Assembly: GCA_000310025.1 (NCBI GenBank)
Contig: FN649748.1
Span: 3,450,959-3,514,958 of the forward strand
Length of the DNA: 64,000 nucleotides
Origin: Ectocarpus siliculosus
Lineage: Eukaryota; Sar; Phaeophyceae; Ectocarpales; Ectocarpaceae
Direction: 5' to 3'
In this document: one piece after another, positions 1 to 64,000 of the stretch
Layout: each line of letters begins with the position of its first letter
Numbering within the stretch: position 1 is the stretch's first letter
Program-made: the position numbers and the translations under genes
The notes under the pieces: generated by a model
The model's database searches: none
What the model saw: only the letters and a program-made list of their open reading frames with translations
What the model was told of the DNA's origin: nothing

Positions 1-2769
1 CGGTGTCTGCCCAGAGCTGTACAAGCGAGATCTGTTTCGGGTTACACCTCTCTCCTGCAAGAGGGTGCGTTCGACCTTAGCGAGTGCCGCCAAGAGTTTT
101 ACGTTCGGGAGTCGTGTTTGTGTTGTTGTTTCGTTGACATGTTTGTGGTAGACATGAGGTACTAGCAACAAGTGCTGATCCACAACGTGTTAACTTAAGA
201 AAGTTCATTTGACCGTTGTAGTATTCTGCGGGTTTGCTGAGCTTTCAGTGAGGTTGCCAACAGCACCCACTTCGATTTCACCCGATTTGTTGGTTTAGGA
301 TTTACCGCGAATATTTTGGGGCAACAATTTAGTCCCTTGTTGAAGAAGAAGAGGTAAGTGGGGGTGTATCCCTGACCTTTGGAGATAATAATAGAGGCCG
401 TACGAAAACACGCCAGTGGGACCCCCACCCACCCACCCCTGTGCGCGGCCCTAACTGCTGGGAATCCAACAACCTGCGCTCCATGCCCAGCACGGACATC
501 GATATTTTCCAGACTTTGGGGACGTCTCTCGTCCTGACAGCAAGTCGGCGCACCAAGGTCTTACTAATTTCGACAAGGGAGTAGCACCCCCACCCCCAAG
601 TCTTTCATTTCCGAGATGACCCACCGGTTTCCCCGTTTTGTCCACGCACGGGGGGTGATCCCACTGACGTGCTTTCATGTGGCTCCCATTCATCTGGAAA
701 GGGCAGCTGTATACCCCCACTTGTCTTTTTCCCTTCTGCAATATGCTCTACGCTAGGACCCTCGCCAGCGTCGCGCGCATGCCCACCCACGCGATTTTCC
801 TCCTATCGTCTGTAGGTCCTCTGCAGAAGAGTAAAGGCGATCCTGATGGCGAGGAATGGTGGACACGAAGGACCACCCGTGCTTCAAAGGGGTTCTACCA
901 AAGTGAGTCCTACAGTTGTTGGGCTAGAAAAATATTCCAGAGCAATACGCAAAGAGTACACACATATGCGCATTAACTGAGCGAAGGGGTTCATCACCAC
1001 GGGGAATAAACACAACAAAGGGTTATATACTAAAGGGTTATATCCCGTGTCTACGAAAACTGATTCTCGTGTGCAGAGCTTCAACGAGCCGAGGTTGCGC
1101 CGCACCAATGGATAAGTGTTGGTCGCTGTGTTTGTCAGCCTCGCGGATACTCCTGTCTGCATATCACAAGAGGGTGTCGGGTGTGTTTGTCGGAGGTCGT
1201 GGCCACTGCAAGCAGCGCCAACGGTGACGAGTGACGAACGAAAGACTCGTCTCTTGTGTGTGTGTGATATCAGGGCCAATTTTTCGATCCGATAGGCTCC
1301 GTTTCTCGCACCCGGTTGGCCGTCACAGCCAACCACACGGCCACGCAACAGGACCACACGGCCACACAACAGGACAGCCTGCATCTACATCAGTTGGAGA
1401 GTTGTGGGTGTGGGTGGTGCTCTAGCTTGTCCCTCTGCAGCGTAGTGTGACTCTCTTCTTTCATCGGTCCCTTTCTCTGTCTCTCTCTTGGGCTCCGAGC
1501 ATTTTCGGGTAGGGTGGACAATGGGCAGTACACACAGCATACGGGGAGGGGGGCGCGGGGGGGTTCGACCGGCACTTGAGTGGCATACCTCATGCCCAAA
1601 TTTATGCTTCCCAACCGTCACGATTATTGTAGATGAGTTTTTGCAAAGTTTACGTGGTAACCAAAGAGAGTGTAGAAAGCATTTCAGGATGTTATCCTAA
1701 CGTCGGATTCCTACCCAATGTAGATAGATACCTGGGGGTTGGTTGCATGGAACGCGGGTTTTTTAGCGGTCAGGAGCTGCTAACGCGAGCGCTGGCACGC
1801 TGGCAAGGTAGGCTCTCTGCGCTGTTCACTTGCCACTCTCTTCTGGTGTAGGGTGATGTGCACGTCTTGTGTGAGTGCATCACAGAGAAGAAGGTAGTTT
1901 TGGCCCAGAGGATTAGTGCTAGCTGGTTGAGGGTGTGCGGTGTCGTCCGCAGTATTTTGAGCAGGCAAGTAGTGCCAAGCGTTTGACCGCACTGTTCGAG
2001 ACCGCCTTACTGAGGGAATTGTAGGCTGGACACACGAGACGCGCAACAAGGTGCCCATATTATTGTGCCATGCAATGTTAATACCGAGGGGTTGGCTTTG
2101 TTGACGGAGGTTTCTCTTGCACAATACCATGCCTTGATGTTACAGTGAAACAGCCGTGCCCACTTTTGGGAAAATGACCCCTAGCAATGGATTCTAAAAT
2201 GCGCTCAAAACCTCTTCCAGCATAATACGCTCCCATAGCAGTTAGTCGCTAACACTTTACACTTGTCTCTCAAAAGATCCTGAAACCGTTCATTAAATAT
2301 CTACTCCTAGATCTCCCACGTGTGCCTGTGAGCTGAGCTTGCTGACATTCATCAAGATTTCCCTTGAAACACCAGTTGTACTTGACTCTCATATGGCAAC
2401 TCGTTGACAACGGAGGTACATTAGATTCATCCATGCATCAACTACAAACTCCAGTGCACCTGTGTATAGCGGCCTGTTTGCACTACACACTACTCTATTT
2501 GTGCCAAAGTTCCGTTTTGACGCGATGTATCTTTTGGCCCAGCTGCCATCTGAAATACTTTTTTTCATCTTTTCGGTTATTATTGGTGTTCATGTGTACA
2601 TGGATGGGCTGGCAGCACGCCCCCCGCCTTGCGCCTGTTTGACCGTGCGTGAATCGATCAGCTTTGAACTGACAAGTTCATTTTGGTTACGAGAGCATAC
2701 ATCTGGGTGTGCTCTTGTGCATGTCGGTTTTGTTGTGCTGGCTGCTGCATGCGTGTCCGTATGTCTTGT
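1..2769. other. No supportable gene; intergenic or intronic DNA
   Basis: Only short, overlapping reading frames without domain-like composition are present. A weak inverted pair (about 352-392 against 697-735, roughly 70 percent alike by eye) shares an AGTGGGGGT core. A short CACACGGCCACACAACAGGA-type tandem lies near 1330-1380. I see no promoter, RNA gene or exon that I can defend. Confidence 0.5.
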
Positions 2770-2773
2770 GACC
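2770..2773. repeat. Target-site duplication GACC, left copy
   Basis: GACC sits immediately before the TGTGGAC start of the left LTR and again at 12193-12196, directly after the CTACA end of the right LTR. The flanking match fixes both ends of the LTR element. Four bases is short, but its position exactly at both LTR edges supports it. Confidence 0.7.
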
Positions 2774-2934
2774 TGTGGACGCAGCGCACCTGGGTAGCAG
2801 TAGTTCACGGTGGGAAGCTGCCGTTGGATATGTATGCATGCCAAAGATATGGTAGATTGGGGTTTCTATCTGCCTGGTTGGCATGTTGGCAGAAGAGAGA
2901 GATAGATGAAGAGAGAGAGAGACGAGACTCGTGT

Positions 2935-3952
2935 CTGTGGGAAATCGTAGACATACAGGTACTTTCTGACGCTATGAATTCATTGCTAATCTGTCTTAGA
3001 CTCTTTTTTTATTTTTTATTTTTCTTAGTACACAACGAATCCATCTCAATCATAGAAAAGAGTCTGAGACAGATTAGCAATGAATTCATAGCGTCAGAAA
3101 GTACCTGTATGTCTACGATTTCCCAGACAGCAAATAGGGGCATCTCCCCTGCGGGTAACAGGCTCAACAAGACAGTTTAGTAGCTGTCTTGTGTGTCTCA
3201 TATATGTTATGTTGGGAAGGTGCAGAAGAAATATGTTAGGTACGGATCGGGCGTTTAGTGTGTGGCATCCTTTTAGTCGTAGGGCATGCAATCTCCCTCA
3301 GTTTTCAAACGTTTTTTCAGTGTGGTACGCTTATGTACCGGGTACGTATATGTGCGGACACGTTTCGGAGTATGTGCGGACACACGGGAGTGGTCTCACC
3401 ATCTTCTTACCGTTTTGTGTAATTTCGTGTCGTTAGATGTGCAAATGGCACGGGAGAACATTCTTTTATCAGTGCCTCCTGACGTGGTCGCCGATAGAGG
3501 CGTGTGGTTGAGGTTTCATCACCGAAATGTGTGTGTGTGTTAAAGGCAGTGGGTATGGTTACCTATGTCGCCTGTGTGTAGGCAGAAGGTATGGCTACCT
3601 CTCCCGTTAGTAGGCAGCGTGGACCACAAGTAAAGAAAGGGTCTATCATTTCATGTATGCTACATCATTTGTATTTGGCATAAGAGGAATAAGAAGTTGT
3701 TCTAGTTTGTAAGTAATTTTGACGGTGTATGGGCAAGGGGAGTACTACCTGTGTCCGTGTTGTACCCAGGTGTTGTCGCATCAGTTGGCAGCATGTGTCA
3801 TGGACAGGTAGACGTGGAAGAGCGGCGACGTGCATGGTGGCATGTTGGGCTTGTACATAGCGCAGTCCATCCTTCGACCACACATAACGGAGTTTGTTCT
3901 TTGTAGTTTTCTATGATAGAGATGGATTCGTTGTGTCATATTAAGAAAAAAA
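2935..3952. mobile_element. Insertion within the 5' LTR, unclassified
   Basis: Comparison with the intact right LTR shows that about 1018 bases were inserted between GAGACTCGTGT and AATAATACAC. The left end is a fold-back hairpin (2939-3124). The right end (about 3895-3945) repeats part of the hairpin sequence around ATGGATTCGTTGTGT. No coding frame with domain-like composition is present. This could be a non-autonomous DNA element or a composite of smaller repeats. Confidence 0.6.
2939..3124. repeat. Long inverted repeat (fold-back hairpin)
   Basis: Arms 2939-3007 and 3056-3124 are reverse complements over 69 bases with one mismatch. The 48-base loop is T-rich. It marks one end of the insertion in the LTR. 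The arm sequence recurs in part at 15522-15611. Confidence 0.85.
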
Positions 3953-4254
3953 TAAATAATAATACACTGTGTTTACCATCACCAAGGAGGCGAATTGACC
4001 AGCCCCCCGAGGCCACGGGGGGAGGATACTGGTCCTAGGCCCTGCCTGACTTCAGGCGTGTCTACAATTATCGATAACTCAGGCTGACCGACCAGGGTCA
4101 GTCAGGGTAAAAAAACATTTTCGTGACAACAGCAGGACGAGCTATTCCTCTGCGTTTTTCTTGCTTCGCTGAGTGCGAGGCTGCGGTCTTGGAGCTGCTG
4201 TCCTGATCTCCCGCGGAGCTGCTGTCTTGATCTGCCCGGGCATCGTACGGCGCG

Positions 4255-5397
4255 ATGGCTCAGAGACGCTCCAATGTTGGCAAGGGGGCGCTTGGCGGAC
4301 AGCAATGTTCTGCTGGAGATATTGGTGAGCTCGGGGCGGGGCTTACTGACTTGATTTTGGGCAATGGGCCCAAGCCGCCCGAGTATGGACGTACTTTTTC
4401 ACAAGCTTCGTCCTTGCGTTTCTACACGCAATGCACCGAGTACGAGCGGAGTATGGGTCTCTGCAACAGTGGGCAATCCATCAGACGCCCGCTGCTCACT
4501 GTGTCTCAACTACTGCGCCAGTCTATCCGGAAATGCTTGTCGCGCCCCTACTTTGATGGCACTGAACTTGAAGATGCTGAATGCTGGACGGATGATACCC
4601 TTGAGCCTTCAATTGCGGCCGCCGCCGTGTCCCATATGGTAGTCATGGGGACTGAGACTACTGCTGTAGATCGGATAGACGCTGTCCAAAGCCGCCTCGA
4701 GCAATACTTCGAAAACCCGAGTGCGGAGCGTGTTTTTCGAGACTCCAGTGCGCGTTCAAGAAAGGTCCGGCTGCTGTCCTCAGCAAAGCAGTTGTGGCAG
4801 GTCTGTCCGCCCGAGTTCAAGGTCAAGGTGGAAAGCAAGCTCGACACGCAAGGTAGCTGGAAGGACAAACCTGAGCTAGTCTTTGAGATCGTTCGGGATG
4901 TTGCGGTCGAGTGGCGCACGGTTGAGTTGGCAGACAGGCAGCGCGGGCAATCGCGTGGGGGTGGCGTTCATGCTCGTAAAAAACCGTCTCAGCAATAGTC
5001 ATGGGCGAAAGCGGAAGCGCCTGATGGGGCTGGAGGTGCAGGTGTGTCTCCCTCTGCCGAGCTTGTCACATGTTTCAGGTGCAAGAAGCCCGGCCACGCC
5101 CCGCAGAACTGTCCGCTTCAGCGGTTCCCCGCCAAAGCCTCTACCCAGCACGCTGGGCATGGGGGGTATTTTCGCGGCACCGGGGACGCCCGTGGATATC
5201 AGCAGCAGCGGCAGCAGCGGCAGCAGCAGCCGCACCGCGCCCAGGGGCAAGCGCCGCAGCAACCGCGCCCTCCCGGTCAACAGCAGCAACAGCCGTCTTC
5301 AGGAGGGGGACGAGGCTCCGGGGGGGCATCGTCCACCAACTTTCACCAGCGCCATATCGGAGGTAGGGCTGTTTTTTCCGGGGAATCTCAGGGGTAG
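4255..5397 (+). pseudogene. gag: gag-like capsid/nucleocapsid reading frame
   Basis: The frame opens at 4255 (ATG, MAQRRSNVGKG) and runs 247 codons to a TAG at 4996-4998. It continues in the same frame through a zinc knuckle at about 5068-5110 (CFRCKKPGHAPQNC, a C-x2-C-x4-H-x4-C pattern) and a Gln/Pro/Gly-rich tail. A second in-frame TAG lies at 5395-5397, after which the same frame continues into the protease. The knuckle identifies it as nucleocapsid of an LTR retroelement. Two TAG codons in one otherwise open frame suggest decay; suppressed stops are a less likely alternative. Confidence 0.75.
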
Positions 5398-6998
5398 GCC
5401 GCTCCGACGCCTTTTCTGCCGCCCGGCCCGTTCCCGTCCGCTACCACTACCCCCGCATCTTTTCCAGCGCCGTCTGAGGGTGTGGGGGTGCCACCAGGCC
5501 CTGAGGGTCCATTCGTGCCGGCGTTTCGTGGGGTTCAGCCCGGAGGTATGTCTGGGTTTGATTCTGAAGGTATCGCGGTTGATTCGCAGGAAAAATGGTG
5601 CCAAGTGAGCTTGTCGGTGCCTGGTGCTGCCGATATGACTGCCATAGACGCCGTTGCGATTCTGGATTCTGGATCAGGGCTCACCACCATGTCAGCCGGT
5701 ATCGCGAGTAGGCTGCAAGCTGCTTTTCCTGATGTGCAGGTCGTGGGGGGCATGCAAAACCCGGGGAAGCTTAAAGTCGCGGACGGCCGCGTGCTTGCGG
5801 TCACACAGAAAACATGCCCCGTGCGGATCGCTTTGCACACCAGCTGGGGGCTGGTGTCGGTGGACCCGCTCTCGTTTGCGGTCATGCCTGGCAATGATGA
5901 GGTGGTCATTCTTGGCAACCCGACGCTGAAGGCGTTGGGTGTCGATGTGTACGAGAGCTTGGGGGCCTGTGCGCGTTCGCGCGCTAGCGTCGCGGGTGTT
6001 GAGACCGCGGCGTACAAACAATGCCGCCGAGTTACGCTGGCTGTCGATGCACTGCAGCAGCGCGAGGGTCCGGAGCAGGTCGAGCCGGATCCCGCGGTCG
6101 AGCGTTTGGTGGCGCGAGGCCCCGACATGGACATGAGCCCGGAGGAGGAGGCATCCGCGCGGTCTGCATCGTTGGACAGCGCTGTCTCTTCCGCTGCTGC
6201 CGCTGGCTTGGAGGGGAACCGCATGTAGGGCGTCTGCGAGGCATCATCAGCAAGCGCTGGAATGCGTTCCGCGGTGGTTTACGCCATGGTGACCCTCCCG
6301 CGAACGTCGAGCCTTTACGGGTCACCCTTAAGCCCGGAGCGCGACCGGTTAAAACACGACCGCGGGTGTACAACCCGATCAAGACCGCGTGGCTGGCGGG
6401 GTGCATGGCATCGCTGGTCGCGTTGGGGTTGGTGTTCCTCAACATGCATGCCGTGTGGGCCAGCGCCGCGATGGCGACTCCGAAGAAAGGGGGATACCGG
6501 CTGGTGAGTGACTTTCCTGCGGCAAACAAGCAAGTAGAGAAGGTGCCTGGTGTGATGCCGAACCCTGAAGCCCGTATGGCTCAGCTCAGTACGGCCAAGT
6601 TCTATGGGAGCTTGGACCTCTTGCAAGGGTATTGGCAGTGCCCGTTGGCTCCGGAGGCGCAGCAAATTTTCACGATTGCTACGCCGGGCGGCCTCTACAC
6701 GCCCAAGAGGATGCCGCAAGGTATTTTGAACGCCACGTCGTATTTCCAGGCCACCCTTGCGCGCATCTTGGACGGGCTGAATTGCTTCGTCTGGGTAGAC
6801 GATGTCGTGTATTGGGGGATGGATGAAGACGACTTGCTTGACACCCTTGACTTGATTCTGGATCGTCTGGAGGGGGCTGGCCTTTACGTGGCCGCCCACA
6901 GGTGCACATTCTTTGAGACCAGCATCACTTGGTGCGGGAAGGTGTACTCGGAGGGTCAGGTCGAGCACGATCCCGAGCGGCTCAGTGGGTTGGCTACA
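5398..6998 (+). pseudogene. pol: pol fragment: aspartic protease and reverse transcriptase
   Basis: The same frame as gag continues from 5398 to a TAG at 6226-6228 and contains an aspartic protease site (ILDSGSG near 5660). A frame change at about 6190-6230 then brings in the reverse transcriptase: a TRPRVYNP lead-in, KGGYRLVSDFP, a YWQCPL motif near 6635 and the catalytic FVWVDDVVYWG near 6790 (xxDD box). The order protease-RT and the motif spelling are Ty3/gypsy-like. The protein breaks at about 6998 after EHDPERLSGLA, exactly where the antisense LINE 3' tail begins, so the rest of pol is missing. Confidence 0.8.
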
Positions 6999-7625
6999 TG
7001 TTTGTTGTTGTTGCTGTCTTCACATTAAAAACCGTTACGATCTCTCTCTACCCAGTACCTTCGCATGTCCGTACTGATCCAACACTCGACCGGTCGATCC
7101 CCGTGGTCACAGGTTAACTTACCCTAAAAAAGTGCACTCAAATAAACTGGCCCCGAGGGGTCCGCAAGTCAATAGAAATCAACGACAGATTTTCTGGAAT
7201 CCTCTACTCCCTCTGCGCGCTATGCGAGGTATCAACTGAGACTAGCAGTCACTATCTGTCATGGGGCGGAGAAAGAGGTACACCCCCTTGGTTCAATCTT
7301 GGTACTTCACAACGCAAGCAGAGACAAGGCCATCTGGCACAGAAAAAGAGAGAAAAAAAGAGAAAAAATAAAAATGGGAACCGTAAGGAGAAGAGAAAAT
7401 AAAATGAAAATAGAATGAAAAAGAGCGAGGACGGAAAGGGACCAGGCCGAAAATAACAAGAAGCATGAGACAGAACAAGGCACACGGTGAAGAGACCACT
7501 AACGAACAAGCAAACACGCAAACATGGCCACCAACCAGCGATACATTGGAGTGGTACGAAATCACTACTACTGGGGGGTTGGTGCAATGGTGCAGCATTG
7601 GGGGGGGGGAATGGCTAAAAGAAAC
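6999..7625 (-). other. LINE 3' untranslated region with AAC-repeat tail
   Basis: After the RT stop at 7626 the minus strand runs through a pyrimidine-rich stretch near 7340-7450, then a segment that is repeated nearly identically at 14070-14425 on the plus strand, and ends in AACAACAACAAACAT. The repeated segment contains TTGACTTGCGGACCCCTCGG. The AAC tail is the 3' hallmark shared with the LINE at 39.2-40.8 kb. Confidence 0.8.
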
Positions 7626-10141
7626 TCAATCCGGCACGTATCGTGCCACTCGGTCCGTCTCTTCTCGTTTGCTTTCTTCCCTCGCCGTCTCGTCCGTCTC
7701 CTGCCCCCCTCCAACCCCATTGGTTCTTGGCTTGTGGTTTCGTTTGAGCGCTCGTTGTCGGCTGGCCTCTTCTTCCTTCTCGTGCCAGGAGGTAATGAAC
7801 CTCTCAGCTCCCTGCAGCACCGCCGCATGCCAGGTTACTCCCCCCTCCACCTTCGCGGCTTCCGTCCACCTTAACTTCGGTGCCGTGTCTTTCGGTACGG
7901 GAATTCCGAGACAACATGGATCGGTTTTCGTAGATTCGTGGTCGGCCCCGAATGCCTTCAGGTCGTCGAGCACACACTTCGGCCAGTTCTGTTCCTGTCC
8001 CGCCCTACGTGGCTTCTCCCCCCCCGCCAGCTCGCCGAGCATCAGTCGTTTCGGGAGTCGCCCGTCCGGCTGCCTTGCCAGTGCTCCCGCGAACAGTAGG
8101 CGTCGTTGTCGGATCGTGGCCTCAACGCTCTGGCATTCGACCCTCTTCAGCGTCTGGGCGTACGAGAGCTGCCGGTAGGTGTCTTTCTTGCGCTTGTACC
8201 CGATAACTCGAAGGAGCAGTCGGTGGTGTGTCGACCGCAGCGTCTGATAGTGGCCGCTGAGTGGTGACCATGTCATGCAGCCGTACAGCAGTGCCTCCAT
8301 CGCCTCCGCCTGGAGGAGGCGGATCTTGAGTCGGAATGGCGCTTTCGGTCTGTCGAAGAGCTCCTGGCCATATCGCCTGAGGCACGCCCACGCTCCTCTG
8401 CTCCTGTAGCTGATCTCCCGGGTGAGGTCGCCATGTTCGTTGACGAGGCCACCGAGGTACCGGAACTCGGTCGTCTGGGCGTATTTCTGTCCCGCGGCTT
8501 CGATGGTCAGTGGTGGAGGCGGGGGGGGCTGTATTGTTATAGTCGACTTGTCCTTCGCGCGCATCAGGAGCGTCTCCGTCTTCTTCTCCGACACCGTTAC
8601 CCCGATATCTCCGAACACCTCAACGATGATGGTCATCATTCTCGCCAGTCCTTCTGCAGACCTCGATACGACGCCGGCATCATCGGCATACAGCATCCCC
8701 CATACTGCCCTCCGTACTCGGTCAAGGGGTGTCTCCTCCCCCCCCCCGCTTCCGTCTTCCCCTCCTCCAAGCACACCAGATTCCGCAGAACAACATCATC
8801 CTCGCTGAATCGGATAACGACGACCTCGAGGACCTCGGCGAAGAAGATGTTGAACAGCAGTGGGGATAGCACACATCCTTGTCGCACGCCCTGTGTGACG
8901 AAGTACCAGTCCGATAGTTCTCCGTCGTCCATGCGCACCCGGGCCCGCATTCCATCGTGGAATTGGCGGATGACTTTCATTAGATTCGCGGGAATCCCGG
9001 CCCTGGCCAGCACCTTTCATAGCATCTCTCGGTCCACCGAATCATATGCCTTCTTCAAGTCGACGAAGCACATGTAGAGCGGTATTTTCTTTCTCCGCCC
9101 CAGCTCCTGGAGGCGACGCACGACAAACAGCATGTCGACGGTGGATCGCCCGGGTCGAAATCCGCACTGTTCCTCCGGGAGGATGTTGTTGGCTTCGCAG
9201 TAGGCGCTTAGACGGTTGGTGATGATCTTGATGGGAACCTTGCCTACGTGAGATAGTAGCGAAATCCCCCTGTAGTTGCTACAGTTGGACCGGTCACCCT
9301 TCTTGTACAGCACCTTGATGGTTGCGTCCTTCCACTCTTGGGGGATATCTCCTCCGTTCCACACCTTGACGAGGATGGTATGGAGGTGTCTCAGGACAAC
9401 GGGTTCGTCGTCATCTATCTTGAGCAACTCGGCAGCGAGGGAGTCATGGCCGGGTGCCTTCAAGTTCTTGAGGCCTTTCGCTGCCCGTGCCACCTCCTCG
9501 AGTTCTGGCATCTCTCCCAACCGTTGAGTGTCACGTGTCGCTGGCCGCTGCGTCACTCGTTCGATGATGTCTGGGTTCAGGGTGGGGGATTTGGTGTCAA
9601 GTAGGGTGCTGAAGAATCTCACCCACCGTTGGAGGATGTCGTCACTGTTCCGGAGCGACACGCCGTTCTCATCCGCGACGAACTGCTGTCCCCCCGCGTG
9701 TCTCCCGCTGAGGTCCACTGATCTCTTGAGGTATTGGTACAGTCCTCGCATGTCGCGATCTTTGTAGATTGCTTCGAGTTCAGTCACATATTCGTCCGGG
9801 TGGGCATAGATGCCTATTTTGACTGCTGTAGCCACTCCCTTACACGCTGCTTTGAGAGTTCTCCACGTTGCTGAGTTCCAGTTGCCCCTCATCGCCCGGC
9901 GCGCTTCCCGCCGTTTGGTAAGGGCCTTCTCCAGTGCTGCTCTCGTCTCTGGGGTCTCACACCACTCCTGCGTGCGGCGTCTCCGCGGTTCCTCCCCTAG
10001 GGTCGTCCGCGCTGCTTCGAGGAGAGCATTGGTAAAGTCGGTCGCCAATTCCGCGGCGGTGGTTGTTCGCTCGTCCAGTTGTGTCTCGAGGTTGAGGAGG
10101 AACCGATTAGTCACCGCACCCCGTGCTGCTTCGAACTGCAA
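7626..10141 (-). pseudogene. LINE reverse transcriptase, three broken pieces
   Basis: Piece one (10141-9017) carries the RT fingers and palm: a [13 protein letters not shown] region, [30 protein letters not shown] and [12 protein letters not shown]. An in-frame TGA at 9017-9019 follows, and the frame continues with [14 protein letters not shown] near 8880. At the C/G homopolymer near 8736-8745 the frame shifts to the last piece (to 7626), which has the catalytic LYADDAG box, an RYLG motif and a long C-terminal part ending with TGA. The residues needed for polymerisation are visible but split over frames, so this copy is dead unless the breaks are sequencing errors. Confidence 0.85.
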
Positions 10142-11280
10142 TTCCCGTCGGTTGAATTGCTGCTGTTTCGGTTTAGTCCGGACTGCACGGTCGTGGGCAA
10201 GCCTGCCACCGAGGTTGACGTGGCTACTACCATGTTGTGGTCTGAGTCTGCTTTGACTGGGCGAACCGGCTGGGGGATGACAACCACGTTAGATACTCGG
10301 CCGTGATGTGCCTGCCTTGTCAGGATGTAGGCAAAGCGCTTGCAATCGTTTCCCGACACACCGTTGTATGTGTGCCAAATTCCGCCCTTGCGTGTCTCGA
10401 AGAACGTGTTCGTGAGAGCCAGCCTGTTTTCCGTTGCGAAATTCAACAGTAGCATGCCATTGTCGTTGAGCTCATCACGCCCGTACATTCCTATTACCCT
10501 TCCGTCCCCTTCGTCCAACCTATCTCCCGTCCGCGCGTTGGCATCCAATAGGACATATACGCATCCTTTGGAAGGGATCCTCCGCACGAGACTGTCAAGT
10601 TTTCCCCAGAACACGCGCTTGCTGTCGGTGGTTGAAGGTTCGGTTGGAGCATACGCGGCTACGAAGTTGACCGCTCCACGGTGGCCTGCCAACAGAATCC
10701 TCATGGCCATTAGGCGTTCGTCGATAAACTCGGTAGTGAACGTGGATGTCTTGCACAGTGACTCTTTGACGGCTATCCCCACACCATGGACTCCACCAGT
10801 CTCCGTGCCACAGCAGAACACCCGGAAACCCGCTGCTGCAAATTCCGTTCGACCTGCCCTCCGTGTCTCCTGCATTCCTACCACCGACACGTCTTGTCTC
10901 GCTGCCTCGTGTAGAATGCTGTAGGCTCGCCCGTATCCATTGGCCCCGTTTACAGCCAAAGTCCGCACATTCCAGGTTGCTACCCTAAGAAGTTGACCCT
11001 GCTGTCTCTTTCGCGCGGCGCGCGCTGCTCTCTTAGCTAGCCTACGCGCCGCCCGACCCCTCCTTCTCCTCCATCTCCCCCTCTTTTTTTGTTTTTTTGC
11101 TTTTTTTTTGCGAACACTCGGGCTAAGACGATAGTTACCCCGGTTCTTGCCTTGTTTCCCATAGAGTTGTCTTCTTGTCCCGGAGCGGTGTGGCCCTCCA
11201 TCTCTGGACTCTCTCCTTTCCTCTCTCTGGGGGTCAATGCGGCGTCCTGAGACGGCTGGCGAGCTGATGCAAGTCCTCAC
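10111..11280 (-). pseudogene. LINE apurinic-type endonuclease domain
   Basis: After a very basic N-terminal stretch (Lys/Arg-rich, about 40 residues) the frame shows the endonuclease-exonuclease-phosphatase signature: ATWNVRTL near residue 106, GMQETRR, VAAYAPTE, VLLDANAR and [10 protein letters not shown] near the end. These carry the metal-binding Asn and Glu and the catalytic Asp and His of the family. The listed start is a GTG immediately after a stop, so the true start is uncertain. The frame overlaps the next one at 10111-10141, where the reading frame changes; in most LINEs endonuclease and RT are one protein, so this is probably a frameshift. Confidence 0.8.
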
Positions 11281-11298
11281 TCAACTCAAACAAATATA

Positions 11299-11598
11299 TC
11301 ACAGAGCAATGCCGTGTTGTTGCTTCAACTGAGCCCGAACCTTTTTCGGCAGACCCAGCCGCCGCAGCTCGGATTTGACGAACTGCGGCGCGGCATCCCA
11401 CACCTTGGACAACTCTTCCCAGGTGTTCTCTTCCTTGTCGAATCCGACCCACTCTACTTCAACGTCGAACCCAGGGCCATCTTCCGCCACCGACATGTCC
11501 ACGATCGCCGCCATCTCGAGCCTCGTAACAGTTTTCAGCGTTGCCTCTGGGTTGTTGTTTTTTTCATCATTTTCCTTGCGTGTGGCAGCTTTGCCCAT
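11299..11598 (-). CDS. Chromodomain protein fragment, 99 aa
   Basis: The frame reads MGKAATRKEND, then a chromodomain core at about residues 27-65 (VEVEWVGFDKEENTWEELS), then a basic C-terminus ending QQHGIAL and TGA. The aromatic/EW...G..EENTWE pattern is the standard chromodomain spelling, known from histone-binding proteins and from the integrase tail of Ty3 chromoviruses. It lies on the strand opposite to the host LTR element's gag-pol. Its stop is only about 18 bases upstream of the LINE endonuclease frame on the same strand. It is either the end of a second, antisense Ty3 element or an upstream frame belonging to the LINE. Confidence 0.7.
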   Translation of the reverse strand: MGKAATRKENDEKNNNPEATLKTVTRLEMAAIVDMSVAEDGPGFDVEVEWVGFDKEENTWEELSKVWDAAPQFVKSELRRLGLPKKVRAQLKQQHGIAL

Positions 11599-11929
11599 TT
11601 CGCGTTGTTTGCGGTGTGTTGGTCATCCATCCATTGCGTAAGTTTCACTGTACGCGTGTCTACCGGACTTAGCCAATCTTTTGTGGTCGTCCGACACGTG
11701 CGTGTTTGTCGTTTGAAGCGTCGAGGTCCCTCACTGTTGAACTGGGGCATTCTCTGTTTTGCATGGGAGGTTGAACACTTGCGCTGACTGACGAATTGGT
11801 GTGGCATGATTTAGTCAGGCATGATATCGCCGTGTACGGGTGTTTATCATTCACAAACACCGCTGTCGTTTTCTTCTTGAGTACAGGCTGATTAGTGTCT
11901 ACTCCGGTGGTAAAAAGCTTTGGGGGCAT

Positions 11930-12192
11930 TGTGGACGCAGCGCACCAGTAGTTCACGGTGGGAAGCTGCCGTTGGGTATGTATGCATGTCAAAGATATGG
12001 TAGATTGGGGTTTCTATCTGCCTGGTTGGCATGTTGGCAGGAGAGAGATAGATGGAGAGAGAGAGACGAGACTCGTGTGCAATAATAATACACCGTGTTT
12101 ACCATCACCAAGGAGGTGAATTGACCAGCCCCCCGAGGCCACGGGGGGAGGATACTGGTCCTAGGCCCTGCCTGACTTCAGGCGTGTCTACA
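11930..12192 (+). repeat. 3' LTR, intact copy, 263 bp
   Basis: Starts TGTGGACGCAGCG and ends GCGTGTCTACA, followed by the GACC duplication. It matches both halves of the left LTR and shows where that copy is interrupted. A purine-rich tract sits just before it. Confidence 0.88.
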
Positions 12193-12196
12193 GACC

Positions 12197-14023
12197 ATTT
12201 GGTAGTTAGAGGTGCCTTCTCGGTTGTTGAGGCGGCTGTTGAGCGACAGGTGCTCGGGGCTTATTAACATCAGTGTTCACGTTCAGCAGCAGCTGAGGCA
12301 GTTGACAAATTGTGAGTTGTCGTTGCATGTGTTGGTGTGTTTTAAAGGGATTACCTGAGGAGCAGACAGCAAGCCATGTGGTTCGTAGTGGCCTGTGCAT
12401 GCTAGATGTTGGGAAGGTACTTGCGGATAGGTATTTGTTCCGAGTGCTGTGTGCGTCTAGTTGTTCTTCGGCACACGTCAATGGTGCGATTTTCGCGCAC
12501 GTGGGGGTGTTTCTACTTATCTAACGGTGTTGTCTTTTCTAATCGTGCATGCTGCCTGGATGTTGCGGGAGGGGAAGATAGGATACATGCGCCACCCCGC
12601 GCGCAATTCTGGGAGCGATTGCTTCCACTCTCCTCTCTATTCCAGGTGTTGAGGCGCGAACCCCGCGCGGTGAATAACCGTGCATGGATGGATGGGTTGG
12701 TAGGCTGTGGCTCTCTTTTTGGTCATGAGCCACTAGCACGTAGTACCCTGCACTCCTTTCCGTGGTCGTTCGTTTTCATCCCAACCCTCCTGATGTAGCT
12801 GTGTGGCGCGTCGAAACCCGTGTCGCTCACTCAGCACACAGAACATTTTCTGGTTTTTATTTGTATCTTGAGTTAGCAATGCCAGCATCACCTAGGCCGT
12901 GTGCCCAACATTTGATCTATATTCGCGAATATTGTTTCCCTACCGTGTGCAGCCAGCCCCTTTTGGTTTCAGCAGACCTACGTTTTTGGCACTTGATTGG
13001 TCATGTTTTCGTTTCGCGACTAATCTGCAACTTCCCGCAACTGTGTGCCCCCCGTCGGATGTGTCGCAGGGATTGTCGTTCAAGTCTCCTTTGTTTTTCT
13101 CCTACTCTGATGGGACAGTTTCTCAAGAGGCGGTTGTGAACGGCATCGATGGTTTGGAAGGAACTACGACCAACTTCGCGTTCAGTATCGGGTGATCGGC
13201 TTGTTGAAACCAGTTCTTCGAGTCTTTTTCATTTGCATTGCTGTTGTGAGAGCTCGCGAGCGCGATTACATGTGCTTGAGTAAGGTTGACGCTTCGTTCT
13301 GAACAGCCCATGAAATTGGTGAACGATTTAACGCGAAGTCCTGGAAGATAAGACGAAGGCAGTAAACCGCCCGCGCGTCTCTCTATCATGTTATTATCGG
13401 CCGTGCAACCTGTTGTTGAGACGTGGTCGTATTGAGACCAGAAACGATAGGATAGAGAGCCTGTGCTCGCATCTGTGGGGCGAACAATGTGTATACGAGA
13501 GCAAGAGTGAGAGGTGTAGAAAACGCCTGAAGTTAGTCAGGGCCTGGGACCAGTCACTCGCTCCGTGGCCTACGGGGCGACGGCCTAAGATTGTAACTTG
13601 AGTGCTGTGGTTTGCGTTATGGCACCGTGTCAGCTGACCGAGTTGCAGCCTAAGAGTGCCATTCTAAGAGTTCCATTCCGAACAGGGTTGATTACTGCTG
13701 CGGGCAATAAAGCTAAATAATTCTTGACTGCGATTTTTTGACCTAGGTCAATTTCTTTCAGCTCGCGAAAGCTACGCGCACGAGATCGCGGCGGTGCCTT
13801 CGCGCGACCTAGGCCTGGACTTGTTTCGAACTGGTTCAATCGAAGCGACACCGCTACCAAACGAAAAGCCTTGTCTCTTGCTTCTGCCCACATTAGCATC
13901 CTTCTGACGTCTTTTTCGAGTCCCTGCTTTTGCTGCTTCTTCGCCGCGACTGAATTCTCTGACCTCAACAAAGCAAGCAAAAGAACCTAACCCAACTCGA
14001 TTGAAAGTGAATAAACATTACTG
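12197..14023. other. No supportable gene
   Basis: Reading frames here are short. The longest plausible minus-strand frame (13630-13980, 116 codons, Arg/Lys/Ala-rich) has no motif I recognise. I see no splice-bounded exon or RNA gene. Confidence 0.45.
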
Positions 14024-14425
14024 TTTCCATTTTTATTTTTTCTTCTCTTTTTTCTCTCTTTCCCCCTTTTTTTTTTTCTGTGCCAGATGGCCTTGTCTCT
14101 GCTTGCGTTGTGAAGTACCAAGATTGAACCAAGGGGGTGTACCTCTTTCTCTCCGGCCCATGATAGTGACTCCTTGTCTCAGCTGATACCTCTCACATAG
14201 CGCGCAGAGGGAGTGGAGGATCCCAGAGTATCTGTCGTTGATTTCTATTGACTTGCGGACCCCTCGGGGCCAGTTTATTTGAGTGTACCTTTTTAGGGTC
14301 AGTTAACCTGTGACCACGGGGATCGACCGCGTCGAGTGTTGGATCAGTACGGACATGCGAAGGTACTGAGTAGAGAGAGATCGGAACGGTTTTTATTGTG
14401 AAAACAACAACAACAAACATGAGAG
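14024..14425 (+). mobile_element. 5'-truncated LINE copy (3' UTR only), inverted relative to the main LINE
   Basis: From CCATTTTTATTTTTT near 14026 to the AACAACAACAACAAACATG tail at about 14403-14421 this stretch matches the reverse complement of roughly 7000-7380 with scattered substitutions and small indels. It holds no coding part of the LINE, as expected for a severely 5'-truncated insertion. Together the two copies form an inverted repeat enclosing about 6.6 kb. Confidence 0.85.
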
Positions 14426-15521
14426 AGACGAGATGTTGACAGATGGTAGATAGATGCGAGAGAACGAGCTGGCTCTGCAAGACCTCCTGCGCTCCTACCA
14501 CGATCATGAGGTTTGCGGGTTTGCCTCAGCACACACTAGTCATCACCAACGCACCATGCGTTTCACCTCGCATCGCAGGCAAAGCATCCAAAAAGTAAAA
14601 GCAACCACCTCACAGGCGACACGCGTCTGAGGTCAAATCCCTTGCATAATTTTCCCACGTGCTCCACGACCAAGCAAGACACAGCCCCAGCTAGGCGCAG
14701 CTCGATACGCTGGGACAAAACAAGGATGCCCCGCAAGTCTCGACAAAGCTGGTGGCAACAGAGCGAGCACGCCTACAAGTAGCGATTCGGTCGAATCCGG
14801 CTGCTATTCTGCCGCCCGCGGCAGACGAAGACATTTTTTTTTCCGCATGGACATCCCCAGCCTGCTGACCGACCTGTACCAACTTCGAGAGTCAACGATG
14901 ACCCACCAGACACTACTGTGTGCCAAGTTTGAACGCCATTGGAGCCACACGCCGCGTTCGACAGCACCTTTCGCTACCCAGGGGCCGACCTGAGCTGGCC
15001 GACCTCGCCTGCTAGCAACAATCAGACAGCAATTTCTCACACATACTCATCCCCTCGACACAAACCTTACGTCGATACGGGTCTAGAACTACACTGTGCG
15101 CCATGCGCATGCCTTTGGTGAATCTCCTACATCGGATCACGACTCACAAGCAAGGTTTGTCCTAGGGGAAGACGCAAACTGCAATTCTTATGACTCATGG
15201 AGATGTATGCATCCCGTCACGCGCCCCCTCCAGCCGCTGCCCATTGCTGCCCAAGGGGGCCAGTGAGAAACGCAGGGCTTGATGCATTGCCAACTCCCCC
15301 TCTTTTTCAGGCGCTTGAGCCGGTTTGGTCAAGGCGTACTATTTATTCTACGTTATAGGATAGAGTCTGGGTATAGTCTGTATATTACATATTGTATAGG
15401 TTGTGGTATCACACTATAATACTATAAAACCCACATGATGATAGTTTTATTTTTCAGGGCGATCCATTGGCGTGCTTTTTCATTTTGCAAAAAACGAGCT
15501 GTTTAGATTAGAGGGACCGCA
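14426..15521. other. No supportable gene
   Basis: Short frames only. AT-rich stretch at about 15350-15450. No repeat or RNA structure that I can defend. Confidence 0.45.
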
Positions 15522-15611
15522 AGTACATGTACGCGCTATGGATTCATTGCTGATCTATCGCAGCCTCTTTTCTACTATACATAGAGATGGATTCGTCGTG
15601 TCATGTTACGG
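15522..15611 (+). repeat. Dispersed copy of the fold-back element's end
   Basis: This 90-base stretch, around GCTATGGATTCATTGCTGAT and GAGATGGATTCGTCGTGTCA, matches the reverse complement of about 3028-3110 and in part the plus strand at 3895-3945, with some 80 percent identity by eye. It is a third copy of the motif in the window. Confidence 0.65.
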
Positions 15612-16358
15612 AACATAAATAATTGACAAGGGGGCGTGAAAAAATTGACCATCAAAGAACGTCCGTGTGTCTGTGACAGGCTCGACAATAATAACCCACC
15701 AGAACTGAAGTATAAATTTCATTACCACGATGCTTACCCCTGTACCTTGAAAACTCGCACCATACGTCACGCTTCCATGTTACACCGCATCGATCGGACG
15801 AATCTGTCGTATCCCGATACGATCCGAAGCGCTGCTGCTGTGCTGCTGTGCTACTTTTGAAACACCCTCGCTAGCAACTGCTAGTGGCACTGGAGGTGTG
15901 TGTGTAGGTGCGCGACAGCTGTGCCATGGTTATTGTGGAGTATGCTTGCTCTCCTACATGGTAACCATCTCACCCCAAGCCTGCGCATTGCATGCACGTA
16001 GGTTTGTATGCAATTTTGCCAGTGAGTGTCTACTTCGGTGTGGCGGTAACCTCAAACAACACGCACTCCGATTTCTCGGAGATTTCGGAGAGAATCACTT
16101 TACGCAAACTGCTGTTCGACGCAATTTTCGGCGCGCAAAGTTACTCGAACAAGAATCAACGACTACAAACCGCAAATCTACACTAAATACGAGACAAAAA
16201 AACGTTGCACTCCACGCGGCGAAGATAACGGCCGATAGTTTCTTCACACCCGCTCAAAGACGACGGAAGGAACAGAATGGCACGCCAGGAAAAACCCGAC
16301 GAAACATGAGAAGGACACCACAAGCCATTTTCTCACCACCAGCATCGCTGCCGATGCC
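15612..16358. other. No supportable gene; downstream flank of the pogo-like element
   Basis: Only short frames. I looked for a terminal inverted repeat matching the far side of the transposase (about 19.7-19.9 kb) and could not establish one by eye. Confidence 0.4.
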
Positions 16359-17209
16359 TCACAGCTCCTCGCCCTCGTCGCCGCTCACGTCCACCACTAC
16401 CACGCCCGTGTCGTCATCATCGTCGATGTCCAACACCTCCAGCAAGTTCTCGCCTCCGGACGAGTCAGCCTTGTCCGCAGCGTCCGATGGCGCGCCGATG
16501 GGCTCCCCCTTGGCGTTGGTGCCGAGCTCTTTGTTAGCCCAGGCCTCGTCTTCCGACCCGTCGACGGGCAGCAGAAGGCCAGCCTTCCTCCAGCTCGAGC
16601 GGATTTCATCCGCGGTCAAGGCATCCCACGCCTTCTTGACCCACTGTGCGACCAAACCCCGCGAAGGGGGCTCCGGGTAGCCCTGATCGTTGCGCGTGAC
16701 GTCCTTGGCATATTTGCCTTGAAGATCTTGTTGAACAGGCCATCGCACGGCTGGAGCTTCGGAGTCAGGCCTCCCGGGATGTGGAACAGCGTCGTGTTGG
16801 ACTCCTCTATCGCCTTGGTAGACGCGTCCGTCTCGTGGACGGTGTAGTCGTCCCACGACAGAAGCGTGTCAGTCTGACGGTATCCGCCCAGGCGGCCCTG
16901 CCGCCCCGGGCGCCGGTTCCACACCTGCGGCACCCACACGTCGTCGAACACCCGCTGGGAGTTCCATCCCTTGGGATCCACGGCGTAGGCCATACCTCGC
17001 GGAAACGCGTAGCCCTTCCTGTCCTTGTAGCTCTTGAACTCGCGCTCGATGGTGTTGGCGGCGGGGGACTTTCCCTTCGGAGTGGGCTGGCCCTTGAAGA
17101 TGAGGAGGGGCGGCAGCTTCCTGCCGTCGGGGAACACGGTCAGGACGGAAGTGATGCGCATCTTCTCCTTGCCGCCTGTTTTGACGGCAATCTCCTTCTC
17201 GCCCGTGGC

Positions 17210-17490
17210 CTGCGGGATTGCGTAGAACAGCGAAAACCGACATCAACGTGGGGTGGGTGGAAATGACTTTTGTTGTCAAGATTCGGAAAGTGGCAGCAAT
17301 GGTTGCAACAAAACATGTCCAAAATCGGAGAAAAGGAAAAGAAAGAAAAGACGTCAACTATCTCCATGTAGATAGTTCCTAAAAAAAAAAGAGGGTGGCC
17401 CAAAAGAAACGCTCACAGAGGAAACGACAGGATTGCTACAGTTAACGGAATACGAGCAAAAACTAGGGCAAAACTATTGCTAACGTTCAC
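17210..17490 (-). other. Intron in the transposase gene
   Basis: Minus-strand donor GTGAAC follows PGKDT, and acceptor CCCGCAG precedes ATGEKEIAVKTGGKEK. Joining the two keeps the frame in phase 0 and restores the usual pogo-family order (MDE block, then a Lys-rich strand, then the VF.DG.KLPP block). The intron is 281 bases and ends in a pyrimidine-poor acceptor. Confidence 0.65.
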
Positions 17491-18479
17491 AGTGTCCTTC
17501 CCCGGGCTCTCAAACCACGTAGGGGTTTCGTTCATGTTGCCGATCTGCGCCAAGGCGAACTTGAGACGCGGCGCCGGAGGAACACCAGCGCCACCCCCAC
17601 CCCCGCTGCCGCTCGCGCTGCCTCCCGCCCCTGCCGGCACCCCCAGGCACTCGACTCCGTCCGGAAGTTCGAGCGCGGGAGGCACGTCGTACTTCAGCTT
17701 CCTTCACTCCTTGATCGCCTGCATGGCGACCAAAGGCAAGTCAGAAGGAAATTTCTGGCCTTGCCGGGTGACAGCTCGCACAGAGAAGCGGTAGACCCTG
17801 AGAAACCTTCTGCACCACTGGTTCTGCCTGTTCTTGTACTCGAGGGAGCCCTGGAGATCGGATGGCGCCGGCCTCTCCCCGAAGAAGTTCGGATTGAGTT
17901 TGACGGCCTTATTCTTGATCATCTTTGTCAAAACACGGGAGGAGATGCCTTCAGAACGCAGCACGTTGATCCAGTCCACGACCTCACGCTCGGCCGCCGT
18001 GTGCGTCCTGATCCGTCCGACGTTCAGCGACAAGCGGTTGTTGCATTTGATCTTGCGCTTCGCTCCTCCCTTGTACGTGTCCGCTTCCGCCAGCGCGGCT
18101 TCGTACTTGGCGACGTTCTTGACCCACGCCGCCAACGACGCCATGTCGGGAATGTTCAGGATCCTTGGCTCGTAGGTTATTCCAATAGTCCCGTTCGGCC
18201 CTTGCGCCCCTATGATCTTCCTCTGTGAGAACCTCACCGCATCCACCTGAAACTTCAGAGGGTAGCACTTCCTTTGGCTTCCACCACCAAGCTCGGGGAT
18301 CGGGAAGTTCGGTGGCTCCAACTCCAGCTGCCCTTTCTTCCTTTTGCCCTTGTTCTGTGCCGGCGTACCAAAGAGAACGCCGCCGAACCCATCTCCCCAC
18401 TCTGTCTTTCCGGGCAACATCATGTCGCCGGATGCAGCATCGTTGGCCACCGGCGCTGCTCCCGCTGCCGGCGTTGCTG

Positions 18480-18640
18480 CTGCCGGTGCTGGAGCTGGCG
18501 CCGGTGCTGGAGCTGGCGCCGATGCTGAAGCTGGCGCCGGTGCTGAAGCTGGCGCCGGTGCTGGAGCTGGCGCCGGTGCTGGAGCTGGCGCCGGTGCTGG
18601 AGCTGGCGCCGGTGCTGGAGCTGGCGCCGGTGCTGCTCCT
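18480..18640. repeat. 18-bp-type tandem repeat encoding Pro-Ala
   Basis: About eight copies of GGTGCTGGAGCTGGCGCC with minor variants (GATGCTGAAGCT). On the minus strand they encode a Pro-Ala chain at the N-terminal side of the transposase; on the other strand and frames they make long spurious frames. Confidence 0.85.
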
Positions 18641-18665
18641 GATGGAGGCGCTCCGGGTGTGCCGC

Positions 18666-20853
18666 ACACCCTACAGAAGACAAACGGAGACAAATATGTG
18701 CGGGAAGGCACAAAGCGGTCAATGTTGGAACGCATGGAAACGTGTGTTGTGTGGGCGGAAACCAAAGCTGTTTGTTTCTTCACAAAGAGTATGCTGATTC
18801 ATTTTTGGTCGACAAGGGCACCGTGTCCAATTTTCCAAAAACGTTTGGCGGTTGAAAGTACACTTTAGGGAGAACAAAAAATGTGCAAAGCAGCAGAATT
18901 GAAAATTAATCAGGGTGATATGGAGATGCCAGCTGCAAACAAAGCTGCGGCATTTCCACGACACACAATGGCATGCAGGAACAAGAATCAAACACAAAAA
19001 ACAACTTCAAATGTGTACAATTCCGACGAATGGCCATAAAAATACTACAAACGAAACAATTACGAAATGTGCACGCAACGACAGAATCATTGTCCGGGAG
19101 CGTGTGGCAAAAAAAGCCACATGCACACGAAATAACTCTCATAATGTGTATGGGAACATATGGCGCAAAAAAAAAAAAAAAATTTCACGAACCCTGGAGT
19201 GTGCGGGTGGTGCAAAAGCCAACCCACAATTGCACGTTTCGAGACCACACGCGGACTGATACTTCGCCAAATCCACGAAGCACATATATACTCACTTGGA
19301 TCGCTCTTCCGTGCCGACGGAAGTGCTGGGCTCTTAGTCCACCATGTCCACAACCAGCTGAGATGCTTTATTGGTGGGCGTTGACTCGTCTGCTGCGGTG
19401 CTCGTACGTGCTGCTGAGAGCAAGAGAGCAACTGGCTGCTGCTGAGGCGATGTGGAGGCTGTCATGTTGGCGCCTGTTGCTGCTCCAGCTCCTGCTGCTG
19501 TTAGATCAGCAGGAGCAGGAGTAGGAGCCTCTTGCGTAGAGGTGTGCGCGGGCCCAAAGAAGGAGGTGATCTGCTGTGGCGCCTGCGCTGCTTCAGTCGA
19601 AGCAGTTGTCGAAGGAGCGGAGGTAATTGCGGCTGCATTCTGCTCTGCCTACACGTTCATGTTGTTGGGGGTCTCCGTGCGGGGTGTTTCCACGCACACA
19701 GCTGACGCGGTTGTGTGTGTGATTGCTCAGGACAGATGCTGTCACCCCAGTGATAAAGAAGGAGGGGCCCCGTGGCTATATGCGGCGTAACTAAAAATAT
19801 CATGGGGTGTGTTATCTTTTATGTACCCCCGGTGATAAATCGATGGTTTGTCAGAAGCGCCCAAAACTATCACCGGGGTGTCGTATTCTGTGGGGGTGTG
19901 CTTTCTTATGTAGGTGTGTTATCTTGTGTCATATACGGTAAGTTTATGCCACTATGTAGTTCAAGCGACACACAAACCACAGGACACACGCACGCACACA
20001 CGGCACAGGCAGGAGGGAGTATCGGCGCACAGCCCGGCTCTTGTTGTTTTATAGGGCGAAAAGTTGATGATAGGTGTTGTTTCCTAGGGGCGAAAACTGA
20101 TTCCTGCCCTGTCGCCATGGTAGTTATTGGGCGGCAAGATTGGCCGTTTGGTATCCCATGGTTGGAGGGCAAAAGGATTTGGGAAGATTCCTGCGGAGGA
20201 AGTGGTTGATGAAAGAATTTTATTCTCCGTCAGTTCAGGGTACTTTGCCGAAAAACAGGATACAATTTTTGAGAAAAATAGCCACGGCAGGGTCTAAATC
20301 AATCTCTGCCACTCACGTGACAGTCCCGTGAATGACCTACAAGATAAACGAAAATGTATGATTCCTACACTAAACTCAAGTAAAGCCCCTTGCCAACATC
20401 TACCGCATAAAGAATCTGAATTTTCGGCCATCTGGTGGCGTTTCGGGCCACTTTTAGTGGTGAAGAATGATTTTGAGGTTGGGTTTTTAGGTTGAGTTTT
20501 CCCCATAACCCAACCTGAAAACCCAACCTCAAACTAATAATACTGCCTTTCCCTGACACCAAATCCTCGCAGCAGCCATCCAACTCATCAGCAAATCACT
20601 TGCAACTGCCACCGCCCACACTCGACCCCTCGACCACCCCACCTACTCCCTGGAAAGCAGTCACGGGGCACCTGTTACCTAAAAACCCAACCTCAAAGTT
20701 TAAAGCTGACTAAATCAATCTTCACGCCACCCATCTAACACATCATATCCCACCACCTCTTTCCATACCAACACCCAGACACACAAACGTTGTGACACCC
20801 ACATTGCACTCATACACGTGAATTTAACCCATCCATGTCTCACCAGGTAAAAC
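18666..20853. other. Non-coding stretch with an inverted repeat
   Basis: Apart from the possible exon at 19.3-19.7 kb no gene is supported. An inverted repeat at 20472-20535 is built from TTGAGGTTGGGTTTT on one side and AAACCCAACCTCAA-like sequence on the other. The same AACCCAACCTGAA motif forms the minisatellite inside intron 3 of the next gene and recurs near 20683. Confidence 0.5.
19330..19690 (-). other. Possible N-terminal exon of the pogo-like transposase
   Basis: The minus strand is open and shows PQQITSFFGP followed by an Ala/Thr/Pro-rich chain ending in a stop near 19340. An ITSFFG-type peptide is common near the start of several transposase families. The spacing upstream of the Pro-Ala exon fits, but I could not define splice sites, so this is only a suggestion. 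Confidence 0.25.
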
Positions 20854-21908
20854 ATGGGCAGGAAAAGGGGGAGGCAGCGTGGCAAAAACAAGAAGCAGAT
20901 GATGAGCAAGAAGGGGGGGAGGCAGCTCTGCAAAAACATAAAGAACGTCCCGGCGACCCCGAAGCTTTGCGACAACAGCCGCGTGTACTTCACGACTAAG
21001 GGGGCGCAGTACATGGCGCTGGACGTCGGTGGCGTCGGTCTGTGTGCTCTTCTCGGCGTCATCGCTGTGGCGATGGACGACGTAGGAACCCCTTGTGAGG
21101 AGATTTTCGAAGCCGTCAGCGGCGAGCTCACAGACGTCATGACGGAGTACGTCCAGTCCCTCCGAGCCAACATCGTCAGCACGTGCGGCGACCAGTTCGC
21201 CTTCAAGGACGGTGAAGAGCTGGCTAGCTTCGACGACATCGTCCACGACCCGATGTGGGTGATTGCGACGAGGGCGATGTGGGAGCTGGTGACACTTCAT
21301 CCAACTGGATATCTCGACGGAAGGGCGGTGTGGCTGTTGGCGAAGTTCCTCGGGTTGCACGGATTTAGGATAGTCAAGCACGAAGACGGCCACTTGGTCT
21401 CATGTGATGCCGGGGGTCCCATCTCCTCCGAAGAGTGCCCCATGATGCTGCACGACGGCTACGGGCACTTCAAGGCCCTGATTCCACTTCGAAGAATGCC
21501 ACTGGTAAGTCTCGTCTGTTTTTAATTGTATGTGTGCGCGTACATGATATGATCCGTGATATTTTTTATTTGAATTTAAAAACATATTTGAAGTTCACAC
21601 TGCTCACGTTTGGCCAACGCATGGTTTGTTTTGCCACCCCCCTTCAGGAGTTCCAGATAAATCAAGAGTACCATTTGCTTCTCGAAGAGAGTTTCGTGGA
21701 CGTCACCGATGAGGAGGAGGCCGTTCCGGGGACGTCGGATTTGGAGACTTCGGACGGCACCGACGAGGTCCCTGAATCAGCTGTCGCGGTAGATGTAGCC
21801 GGCACGGAGGCGTCTGATGGTGGATCGATGCCGAGCGCCCAATCGTCTGGTTCCGGTGGGGGCGACAGTGACCTGGGGGCACGTGGAGCGTTTGGCGAAG
21901 ATGCTGAG
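20854..21908 (+). CDS. Exons 1-2: OTU-like cysteine protease domain (putative)
   Basis: After a Lys/Arg-rich start (MGRKRGRQRGKNKK), exon 1 has ALDVGGVGLCALLGVIAVAM, which aligns with the DG.CLF.A nucleophile helix of OTU proteases, with Cys kept but the usual Asp-Gly not exact. It continues with SLRANIV and a GYLDGRAVWLLAKFLGLHGFRI strand-helix, and ends with DGYGHFKALIP, which matches the catalytic-His HY..L motif. Intron 1 (21505-21647) splits at a phase-0 junction. Exon 2 opens EFQINQEYHLLLEESF and becomes acidic and Ser/Gly-rich. OTU enzymes remove ubiquitin-like modifiers; whether this one is active cannot be said from sequence alone. Confidence 0.5.
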
Positions 21909-24900
21909 GTGCGCCTTGTTCGTTAATTCTCCTTGTGTAAAATTCTCCATAAAAAATAGTCGTCTAGTGGTCCGAACCACCGCATCGTTGTTGACAGACA
22001 GCAGCCATAGCACTGAACATACAAATCCATGGTCTCATTTCGTTGATTGAAAAATAGGGAGAAGAGGTAAAAGCGGCTACCCGTGTGTCCAGCAAGAGGA
22101 GCCAACCATGGGACGACAACGAGTATTGGGATGACGACGCCAACTACTACTCGGGTTGCACCATAGTTGGCGAAGACGGGTGGACTCTCGTCGGCAAGGA
22201 AGGTCGGCGAATGGGGTTGGAGACAACCTTGGCCTTCGACGAAGTGAGTCCCTGATACCCCAACCTGAAATACCAACCTGAAAACCAAACCTGAAAACCC
22301 AACCTGAAAACCCAACCTGAAAACCCAACCTGAAAACCCAACCTGAAATACCAACCTGAAATACCAACCTGAAAACCCAACCTGAAAACCAACCTGAAAC
22401 ACCAACCTGAAATACCAACCTGAAAACCCAACCTGAAAACCCAACCTGAAATACCAACCTGAAAACCCAATGCTTTTCGTGAACACAGGCCTCGGGTTTG
22501 TACGACCTCACCAGTCCGAACAAATGCCAGCCTTTGTTCCTAGACCACGATGACGAAACCGATGAGAACGAAGCAGCGGAGGTGGACGAGGCTGTGGACG
22601 AGGTGGGCGAAGATGAAGCCGCAGAGGAGGTTGACGAGGACGAGGAGGCTGAGGCCGAGGCTGGAGAGGAGGTGCAGCAGACTATCGTCGTACACGAAGG
22701 AATCACGATTTCCCCCTGGATGCTGGCTTTCTTTCTGCCGCTTCTGCTCGCCGTTGGGGCCGCTCTTTTCCTGGTGTTTCAGGCAGCCGTGACCTCTACC
22801 ACCGTACTCCTTCGCATCGGCGAGGCATTCGCGTCGGTCAGCAACAACGGCAGCAACTCTGCCAACAACAACAAGTGCAGCTCTCGTCGGCGGCGTGCAG
22901 CTCGTCGTCGCAAGACTGGTCGCACGGGGATCGCGGGGATCGGCAGAATTCTGAAATGCAGATTTGCAGGAGGGAGACGCTTCCGTCCTGCAAGGAGTCG
23001 TCGCAACGGAAGAGGTTTCTGGGCACGTGGTCAGAGGAGGAGTGAAGGCGAGCTTCTTGTGATGGACGATGATTCTGCACGCATCTTCGGAATGGTGCTG
23101 GCGTTTCTGCGGGGAGGAGCGAAGTCGGGTGACCAACAACAGGTGTGTGCGTGTACCAGTTGATTTGTATTTTCATCACGCGACAAAACGGCAAGTCAAA
23201 CAAGACACTTAATTTCTCCGAATGCTTGCTTGGTCGTTCCATCCCCGTCGTCCCATCCTTTCTCGCAGACACAAGGGAGGCCAAAAAGGGACAGGCGTCC
23301 AGCAGGGGGGGTATTTGCCCCCGGTTGGGCACCCGATCCTGCCCCAAACGCGCGCAACGACAGCGCGAGAGAGTCCGAGGAGGATGGTGAAGATAGTGAA
23401 GACTCCGGGGATGCAGATGATGTCGCGTCTCTGGATGGAGTCAGCGATGGCAAAGAGTCTGAAGAAGATGAAGAGGACTCCGATGAAGACTCCGGTAAAG
23501 GACCTCGTGGTGCTGGTGGGGGAGCGGGTGGTGTGGCGTCAGCGGGTGATAAAAACTCCGATTTAGAGGACTCCGGGTATGCTCCCAGCGAGGCCGGCGA
23601 CACCGATGGAGACAACGACGAAGATACCACCAGCGACGAGTGTTCCTCCACCGGCGGGGAAACTCGCTGCGAGGGGTGCGAAGAAGACTTCTATTGTGAA
23701 CTGGTGGAGTGCCCCACGTGCAATGCGAAGTATTGTCAGGACTGCGAGAACGACTTGTCTTCTGACAAAGAGGTGAGCTGAACTCGTGGTAGTAATGAGC
23801 AGGTGAGGGCCGAAACCAAACTATATGCGCACAAAAGCTTCAAAAGAAAACCCCGACCAAGCTTGTTTTTTCCTGTTTTGTTCTTCCTTGTTTTTTCACC
23901 GAACCACAGCGAACGTATTCTAGGTGTCAGCGAGCGGACGATGATGGTGTTGGTGATTTTTCGACTGGGGGGGTCACCGATGGACCGGATGAGTACACCG
24001 ACACAGAAAGTGGTAGCGTCTCTGGAAACTCCAAGCGACGTCGTCGATCTGCGGGGAAGAAAGATAATTGCATTCCAAGAACTTCTAGCCCGAGAGAGTT
24101 GTTGATGGTGCCTAAAGACGACCAGCAGGCGAAACTTATGTTAAGTCTATACCGCAAAGCCCGCGAGATGGAACGGAAACTTGCAGGAAAAACAAGAGAA
24201 TCAAGGAGGTAAGGAACCTCACCCTCCTCGACCTCACGGAAGCAGCAAGCTGCTTGGCCAAGGGTAGTCCCGTAAGAGAAGAGATCTGGCGGAAGTGCGA
24301 AAAGGAGAACTACGCCCTGTACGGTATCACCGTGCGTCGAGCCGGGCCAACCGGTGAGACCATTCCGGGGACCAAGGTTACATCAGACAAGGGTAGGCGG
24401 GGAGAGGTCGTGGAGGCAAAGATGGATGAAGGATACACCGTGTTCACCGTCGAGTGGTCGGAAGGCAAGAGCAACAGACGCAGCGCATATTCTACGGAGG
24501 ACGTGCTTCGTACTCGCGATGATAACCAGGGCGTGGCGACACTTGAGGAGGCGAAGGAGAAAATGGGGGTGTTTCTACTTGCAACCTTGTGTGTTGTCAA
24601 CGTCCAGGTTTACCGATTCATTACCAAGAACACCAAGTTGGAGACTGTGTCAGTGTCAAGTGAGACACGCCCCCTGTCCCGGGATATAAAAGTTGATATT
24701 ATAAAAGGCCGGAATCACGCCTGGGAGGAGACGAAGAAAGCTCGTGCGGTGGACATGCTCATGGACAATGAAGTCACGTTCTTGGACTCCTCTGAGGACA
24801 AAGGCTTGCGGGTGGAGATGGAAGAATCATCGTGCTTCGAAATGATGGGATTGATCAACGACGCCAGAGCTCACTTCACGGGTCTCGTGAGAAGCACGGA

Positions 24901-27208
24901 AGGTTTCCAAGACAAGCATCTAGCTTTCGTCAACCACTTTGTGAGGGGGGCGCAGGCGTCCTTTCGGCTGGGTCGACCCACCAACATGGCGTCGTCCATG
25001 ATCCATCTTTCGGTGAACGAGCTTCCTCCCGGAGTCCAGGCCAAAACATTGAAGGAACAAGACACTCAGTTGTATCAACCCGGTGAGCCGACGTCTTTTG
25101 GCCTGGGGATGAGGTGTGTCTTGGCGAGGGCACGGGTGAAGGATTCAGAATAGTTTGGTGACGGGGGATCTTCGACCTACCAGTTTCTGATGAGGTATCC
25201 GTTGTACAGGCTTCTGGATCTTTCCCGGGCTGATAACCTTCCTCTGTGTCCGACAACGGAGCATTCGAATCATGTTTCACCAGCACTTCGCCACAGAGAT
25301 GCGTACAGTCAAGCGTTTTCTTCGCACAGTAAGCGGAAAGCGGATTTGGACGTGTTTGACATAATCAAGGGGGGATATCATTCTGTGTCGCAAGAGAAGC
25401 GGTCCGAAAAAAGTGTGATAGAGAATGAAAACGAGAGGATCGCATTTGGTGCGAAGTTCAATAAAGGCAGGACGCACTTGGTGGGAAGCGATGAATGTCT
25501 GCTAGGGTTTCTTTTACTTGAAGAACTCGTGTCTCGCAATGGGATAGACTCGTTCATGGAGAAGTTACCCAACAAGGATGATATTGTCAAGATGTGCAAT
25601 GAAGTACTTGAGATGAACCCACGCAAGCGCGAGAACGAGGATCATCTTTGTCCACCGAAGTTCAAACTGAGGATTGAAGCGATCGTCGATGAACTGGTAG
25701 AAGGAAACAAGGTTACCAGATCGGATATTTCGTTGCTTAGTTGCTCTTTAACGGTGTTGGATTCTCTGCTTACCGCTGCCCTTGGAAAGCAAGACATTTT
25801 GGGACAGCTTGCAAAAGATTTGTACCGAATGAAGTGCAAGGACGTTCATGGCAACGACATTGCTATTACCCGATGTCTTCTTCCCCGTTACTTCAAAAAC
25901 AAGAAGGCACTCGAGAATTCCACGGTAGTTGTGAACCATACAAAACATGAGAAGTGTGAGGGGGCGTATGCGGTTATGGCAGTCATTGGGAGGAAGGTGA
26001 TGCGAAGGCTTCTTGAGAAGGAGGCGGAAAAGGACTTGGCAGAGCTCAGAAAGAAAGGGGGGTGTACCGAGAAAGACTTCGAGAGGGTGGCCGAGTCGTA
26101 TTCTCTTACACCCCATTTGGGTCCCTTTGACGACAAAGGTTGTGTCTTCACACCCAGTCAAGTGACGGGTATGTACAAATGGTTGGGGCAGCGCACAATG
26201 GGCCTTTCGCATTTTGGCACTCACATCATCCGCAGTAATCACGCGACGGCGGTGGCGATGTACTGTGTGAGGACAGGGCTGTCGCACGATGACCAGGCGG
26301 TGAAGGATTTGTTTGCTTTGGCGAGACACGGTGATAAGCAGAGGATTCGGTTTTATACGAAAGTCAAAGGTGATACGCCAAATTCGTGTGATTTCCTGAC
26401 TAATTTAAGTGGTGCCCTTCCCTCACTTCGTCGCCTCGGGGAGGGGGGGTGAGTCAAGACTTCTGAGAAAAAGGTGGCGTCACTGAGTGATGTTGAAGTA
26501 GGTCTTTCGGGTCTCTTTGCCTTCGAGGATGCTGAGTTCGACAAATCCGGGGCGTTGGCACGTGGGAAACCGATGATGGGTGACGGGGCATATAGAAAGT
26601 TGGATGTGGTCGAGATGGATGATGAAGAGAAGGACTTGGTAAGGCAGGAGCGAAAGGCTACCAGGAAAGCTAATATTGCGATTGAAGAAAAACGGGAGAA
26701 AGAGGCCAAGACGGCCCTGTATGAAAATAAGGTGGACACCGGTGCGAAGTCGGGTGGTCGGAAGAAGGGGGGAGTTCGCGCTGACAAGCTTGAGTATCGC
26801 AAGAGTGCGTTTGCCAAAATAAATCAGTTGGTTTTGAACGCAAGTAAGCTGAAAAGGTTGGAAAAGGGCAAGAAGCCCAAGCGGATGACGTTGGAGTACA
26901 GTTTGAAGAATGATCAAAAGACCGTTAGAGTTGCGTTCCACGACAACGTCAAGCGATTTTTACACTCGGCGAATCCTGGGGAGAAGGACTTTTTGGATGG
27001 ATTTTATTTGAATTTGATCGACGGGAAAAGTAGGCCCGGGCGTAAAGCAGTTGCTTACGCGAGGGAACATCGGATTGAGTGGAGTTACCACGATTGGTCT
27101 ACTGGGAATGTTTGTGTTAGCGTACCACAGGAGAAAAAGGGTGGTAAGAAGAGGAAGTTGGTTGGAGGGGGGGGTGTACTCATAGTCGTGCATGCCGTAG
27201 TCGTTTGA
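20854..27208 (+). CDS. Large multi-exon gene: OTU-like domain to tyrosine recombinase
   Basis: Exons I can place: 20854-21504, 21648-21908, 22058-22243, 22489-23142, 23269-23772, and 23910 onward. All five introns between them are GT-AG and phase 0, which is strong internal support for one protein. The product would be about 1,800 residues: basic N-terminus, OTU-like domain, acidic linkers, a hydrophobic segment, an Arg-rich block, a Cys cluster, a novel middle part and a tyrosine recombinase. The frame after 24190 needs either a short intron or one extra base. TAG at 25151 could lie in an 81-base intron; TGA at 26450 has no good explanation. I infer a recombinase-driven mobile element (Crypton-like), probably decaying. 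Ends and target site are not identified. Confidence 0.65.
22058..23772 (+). CDS. Exons 3-5: acidic, hydrophobic, Arg-rich and Cys-cluster segments
   Basis: Exon 3 (22058-22243) is acidic and aromatic (WDDNEYWDDDANYY). Exon 4 (22489-23142) starts with about 50 residues rich in Glu/Asp, then a 25-30 residue hydrophobic run (PWMLAFFLPLLLAVGAALFL), then an Arg-dense block (SSRRRRAARRRK). Exon 5 (23269-23772) is again acidic and ends with a Cys cluster, RCEGCEEDFYCELVECPTC then KYCQDCE, reminiscent of a RING or PHD-like zinc site. All three exons are open throughout and join in phase 0. I do not recognise the family. A membrane anchor is possible but the neighbouring charge makes a buried helix equally likely. 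Confidence 0.5.
22255..22475 (+). repeat. Minisatellite inside intron 3
   Basis: Roughly sixteen short units of CCAACCTGAAAACC and CCAACCTGAAATA type fill nearly all of the intron between donor GTGAGT at 22244 and acceptor ACACAG at 22483-22488. The repeat is open in several frames on the minus strand and produces spurious reading frames of 100-200 codons. Confidence 0.85.
25195..26452 (+). CDS. Tyrosine recombinase/integrase domain
   Basis: The C-terminal half shows the family's catalytic box: LSHFGTHIIRSNHATAVAM (H-x-x-R followed by xxHAT, as in the HxLRHsFAT of XerC/D-type enzymes), then LFALARHGDKQRIRFYTKV (the second His with the nucleophile Tyr ten residues on, followed by TKV). Upstream, VVVNHTKHEKCEGAYAV suits the beta-hairpin Lys. 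The first catalytic Arg, expected in a G-x-R-x-x-E helix, is not obvious: the best-placed segment reads LGKQDILGQL. Such enzymes cut and rejoin DNA through a 3'-phosphotyrosine and drive Crypton and DIRS-type elements. Neighbouring context contains no RT or RNase H, favouring a DNA element. Confidence 0.7.
26453..27208 (+). CDS. C-terminal extension after the recombinase (same frame, beyond a TGA)
   Basis: Beyond the TGA at 26450-26452 the identical frame stays open for 251 codons to a TGA ending at 27208. It is charged and helical-looking (VVEMDDEEKDLVRQERKA, then a Lys/Arg-rich middle), with an aromatic segment EHRIEWSYHDWSTGNV and a final basic cluster KKGGKKRKL that could be a nuclear-localisation signal. 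Cryptons often carry a DNA-binding domain after the recombinase, which may be its role. The TGA falls inside GGGGTGAGT, a good-looking splice donor, but no acceptor in the right phase is apparent. Confidence 0.45.
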   Translation, partial: VKTSEKKVASLSDVEVGLSGLFAFEDAEFDKSGALARGKPMMGDGAYRKLDVVEMDDEEKDLVRQERKATRKANIAIEEKREKEAKTALYENKVDTGAKSGGRKKGGVRADKLEYRKSAFAKINQLVLNASKLKRLEKGKKPKRMTLEYSLKNDQKTVRVAFHDNVKRFLHSANPGEKDFLDGFYLNLIDGKSRPGRKAVAYAREHRIEWSYHDWSTGNVCVSVPQEKKGGKKRKLVGGGGVLIVVHAVVV

Positions 27209-29223
27209 CCATTGACCTCGCATCCCTACAAAGCCGGGACGGAGCACGCCGGGTTCTCACCGGACCAGGCTCTCACATCACCAAGCGCGAAGCGCCGTGA
27301 GGTATTTGGCGAGTCGCATGAAGGGTGAGCTGCATCCTGCTAAGGGTGTTCGGCATCTTGTGCTTACTTCCTTGCGTACGGATGACAGCTACGTATGACT
27401 TAATTTATTTTCTGGTGCATCCACTTCCAGAGACAGTTGTAAGCACTGTGTAACTGCCTCGAGGAAGCTTGACCATTTTAACACAACGTGGTGCGATCAT
27501 CCCCCGTTGCGCGGAGTAAGGGTTCTCGACCCCGCACAACATAATCTACTCGACCACCATTATGGTTACCGCCAAAAAAAAAACCGAGGTAAAAAAAAAA
27601 AAACGGTAACCTGGTTGCCGAGTTCACGAAGTGAGTTGGCTTGTTTTACAACGTCGTTGCCAAGCGACGAAAACCCAATCCCGATGGCAAACACCGAGTG
27701 GGGGGCTTGTTTTACAACGTCGTTGCCAAGCGACGAAAACCCAAACCCCGATGGCAAACACCGGGGGGGGCGGCTTGTTTTACAACGTCGTTGCCAAGCG
27801 ACGAAAACCCAAACCCCGATGGCAAACAAGGCCGACGGGGGGGGGGGGGAAGGGGAGGGTTAGTGATGGCCAGGAACGTTCTTTTACGTACCTTTCAGGT
27901 TTGAAATTTAACCTGGGTTCCGGGGTCATTGTGACACAGCACAAAAAAAAAAAATGCCAAACATTTTCAATTTCAGCTTTAATTCAAGTTTGAAACCAGT
28001 TCCGGGTGATACAGCAGTACTGCACGCACACGAATCCTTTTCTAAATGGCGTTCTCGGCCCGCACGCAAAGTTCAGGTATAGGTGTATCGCCTGGCAAAT
28101 ATTGTGCACCTCGTTAGTGTTCCTTTGCCAGAAAGTGAAGAGCTCGGCGTCGGAGATTTTTTTTTTTGTTTCTTGGTAGATCTCAACTTTACCCCACGTT
28201 CAATGCACCGCAAGACGTCTCTACCCCTTTCGTGGGCTACCTCTGCGCTGCCACCTCGGCCGCTACATATCAGTTCTCGCAGTTAGAACCCAAATCAATT
28301 GGTTCGCCCGCCTTAGTCTGCGTCTCCGGTTCAAACCGAGCAGCATGCCAAATGGATTTAGATTTCATGCAGTGTAAGCATCAATTCCCCGACGAAAGCT
28401 TTGCGGCGCCGTCGATCTTCTTAGATGGAGTATTTGGTCCGGCCGACAGCCCTTGTCAGGAAACAGACTTGAGTGCAGATTACAGCTAAACTCATTCCTT
28501 CTGAGTGCAGGATATATCATCCCTTCCGAGCAAAGCAAAAGGCCCCCAGAAAGCCACCGACCCGACTCTACCAAAGCCTCCTGCTATTCATCGAAAACAG
28601 TCATGAAACAAGTAAAATGCGCTGAATTCGCACAACTTCAGTTTTCGCCACTTCTTGTGCTCGTTAAATTCACGTCGCCCCTAGATTGCAATCTCCCGTT
28701 GGAGCACGCCTGAAGCGCTATTAGCGCCCATTCATGGACCCGATTCTCGCTCCGGTATTGCTACCGGCTTCATTTGCGCTTCAGATCATGTTGCTGCGCC
28801 TAGTCGGCCGATGACGCGCGAGAACCAAGACCAAAGATCTACACTGACCACGTAAATTATTTATGGAACATATGAGCACACTTTCTAGTGGTGACTGCGT
28901 GCGTGCGGGAGAGCACAAGCAGTGGCCCCTCGATCGATCACGTCATGCCACTACTCCAACACTCAGATGACCTCATCTTGTACCACCGGTCTGAAGGCTA
29001 TACGCACCGTCCCATACGAACAGTCTCCGGAAAAAATAGGATACTCTTCTGCAACAGCTTCAACGCAAGCATGCTCACGTTACTTCCTTCCGGAAATTCC
29101 AGAGCAACAGGCAATACAACCAATACTAGCAGAACCCCCCAAATACTTGCATGAACGAAACAAGTTGGCGTCAATTTCCGTGTCATTGACGAAACAAATT
29201 CATGGACGCGTGACGCTGTCGAC
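27209..29223. other. Non-coding stretch with A-runs and a minisatellite
   Basis: A-rich runs interrupted by GGTAACC/GGTTACC near 27563-27612 form a small inverted pair. Reading frames at 28166-28489 and elsewhere have no recognisable composition. No gene is supported. Confidence 0.45.
27638..27829 (+). repeat. Minisatellite, three units of 64-68 bp
   Basis: Three near-identical units start GGCTTGTTTTACAACGTCG at 27638, 27704 and 27772 and end near GATGGCAAACA. Each unit contains GTCGTTGCCAAGCGACG, itself close to a palindrome (CGTCG...CGACG). Variation is limited to the G-run between units and an AATCC/AAACC difference. Confidence 0.85.
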
Positions 29224-32200
29224 TCACGAACTCACGAACTGGTCTATGTTATGTGTCCTGACCCATGCCCACTCTACACCACGCCCACCCCTGTCCACCA
29301 GCTGCATGGCCGTGTCGAAGCTAGGGAAGGGAGACTTCCCCTTGACCGTTCCATCCACCTCGAAGCTTCTACACATATCCTTCAGCTGGTCGTAAGCATA
29401 CCCCTGCAAAGGGGCAGGGCGCACCTGGAACAAGAGGCAAGGAATGCAGTGAGTCGTTTAGGGTGTGTCACAGGAAACAACGTATGCGAGCGTTAGGCCA
29501 TTGAAGCGTGTCATTTCGTCCATTTGAAAGGCACTGCCGCCCACGCCGTTGGGCAAGTCAACGATAGGCGACGCGACGCCGCTCACCTTGCCGATTTCCA
29601 ACCCTTGACGAGAACGTCGTGAAAACGAGAGAAAGTATAGAATTATGCAATCATGTACACGTCCACCCCCTCACCAAGAGCTCGTGTTCCGACAATCTCC
29701 AGTATCAGAGGACTTCACTGCAACGGATCGAAAGCGCCACTCATTGACTGGCCCTTACCTGTTGTGGCCGTGGCCCTCCCGCCGGCCTGGCGCCTTCAAG
29801 TCCCTCCCCAGAGACGCTCGCCATCTTCTCGATTCCGGAGCAAAACGCTTCCTCGACGAAGTCGATTGAGCGCGATCGAAGCAAGCGCCAACCCCACCTT
29901 AGCCGAGGGTATCGTTTTCTTCGCCCAGCTCAGCAGTTCCTTCACCTGATCGATGATGTGGAGATGGTAGATTCAGCATCTGTTGTGATTCGCAAGGGAG
30001 CCCACCCTTTTCCGGAGACATGGGTTCTAATAAATCAGAAGACGAGCACAATCAAGATGACATCTTGCCCTACATAGGAGCGAAAAAAATAAAACGCCCC
30101 ACCTAAATGACACCGTGCCCTGGAAGCCACAAAAGGCAAACGCCAACCAACCCAGCCAGTAATCGAAACGCCGCAAAGCAGCACAGAGGTGAAAACATGG
30201 GGCCCTTCCCAGGAACAAGTGCCCAGTGCTCCACGGCGGCTACCCACCTCGTACCCTTGCCCGCCTCTCCCGCACTCGGCAAGGCTCATGTCCTGCGGGC
30301 ACAGGAAGAACACGCGCAGCTCTCGCGTGGCACATCTTCTGCCCCCCTTTTTGCCGCTGCGGACCCAGCCGTCCAGAAGGGCTGACCACTTCTCGAATGA
30401 CCTGTCGATCTCCGTGAGGGGCTCCCGACCCTTCTCGGGGGCGGGGAGGACGCATACCAGGCGGGGGATGGGCCACCTGTGCTTCCAGCGGAAGTGTGTT
30501 GCGACGGAATACAGTGTTGTTTGTGCCGAAAAATCGTTGAGTCCTTTGGGAAATCGTTGGCGATTTGCGAAATGTGACTGGAGCGCAGGCCGGGTGGTAG
30601 TTTGCAGCCAGAGGTGACGACTGTTAGCGAGCGCTGAATATCGCAAAATCTGTGGTACATTTAAGGGAATTTAAGGGATCGAACACCAACCGCTACTACC
30701 CAACCTTGATTCACAGAATCGCCCTCTATTCTGCGGAAATACCCCAGATTCTAGATGGAAATCACACAAAACGGGATTAAATTGTATCATGTCGAATATA
30801 GAAGAGAGAGAACTTCATGGTACATAGCTTGGAGTTCACTTGTGCGGTTGGCACTGGCACCGGCCAAGAAGGAACAATACGCCGCCTTGCATGCAAAGCT
30901 TGCTTAGTGTCGGCTAAAAGCTTCAAAGTGCAGCAACGTATGCTCGCCACAGCTCTCTTCTCGTTTGTCTTCTACATAAATGTCTCCTAATTTTTGGAGA
31001 ACTCGAGGTGGTGGCTCAAAACATTTGACTTTGCAATCTCTTCCTGCAGTCCCTTCCATCCCGCAAACGTACTGCGCCTGAGTTTTCAAGTCCTAGCCGC
31101 CCATGAGGATGGAGTGTACCGTTTCCATCGCAAGGGTGTAAGAAGGGTCAATCCCACGCCTGAAGTTATGTGCCCGAGCGATCACGCCGATGTGCAGAAA
31201 AAATAAGACGATGATGTGGCTGAGAATGAACAAACAATGAAAAGAAGCATACCGCAGGAAGGCCACGTCCTGTGCCACGCCTCTCAGAATCCTCCTCTCC
31301 GTCGCCCTAGAATCGTCTTGGCTCAAATCGACGTCGATAGCGCCTTCTGGACAATGGCTTCCACGCTGACCACAATCTTCTCCACGTTCGAGTCCAGCTT
31401 AAGGCTGACGTCGCGTTGCATGTCTGACTTAAGGGTGCTGAGCTGCTTGGCCAAGGCTTCATCAGTGCCCAAGTTTTGAGCTCCGACAGCGGCCAGGATT
31501 TGATTGAGCACGATCTCGAGGTTCTGATCAAGCTGTACGGCCCCAAGCGAGCAGTGGGCAAGGTCAGCACCGCAAACACTCAGGACACAAACCTAAACAT
31601 GCGCTCTATGCTGCGCAGAACTCGGGGAACAAAAAACGCACTAAACGGAATATCCCCCGTCACATCTGGTAGGTGCACGGAAAAAACAAGAAAGCGTCAG
31701 ATAGATATCCCAATTGCATTCACCACGGGAATGGACACACAAGAACGGGAGAGAGGGGGGTGGAAAAATGGGCATTCCATCGGCGGATAACCACATACGC
31801 CTGACCGTACAAAAAACTTCAACCTTCGAGCGCGTCTGAGCTTCGTCACCTTTTCCAGCAAGTCCCTCTCCAACGCCGCTAAGCTGTCTTGCCATGCATC
31901 GGGCCCGGTCATGTACGTCGGGTTCATCGACGCGTCGAACAGCAGGCCCGGGTATTTCTCTTCCAGGAGCTGCACCACTTTCTCTTTTATCTCGAACCCA
32001 ACGGCGGACACGTCGCTCTTCCCAGTGCCACCGATATTGATCTCGATGAAACACCGGGGCTCGGTAGAAGCTCTGGCTCTTCCTGGGCTTACAAGGTTCT
32101 CGCCCCGACTAATGAGGCACTCCCGCCCGGCCGCCTCAAACGACACCCCTCGAGACCAGGAGGTGTGGAACACTAAATTTCGGAAGATTTCAACCCTGCT

Positions 32201-33150
32201 GCGACCGAAGGCGCCCAGGAACTGCGCGATGATCGCCGGTGGCACGTAATCTGCGCGGATTTCGATCACGAACTGCATGCGGATGCCACGGGATACCGCT
32301 TCCTGTAGTTTCGCCAGGGACGCCTCCGCGACGCTGCCCGGAAGCCGAGCGGGCACCATGAACTACCCGGCGCCCCCTCCGACCGCACAGTCATCGCACG
32401 GGAACATGGCATTGTGCAAAGCCATCATCTCTACCAGGCGGCCGAAGACCAACTCGTCTACGTCCTTCACAACATTCCTCCACAGAAAACGAAGGTACTC
32501 GGTCGTGAGCAACCCCGTTGGGGAGAAGCGACTGCGTGAGAAAGGGCCCGACACCGGGATGACAAGTCAGTTTACGCAGAATTCACACGGAATCCAGAGA
32601 GTGATGGATAGGCGCCCCGTGATATGAATGGATGGGCAAGAAAAATTCCCACAACAGTAACCCCCGCATCGTGCATTTTGTACCATTCACCACGTCTCGT
32701 ATTACAACAAGGTCGAAAGATGATAAACCGGACGTGGGACACAGTGCTGCTACTACTACAGCAAGGAGAGACGGAAACCGATAGAATCGCTGCTTTGGTA
32801 GAAAAAACAATTTTGTGACGAGTCAGAGGGAGCTTCATTTTTTAAAAATTGCGCCCCACTTTACGAGCTCACAAAATAATTGGGTTCAACTTTTCGCCAG
32901 TTTGGAACGTATACCCTAACGGCCATATTGGTTATTAACCGAAGCTGCCAGCCAAGGTAGGTAGGTCCCAAGATGAAAGTAAGTCCAAAAAGATGCATCC
33001 ATCAGTCAATCCCCACCTGTGGATTTCCACGAGTCTGTTGAACCTGAAACCACGCTCAAGACTGTATGCGTCAAGCTGCTCCCGCCACCACTGTGCCTGA
33101 CGATACCAATCAGAGGGAAACAGCAGCAAAAAATATGTCGATGGAGTCAC
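29224..33150 (-). pseudogene. ROCO-type (COR domain) GTPase remnant, C-terminal part
   Basis: Minus-strand exons can be followed from about 33150 down. The best piece (about 32550-31850) reads LLTTEYLRFLWRNVVKDVDEL..., then, after an in-frame TAG at 32363, FMVPARLPGS...IRADYVPPAIIAQFLGAF, which resembles the COR domain of ROCO proteins. Then come a probable coiled segment (31511-31323) with a frame change near 31340, PRLVCVLPAPEKGREPLTEIDRS (about 30470), ALASIALNFVEEAF (about 29860), FQMDEMTRFNGLTLAYV (about 29520) and, after acceptor TTCCAG, VRPAPLQGYAYDQLKDMC to a TGA at 29224. Leucine-rich repeats and the Roc GTPase, expected further 5', are not seen. ROCO LRR-GTPases are a known expanded, often pseudogenised family in Ectocarpus. 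The nonsense codon and frame change suggest a pseudogene. Confidence 0.5.
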
Positions 33151-35127
33151 GTCCTCTCACAGAAGGTTGCTGCCGCATGCCCCCAAATCCCGCCTGCCTG
33201 CGTTACTTAATGTTTGGGCGCGTTGCAGATCAGGAACAGGGTTCACGGGAAGGAACCCAGCTACATCGTGGTCAGCTTCATCGGAGGCATTTTCAAAAAC
33301 GGGGATTTTTTTTGTACCCTCCCCGCTTTCTGCGTTTCGATTCTTAGCCACTGGAATTACTAGTATTCGTTGAAACCCGGGCAAGATGAACGAACTTTTT
33401 CTCAAATTTTGCACATCCTAACTTTATCACAGGACCATGCAAAAAGCATTTCGAGGGTTGAGATGTAGATGGGAAGAATTTACGGAACCCCCCCGCCAAA
33501 TGTTGAGCTTTAGCGCGGAACCCGCCCTCGGTGAATCCGTGACAAAACCCATCCCGAAATGATTTTGGTAATAGCATGTCTACACCACCTCGGCGAAATA
33601 GACAAACAACATTCCACTATTCGAAACAACAAAAACACTCACGGAACGAATTTTGAAGCCGATACATCGAGGAGAGACGCACCCGAGTCCTTTCAAAAAA
33701 GGACAGGAGTACATCGGTCACTGAATGTGCTCAAGGACGCCCGCGGAAATGAGCAGGTTGATAACAGACGCCGACGTGCTTGTGCGTGCGTCGCTGATAT
33801 TTTCGGTTTGACTCGGAGGAACTTTACATTGGACACAAGCAAACAAACACATCGCTGCTGCTCCTTCAATTCAAATGTGCCTGCACCTCCAACTCGCCGC
33901 TACGTGTGCGTGTCCTCCTGTCGGTGGTCTGGCTGTTGGTGGTCTGGCGGTGGTGAATAAAGCTGTGTGCCGCTAGCGACAGATCTGCGTGTAGAATACT
34001 CTGACTGTTCGCGTCGCGCGGATTCGGCTTAAAAAAAAGTGCAAGAGAGGCATTTCTGTGTGTAAACGGTCACACAGACGTTACGATCTACCTCATAGAA
34101 TTCCGACGTAGAACACTATATATAGCAGTGCTCTCCTCGGGCACATCAGAGGTGTGCAATTAGACTATGCATTGTTGGAGCGTACTCACAGGAGAGCAGG
34201 TTTTCGCCGACACGCAGAGAACGCAGAGAACGCCCCAGAGGATTGAACGAAGACGATGAACACCGCAATGTAGGAACACACCTGTTGATAGAAAGCGATG
34301 AGCGAGTGGGACAAAGAGAGGGCTACAAGGCACCCGCTCGGGCGGTGGGCGGTGGGTGCGGTGTGCCTGAATCCCACCCCAGTACCAGTACGGATCAGTA
34401 TCAATCGTTTCCTTCGCTTCTAGACGTGGATCTCTCACAGCACCTGTCGCCTTTCCGACATTTGCAGCAGGTCCCACATAACCGTGCAGGTGAGTGAGCC
34501 CCCTTCTTGGTGTGAGTATGTTGACACGGGCTGATGGTCTATAAGGGAAGGACGTCGTTGAAAAGTGGAGAGATGAAACACCGCGCATCTTAGTTAATTT
34601 TGTTGCGAGACTATGTTCAGTTCCCTCTTTGGGTAGCCTTCGTGTTGGGTGCTTGGGGTTTCATTGGAAACATCGATGCCTTGGGACGCGGAGTATCCCA
34701 TTTCGCGGGTGAGATTTGGTCATTAGCAGCACCGGTGTACACATGTATGTCACGGGGTTACGCGTAGACAATCTCTTGAAGCCTGAAGACCCTTGTTGAA
34801 GACCCACTTGGTTTATTAATGCGGGCAGCAGCTTGTTGTAGCTCTCGCAGCGTGGATGGCATGGACCGAAGTATGGACCCGCAACAAAAAAATCAGCCGG
34901 CAGTACGAGTGGTGCTCACGTGCTCACACCTCATACCACAACTCGAATGGCTCTTCATTTGAAAGTTCAGCCGTTTAGGGCTTTTCCGGAAAAAAAATTG
35001 TCGTTAGGTACTACAGCAAGCCGTCGACGTAGCATACAGGAAGAAGGTGCGGGTGTTTGGGGCGCGGGGCTAGGCAGGTGTTTTGGGATTGCCTGCCCCG
35101 TCAACGCCAATCTACAGCAGATATCGC
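33151..35127. other. No supportable gene
   Basis: Short frames on both strands. If the ROCO gene were complete its GTPase and repeat exons should lie here, but I find neither a P-loop nor leucine-rich repeats before the gap. Confidence 0.45.
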
Positions 35128-35227
35128 NNNNNNNNNNNNNNNNNNNNNNNNNNNNNNNNNNNNNNNNNNNNNNNNNNNNNNNNNNNNNNNNNNNNNNNNN
35201 NNNNNNNNNNNNNNNNNNNNNNNNNNN
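35128..35227. other. Assembly gap, 100 N
   Basis: Exactly 100 N, so the true length is unknown. The gap cuts the OTU-like reading frame on its left side. Confidence 0.99.
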
Positions 35228-35720
35228 CCGTCTTATCCTCCGGCGCCGTCATTTCTTCCACGGCAGCTCCTAAAACATCCGGTATACGCACACTCCGGGC
35301 CCGCCCAAGCTGGTCTGGTGAGAGTACAGCTGTCAAGTCCTCAACACCGGATGCGCCAAGAACATGTTCCGTGGCTCGACGGGCGACCACGCTCCTCATG
35401 TTCTCTGGGGTGGGGGCGGCCCTTGTTCTACCGAGGCAAACCTGCACACCCGCGGACATCGCACTAAACCCGCAGTGGCCATCCGGCTTTACGGTATACA
35501 CACCAGCGCGGTCGGGCAAGACCATAACCCTCCCACCTCTTGTCAATTCTGTGCTGCAAATGATGCGCGACGCAGATCCATCGATGTGCTGCTGTACCCG
35601 TTGGCCCAACGCAGCCGGCTGGGGAGCTAGCTCCTGTTCCTTGCGAACGTGATACACAGGAACCCCGTCCATAGCGCTCGTGCGAAAAATCGCAACAAGC
35701 AGGAGGAAAAACAGCATCAT
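35228..35720 (-). CDS. OTU-like protein fragment with putative signal peptide, C-terminus lost in gap
   Basis: Start chosen at the ATG at 35720 (MMLFFLLLVAIFRTSA), a hydrophobic leader with a plausible cleavage site after TSA. About 60 residues on comes GVYTVKPDGHCGFSAM, matching the OTU nucleophile motif (DG.C.F.A) with Asp, Gly and Cys all present. It continues with ENMRSVVARRATEHVL and SPDQLGRARSVRIPDVLG, as in OTU domains before the Trp-Gly segment. The frame enters the N gap, so the His end cannot be checked. It may be a secreted or ER-facing OTU-like protease, or a fragment of a mobile element. The frame continues upstream to 35816 but without leader-like sequence. Confidence 0.55.
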
Positions 35721-36656
35721 TATCGCGTTTCTGCGTGCTGGACTGAGGTCCACAGCAGCACAGCAGCAGCGCGGGATGCAGGGTGCTGCGGAGCATTGCA
35801 ACTCCCAGGCTTTCAATTTTCTGTATAGGGGACGTGCTGTTTCTGTCCCCGGTCGTTACTTTGTTTCTTTTCGAGCGGTCTAGTCGTACCGTCGAGCCGT
35901 CGTCGACGCAGGTATCCACAGCTCAATTCGGTTCGAAAGTTGTCGCATATAAGAGTTATCGTGCCTGCTAACATGCCCGATTCGGGGGTGTAGTCACGTA
36001 AGGGTTAAAAATTCATCGCTAGGCAGGGTCCCTGTGGTACTGAACCTACGGGAGGACCCTCTTGATTGCTTACAAATCGAGGCCTCTTCTTCTAGAAGAC
36101 TACTGTACATATTCTATACTTATCGCATTTTCACGACACGTATATACTAATCCTTGCTCGTGGTTGGCATACACACCGCTATGCATTAGTAGCGCTCTCA
36201 GTGGATGCGCATCTCTCTAGGTTAGTTTGGAGCAAGAGCAATCACGAGGAGAGCGGCTGGAGGAACAGCATCAGCGTCCGGAGCAGGGAAAGAGCCAGCT
36301 TGCGGAGGAAAAAAAAAACAGGACGGGGGGTTCGCAGAATAGCACACGTAGGTGGAGGGGTGAGTGACCCGTCCGTGAGGTGGGTAGACTCGGGTAGACG
36401 TACCTGCTGTAGTTGTCCCTTCTGCCTAAGCGCTCTCTCTCTCTCTCCACTTTCCTTGTGTAGCTTTGAGTTCTGTGTGTGTGTTTTCGGCACTGGCAGC
36501 AGGCCTGTGTGTTTGTTTGGTATCGGAATAATACGCCCCCGGCTGTGTCGTGCTCGTTCCGGTTCGGGAACTACTGTACCACATCGCCTACGGTATCTCC
36601 CCGCATTGTCTTCGCGTTGTTCGAGGGTATTCCAGCGCTCTCTCTCACACGAGACG
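35721..36656. other. Intergenic; 5' flank of the TPR gene
   Basis: No gene is supported. A CTCTCT-rich stretch lies near 36431-36450 and TCTCTCTCAC at 36640, close to the TPR start codon; I see no TATA box that I would defend. Confidence 0.4.
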
Positions 36657-39600
36657 ATGGCGCAGCCAGCAGTCGCCCATGGTGGAGACAATGCTCGACG
36701 TGACGCTCCTCACTGGACGCACACCTACGACAAATGGGATGGCTGGGAGGTGAGTCCTTGGTACAAGTATGCATACAAAACTCAGCAGCAGATTATAGGT
36801 CTACAATACAATTTCTTGGAAGTGCGTGATCAAACAGGAGGAGGATCGGAGGAGCCCTCAACATTGCCGCACATTCACTCTTTTCATCTTGCGTCGTGGA
36901 CATCCGGCGGGGGCGGGGGGAAGCATTGGATCTGGTTGGCGGTACTGCAGGCAAAGTTCGCAAAATGAGTCCGCAAAATGAGTCCATCTACTGCTGTCTA
37001 CAAGTAAGTGTGCACCCCCTCTCTAGCAGCTGTCCGACGTCTACACAAACGACGGCGAACGACGGCTCAAAACCCATAGATCCATCCATGGTATACACAA
37101 ATAGCGGGCTATGGGTGCTGCAGTGCATAGCCATGGAGAGTCCGATTGCCGCCCCTCAAATACACGATGGCTGGAATTCTCCATGTGTTGCCCCCGTGTA
37201 CAAGCTAGATCGATCCGTGCACCCTGTTATTTTGGCTGCAATCGTCCGTAGCGGCAGCAAGCAAACACGAATCCGCGGTGGATTGGTAGATTTAAGGGTC
37301 TCTCGCCGGGGTTGACCGACACAGACAAGCTACTCTCGTTTCGTGTAGCATGCCGATGGTTGCCGGCCGCTACAATGTACTCCACAGCACCACAACAGTA
37401 CGGAGATGCTGGTGTATGTGCTGCGTCCCCAACAACTTAAAATCAAGAAATACCCGAAACAACGCACAAAAACAAGAACAAAAACACCCACAACACCAAT
37501 GCCAAAACAAAACACACCCAACTATGTCTTCCTATTCTATCTCGGGGATATGCTGTTGCAGACGAGGCGGAGACTAACATTGCAAAGACTTGGCTGTGTG
37601 TAATTTTCTTGTGTAGACTATATTTCGACTCTCGCGTGTTTTCGGATCGTGCTACACGCCCCCTCGAAAAAACACCTACTGCTGTATATTCCCAAGCGAC
37701 CTCAATTCACTTTTTATGTCCCTGTCATTTTCATTCGCATAGCCCACCCCTTGCCGGACAGGGTCTCAAATGCTGATCTCGAGCTACAGTGCAACTCTCG
37801 TGGCGCCTCAAGTATGGTTCGGTAGGGAATCGCAACCCATGACCCCTCCCCGAGTTTGAGCAGCTTCCACCTCCTGTGGCTGACACGACTCGGCCTTGAC
37901 TGTTCCTTCCATGTATCGCCATAGGAACGGCCGGTTGAACAGAGAAAGAGGGCCCTGTGTGCTGCGCGCCACAATCTTCCGTTTTTGATTTTCTGCGTTT
38001 GTGTGTAATTTATTTCTTGCTGAGTGATGCTCGAGATGTGCTGCAAAGCTCGTAAGGTAGTCGTCTCTATAGGTTGCGCGCGTTGCTCGCGTAGGCAGTG
38101 AGTTGCTCGCGTATAGGAAACGATCCGCGTCTCTTGCCTTTTTGTCTGTGTCGTCATCCATGAATAACAACAGCAGTTCGAGACAAAGACTAACAACACG
38201 GACGGTCCGCCGCAAGCAAGCATTGCATGTTGGCTGCGTACGTAAATGGGGACTTGTTCGATGGCAGCACAATCTCTGCACTTGTGTACACACGTAGTAC
38301 AGCGATGAGGACGGTCGACGCTTGTCTTGTAGACGTGCACATCTAGCACGGACGGCAGGCGTATTGAGGTAGTTCGTCCGTGGTGCTTAGGCTCTTCTCT
38401 AGTCATGTTCGTTGTCTTTATTGTCGCTACAACGATACCACACAACAGAAAGTCCGTCCGAAGATTCTGTAGTTTTGTTTGTTGCTGTCTGAGTACACGA
38501 GGCTGCAGGTGCACCCGGCTGCTGCATGTGACACGATGGGCGCTGCCAGGTAATGGGCGTGGCCATGATGTTTGTCGCAGTGCCTATGTGAGAGCTTCCG
38601 GGGGTTTAGAGCGGCGAAAGCGCTTTTTCTATGCTCTCCTCCGCCTCCTCGCTGAAACCTGTCGGGTCAGGGTCGGCTCTTTTTTGTAGTTACAGTATAT
38701 GCATGGACAATGCATACATATATTTTTTGCATTCATGCTTTGTTTTTTGGGGTCCTCCATCCGCCCACACAACAGTAAATTTAAGTTTTTGTTGGGGAAT
38801 GTTTTTCTTGCCATGTGTCGGGTATGGCTGTGTGTGAGCTCGAGGGATAGGGTCGACGGCAGCACACTCTCATCACGTGCGTAGGAAGCTATGCGAGGGG
38901 TTACTGCCTTCCTCGCTCTCGGTAGCGATGCGCATCTCTGACGGCAAGCAAACTAATAGTACGTCAATCAATCAGGATATATCATGATGTTCTTGTGACT
39001 ACAAATGCAAGTTCGCCCGGAGGTATTTTGTTCTTGCCGAAACAGCGGGACTAAACTACCGGTCCGCGTTCTGGTGCTCCTTCATTCGGGTGCGATCGTG
39101 CGTACTAGCCAGATCATCAGCGAGCACGACTAGCGAGATTGTTGACAGCGTGGAGTCCCTTGCCACAAACAGTGCATACAGGTTAGCGCTGTGAGAAGTT
39201 CCCTTTTCTTTCTCTCCGCTGCGGGCCGGTCGCGCTCGCCGGAGAGTCTCGAGAAGATGATGTCGGTCATCGTGCGCGTGGCGGGCCTGTTCGGACTGAT
39301 GGTATCGGAGCCAAAGACGGAGATCATGTGCATGCTGCCGAAAGGGATCGAGGAACGCCCGCTCACGGTCAGCGCCGCCGGTCAGACGTACAAGCAGACC
39401 GATCGGTTTGTGTACCTCGGACGTACCATCTGCGCGGACGGGGAGGCCGACCGGGAGATCACGAGCCGCAGCTGCCGAGCGTGGAAGTGCTACCGCCGGA
39501 ACAGTGCTTCGATGTACGACAGGCGACGGGCCGACCGCCAGCTCAAGATCCGGCTACTCCAGGCTGAAGTGGTGGAGTCTCTCCTATGCGGGTGCGCCTC

Positions 39601-42600
39601 GTGGAGCGTAACAGCGGAGCATGGGACCCAACGCCAGTTCCTGACACTGTGCATCGGCTGGAGCAAGCGGAAACGCTCAGACCGCCCCCTGTCCTATGCC
39701 CAGGCCCTCATCCAGGCCGGCTGCGAGGAAACCATCGAGGCCACAGTGCGCAAACGGAGACTGTGTTTCGCGGGCTTCATTATGCGCATGGGGGATAACC
39801 GCCTCCCCAAGCGCATGCTGGTAGGAGCGACGGCGGGGGTCGTGGGATACCGGGGCGGGCAGGAGCGCGACTGGGTGTCTCGTCTAGGAGAGGACCTCGT
39901 GGCGTTCAACATGGGAGACGAAAAGGAAGGGCGGAAATGGAAATAGAGCGCCAAGGAGCCGGAGGCGTGGTACAACAAGGTCGAGGATGGGGCGGCATGG
40001 TTCATGAGGAAATGGCACAGACAGGAGGCGGAAGCGTCCGCGAAGCGCCAGCGCGCGAGGGAAGCAGAAGTAGGAGTACGGCCATTTCGGGACCGAAGAG
40101 AGTGACAGTCGGGAAGCGGCGGTGGGAGGGAAGAAACGGCGACCGGGCGCTGCTGCTGTAGAAGCGAGTAGGGCGGCCGAGGCAGCACTTGTGGCAAACT
40201 ATGTACCCGGCTGATGTTGTTGCGCCCTGTTTCCCTCCCTGCTGTATGCTATACTCCTGTATGTCCTTTGTATTGCCTTCGGCCTCTGTGCTGTGCTTCT
40301 TTTTTCATGTCCCCCCTACCTACTCTGCCTTGTTGGGTACCTTGGTCTCCCTTTTGCTGTTGCTTTTGCTTTTGCTTTTATATATATGGCTGTCTGCCCA
40401 TCTGCCGCCTCTTTGTTCTGTTGCCTCCATTACTCCCATGCCCTGGTGCGTAGTGCCTGATGCTGGTACGGTACCCTTGATCTTTTTAGGCGGGTGTGGG
40501 AAGCGTTCTCCTTTTTCCCTTTTTTTTTGCCTTTATTTTTGTTTTTAATTTTTGTATTGTTTCATTTTGATCGGTTTCCTAGGGCTCCTTTTCTCGACCG
40601 GTCGGCGCGGTAGTTGTTATTTTCTTTCCATCATTTATTTTTCTTTTTCCGAGTGGTTTGTAATCTATTCTTGTTTGTTTCCCCGTGGCGTCGTATGTGC
40701 CGGGTTTTGCGACCACGGGCTCGGCTCCCCATTTTTGACTCTAGAGCTAATGTGAGAAACAACAACAACAACAACAACTTGTACTAGGCTGACACGCAAG
40801 ACACCACATACATCCACACGGAGCCAGACGGACATGGACCAAGGGGGAGGGAAACACACATCACAGTGAGGGCGAGACGGCGGGAGCAGCGTGTGCCCTG
40901 TACATGCTGCTGTCAGCTATCGGCGTAGGAAGCGAGAGGAGAGATAAACGTCTAGTTGGGTCTCTGCCACCGATTCTTGCTAGCAGCCAGCGGCGGCGGC
41001 AGTTGACGGCGGCAGCGCCTCTTCATGCCTCTCTCCTTCCTTGGAGAGAGGCACATCACACCAACAACACACAGACAGACGCTGCTGCTACGCACCACCA
41101 TTGGTGGTGCAATACGTACTGCTGTACGCCCCTCTACACTTGTTGTCGAGGGACTAGTGTGTCTGGCCACCTCCATCGCACAAGCTGTCGAGTTGCCAGC
41201 TCGAACAAAAAGCAGAGAGAGAGGCACAGCAAAATGAGCGAGCTTTTTTTTTCTCCTACCTGCTGATGACAATGAATACCACCCCCCTTAGCTGACGGTA
41301 AATATCATCCCCCCTCTCTTGCTGATGATGAATACCACACCCCCCTTCATAGCTGATGTAATGCAGCTGTAAGGGCAGAATTGGGGATCCAATCCCTACG
41401 GTCGGGAAGAGACGCAAGGAAGCTGGCATGCCAGTATCGCATGTGCGGGATGGGAGAGGAGAGGTTGCCGAGAGTAGTATGGGAGGCGAAGTGGGCAAAC
41501 AAAAAGAGGAGTAGACAACCCACGGAATGGGTCAAGGTTGTAGAGGACGTATGGAAAGGGTTAGACAACGACGAAGATGAAACGCTGGAAACGGAGGGTC
41601 TACAGGGGTTCAAGGAGAAGATATCTGTTGCTTGTGCCGAGAGAGAAGAACAGAATCTAAGGAAAGAAACGAAGGATAAGGAGGGTCTAGAAGTGTACGG
41701 AATGTTAAAAGAAGGAATAGGGTTCAAGGATTACCTACATGGACCAATGGATGCAGGGACCAAAGCTTAAGGCCAAATTCAGGACCGGGGACATAGGCCT
41801 TCGAGAACGTCGGCGAAGACATAGGACGGTAGACGACGAAGACGATAAGTTCAAATGTGATTGCGGCTTCGAATGCGAAGACCGTGTTCATGTAGTCGCG
41901 GAATGTCCGTGGTACGAAGAGGAGAGGGAAGTGTACATGACTGAGCTGGGAAAATAGGAGGGAGGTACAGGGAGATGTTTGAGGCATGGAATAGAGAGGA
42001 GAGGACGGTAGCTGTACTGGGGAGTAGGAAGTGGTTTGAAAAGGCGGGAAGGGATATCGTTAAGATAGACAGACTAGGGAAGACACTTTTGAGCCACCTT
42101 TGGCAAAGTAGGAAGGAACGATTGGCCATCGGTGATCAGTCCTGTGGGAACAATGCTCCGTCCTCTCGAGGACGCGTGGTCAATGGTCTAACCGCTAAGG
42201 CATGCAAAACACAAGAGTACGACCAAATGACTACGGCAAGCAACAAATGAGTACGCCCCCCCCCCCCTCTCTGGCCGGCGGTAAATACCAGCCCTCCCTC
42301 TCTGATGCAAATCACACTGACTGGCTGGCGCCCCCACAACTCAACGTCTGCACTGCTGCTGCTGTCTGTGTCGTAAACAAGATGTGAGCCAATGGTACAA
42401 ACGTAGCAAGCACGAGCCTACAGAGGTACATTTTTTTTCGATAATAATAAAAGAACTAGGGCAATTGACAAAAATGGGTATACCCGGCGTGTTTCGGCAC
42501 AAAATGGGGTATATCCTTTTTTTCGCTATCCATTGCGCTATCTTTCGTGTGCCTGCTGCACATCTATCTATCACCTCACTCAGTACATTCTGTGCGTGAC

Positions 42601-45600
42601 GAGCATTCAACGGCTCCTTTTGCATTCATTGCATCCGTCGGGCCTAGAATTTAAAAAAATTGCATCTATCTCCTTGCGCATGCATGCGTAGGTTGCTACT
42701 GCTTCTTCTCTATGTATGTATGTATTGTATGTATTGTATGAACGTTGTCCGTACGTAGTAACCTCGCTACAGCAATTTAGAGCAACCAGTTCGTTCGTGG
42801 TCTACAGCTAGCTGCAGCAGCAGTCCGTCGGTAGATGCTATACGAATATATTTTCTAGACTACTGTATCTATTGTACAACAAACAAAGTAGAGAATACAT
42901 ACAATATACGTTGTTCGTGACCCCGCACTACTACTAGCGGGGTATTATTATCATTTCTGCTTGCTTGTAGTTTAGTATCATCGCCGTTTGTAACGACATC
43001 GTGCCAAGACACAACAAGCGGCACTTGAAATTGAAACTTCAACCGAGGGTTTTGGAGTCTGCCTCGTGACGCCATCGTACCAACATGACACAAACGGCAC
43101 TTGCTTGAAGTAAGAAAACTCAATTGGGGAAGCAGTCGAGGGCACACGGCAATCTGTTCTTGGAAAGAAATACGTGTTGTGCGCAGGATACTTTCACGCT
43201 AGAGGCTAGAGAAAACCCTGCCACCGCCTGCGCCTCCATCCATCCTGAGTATTGCTCACAATGTGTAGGGTTCATTTGAAGCTGGCCTTCCCGTTCCTTC
43301 TACGCCATGTTAATGTCGATGCCTACGCCTCTATCCCCGAGACACTTACAGCCCCGAAACCTCGCCTATCTGATGTCAGCTTATGCTCCGATGTCACACC
43401 TGCCCTCCTACCTCTGCTTGCTGATGATCAATTTTGATTCCCGTGTGACATGGCGTCAAGGATCCTGACGAATTGGCCAAGAAGCGTGAAGAGGAGGAGA
43501 AGCGGGCAAAGAGTTACCGGGAGAACCATATGGCCTGCGCTCACGACCGCTCTGCCGTGAGTACTCGTTCGGCGCGTGGGTTCTAGTTCTTGTAGCTCTT
43601 GTAGCTCTTGTCTTGAATTTTAAAACCGCGCTGGTCTCTGCTCAGTGCTTTGTAACCTCCGCACCGGTCCAACGGACGCGGACGCCTTCCGTGGCAACAG
43701 ACCAACTACCCGCAATACCCTTCAAGACACCAAAAAGGAAAAATAACGAAGACGCAGAAAACCATCAATACGCGATAATAGGGCGCGAAACAAATCGGGA
43801 TGTTGGGATCAGTGGTACCTTGTCCTCAGCCGTGTTTGCGCTGTTTGCCTTGTAGCATGTACTGTAGCATGACCACGTAGTCATTCAATGGTAGACGTAC
43901 ACCCTCCTTAACTCTCGACGGGATATCTTTCCCTCGTGCCTCATGCCATGTTCGTACAGACGCTGACAAGTGCGTCATGGAAGAGTAGTCTACACCTGTA
44001 TAACCAGCACTATCTTGCCGCTTCAACGAGTTCCCCCCTCGACACGACGCTGAACGAGGGCTATGCGGTCCAATCACCAAACACGTCTTGTCACCGCTGT
44101 CGGCTGTGCTGCGTGGTCCCACATCCCTTTAGGAAAGGAAGGTAATGGAGATGCCGATCGAGGAGAAGATTTCAGCATGCCGAGACTTCAGACAGAGAGG
44201 CAACCTTTTTCATGCCGAGGGCCAGTACCGACGAGGGGCTCTGCAATATCGGCAGGTGGAGAGGTGTTTTAATTTGCCAGAATCCCGATGCTAGCGTTAT
44301 ATAAATGGGCAGGCGACCGAAACGGAATGTCAAGATTTCTTCGGCGCAGATGAACTTTACGATGGAGTGGTAATCCAGTGCTTGGCAACGTTTTTTTGGG
44401 GCGGTTCGCAATGTTAATCCCGAATGCCAAAATTCTTCGAAGAATGCCAGATTGACGTAATCAAGGGCGTGTCCATCTAGATGAAAGGGAAGCGCCTTCG
44501 TTCGTTGTTGCCCTCACTTATGGGTGGAATTTGACGTGTCTTGGTCCGTGTCCTATCTCCCCTCCAATTACCAAGGTAGACGATATCATTTGGAAATGGT
44601 CGCTGATTCTTGTCTTCTCGCGCATTCGGGTTGTTGTGACACCGGAGGAATCAACTTTGACGTTTCCCCTCTAATCCAGAGATATGAAAACCTCCTTGAA
44701 TCGGATTGACAGCCCCTGCTAGACCAGCGTATTTTTTTCGTCGTGATACGGGGGATACCCCCTTGAAGCCATGAACCTTGTAGGGACTTTGTTTTGTGAC
44801 ACACGCAGTTGTGTGGCTACGATCTACCGCAGTTAGAAGTGCAACACGTCAGACGCACACAACTCTATCTCACCCCCCCCCGTTACCGATACCCGCGCTC
44901 CCGCCCGCAGGCCTTGATTTACTACGACTTCTGCTTTCCGGACGAGGACTCGCAGCAGCAGGAGTTAGACGATATCCGGCAGGCGTGTCTCCTCAATTCT
45001 GCGGCGTGTTTTCTGGCCTGTGGAGAGCTCGATCAGACGCTGGACTGTTGCTACCAGGCAAGCTGCTGCCTTCTCACTCATTTTATCGGCCGCGTGTGTG
45101 TATGTATGTGTGTGTGTGTTTCATCATGAGGATGTCGGAGTTTGTGACTGTTCGAGTTGATCTTGGGAGGAAAAGCGGGGGAGGTTAGGTCTCTTACTAT
45201 GAGTGGTTAAGCTTGATTCTAGGTCATCGCTGCATGCGTCCTACCGTTTTCTTTTTTTTTTTGTCCTTCGGGCGGCTTACAACGGTCATGGTCACTGTCG
45301 CTATCGTTGGTGTTGCGCCGTGAGGTCGGGCGCCCGGTTGTTTTCTTCTTTGCTGTAGTCGTGGCATGCTGCTCCTTTGCTCGACATGCTGCATTGCTGT
45401 GTTGTAGACCGCTTGACACGCTGAAACGTAAGCTGGTGGGGTATGCGTGCTGCGAAATCAGCCGCTGTGACAGGATGCCTCGTGAGCTGAGCCATGGAAA
45501 GTTGTTGTATGCCACTCCACCATACACCGCAACAGCTGCACTAAGAAACATGGCATGGACCGTTCGAATACGTTGAGTAATTGTTGGAGGTGGTACAGGA

Positions 45601-47806
45601 TCAGGTACCGTGTATATGTGGTACCAGCATTGACTTGGGGTCACGGCTGGCCCGATTGGGCCCAAAACTCGCATGACTTCGAGAATCGCACGAACTTCAA
45701 ATGATGAATTGAGAGATCGCTCGCCCCGTTGCTTTCGCGGCTGCGTCGTGTCCCTCTGTCCCTCCCTCTGTTTGTCCACCGCCGGACCTGCAAACTCCGC
45801 CTGGGACTCGAGAAGGCTTTGCGGGCGGAGCCGAACAACGTCAAGGCCCTGTACCGCCGCGCTGTGGTTTATCGTCTCCGTGATCGGTTCAAGTGAGTAG
45901 TTTTCTCTCATCAGTATTATGTCCGTGTGCACTACGACAGGTTGTAGCATGGTCCTTCTACACAACGGAAGGATTGCATTCAGATTGCTGCTTTGCGGGT
46001 TTCCTGCCGCCTGGGAGGCATGACTACCACACGCAACGCCCCCGATTGTCAAGGATACAGTGATTATGTGAAACATGCACCCAAGCCGCAACCAGATGTG
46101 GCGGCAGAACGCAGTAACTGTATAGGGACCTGATTGGTTCATCACACTGCTGTCAAACGAGCCCCCTTGAACCGCCTTCGCGAGACTGACGCACTTTCTG
46201 AGTAACTAAAACAGGGAGGGGGGACGAAGACGCTATTCCATAACCCGAGCCTAACCCAACTTCCCCGTTTGTATGTTTTATCCAACATGTTAACCTCGTT
46301 GAAAAAAACTGCGACTGCTAGTGGCCAACTTCCATCCCCCCCCCCCGGCACGCGCCCGCCCACGAAACTATGCCGTCTTGTAGAGAGGCCTCTGTCGACC
46401 TTGGAAAGGCGCTGGCGCAGCGGCCTAACGAAGTCATGCTCCGGAAGGAGAGCGCTGTACTCAAGGTGCATTAGCTGGGGATGGCCTTGTAAAACGGGAA
46501 GCAAAGCACGAACATACGTTTTCATGGTCGAAGGTTTGCCACCCTGTTGTTATTGGAGTCGGCCTGGAGCGGGCGGGGGGGGGCGGGGGGGGGGTGGGGG
46601 CGGGAGGNNNNNNNNNNNNNNNNNNNNNNNNNNNNNNNNNNNNNNNNNNNNNNNNNNNNNNNNNNNNNNNNNNNNNNNNNNNNNNNNNNNNNNNNNNNNN
46701 NNNNNNNCTCACGTACGGCTCACTTTGTTCATCGAACCTCCAGCTGGGCTGTACATGCAAAGGGGGATGCAAGCTGAATGGAGTCCAGCGCCGAGAGTCA
46801 GATATCGTTCTTCTCGAACCGCTACCGATGCCAACCCTCGTCTTCGTAGCATGCAAGTACTATGGGGGCGGGAGGGCAACTAGGCTTGGGGAGAGGTTGC
46901 CCTAACGTATAAATAGTACTTGCATGCTACGAAGACGAGGGTTGGCATCGGTAGCGGTTCGAGAAGAACGATATCTGACTCTCGGCGCTGGACTCCATTC
47001 AGCTTGCATCCCCCTTTGCATGTACAGCCCAGCTGGAGGTTCGATGGACAAAGTGAGCCGTACGTGAGGGTAATTATTGTGACGGGTAATGGTACCCCTC
47101 ATATGGCTGGGGAATTGCTGTAGACTGCGATGTCTCTCGTGGAAGTAATTGATAACATTTTGGGAGGGAGAGACGCACAGAACCAATGTTGATGAAACCA
47201 AAGTGGTGCGGGCACTTGCCACAAGACCCAACTATCTTATTACCTCTGGACACTCCCATTTGATGAGGGACCGACCCCTCGCTTTACTACCGTCCTCTGC
47301 CACCCTGCCAAACAATTCGTGCGTGGTAGAGCAAGATAGCGTCCTATCGGGAACGACGAAAGGCGATGGGAGAGCAAATCTTCGGAAAGGAGCAGGGTCC
47401 GGATCAGGATAATGTTAGAGGGAGTTCCAACTACAACGGCCAAGCGTCGCAACAGGAATCGGAAACGCAGGAGAAAGATGACAGCGAACCATCAGCTGCT
47501 GAGGCAGCAGAAGATGATCCCTATCAGTGCTTCGCGCCGGCGGCGGCGGGGGGGGGCAACGAGTCGGGAGGCGGCTACGCGGTGACGGCTGCGGTTGTTC
47601 CGGCCGGATCCGGGAGAGGCGAGGAAGAAGAAGGCCGGCGGTGGCACGATCTCGTTTCGGTGACTTATTTCGACCATCTGCACGTGTGCTATAAGGATGG
47701 TGTTACATTGTCTGGGGTTTGTTTGATGGGGTATGGTTTTTCATGCCCCGTGTCGATGGAGGTTTGGCTGCCAAAACAGAACCACCCAACCAGCACAAAC
47801 CTCTGA
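36657..47806 (+). CDS. TPR co-chaperone/immunophilin-like protein, seven exons, 3' end uncertain
   Basis: Exons: 36657-36749 (MAQPAVAHGGD...YDKWDGWE), 43461-43556 (DPDELAKKREEEEK...), 44133-44255 (..CRDFRQRGNLFHAEGQY), 44911-45057 (ALIYYDFCFPDED...LDCCYQ), 45813-45892 (KALRAEPNNVKALYRRAVVY), 46384-46465 (EASVDLGKALAQRPN) and 47330 onward (SKIASYRERRKAMGEQIFG). Each junction keeps the frame; together they build three TPR helix pairs with the NNVKALYRR signature typical of the TPR region of FKBP-type immunophilins, and a closing YRERRKAMGEQIFG helix like the Y.K.....MF end of that family. Such TPRs bind the C-terminus of Hsp90/Hsp70. No FKBP domain is seen. The last exon becomes Ala/Glu/Gly-rich; its stop at 47806 or a splice site before it is unresolved. 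Confidence 0.75.
39213..40778 (+). mobile_element. 5'-truncated LINE, same clade as the 7-11 kb LINE
   Basis: The open frame (to 39946) aligns along its length with the C-terminal piece of the first LINE: SPESLEKMM, FVYLGRTICADGEADREI, LKIRLLQAEVVESLLCGCASW, RPLSYAQALIQAG, RRLCFAGF, RLPKRML. It starts just after where YADD would be. An in-frame TAG at 39944-39946 is followed by the remaining tail (EPEAWYNKVEDGAAWF). The 3' UTR is pyrimidine-rich and ends AACAACAACAACAACAAC at about 40759-40776, the same tail type as the first LINE. Similar but clearly diverged sequence means a different subfamily. Confidence 0.85.
41381..42250 (+). mobile_element. Fragment of a second LINE family with C-terminal zinc knuckle
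   Basis: Two overlapping frames (41381-41770 and 41739-41957) carry LRSGRDARKLACQYRMCGM... and then KLKAKFRTGDIGLRERRRRH followed by CDCGFECEDRVHVVAECPWY, the Cys-Cys-His-Cys knuckle plus R.G pattern found at the end of many LINE reverse transcriptases. The frame changes between DAGTK and LKAKFRTG near 41765. No AAC tail is present. Both sides carry a C-rich GATGATGAATACCACACC-like tract (41270-41350 and 42250-42300), possibly the preinsertion repeat. Confidence 0.7.
45058..45812 (+). other. GC-AG intron in the TPR gene
   Basis: After LDCCYQ the exon end reads CAG followed by GCAAGC, the usual consensus of GC-type donors, and no GT donor nearby keeps the frame. Joining to the acceptor at 45811-45812 gives YQ-KALRAEPNNVKALYRR, exactly the expected TPR helix order. 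Intron phase is 0. Confidence 0.6.
46608..46707. other. Assembly gap, 100 N
   Basis: Exactly 100 N, preceded by a long G-run (46570-46607) and followed directly by the left arm of a palindrome. Lies inside the last resolved intron of the TPR gene. Confidence 0.99.
46708..47068. repeat. 156-bp inverted repeat (near-perfect palindrome)
   Basis: Arms 46708-46863 and 46913-47068 are reverse complements with one visible mismatch; the spacer is 49 bases. The left arm begins directly at the gap, so its true extent may be larger. Both arms carry the same short frame in opposite orientation (HATKTRVGIGSGSRRT). It lies in an intron of the TPR gene. Confidence 0.9.
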
Positions 47807-50800
47807 GGTGTCGCAACGCGATTCTACTACCTTCACACGACTTCTCTACAATACCTCTACTCATTAGTACCACGAGGGGGATCAGAGGCCCTAGACAGTT
47901 GCCGATGGTGGGCCTGCCAAAGGCAAGCGCCAAACTATCAGAAACATCCTGGTAGGCGGGAAAGTGATACAACCGACTCGCCCTAAGAACAAAACATTAA
48001 GGAAGGGTGTGTCGCCGTGTCGCCTGTATGAGCTTGCTCTGTGCGAAGGCGCACCACTTCTGGAAAAATGTCTCAGTCACCTCGACACCGAAAGACCACC
48101 GACGGGGTCGCCGCGAAAGGAGTCGTTGGATAAGTTTAGAGCGTCCAGGTGCGGACGTTGTAGCCAACGTATTTGAGGTGCAGATGGATTGATCACAAGA
48201 ACGTATGATTACGGTCCTGAAACAGAGCTCGTTAACTGACACAGCCGCTCTCCGTTTCCATTCCCGTTTCCTGGTGTGGCAGCCGGTGTGCGTCGACTTG
48301 TCCCCGCTAGAAGACATGGCGGGGTGTGCGTGGCCCATCGACGAGTGAGGTGGAGGGAAGGATCCGAGTAACGCCAGTGTTCTTGAACGGCCACATGAAA
48401 TGGTATCCACTTCGTGTTGACAGGTGCAACCTTCTTTGACATTTGGGGGCTGGATCACACTTTTTTGTGTGGAGATGTTTACCTCTGTTGTATTGGCAAA
48501 TATAGGTATGTCACCCTGAAGGAATGTAGGGGTATCAACAGCGGCAGTTCAGTTGTTGACATGTTTGTGAGGGTTGCCGCCTGTGGTATGTACCGCACCA
48601 TTTGGTGCCAACCGTCTCATTTTGTTCTGGTGCACGCGGAAGATCAGACGCGGATTGAGATGCTTTCAAGACTTTAGGCGGTGCATTTTGCCAGGCCACG
48701 ATACAATGTTGTAATGTAGATGGCAGTAAGTATCTATTGGGCGCGGTAGGCGGGGTTGAAGAAGTTAAGGATAAACAAAACTCGTGAGGGTGCCGACAAG
48801 GTTCGGAATTCACACCAACAAGGAGACCTAAACCATCTACTGCTGTACTATCTGTGAAGACCTAGGCGCGCGATGTTTGAATCCTTATTTCTTGTGGCGT
48901 AGAAGGCGTCGCGCGCATTCTAAACTCCCATGCACCTGGAATGAGGCGGTGCTGTGCGAATCAGGGTTGTGGTACACGTACAGTACTGATGTAGGATTGA
49001 AGCACCCAACACTGCTGAGGACCTTCTCATGTTTAGCGACGCTCGCTTATTGTTTCCGATGCTCAACGACGTGGGCTTCTACCCGAGGATGCGTCTTGAA
49101 CGAAAATTTACGTCGCAAAGAACATCACTTTGAATTGTTTCAAGGCTCACGTTCTGCCACACACACACACACACACCCGTCGTGTGGTGGCGCGTTCTGT
49201 ACTCGGCTTGCGGTTGGTAAGCAAGTAGAAACACAGCGGGCCGATCATGTTTTGCGCCAATTGCCTACACAACATTCATGTGTCGTCTTCTTGCAATCGT
49301 CGCGTCCTTCACGACTCACGACGAGCTTCGGTCCTTGCAAGACAAGCTCGAAATCAAAATTTAGATGAGCGCCCCGTGTCCGATTGACGGGGGGGGGAGG
49401 GGTCGTACGACTAGTGGCGCATCCTACGGTTGGGAGGCGAGCGGGTGCATTGTGATCAACTGTGTCCTCGCAATGAGCTAACTCGTGTCCAAAGCGGCGG
49501 CATAACTACGACGACAGACGCGGAATCAATGGTGGTGTACCTCGGGGTCTCTTCCATCAAGTAGAGCAAGTTGTCAAGTGGTATACGTATTCGCGACACA
49601 AACACATCTAGCACTGCTACCGATTGATGCGCTTGAAACTTATCAGCGCCCTCTCCACCGCAAAACTATGCGGGACAACGTACCATCCGAGGTGCACCAC
49701 CAGCACTGCGATGCATATACCTTGCATCCGACACCCCCCTGCCCCCTTCCCTTCGACAGGCGCAAGCACGTACGATACGCTCATCCATATCTTGCGACAG
49801 ACCCAGCATCAGAAACAACAGAGAGAGGCGACGGCACGAGGACACACGCCGCCCCGCTCGAAAAACGATGAACCCCAAACATACGTTAATGTCAAATACC
49901 GTGAGCTTGGGAGTAGCAACGTCGACGATGTTCGTCGCCATGCTTCTTCGGCTTGCTTCGACAATAAATATGTGCCATTCGGGTCGATTTGAGACCCCAA
50001 GCTACCCAGAACAAAAAGCACAACTTGCGGGGATTCCGCCAGACAACAACAAAAACACGGGATTGGCGCGCGTCCAAGCAACAGGCGTGGTCGCTCCGTA
50101 TTCAAATTAGGCAGCTAGTGTCGTTTCTATTGCCCGGCTCGCATGCTGCCGGCAGCAACAACGTATCAAGGCTTGAATGTCGACCTCGTCACGGTTCTTC
50201 GCTTGTACGGGTGGACATACATAAAGCACGAATAAGAACGCCTGGAGGGGGAACGGAACCCATGAGACAGAAAACAAGCAAGAACTCGAAAAGACACGCG
50301 GGAAAAGGCACAAATCGAGATGAACTAGCAGCGAAATCGACTGGTGGCGGGGGGGCGGGGGGGTCGCGCAACAATACTCCAGGGTAAGGCAGCGAGGAAG
50401 TCCTCTCGCACATCAATCAATTCTTTGGCGACAACCAACATGTTTAGCTCGTCCCATTTTCAGCCCTGGCACCCCTGCTTCTGTGCCAAGTCTTCAGGCG
50501 GAATCCTCACCACAGCACTAGTTTAGTGGCCAACGCCTGGCGTGAAGAATCGGACAGCTGCGGTAAGCTCGTGAAAAGGACACCGTTCCGACCTCTCTTC
50601 CTGTGATTGAAACGCCAAACGCAGTACGCAGTCCAGCGGAGAAGAGCACAAAGATGGCGGTTGGTCAGAGCACGCCTATCAACAGAATGACGTGGGATCA
50701 TTCCATCTTTCCAAGTACGCAAGATAAACAGAAGGGCTTACATGCCCTTGCCAGTAGCCCAGGCCATGAGAGTAGAGATCCCGAGTGTTTCATTTGGAAC

Positions 50801-51293
50801 TGTAACTTGTATGCAGAAGAGCCATGGGTTGCACCGCCAGTGGTGTGCACAGGACAACAGGTTTGACCGGGCAGTCGACTCGACCCATCCTCTAGAGAGT
50901 TCTGAATGGCATGCTTAGCTATACCATTCCCACGATAGTTTCCTTGCAGGCTACCCGCAAGAGCACATCACACACACAGACGGACATATGATCGAAAGAA
51001 AGAGGAAGGTACAGTAGAAGAATAGTTGGCTCTAGCTGCCGACAGGCCAAAGCGATCTCGGGCACCTGACAACTGATCGGTCCTGACCGTGGTAGACATT
51101 TCTTGTTCGGTCGCCACTACTGCTGTTTAAGCGATGAAGCGAAGCGATCGAGGATAAATGACATCTGCAAGTCCCGTGCTTGTTTTGCACGGGCACGCTC
51201 ACGAGAAGAACACGTAATTCATCTTCGGTTCGATGGAACCCAAGCAAAATCATCAGGGGAGCGGAAACAAGCCTCTCCTCTCTTGTACCTACC
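47807..51293. other. No supportable gene
   Basis: Frames are short and unremarkable. ACACAC dinucleotide run near 49160-49176 and G-runs near 49390 and 50347. Later exons of the TPR gene could lie at the left end, but I could not identify them. Confidence 0.4.
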
Positions 51294-52835
51294 TCACAGA
51301 AAGCCTACCACCAAACGGAATAAGCCGTCAGCCTCCAGTCCGACCAGCCTGGTGACCAAACCCCTTAAGTCCACCATCATCTGGTCTTCCGTCTCCCTCT
51401 CACCCCCACCCGAGTCCTCGCCGCTGAACCTCGCCAGCTTGGTGGAGTTACCGTTGCTGCTGCTGCTGCTGCCGACACTGCTGCCGCTCCTATTTTCGTT
51501 TGCAATCTTCACCCTGGTCGGGCAGGAACGGCTCAGCACCAGCCAGCTGCGGCGACGCCACGACCTGTCGGCTGGAGCGCGTGCCAACATTTGGTGAATG
51601 CGCTGGCCGTCGGCCTCGATGTCACCATGGTCGCTACCGACATCGCCCGACGTTCCTATCATGTCTGCAGGGGTTACATCGCCATCGTCCGTGAGCTTCT
51701 CATCTGCTCCCCAACGCAACAGAAGCTCCACAGCCGCCACACTCGAATATGTGCAAGCTTCATGCAGTGGTGTCCGGTCCTCAATGTCACGCACATTGAC
51801 ATCCGCCCCTCCTTCCAACAGGGCGCGGATCGTGCCGGTCGATGGTACCCGACCACAAACGGCAATATGGAGAGGCGCACAGCGCAAGTGGTCGTCGGTA
51901 GTCTTGGCGTGGACATCAGCCCCAGCTGCCAAGAGTACACGGACGGCATCGCCCTTGTCACGGCCATGTACTTCAATGAGTGCAGCATGGTGTAGGGCTG
52001 TGTATCCGTAATGATCGGTGGCGTTGACTAGACTAGTGTCCGTGTCTAGGAAGGCTTTCACGATGGTCGCGTGACCTCTGTTTGCAGCGATCTCAAGCGG
52101 AGAATCGTCACCGTTGTGGGTACGGCCCCGGGTGGCACCGGCAGCTAGAAGCTCTTCGACAGCTCCGAGGTGGTTGTTTTCTGCCGCCTTGAACAGTGGC
52201 GTTTTATTTCCCTTATCGCTCACGTCCTTGTCTGCGCCGCCCAGCAAAAGTTCAGCGATGCATAGCTTATGGCCCTTGGAAGCAGCGAGATGGAGGGACG
52301 TGTCGCCGGCACGCGTCTTGGCGTCTACATCGGCCCCTTTCAGAAGAAGGATACCTATGACTCGGTCGTGCCCTGCTGTGGCGGCGAGGTGGAGCGGACT
52401 TTGTTTCCTGCCACCACGCAGGTTCGGATTTGCTCCAGCTATCATGAGCGCCTTGGAGGCCTCCTCTGCACCCCGCGCCGCCGCAAGGTGAAGAGCGGAC
52501 TCGCGTTTAGCCCCGAAGAGGACGTTTACATCACTCTTCGCACCCGCGGTGAGCAGAGCCCGTAAGATCTTCTTGTTTTTGCTGCATGCAGCCGCGCCCA
52601 GCAGCGTTCGTCCATCGCAACCCCGCCAGCCTGCTTCCGCGCTGGCACCGGCGTCCATCAGCCTTGTGAAGAGACCCAAGTTTCCGCTGGCCGCGGCGTG
52701 CTCGAGCGGTGCTCGAAGCCACTCCTTCCACTGCTTCGAGGTCGCCTCTCTTTGGACGAGCTTGAAAATCTCCACCTCAAAGCCATCGACACGAGTTCGA
52801 TCTTGAGATTGTTGTGAAGCAGCTGCTGATGCCAT
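51294..52835 (-). CDS. Ankyrin-repeat protein, 513 aa, single exon
   Basis: I chose the ATG at 52835 (MASAAASQQSQDRTRVDGFEVEIFKL) rather than the upstream one at 53060, whose extra 75 residues look non-coding. About ten ankyrin repeats follow between residues 40 and 410 with typical spelling (SALHLAAARGAEEASKALMIAGANPN; SPLHLAATAGHDRVIGILLLKGADVD; TPLHEACTYSSVAAVELLLRWGAD). A Trp-Arg-rich region (DRSWRRRSWLVLSR), a Ser/Asn-rich linker and a conserved-looking hydrophobic end (VGLEADGLFRLVVGFL) complete it, ending in TGA. Ankyrin stacks bind partner proteins; the partner is unknown. No signal peptide, no introns, no frame breaks. Confidence 0.9.
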   Translation of the reverse strand: MASAAASQQSQDRTRVDGFEVEIFKLVQREATSKQWKEWLRAPLEHAAASGNLGLFTRLMDAGASAEAGWRGCDGRTLLGAAACSKNKKILRALLTAGAKSDVNVLFGAKRESALHLAAARGAEEASKALMIAGANPNLRGGRKQSPLHLAATAGHDRVIGILLLKGADVDAKTRAGDTSLHLAASKGHKLCIAELLLGGADKDVSDKGNKTPLFKAAENNHLGAVEELLAAGATRGRTHNGDDSPLEIAANRGHATIVKAFLDTDTSLVNATDHYGYTALHHAALIEVHGRDKGDAVRVLLAAGADVHAKTTDDHLRCAPLHIAVCGRVPSTGTIRALLEGGADVNVRDIEDRTPLHEACTYSSVAAVELLLRWGADEKLTDDGDVTPADMIGTSGDVGSDHGDIEADGQRIHQMLARAPADRSWRRRSWLVLSRSCPTRVKIANENRSGSSVGSSSSSNGNSTKLARFSGEDSGGGERETEDQMMVDLRGLVTRLVGLEADGLFRLVVGFL

Positions 52836-55239
52836 CTTTGCTCCGCCTGGTCTGCCTGCTGTGCTTACAATATGTGAACACCTGCTGTACACTCTGTCTG
52901 TTGCGGTGCTCTCTGTGTTGTGCAACAATTTTGAATTTATTCGCTCCGTGCGATGTATGTACGGCGTACCTGTAGGCTGTAGGGGTCGTGAGAGTAGTCT
53001 TCCTGTCTGCGGACCCCCCTTGTCCGTCCCTCTCTGTCTCTCTCTGTCGTGGCCTGTCATCCAACTTTTCTGTCTCTCATCTCAGTCCGCGGACCCGAAC
53101 AACGCAAGGCAGCCCCCCTATTGTTGAGGCAGGGAAGTGGAGAGGGAGGAGGAGCCTCGCGGAACGCATTACCCGTCGGTGGCTTCTTCTACGACTGCAG
53201 CACGCTCACACAGGTGTGAGCTATACAACGTGTCTTGCCACACGTGCTGTGAACACCGCGGTGTCGTACAATAGGCAGCCGAGGTACTGCTGTCGGATTG
53301 ATGATGTAGCCAGGACAGGTTGTGCCGCATGTTCGACTGCTGCTCGGAGTTCCTTTTAGGTCCTATACTTGTAATGGCACCCGTTTACAGCACACCGTGG
53401 TAGATTGTACTGTACGGCCCTGGCACCTGCCAAGCCGTTCTTGGCCGCGGCACCTTCTCAAGGTACATGCATAGAACAAAAGGGCCACCACCATCACTAC
53501 TGCATACGCACACCGAAGACAACGGCAATATGTTGTACCTGATTCCATCTCTGCTACTGCTGTGCAGCAGCAGTACTGTAGCACACCCACCACCACCCAG
53601 CACGCTCTCTACACAGGACTGGCCGTCGCAAGTGGGTCATTGCATTTTCTCTCTTTGTTGCACCTCACTCCTACGCTACAAGATGTGGCTTGTCCCACAG
53701 CCATGTTGTGGAATACAAGCAAGAAGGAAGAAAGATCGTATCCCCCCCCCCGCCCTGAGGAGTCAATTGGCTGAGGAGTTGAGGACGCGAGAATATATGC
53801 TCTCTGTTCACCAACAGCAACAGCGGCAGTGTTCTATGCATACAAGGGCGGTTAGCAAAGCGTACGTTTGTTGCCCATGTACATGGCGCTTGGGGTTTGA
53901 CCAGCGGGCGTCTGGCTTTGTTTGCCATGTAGTCTATCTCCGTCCGCACAGAGACCTGTTTACAGCTGTAGTTTACGCACCACACCAGCACACCTTCTTC
54001 GGTGTTGCACCCTATGGAAACAGCAGTTGACGTTTTGTTCCATGACAACGAAAGCGCCAGCACAGCAGCAGTGCCCTAAACAAACCCTCGTACAGCAGTA
54101 CAATAATTGACATGATGTAAGATACCACACACCCTGGACCGATTCTCCAACCTCGAGTGCTCAACGACGAAGAGGATGCATCGAAACCTCTCCATGAGAC
54201 GGTTCTCACACCGCTCCTTTTGGCACCGCTGCTGCTGTACTGCTGTGTCCTGAGGAGCAATCGAGCTTTGGAATTGATCCAAAGGGGCTGTGATATCTCG
54301 TGTCACCTGTGCATTGTACGGTGTTCTACTTCATAGATCTGGGATTTGAGTTTTTTTTGCTGTTTTGGAGCAGCTCACGCTGCAGCAGCAATGTTGACCC
54401 AAGATTTCTAGCACAAGAAGGTGCGTCAAACTGCTGCAACGCGATCTACAGTAGTCTATTGTCAATAACCGTGCTCCCGTACGCCAGCGTTTCAGCAAAG
54501 TCTGGGTAGAGGCTCCGTGAGGAAAATAAAATGCGTGTGTAGGTACGTATGCATACGTAACTGAGTTCGTTGTGAGCCGCCGCTGTTAACCTATTGCTAC
54601 TCGCGTTGAAGACAGGCAGACAGACTGCGGGTTAATTTCTAGGAGGCCTTTTCAGATGCATTCCATGATGAGATGATGAGCGATCCATGATATGGCGGTG
54701 TGATCGAATTTTGCTATAAATTAACTTGCTGTAGCGATTGGATTGGCGATGAGTTCGAGATTGTTTTCTGTGTGCGACGTGTCAAAATGACCTAATGTTT
54801 TGTGATGTAATATAGCAAATGGCGTGGACACTTTTTTATACTCATACCGACGGTGACACCTCTCGAAAGTTTACCACCTAAAGAGCTGTCGCAACAGCAA
54901 CCGATGGGGATGGTGCAGAGACGTTCGAGTCGAAAGCAATCCACTACAAGTATCACGGCGTAGAAACTGCTGCAGACAGCTGCAGACAGCGCCAGCACTT
55001 AGTCGGCAGCTAAGAACTTAACAACATGTTCAACACTTTTCAACCATAAGAACTCGAGCACCATCCGTGATCTTGGGTAAGAACCCCCTACACTAAGATC
55101 TACTTACATAGAGACAGACCAATTGGTAAACAACAAGAGAAAACAAGACCCCGCCTCGCCCAGAACTAAAGAATCGAAAGTGCTCACGAGAGCTTTTTCA
55201 GCTATTTTTCGCTTTCACCCGCAAAGTTTTGGAAATTTT
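52836..55239. other. Intergenic, no supportable gene
   Basis: Contains many short GTACAGCAG/CTGCTGT-type motifs (for example CTGTGCAGCAGCAG near 53560) of the kind scattered across the window. Frames are short and unrelated to known domains. Confidence 0.4.
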
Positions 55240-55317
55240 TCACCCCGTGGGGATTCGAACGAACTCACGACCTGTGCGACTAGCGGCTTCGAGGTTCCCA
55301 CTAGACCACCGGGGTGA
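55240..55317 (-). repeat. tRNA-like sequence, probable tRNA pseudogene or SINE head
   Basis: On the minus strand, TCACCCC at the start pairs perfectly with GGGGTGA at the end (7-bp acceptor stem). The A box TGGTCTAGTGGG and the B box GTTCGAATCC of RNA polymerase III are both good. The T stem (GTTCG against CCCAC) and anticodon stem pair poorly, so it is unlikely to be a working tRNA. Sequence continues past the tRNA part to about 55020 without coding potential, compatible with a tRNA-derived SINE. Confidence 0.6.
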
Positions 55318-55556
55318 CCGTAGCACCCACTAATACTCTACTAACTAATCCCGTAATCCTCCACGGCAACCTTGCGTACAGGCGTGATTTTCCGTGGGAT
55401 TCAAGAGCCAGGAGAAGGCGTCCGTCTTGATTGTCCAGCGACACGGATCGAAGAAGGCGCGGGCGGGGGCCATCGATCTGCCTGTCTGGCAGTCGCACTC
55501 TCAGGCCTCTCTTCAGCGGGGTTCAAGAGCATCAGGAGAGAGGCCCACTCTTTCGC

Positions 55557-55722
55557 CCTCCTTCTTCTTCTTCGCCGTCACCTTTCGGAACAATTATTCC
55601 CTTCTTCTTACTCGCCGTCACCTTTCGGAACAATTTTTCCATTCTTCTTCCTCGCCGTCACCTCTCGGAACAACTTTTCCCTTCTTCTTCCTCGCCGTCA
55701 CCTCTCGGAACAATTTTTCCCA
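55557..55722 (+). repeat. Minisatellite, four units of about 38-40 bp
   Basis: Units share CGCCGTCACCTCTCGGAACA and CTTCTTCTTC blocks, with substitutions between copies (TTTCGG/TCTCGG). It ends about 125 bases before the sulfotransferase start codon and is open in several frames, so frames across it should not be taken as genes. Confidence 0.85.
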
Positions 55723-55846
55723 GAAGGATTATTTGTAATTATAATTTGAGGACCGCATGTCTAAAACAAATGGGGGCACATGCTCCCGGCAGCAACCCAA
55801 GCGGGGGGAAAGAAGACCGCTGATTGGCCGCTGCCCGGTTCAGTCC

Positions 55847-58302
55847 ATGGCGCGGGTGGCCGGGCTATTCTTTCAGCTGGCGCTGCTGTTCGCAATAGCA
55901 GCTGTTCGGGTGGTTGGTGAGGACGGACAGATGGACGGGACGCTCATGTTTCTTCATGTTTGGAAGTGTGGGGGAACGACGCTGCGAGAGCTCATGTGCG
56001 ACTGGGCGAACAGTGAGGGTCTTCCCTGTGCGACAGTCGCGGGCTGCCGCCATTTGTCCCTCAAGGTGCGTGGGAAGCGCTTGCATTGGCGGTGGTGGAT
56101 GTTGTCATGTGACAGAGAATGTGCGCAATTTATTTCGCGTTTATTGTCGAATCAGCTAATAGCCGTTCTTCGGGTGCCGGCGGGCGATACGTTAGAATCA
56201 AGCTAGCCTCGGTGTGTTGTTTTCTCTCCGCTTGACAGAGAAGCAACCGTCTGGCTGCTGACAAGTCGGCCGTACTACCGTGTGGCATGTGGTTTGTCGA
56301 TGCCGTCCGTCCGTGGGTGTGTAGATCGTGTAGATCGTTCGCGGTCTCTGCCGGCGCTTCATCATTGGCCATGTTTGATCTTCCCCTTCCTCTTCCTAAG
56401 TTGCCCAACAAATGTGTCCTCCTTGTATGTACACCATGGTAGGCACAAAACGAAACGTAGAGCGGCAGCAGGTACGGTTTGCGGGGCCCCTTTCCGGCCT
56501 CTGACGGTTTTTTGTGATCGAGTCGTGGTGTAGACTATCCCACAAATGTCGAGTTATTTCATAGACCACGAGAATGTGCTTGCATATTCTTACCATACAC
56601 ATAGGTTGCCCAACGATTGTGCCCTCGAATTTCATTGTATATATGCAAACGTCTTTGTCAACCACAACGGACGGTGTACAACGGCGGCAGATGTGTACGG
56701 ATTTACGAAACCGCCGTTTCATTGTTTACCGTGCATCTGTGTTCAACCACCGCGACAGGAGCGAAAGATTTGCCTGTTGAACCACAAGCTAATCTTCCCC
56801 GAGCAACAGGGCGAGTTCATCGCCAGCCAGAAGGTGCTCGCTGGACACTTTCGATGGGGTGAGTCCCGAGTCACACCTGTGTGCCACACGGTTACGAGAA
56901 CCTTATTCGCTAGCGGTAAATACGAGGGAGAGGGGAGGCACCGGTTTTGTCGTAGGGGCAGGGAACACTCAAGATGCACGTGAGGCGATCGCGGACTCAG
57001 GCGGGGGATTCGTCGAAGAGCCAGCAGAGTACTGTACGCTGGTGAAATTTGCGCCAGGTTGAACGGAAGCACCTGGGAAGGCGCACTAGAGCGCAACGAA
57101 AGCTGCTGTGCGCCCTTCCGACAACGCTGCATACAGCAATACCATACAGTACAGCTGTCACGGGTTTTTTTGTGTCTTTCGATCGCCCTGGTCGACTCGG
57201 TTGCTCCCACTACTGTACACCTTTTCAGTTCAGCAGTACCGGCCCGGTTTAAGAAAGGAGTACTTGAATAATTGATGAAGGGGACGCTGAGATTTCAGAA
57301 ATACGAAGAAAATGTCGAGAGTATGGAAGGGACGAGTTCCGCCCTACAACGTACCATACGTGGTGAGCCTCCCTACCATATAATGCTCTGCCCAACTCGC
57401 CCCACATCGGAATTGTCACGCTGAGGCTGATTTTGGTGGTTTCACAGTTGATCTGGCTGATACTGCTCTTTAATTCAACGCCTGTTATGCGTTTGGACCA
57501 TACACGTGTTTCTATCGTCACAGAAACTACCGACGAGGGTACCGTACCCGCAGTCAGGAGCTACGCTAGGCGTTGCAGCACCAACCAGACAGGCGCACAC
57601 ACCCTCCCGACAAGCTTGCCCGGCTCCACCTCAACACCCCCGCCCCCCGTTGTGCTGTGCAACAAAAAACTAAACGACGATGTGTCTTTTTTGTTGTGTG
57701 TGTCAGGCTTTCAGGTGTACGCTGCAGAGCCGCACCGGCTCGTAACGACGCTCCGCAACCCACTCGAGCTCTTCGTCTCCGGCGAGCAGTACCTCAACCG
57801 TGCAACGACAACCACGCTTAGCAACGCCGTGCAGGTGGTCGAGAGAGCCATGCGGAAGTCTCTCGAGACCCCGACGCAGCCGCCGGGTTACTTGCACCGG
57901 CTGGTGGGACGCAGCGTCGTGACCAACGCGGAGATACGCGAGGCGACGGTGGAAGGGGCGAGAAATCTCAACACGTTCTGGCTGGTGGGTGTGGTGGAGC
58001 AGTACGGCGGCTTCGTGGCGGTGCTTCGGGCCCTTCTCGACCCCGACGGGCTCCACGATGACCTTTGGAGGCCGCAGCTGGAGGAGCACAAGCTGAACGC
58101 CTCGCCCGTGCGGTCGACGAACGTCCTGGCGAGCCTGGACCCCCAGCTGGTGAAGCAGTTCAACTCGACGCTGAGTTACCAGTGGTTGATGTACGGACAC
58201 GCAGTGCGCTTGTTCAAGGCCAGGTGTCAGGAAGTCTTGCCCGAATATCAGCACTGGGAGTTCTGCAGCGTACAGCAACCTCCCGTCGAATACACCAGTT
58301 GA
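55847..58302 (+). CDS. Sulfotransferase family protein (putative), four or more exons
   Basis: Exon 1 (55847-56065) starts with a hydrophobic leader (GLFFQLALLFAIAAVRVVG) and then FLHVWKCGGTTLRELM, which fits the 5'-phosphosulfate loop (P.KTGGT-like) of Golgi carbohydrate sulfotransferases. A probable exon 2 starts at 56239 (RSNRLAADKSAVLPC; its end is unresolved). Exon 3 (56759-56858) reads ERKICLLNHKLIFPEQQGEF...AGHFRWG. Exon 4 (57707-58302, phase 1 junction to FQVYAAEPHR) has LRNPLELFVSGEQYLNR, matching the 3'-phosphate block (R.P..R..S.Y-like), and NTFWLVGVVEQYGGFVAVLRALL, the family's VG..E motif. It would transfer sulfate from PAPS to a glycan; sulfated fucans make this family large in brown algae. 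Confidence 0.75.
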
Positions 58303-60976
58303 GGAGTGAGTGTTGGGATCTTTGGTTTCCAGGTTTTGGCGCATTTTCTTAATACTGTAGATGTCGCCCTAGACTAGCGCCGCGTTTGTTGCCGTGCATC
58401 GATGTGTCCATCCATGCTTTAATGCTCCAACGGGCGCCCTGTGTAAAATATGTTCCTTTCTCATGTCTCTCCTCGTATGCGTAGAGCTTCCCGTTATTCC
58501 TTCATCCATGCAGATTATTGTAATGTTCGGTTATATATTGTTGTTGTCAGTCAAGTCAGGTCAACGTGCTCGTCACCCACATCCAACTGTTGTTGCACAT
58601 ACCACCAACTGTTGTTTTAGGAAGTTTTGCTGTTGATGTTTTGCTGTTGTTGTTGTTCTTGTTGTTGTTGCTGCTGCGCCAAATTCGTTGGTAACTGAAA
58701 GTGATGATATGTATCGAAAGGTTTTGAGTGTGGCTGCTGTAGCTGCTGTGACCAGCGTGCACGACGGTATAGCGTCTAGCATCTATTTATCTCATCGTGG
58801 CGTGATCGCACATTCGAGTGGTCGGGCCTATAGAGAGGCTGTTGTAGCGCGCTCCCGACGTGTCTGCGGCGTTGATGTTAAAAATCGTCCGTCCGTGAAA
58901 AACTGAATCTTGGTAACTCTGTTAGCGGTTGGCGGTTGATTTCGACGTACACCGTTACTTTTGGAGTAGAAACAGTGGGTGGTATAAATATTGAAATCTG
59001 AAGAGTTTTCAAGGAATATGGAAGCCAAGGAGTGGGTGGCGGCTGATAATGTATTTTTTCTTCCCTGCCGGGGGGTCTCCGACAGGAGTTGTCCCCACGA
59101 GGGGGGGGGGGGGGGTCTTGGTCAAAGATGGGGCTGTGATTGTGGCTGGCACTGGCTTCTTTTACCAGGAAAGCTAGGCTATCGCTACTCGGCCGAGGTG
59201 TTGCCGGCTATCGTCGAGATGGGTTCAGCAGACTGTGCATCATGCATGCGGTTCCTTCCATGTCGTGCTTGGTCGCACCAGAAAGTCGTTATCATCTTCT
59301 GGCGCCATCGATCGTGGCCTGTCATACATGTACCGGTGCTGTGTCAGTTGTCCAGCAAGCAGTGCACTGTCTCTCAGTCGTGCTGGGAGGGACACGCGGG
59401 CAGAACTACATGTGTACATTTTTTGTCCTGTCCGTTGGAACGCACCACCATCGACCCAACCACCACGCCCGCAACTATGATACTACTACTGCTGTAGAAG
59501 CACCGTACAATGGTTTCGTCGGAACTTGCATGTGAGTGGGTAGGCACCCGCAATGTACAAGGTTACGGTCGACGAGGGAAATTCTCGGAGAAACCACAAA
59601 GAACCGCGTTCTATTATTTTCACGTGTCGCGCGGGACGCCCTGGATCGGTACACATACAACCTGTTTCCTGTGTACGGCGGTATGGTACAGCAGTAGCAC
59701 GAAAAGGCGAAAGGCGGCTCAAGAGGGGCACAACTAGCGACGGATGCCGCTTCGTGGTAAAGTTCTTCCCTTCACATACGTGAAAGGTGGGAAAAGTGGA
59801 CGTACAAAAGCGTCATCCAAAAGAGAAACACACGTCAAACACGCGCGCGCGAATGGTTTGTACAGAGATTTGTGTTGGCACTCGCACTCAGCGCGTTGTG
59901 CATTTAATCTTTCGATCGAAAGTGTGGCCCCCATTCCGGTTACCACCTGATTTTACCCGCTGGCACTGACGCCTTTTCCTTGGCCCGCCGGTTACAGCGT
60001 GCTAATCTCAAACAACACACACGCGTTACGCGGCGGACATGGATGCAACGATATAACCCCCGGTGCGGACACGCCCACCCGCGAGTGCAAAACAAAGCAC
60101 ATCATCCCTTGCCCGAGCTTCGAAGCGCTCTGCGGGTAGACGGGTAGATACGGCGAGTGAATACGAACCATGGTATGCACATGTTTGTTTGGTCACCGTC
60201 CTCTTCTTGTTGCCCGCATCCGACACACCACCAGTTGTTGGTTGAGCGTTTGAGAATCAAGGACGCGCATTGCACAATACCCTGTGTCAGATGGCGACAC
60301 TGCACGGAAGTACACACATATATGTCCTCATGTCCCCGCCTGCGGTCCTCGGCAGGTAGGTGTGGAACAACTGCCATGCCACGCAAGCGTACATACCGGA
60401 ATTGCACGACATCAGGGAAGCAAACACCAACACGTGAAGCAAAACTTGCATCTGTTCGTCTGTTCTTCTTGCCCCTTTCCATAAGTTCGGCGAATCAATC
60501 TCCCCAATCTCAACTCAATCGTCACACAAAAACCTTTCGTAGCTGCACGGCAAATGTTACCTGAAAAATAATCCCATGTAACACAGAATACTCACCTCAC
60601 TCTGATACACTATACGTGCTTTTGCCGTTGTCACCACCCCCCGCTGCCAAAGCCGCGCCAAAGCGATGCATGCATATGATAAAAACGTCCGTTGCCTCGT
60701 GACTTAAACAGCAAGTGTCTCGAACTGCAATCGACGCGATCAGTCTTAACTAACGAAATAAACATCCTCTCTTGGCAGCGGGGAGTACACCAGCGAAGGA
60801 TAGCTGCAGATGCCGAAACATCCGACTGAGGTCCCTCCCGGGCAAGCAACGCCCACCCACCCCCAAACAATGTAAACTGTTTCGCGCTCAACCGGAACAC
60901 TTGGAGGGGTCACCAAACCGCCCTCCCTCCTCTCATGCGTGCCGCACAGGTCGAAGAGCGCCATTTCGAGGCCGAC
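58303..60976. other. Intergenic, no supportable gene
   Basis: A GTTGTTGTTCTTGTTG tract lies at 58630-58676. Frames are short. No exon or RNA gene recognised. Confidence 0.4.
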
Positions 60977-63896
60977 TCAGTGCTTCCTCTTTTTGCTCTT
61001 GCTGGTCTTCTTCTTTTCCTTCCTGCCGCTCCCGCTCCCGCCGCCGCCGTCACCGTCCCGGTTGCTGCCGTCGCGCTGCCTGTCGCCTCTCGACTTCTTG
61101 CTGTTCTTGCTGTCGCGCGAGGACCGAGAACGAATGTCCTCATCGGACGGGTGTTCCCTGCCGCCACCGCCGCCGCGCGCATCACGGTGACCACCACCGC
61201 CACCACGGCCACCACCGCCGCCGCCGCCCCTGTCCTGGCCAACGTCCATCACCGCCCCCGAACGCCCACCCCTCCCCCTACCGCGGGCTTCGTACGCTGC
61301 CGGCCTGTCCGGCACCTCGTGAGACGGCATCTGCATCCTTCCGCCGCCGCCGCCGCCGCCCCCTCCATGCCTAACGTCATCGTGATAGCGCCCGCTGCTG
61401 CTGTTGGCATCATTGGGTGCGGCGGGCCCCTCCCGCTCCCATGTTCCACCGCCGCTGCCGCCGCCGCCGCCGCCATACCCCCTACCCCAGCGATCCGCCG
61501 AAGATTTCGCGGAGCCCCTTCTCCCGCCGCCGCCCTCCGGATGCGGCATCATCGCCTGGTCCGGCTGCCGCATGCGCTTGCTGTCGAAGGCCTGGCTAGG
61601 GTCCCCCTCGGCGCTGCCCGGACCGTCGTACCCGCCGCCGTCTCTGCCGCCGCTTCGCTCAGGCTCGGCGCTGCGTCCCCTCTTGCTTCCGCGGGAGCCG
61701 GCACCACCACCGCTGCGGCTAGATTCGGCCGTCGTCCGTTGCCCCCCCCCCGCACGCGCGGGGCCTTCGAATCGCACCCCCCCGGCATCGCCACCGCCAC
61801 CGCCACTGGGAGCATCTCGGGCGTCTTCGTCCACCCGTCGGGCATGGCCACCGTGACGACTTGTTGTTTCCCGCCCGCCGGGGCGATCGTGCTCGCTCTG
61901 TTGAGCCCCGCCGCTGCCGCGGCCGTTGGCCAAGCGGCTGTTGCTATTGGTTCGCGACATACTGCCGACGGCGGCACCCCCTCCTCCCCCACCTCCCCCT
62001 CCTCGAGAGTCACGGTTGCGACGGACGGAGAGAGTGCCACTGCCACTGCCGGAATCGCGTGGGGCTACCGGACCTTCCATGTCCATGTCCTGGGAAGCCA
62101 AGGCCTGCACGAAAAAAAAGTCCAGTGAAGAAAAAACAAGTACAAGCCATCGAGTGGGAGGCGTCAAGCGGGATGTAGGAATATCAACTGAGTTACGGGT
62201 GTCTGCAAAAAATAGAGGACAGAAAAGCGAACAACCAACGTCAATACTGCTGCGCCCAGCTAATCAAATAAGCGTGTCCGCCCCGTGACGAAACCGAACA
62301 AGGCGAAGCCGTGGGTCAGGAACAAACTATGGCGATATGCGCATATACACAAACTTTGAATTAATCACGTTGCCGGCATGAACGTTTCTGCTGTGACTCC
62401 AAAAACAAATCATTCTTTAAAGGTGTAACATGGTGACGCTCACCACAAACATGTTAATTGCAAAAAGTAGTTTTCAGCTTTCAAGGTAAACATGTACCAC
62501 TGATGCATAAATTTTTGAATAATACACTAAGTACAAAGTTCAATGGTCCTAATGCATACTGGATTGATTTGCTGGGGCGACACACAACACAATATACACA
62601 CCAAGAGTTTCGTCCGTGGTCTCTCTACTCTCCACCCTCCATGACCATGATACACATCACAATATCACAACACATGATACACGTCACGTACCTTGGCGCG
62701 AGAGTCGGCATCGCTCGTCCTCCCTGACTTGTCCCGCCTCTCCCTGTCCCCCTCGCCCTGTCCCCTAGACCTCCTCCCCGTATCCTTGCTATCAACGCCG
62801 TTGCTGCTGCTGCCGCCACCACCGCCATCACCGGTAGAGCTGGAAGCCCTGACAACACGCCCGCCACGTGAAGAGCCGGTGGTGGTGCCAGACCCCGAAG
62901 TAGACGCGACTTTGGGGTCCACCTTGCTGCCGCTAGGCTCACGGCCACCGGTGGCCCGAGCGCTGGCAGACGACTGCCTGGACGAAGCCCCCGTTGCCGC
63001 CGCCGGGGCCCCCGAGGCTGCCGATGAAGGTTTGGAGGTGGACGAAGTCGTCGAAGGCTTTGAGTTGCCCCCCGTTTTCGAAGCGGCTTCGGAGGAGGAG
63101 TTGTTAGAGGAGGAGGCTGTTGCCGGCTTTCGAAGGGGTTTCGAATCTCTAGGCGTTGCCAGCGCGTGTTTTCCCTGGAGAGAAGGAGTCAGGGGGGGGG
63201 GGGTCTCGTCGGGCGGTACACTAAAGCATATTGTCTTTGAGGTGTCGTCGGACACTATCGTTGTAACGAGCGTGGCGGCCATGCGAAAGCAAGCTCAACA
63301 CTACTTTTGGCGCAACCAATACCCGATCGTGCAGCTAGCTCTCCAATCTTAAGGCATAAATAAAAAGCAGAAAGTCTCACCTGCCCCCCTCCCGCCGAAG
63401 AGGCAGCCGGCGCCTTCTTCTCAGACACGATCTCTCCCAGCTCTTGCTCGCCTACGGCAACGGCAACGGCAACGGCCACCCTAGCCGTCTTAGCCGGCTT
63501 CAGCCTGGCCGACTCTCCACCTTCCCGCGCCCTCTTCGCCACCCCCGGTGCTGTCGTCGTCGTCGTCGCCGCCGCCGCCGCAGAAGAAGCAGAAGAAGCC
63601 GGCTCTTTCTTGGCAACCTGGCCACCGCCGACAGTACTGCTGTTCGCCTGCTGCCTCTTGCCAGCCTGACTGCCCGACTGCTTGGTTGCTGCCGAGGAAG
63701 CGGAAGAAGACCCGCCGCGGCCGGATGCGGCGGGAGCTGGGACGTAGGGCTTAGCGGTCGCGGAAAGAGCGGACGCCTTGCCGACGGCTGCTGCTGATCC
63801 CGGGGCTGTAGTGCTCTTCCCCCGGCTGGTCTGGCTGCCGCCGCCTGCTGTTGATTTGCCGGAGGTAGTGGTGGTGCTGACAGGAGCGATTTTTCT
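60977..63896 (-). CDS. Gly/Ser/Arg-rich probably nuclear protein, C-terminal exons; 5' end beyond the window
   Basis: Three exons are joined in phase 0: about 63896-63381 (Ala/Ser/Thr-rich, VAKKEPASS, AKRAREGGESARLKP, ending SSAGGGQ before GTGAGA), 63174-62692 (GKHALATPRDSK... DADSRAK before GTACGT) and 62104-60977 (ALASQDMDMEGPVAP...). The last exon is dominated by Gly runs with RGRGGR, SKRGRSAEPERS and RSRSSRDSKNSKKS, and ends KKKTSKSKKRKH with TGA. The basic tail is a good nuclear-localisation signal and the RS/RGG content suggests RNA contact. Low complexity prevents a family call; the folded part must lie beyond the right edge. Confidence 0.65.
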
Positions 63897-64000
63897 GAGA
63901 ACGGAGATTGGAAGGGGGGTGGGGGGGGGGGGGGGTACTCCTAGTCCTGCATGTCGGAATCGTTAGACCCTTGGGGGGTGGGGGGGGGGGGGGGGGGGGC

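Follow-up and report, generated by a model that had tools for sequence, protein, structure and literature searches.

A dead copy of a probable Crypton-like tyrosine-recombinase transposon with a fused OTU-like protease domain in the brown alga Ectocarpus siliculosus

Proteases of the ubiquitin or SUMO type have been recorded together with the DDE transposases of Ginger1 and Mutator and with Helitrons (PMC2836005), and with stramenopile Cryptons (PMC3212892). According to the latter source, CryptonS and the oomycete CryptonF encode a tyrosine recombinase (YR), lack terminal inverted or long direct repeats and live in stramenopile hosts; some also encode Ulp1, a cysteine peptidase (C48), which in CryptonS belongs to a further protein and in oomycete CryptonF comes besides the YR, whether fused to it or separate. 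In the account of Ginger1 given in PMC2836005, which also mentions Helitrons with OTU domains, a DDE integrase is fused to a C-terminal OTU domain within one gene, often with introns, and the element ends in terminal inverted repeats. YR retrotransposons of the DIRS/Ngaro and ALOG types, which possess a reverse transcriptase, occur in Ectocarpus itself (PMC12477816, PMC3537659).

Here we analysed a 64,000-nucleotide stretch of the Ectocarpus siliculosus genome (assembly GCA_000310025.1, contig FN649748.1, positions 3,450,959 to 3,514,958, forward strand; hereafter the window), in which one spliced gene spans 20854-27174 and encodes an OTU-like cysteine-protease domain first and a YR-like domain last. 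The window element resembles CryptonS and oomycete CryptonF in its YR, its stramenopile host and the lack of such repeats in its relative C25, but differs in that a single gene of six exons encodes the YR together with a protease of OTU-like character. With Ginger1 it shares the fusion of a mobility enzyme to an OTU-like domain in an intron-containing gene, whereas its enzyme is a YR and its OTU-like domain N-terminal. Two Helitron-like loci of the same genome (L211 and L212) likewise join an OTU domain to a transposon protein; there, however, the partner is a helicase (PIF1/Helitron type by eye) and the OTU domain scores over the PF02338 cut-off. In the literature searched, no description was found of an OTU-like protease paired with a tyrosine recombinase.

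The window and four further loci (C84, C16, C27 and C25) form a set of five near copies, with C24 and C11 representing other lineages. The five GT-AG, phase-0 introns proposed in a preliminary description of this DNA were borne out: they measure 143, 149, 245, 126 and 137 bp, each contains in-frame stops, and GT/AG is kept at 45 of 46 splice sites in the near copies (23/23 donors and 22/23 acceptors, introns 4 and 5 of C27 being absent from the count because exon 4 of this copy is cut off by a gap in the assembly). The sole lost acceptor AG is that of intron 2 of C16. The motifs GVGLCALL, DGYGHFKALIP, HIIR..HAT and ARHGDKQRIRFY are likewise all present in the window. Between its two terminal domains, the product of the spliced gene runs through acidic, hydrophobic, Arg-rich and Cys-rich segments; Pfam gave no match for exon 2, and none over the cut-off for exon 5.

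Table 1. Features of the element and its gene in the window.
Feature	Position	Strand	Remarks
Element left end, GGTCT/AAATCAATCTCTGCC...	20290..20300	+	homology of five copies starts here
Exon 1, OTU-like cysteine protease domain	20854..21504	+	phase 0
Exon 2, acidic/Ser linker	21648..21908	+	phase 0
Exon 3	22058..22243	+	phase 0
Intron 3	22244..22488	+	carries 13-bp tandem array at 22260-22470
Exon 4	22489..23142	+	acidic stretch; hydrophobic 22708-22812; Arg-rich 22876-23040
Exon 5	23269..23772	+	acidic; Cys-rich end 23641-23745
Exon 6, linker and YR-like domain	23910..27174	+	phase 0; open in relatives
Putative box I catalytic position	25784..25786	+	Gly in window; Arg in C84, C24, C25, C16, C11
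Candidate beta-strand catalytic Lys	25943..25945	+	
HxxR motif	26222..26233	+	NxxR in C11
Putative catalytic His (ARHG)	26327..26329	+	
Candidate nucleophile Tyr	26354..26356	+	
Nested repeat over gene 3' end	27174..27848	.	related copies in or near the C25, C27, C16, C24 and C13 loci
3' noncoding part	27848..28078	+	common to C84, C25, C422; belongs to ~356-bp tandem unit in C25
Second nested insertion	28338..34262	.	missing from C84
Remaining 3' region	34262..35127	+	common to C84 only; then N gap 35128-35227

Exon 6 of the window is damaged by a frame change near 24205, an in-frame TAG (25151-25153) and a TGA (26450-26452). In C84 the same exon is open up to a late frame change of its own, and in C24 up to a stop. 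In C84, C25, C16 and C24 a single reading frame leads from the start of the last exon through the recombinase, and the domain order is the same in C11; the OTU-like and YR-like segments, as read from these sequences, are therefore one gene, as had been claimed, and the reading as two separate genes was rejected. No splicing takes place from 24208 to 24254 or ahead of 25195, where C84, C25 and C24 have coding sequence that keeps the frame, and introns at 24209-24253 and before 25195 were rejected on this ground. C16 keeps the frame across 24209 and reaches a stop ~25 codons further on, while C84, C25 and C16 read through the position of the TGA. A programmed frameshift at 24205 was also rejected, since the relatives need none. 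The gene end formerly placed at 27208 proved wrong, as the stop and the 11-14 residues ahead of it come from a nested repeat that starts at ~27170. The window copy is, on sequence grounds, dead: it has two in-frame stops and the frame change, its box I arginine is gone, and the nested insertion covers the 3' end. Frame changes are also present in C84, C25 and C16, and two bases are missing ahead of the first donor in C84 and C27; no copy could be followed unbroken from its initial ATG to its final stop, the middle exons of C24 being left unresolved.

Comparison of the copies revealed an abrupt left end common to five of them at 20290, with five unrelated flanks. The five left ends are alike from AAATC onward, whereas the ~5 bases preceding it differ among copies, and a GGT-like sequence found at all five is a candidate target. 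An abrupt right end is common to C25 and C422; the window copy has lost its right end to the N gap. Since its copies recur with the same ends in different surroundings, the element is mobile, in agreement with the preliminary description, although calling it large was an overstatement: C25, the only copy with both ends, is ~10.4 kb long. Comparing the left and right ends of C25 with words of 7 revealed no terminal inverted repeats or long direct repeats (those below ~11 bp being undetectable). The fungal and stramenopile Crypton groups have terminal direct repeats of 4-6 bp; inspection of C25 by eye revealed no such repeat of 5 bp. In the 3' region, one sequence is common to C23 and C84 and found nowhere else. 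Searches for relatives yielded 208 stretches in viral contigs and 282 in prokaryote genomes, none of them confirmed, both collections being poor in eukaryotes.

In the YR-like domain, the putative catalytic residues R-K-HxxR-H-Y occur in order and are kept in C84 and C24, with C11 differing by Asn for His in HxxR. A loose pentad pattern, whose gap ranges were chosen after the sequence had been seen, is found in identical columns of the alignment itself; among 5000 versions with shuffled columns it turned up in 16, and when C84 was shuffled by itself, in 227 of 5000. A strict YR pattern, also written after the sequence had been seen, appeared in none of 5000 shuffles. For comparison, 70 of 74 integrases match a YR pattern with shorter gaps; the YR name is not made to depend on the patterns by themselves. 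When the catalytic part was aligned by hhalign with the 74 XerD-like integrases, the two HxxR boxes were paired, with 1 of 100 decoys scoring equally high; an earlier run with the whole recombinase alignment, without C11, gave a probability of 0.4 per cent. PF00589 and other YR profiles gave no significant match, with none in Pfam and none among PHROGs integrases.

OTU-like exon 1 occurs at 12 distinct loci in the genome (15 rows). Its putative catalytic Cys (codon 21043-21045) and His (21466-21468) are invariant in five aligned members, all of which show the OTU arrangement of a Cys after a Gly-rich turn and, towards the end, a His with an aromatic neighbour on its C-terminal side (His-Phe). 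The domain has no Pfam match, and none of the 25 places listed by a genome-wide PF02338 search comes from the OTU-recombinase family. Aligned by hhalign with the genome's own OTU domains, it pairs at the Cys motif, with 1 of 100 decoys equally high. Its best PDB sequence match is 6k6l (E 0.036 and 0.073), annotated as a pseudo deubiquitinase, whose motif NGQGECALIALANVLL looks MINDY-like. This match, together with the failure of PF02338, could suggest another papain-like cysteine protease, such as MINDY, a reading compatible with the rest of our interpretation. We consider it unlikely, given the register of the Cys motif with OTU domains and the five PF04424 matches, which all lie at one place on C33 and include none from the OTU-recombinase family.

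The preliminary description had proposed an OTU-like domain and a tyrosine recombinase, to be refuted if profile searches matched neither OTU nor integrase. This came true in part: Pfam, PF02338 included, matched neither domain and PHROGs no integrase, and what remains are the weak in-register hhalign matches of the recombinase to integrases and of the OTU-like domain to the genome's OTU domains (probabilities 3.6 and 1.6 per cent). AlphaFold models from single window sequences were unusable (pLDDT 34.0 and 36.8; recombinase piece, 34). Both domains still look OTU-like and YR-like, and we keep these names, because even distant lineages retain the catalytic residues and the strongest local alignments to profiles keep the register. 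The order OTU-like then recombinase is the same in four of the five near copies, C24 and C11; no recombinase was found within 6-19 kb downstream of the OTU-like loci C13, C8 and C220. The recombinase exons of C84 and C24 are 52 per cent identical, and C11 is more distant. Values of dN/dS against C24 (0.193 for C84, 0.193 for C25 and 0.152 for C16) show that the recombinase exon is under constraint between lineages, with dS saturated at 1.8-2.4. The OTU exon is little constrained in one pair, the window and C16 (dN 0.027, dS 0.032).

Taken together, the window most probably holds a dead copy of a tyrosine-recombinase DNA transposon, Crypton-like in mechanism, with an OTU-like domain fused to it. 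As in Cryptons, a YR is found with neither reverse transcriptase nor DDE transposase in the pieces scanned. The recombinase would cut both element ends via its tyrosine, and the element would leave as a circle and re-insert at short GGT-like sites. OTU-type enzymes act on ubiquitin, and the fused domain would most likely strip it either off the recombinase itself or off those host proteins that sit on the joint DNA molecule, allowing the recombinase to last long enough to finish. The activity of such enzymes on ubiquitin also speaks against a self-processing polyprotein, in which the N-terminal protease would free the recombinase from the protease and hydrophobic part; although the product is very long and its two domains are separated by acidic linkers of low complexity and a hydrophobic stretch, we regard this as improbable.

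Segmental duplication of a multigene family of the host, in place of a transposon, would fit the small number of copies, the constraint seen in dN/dS and the 3' sequence confined to C23 and C84, but is hard to reconcile with an abrupt left end in five copies with unrelated flanks and an abrupt right end in two, and we hold it to be very unlikely. Least probable of all is a degraded DIRS/Ngaro-type retrotransposon with an overlooked reverse transcriptase: such elements encode a YR and are common in Ectocarpus (PMC12477816), but the present gene is spliced, no long repeats pair the ends of the C25 element, and Pfam found no reverse transcriptase or RNase H in the six gene pieces, the recombinase exons of C24 and C84, exon 2 or nine 3' ORFs (6 of 12 from C25 and 3 of 3 from C84, of at least 90 aa), nor any DDE transposase in the scanned gene pieces and ORFs.

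Both domains are kept in three lineages of one genome, and the fusion may be old and maintained. The preliminary description did not recognise the type of element, and we too found no match to any described family that could be tested, Cryptons having been compared by description rather than by sequence. The element may belong to a superfamily of YR DNA transposons of eukaryotes that has not been described before, has no sequence relationship to Cryptons or DIRS and encodes one multi-exon protein with its own deubiquitinase. The main text of a curated Ectocarpus repeat survey mentions DIRS elements and leaves Cryptons unmentioned, and the 51 'DNA/Unknown' and 94 'Unknown' families listed there could already include the OTU-recombinase element (PMC12477816). 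The element may add YR DNA transposons to the brown algae. Joining an OTU-like domain to a tyrosine recombinase would extend the recorded pairings of ubiquitin or SUMO proteases to a mobility enzyme of unrelated mechanism, and a requirement of transposition for deubiquitination would thereby become testable.

All six exons and all five phase-0 introns given in the preliminary description were present in the window, C23:3450959-3514958. The genome has at least 150 matches to the EsV-1-7 cysteine motif (150 of 880 candidates scored), a motif expanded in brown algae, and a brown-algal source is likely. The genome (189 Mb, 492 contigs) was searched for copies, and in an alignment of the window with near copies on contigs C84, C16, C27 and C25 the donor GT was kept at 23 of 23 sites and the acceptor AG at 22 of 23, the sole miss being intron 2 of C16 (TG); C27 contributes to this count only up to an assembly gap in exon 4. 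In-frame stops occur inside every one of the five introns. Intron 3 is taken up by a 13-bp array (CCAACCTGAAAA) whose motif recurs as an inverted repeat near the element's left end. The view that this is a single gene, not two, was upheld by the last exon, which continues in frame past the window's break in C84, C25, C16 and the divergent C24 lineage.

One frame change and two stops are specific to the window, being absent from the other copies read there, and the box I arginine, the first catalytic residue of tyrosine recombinases (YRs), is glycine in the window alone among six aligned sequences. The gene had been thought to end at 27208; that stop is instead the repeat's own, because a repeat inserted near 27174 has replaced the final codons. 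Two bases are missing right before the first donor in C84 and C27, so these copies are damaged at that point, and further damage lies downstream in the last exons of C25 and C16. No copy intact over the whole gene was demonstrated among those read.

Features of the window and of related gene copies
Feature	Sequence	Position	Strand	Remarks
RT and endonuclease domains, overlapping frames	window	9020-11280	minus	probably a non-LTR retrotransposon remnant
Left end of element	window	20290
Inverted repeat of 13-bp motif	window	20472-20533
13-bp array	window	22260-22470
Frame change	window	near 24205
Stops	window	25151; 26450
5.9-kb insertion inside element	window	28338-34262		three ORFs scanned, no Pfam match
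Ankyrin-repeat open frame	window	51297-53081	minus	595 aa
Stop-to-stop frame	C84	13262-16357 (joined coordinates)		frame change near end
Stop-to-stop frame	C24	12710-15970 (joined coordinates)		ends at a stop

At the left end, homology of the five copies begins and the flanks are unrelated. The left 576 bases, used as a genome query, recovered the same five copies almost full-length, with shorter matches on C112, C15, C19, C13 and C23. The five bases preceding AAATC at this end read GGTCT in three copies, with GGTAC and GTTCC each seen in a single copy. The right end is seen in C25 and C422 only, which are common up to ...GTGTTGCGGATCAGATG and diverge after it. Between these ends the C25 element measures 10,412 bp, including a nested repeat of ~540 bp and ~1.1 kb absent from C422, with 356-bp tandem units in its 3' part. 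The 3' part of the window and C84 is unlike that of C25 and C422, and the window copy is truncated at an assembly gap. The pieces scanned, among them 6 of 12 C25 and 3 of 3 C84 3' ORFs, yielded no recognisable reverse transcriptase, DDE transposase or viral gene.

The C-terminal domain is very likely a YR. Searches of Pfam, PHROGs and PDB returned nothing relevant, so the proposed integrase assignment found no profile match there but did obtain a weak one by hhalign. The whole recombinase alignment reached a probability of 0.4 per cent against 74 XerD-like sequences; the catalytic part, with the third lineage (C11) added, scored 23.0 (3.6 per cent) and placed HIIRSNHAT opposite HVLRHAFAT, a score equalled or exceeded by 1 of 100 column-shuffled decoys. 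The C84 and C24 recombinases are 52 per cent identical, both retaining R, K, HxxR, H and Y. In C11, whose recombinase (profile match E 1.1e-68 in a small ORF set) lies 3' of that copy's own OTU-like exon, these residues are the same save for NxxR replacing HxxR. Of 5000 column shuffles, 16 reproduced a loose pentad in identical columns; when C84 was shuffled by itself, the pattern came up 227 times in 5000. Recombinase dN/dS was 0.15–0.19 between lineages, where dS is saturated, and 0.10–0.49 among near copies.

The N-terminal domain, with 12 distinct matching loci in the genome, is probably OTU-like or another papain-like deubiquitinase. Its Cys and His are invariant across five aligned members. 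The OTU assignment likewise lacked Pfam support (no match in window exon 1 or four other members), and none of 25 places found by a genome-wide PF02338 search belonged to this family, but hhalign weakly paired its Cys motifs with those of this genome's OTU domains (18 columns, score 19.8, probability 1.6 per cent; as high in 1 of 100 decoys). Among PDB sequences a pseudo deubiquitinase comes closest (E 0.036 and 0.073). Two related stretches, L014 and L016, are closer to textbook OTUs by motif (NRGQGDCGPL, NHFEAMVP); in L015 (G000:C31), a near twin of L014, the catalytic Cys position is changed. Between exon 1 of the window and C16, one pair of decaying copies, dN was 0.027 and dS 0.032, and constraint was not evident.

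The recombinase lies 3' of the OTU-like exon, in the same order, at six of the 12 loci (C23, C84, C25, C16, C24, C11). None was found downstream at C13 (19 kb read) or at C8 and C220 (~6 kb each); C27 stops at the assembly gap, and C14 and C31 were covered for ~1.5 kb downstream only. Between the two, C24 (L033/L008) carries PEAMDVGGEQQ repeats and a stretch that may be HMG-box-like; the window copy differs. The C11 lineage has a PHD-finger-like Cys/His stretch (L206:2-805) with only a sub-threshold LRRNT match in Pfam.

By analogy with Cryptons (PMC3212892), the element would leave as a circle and then recombine at short matching sequences. The protease may have a role in transposition; domains of this kind, the authors of Ginger propose, might act upon the repair system while the element transposes (PMC2836005). 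No description of an OTU-like and YR fusion was recognised in the titles and abstract openings that mainly made up the open-access literature screened. Two further loci, L211 and L212 (G000:C26:2227860 and C103:3984), hold a long frame in which a helicase, PIF1/Helitron-like by eye, is joined to an OTU domain: within this genome OTU domains occur on a further class of transposon too.
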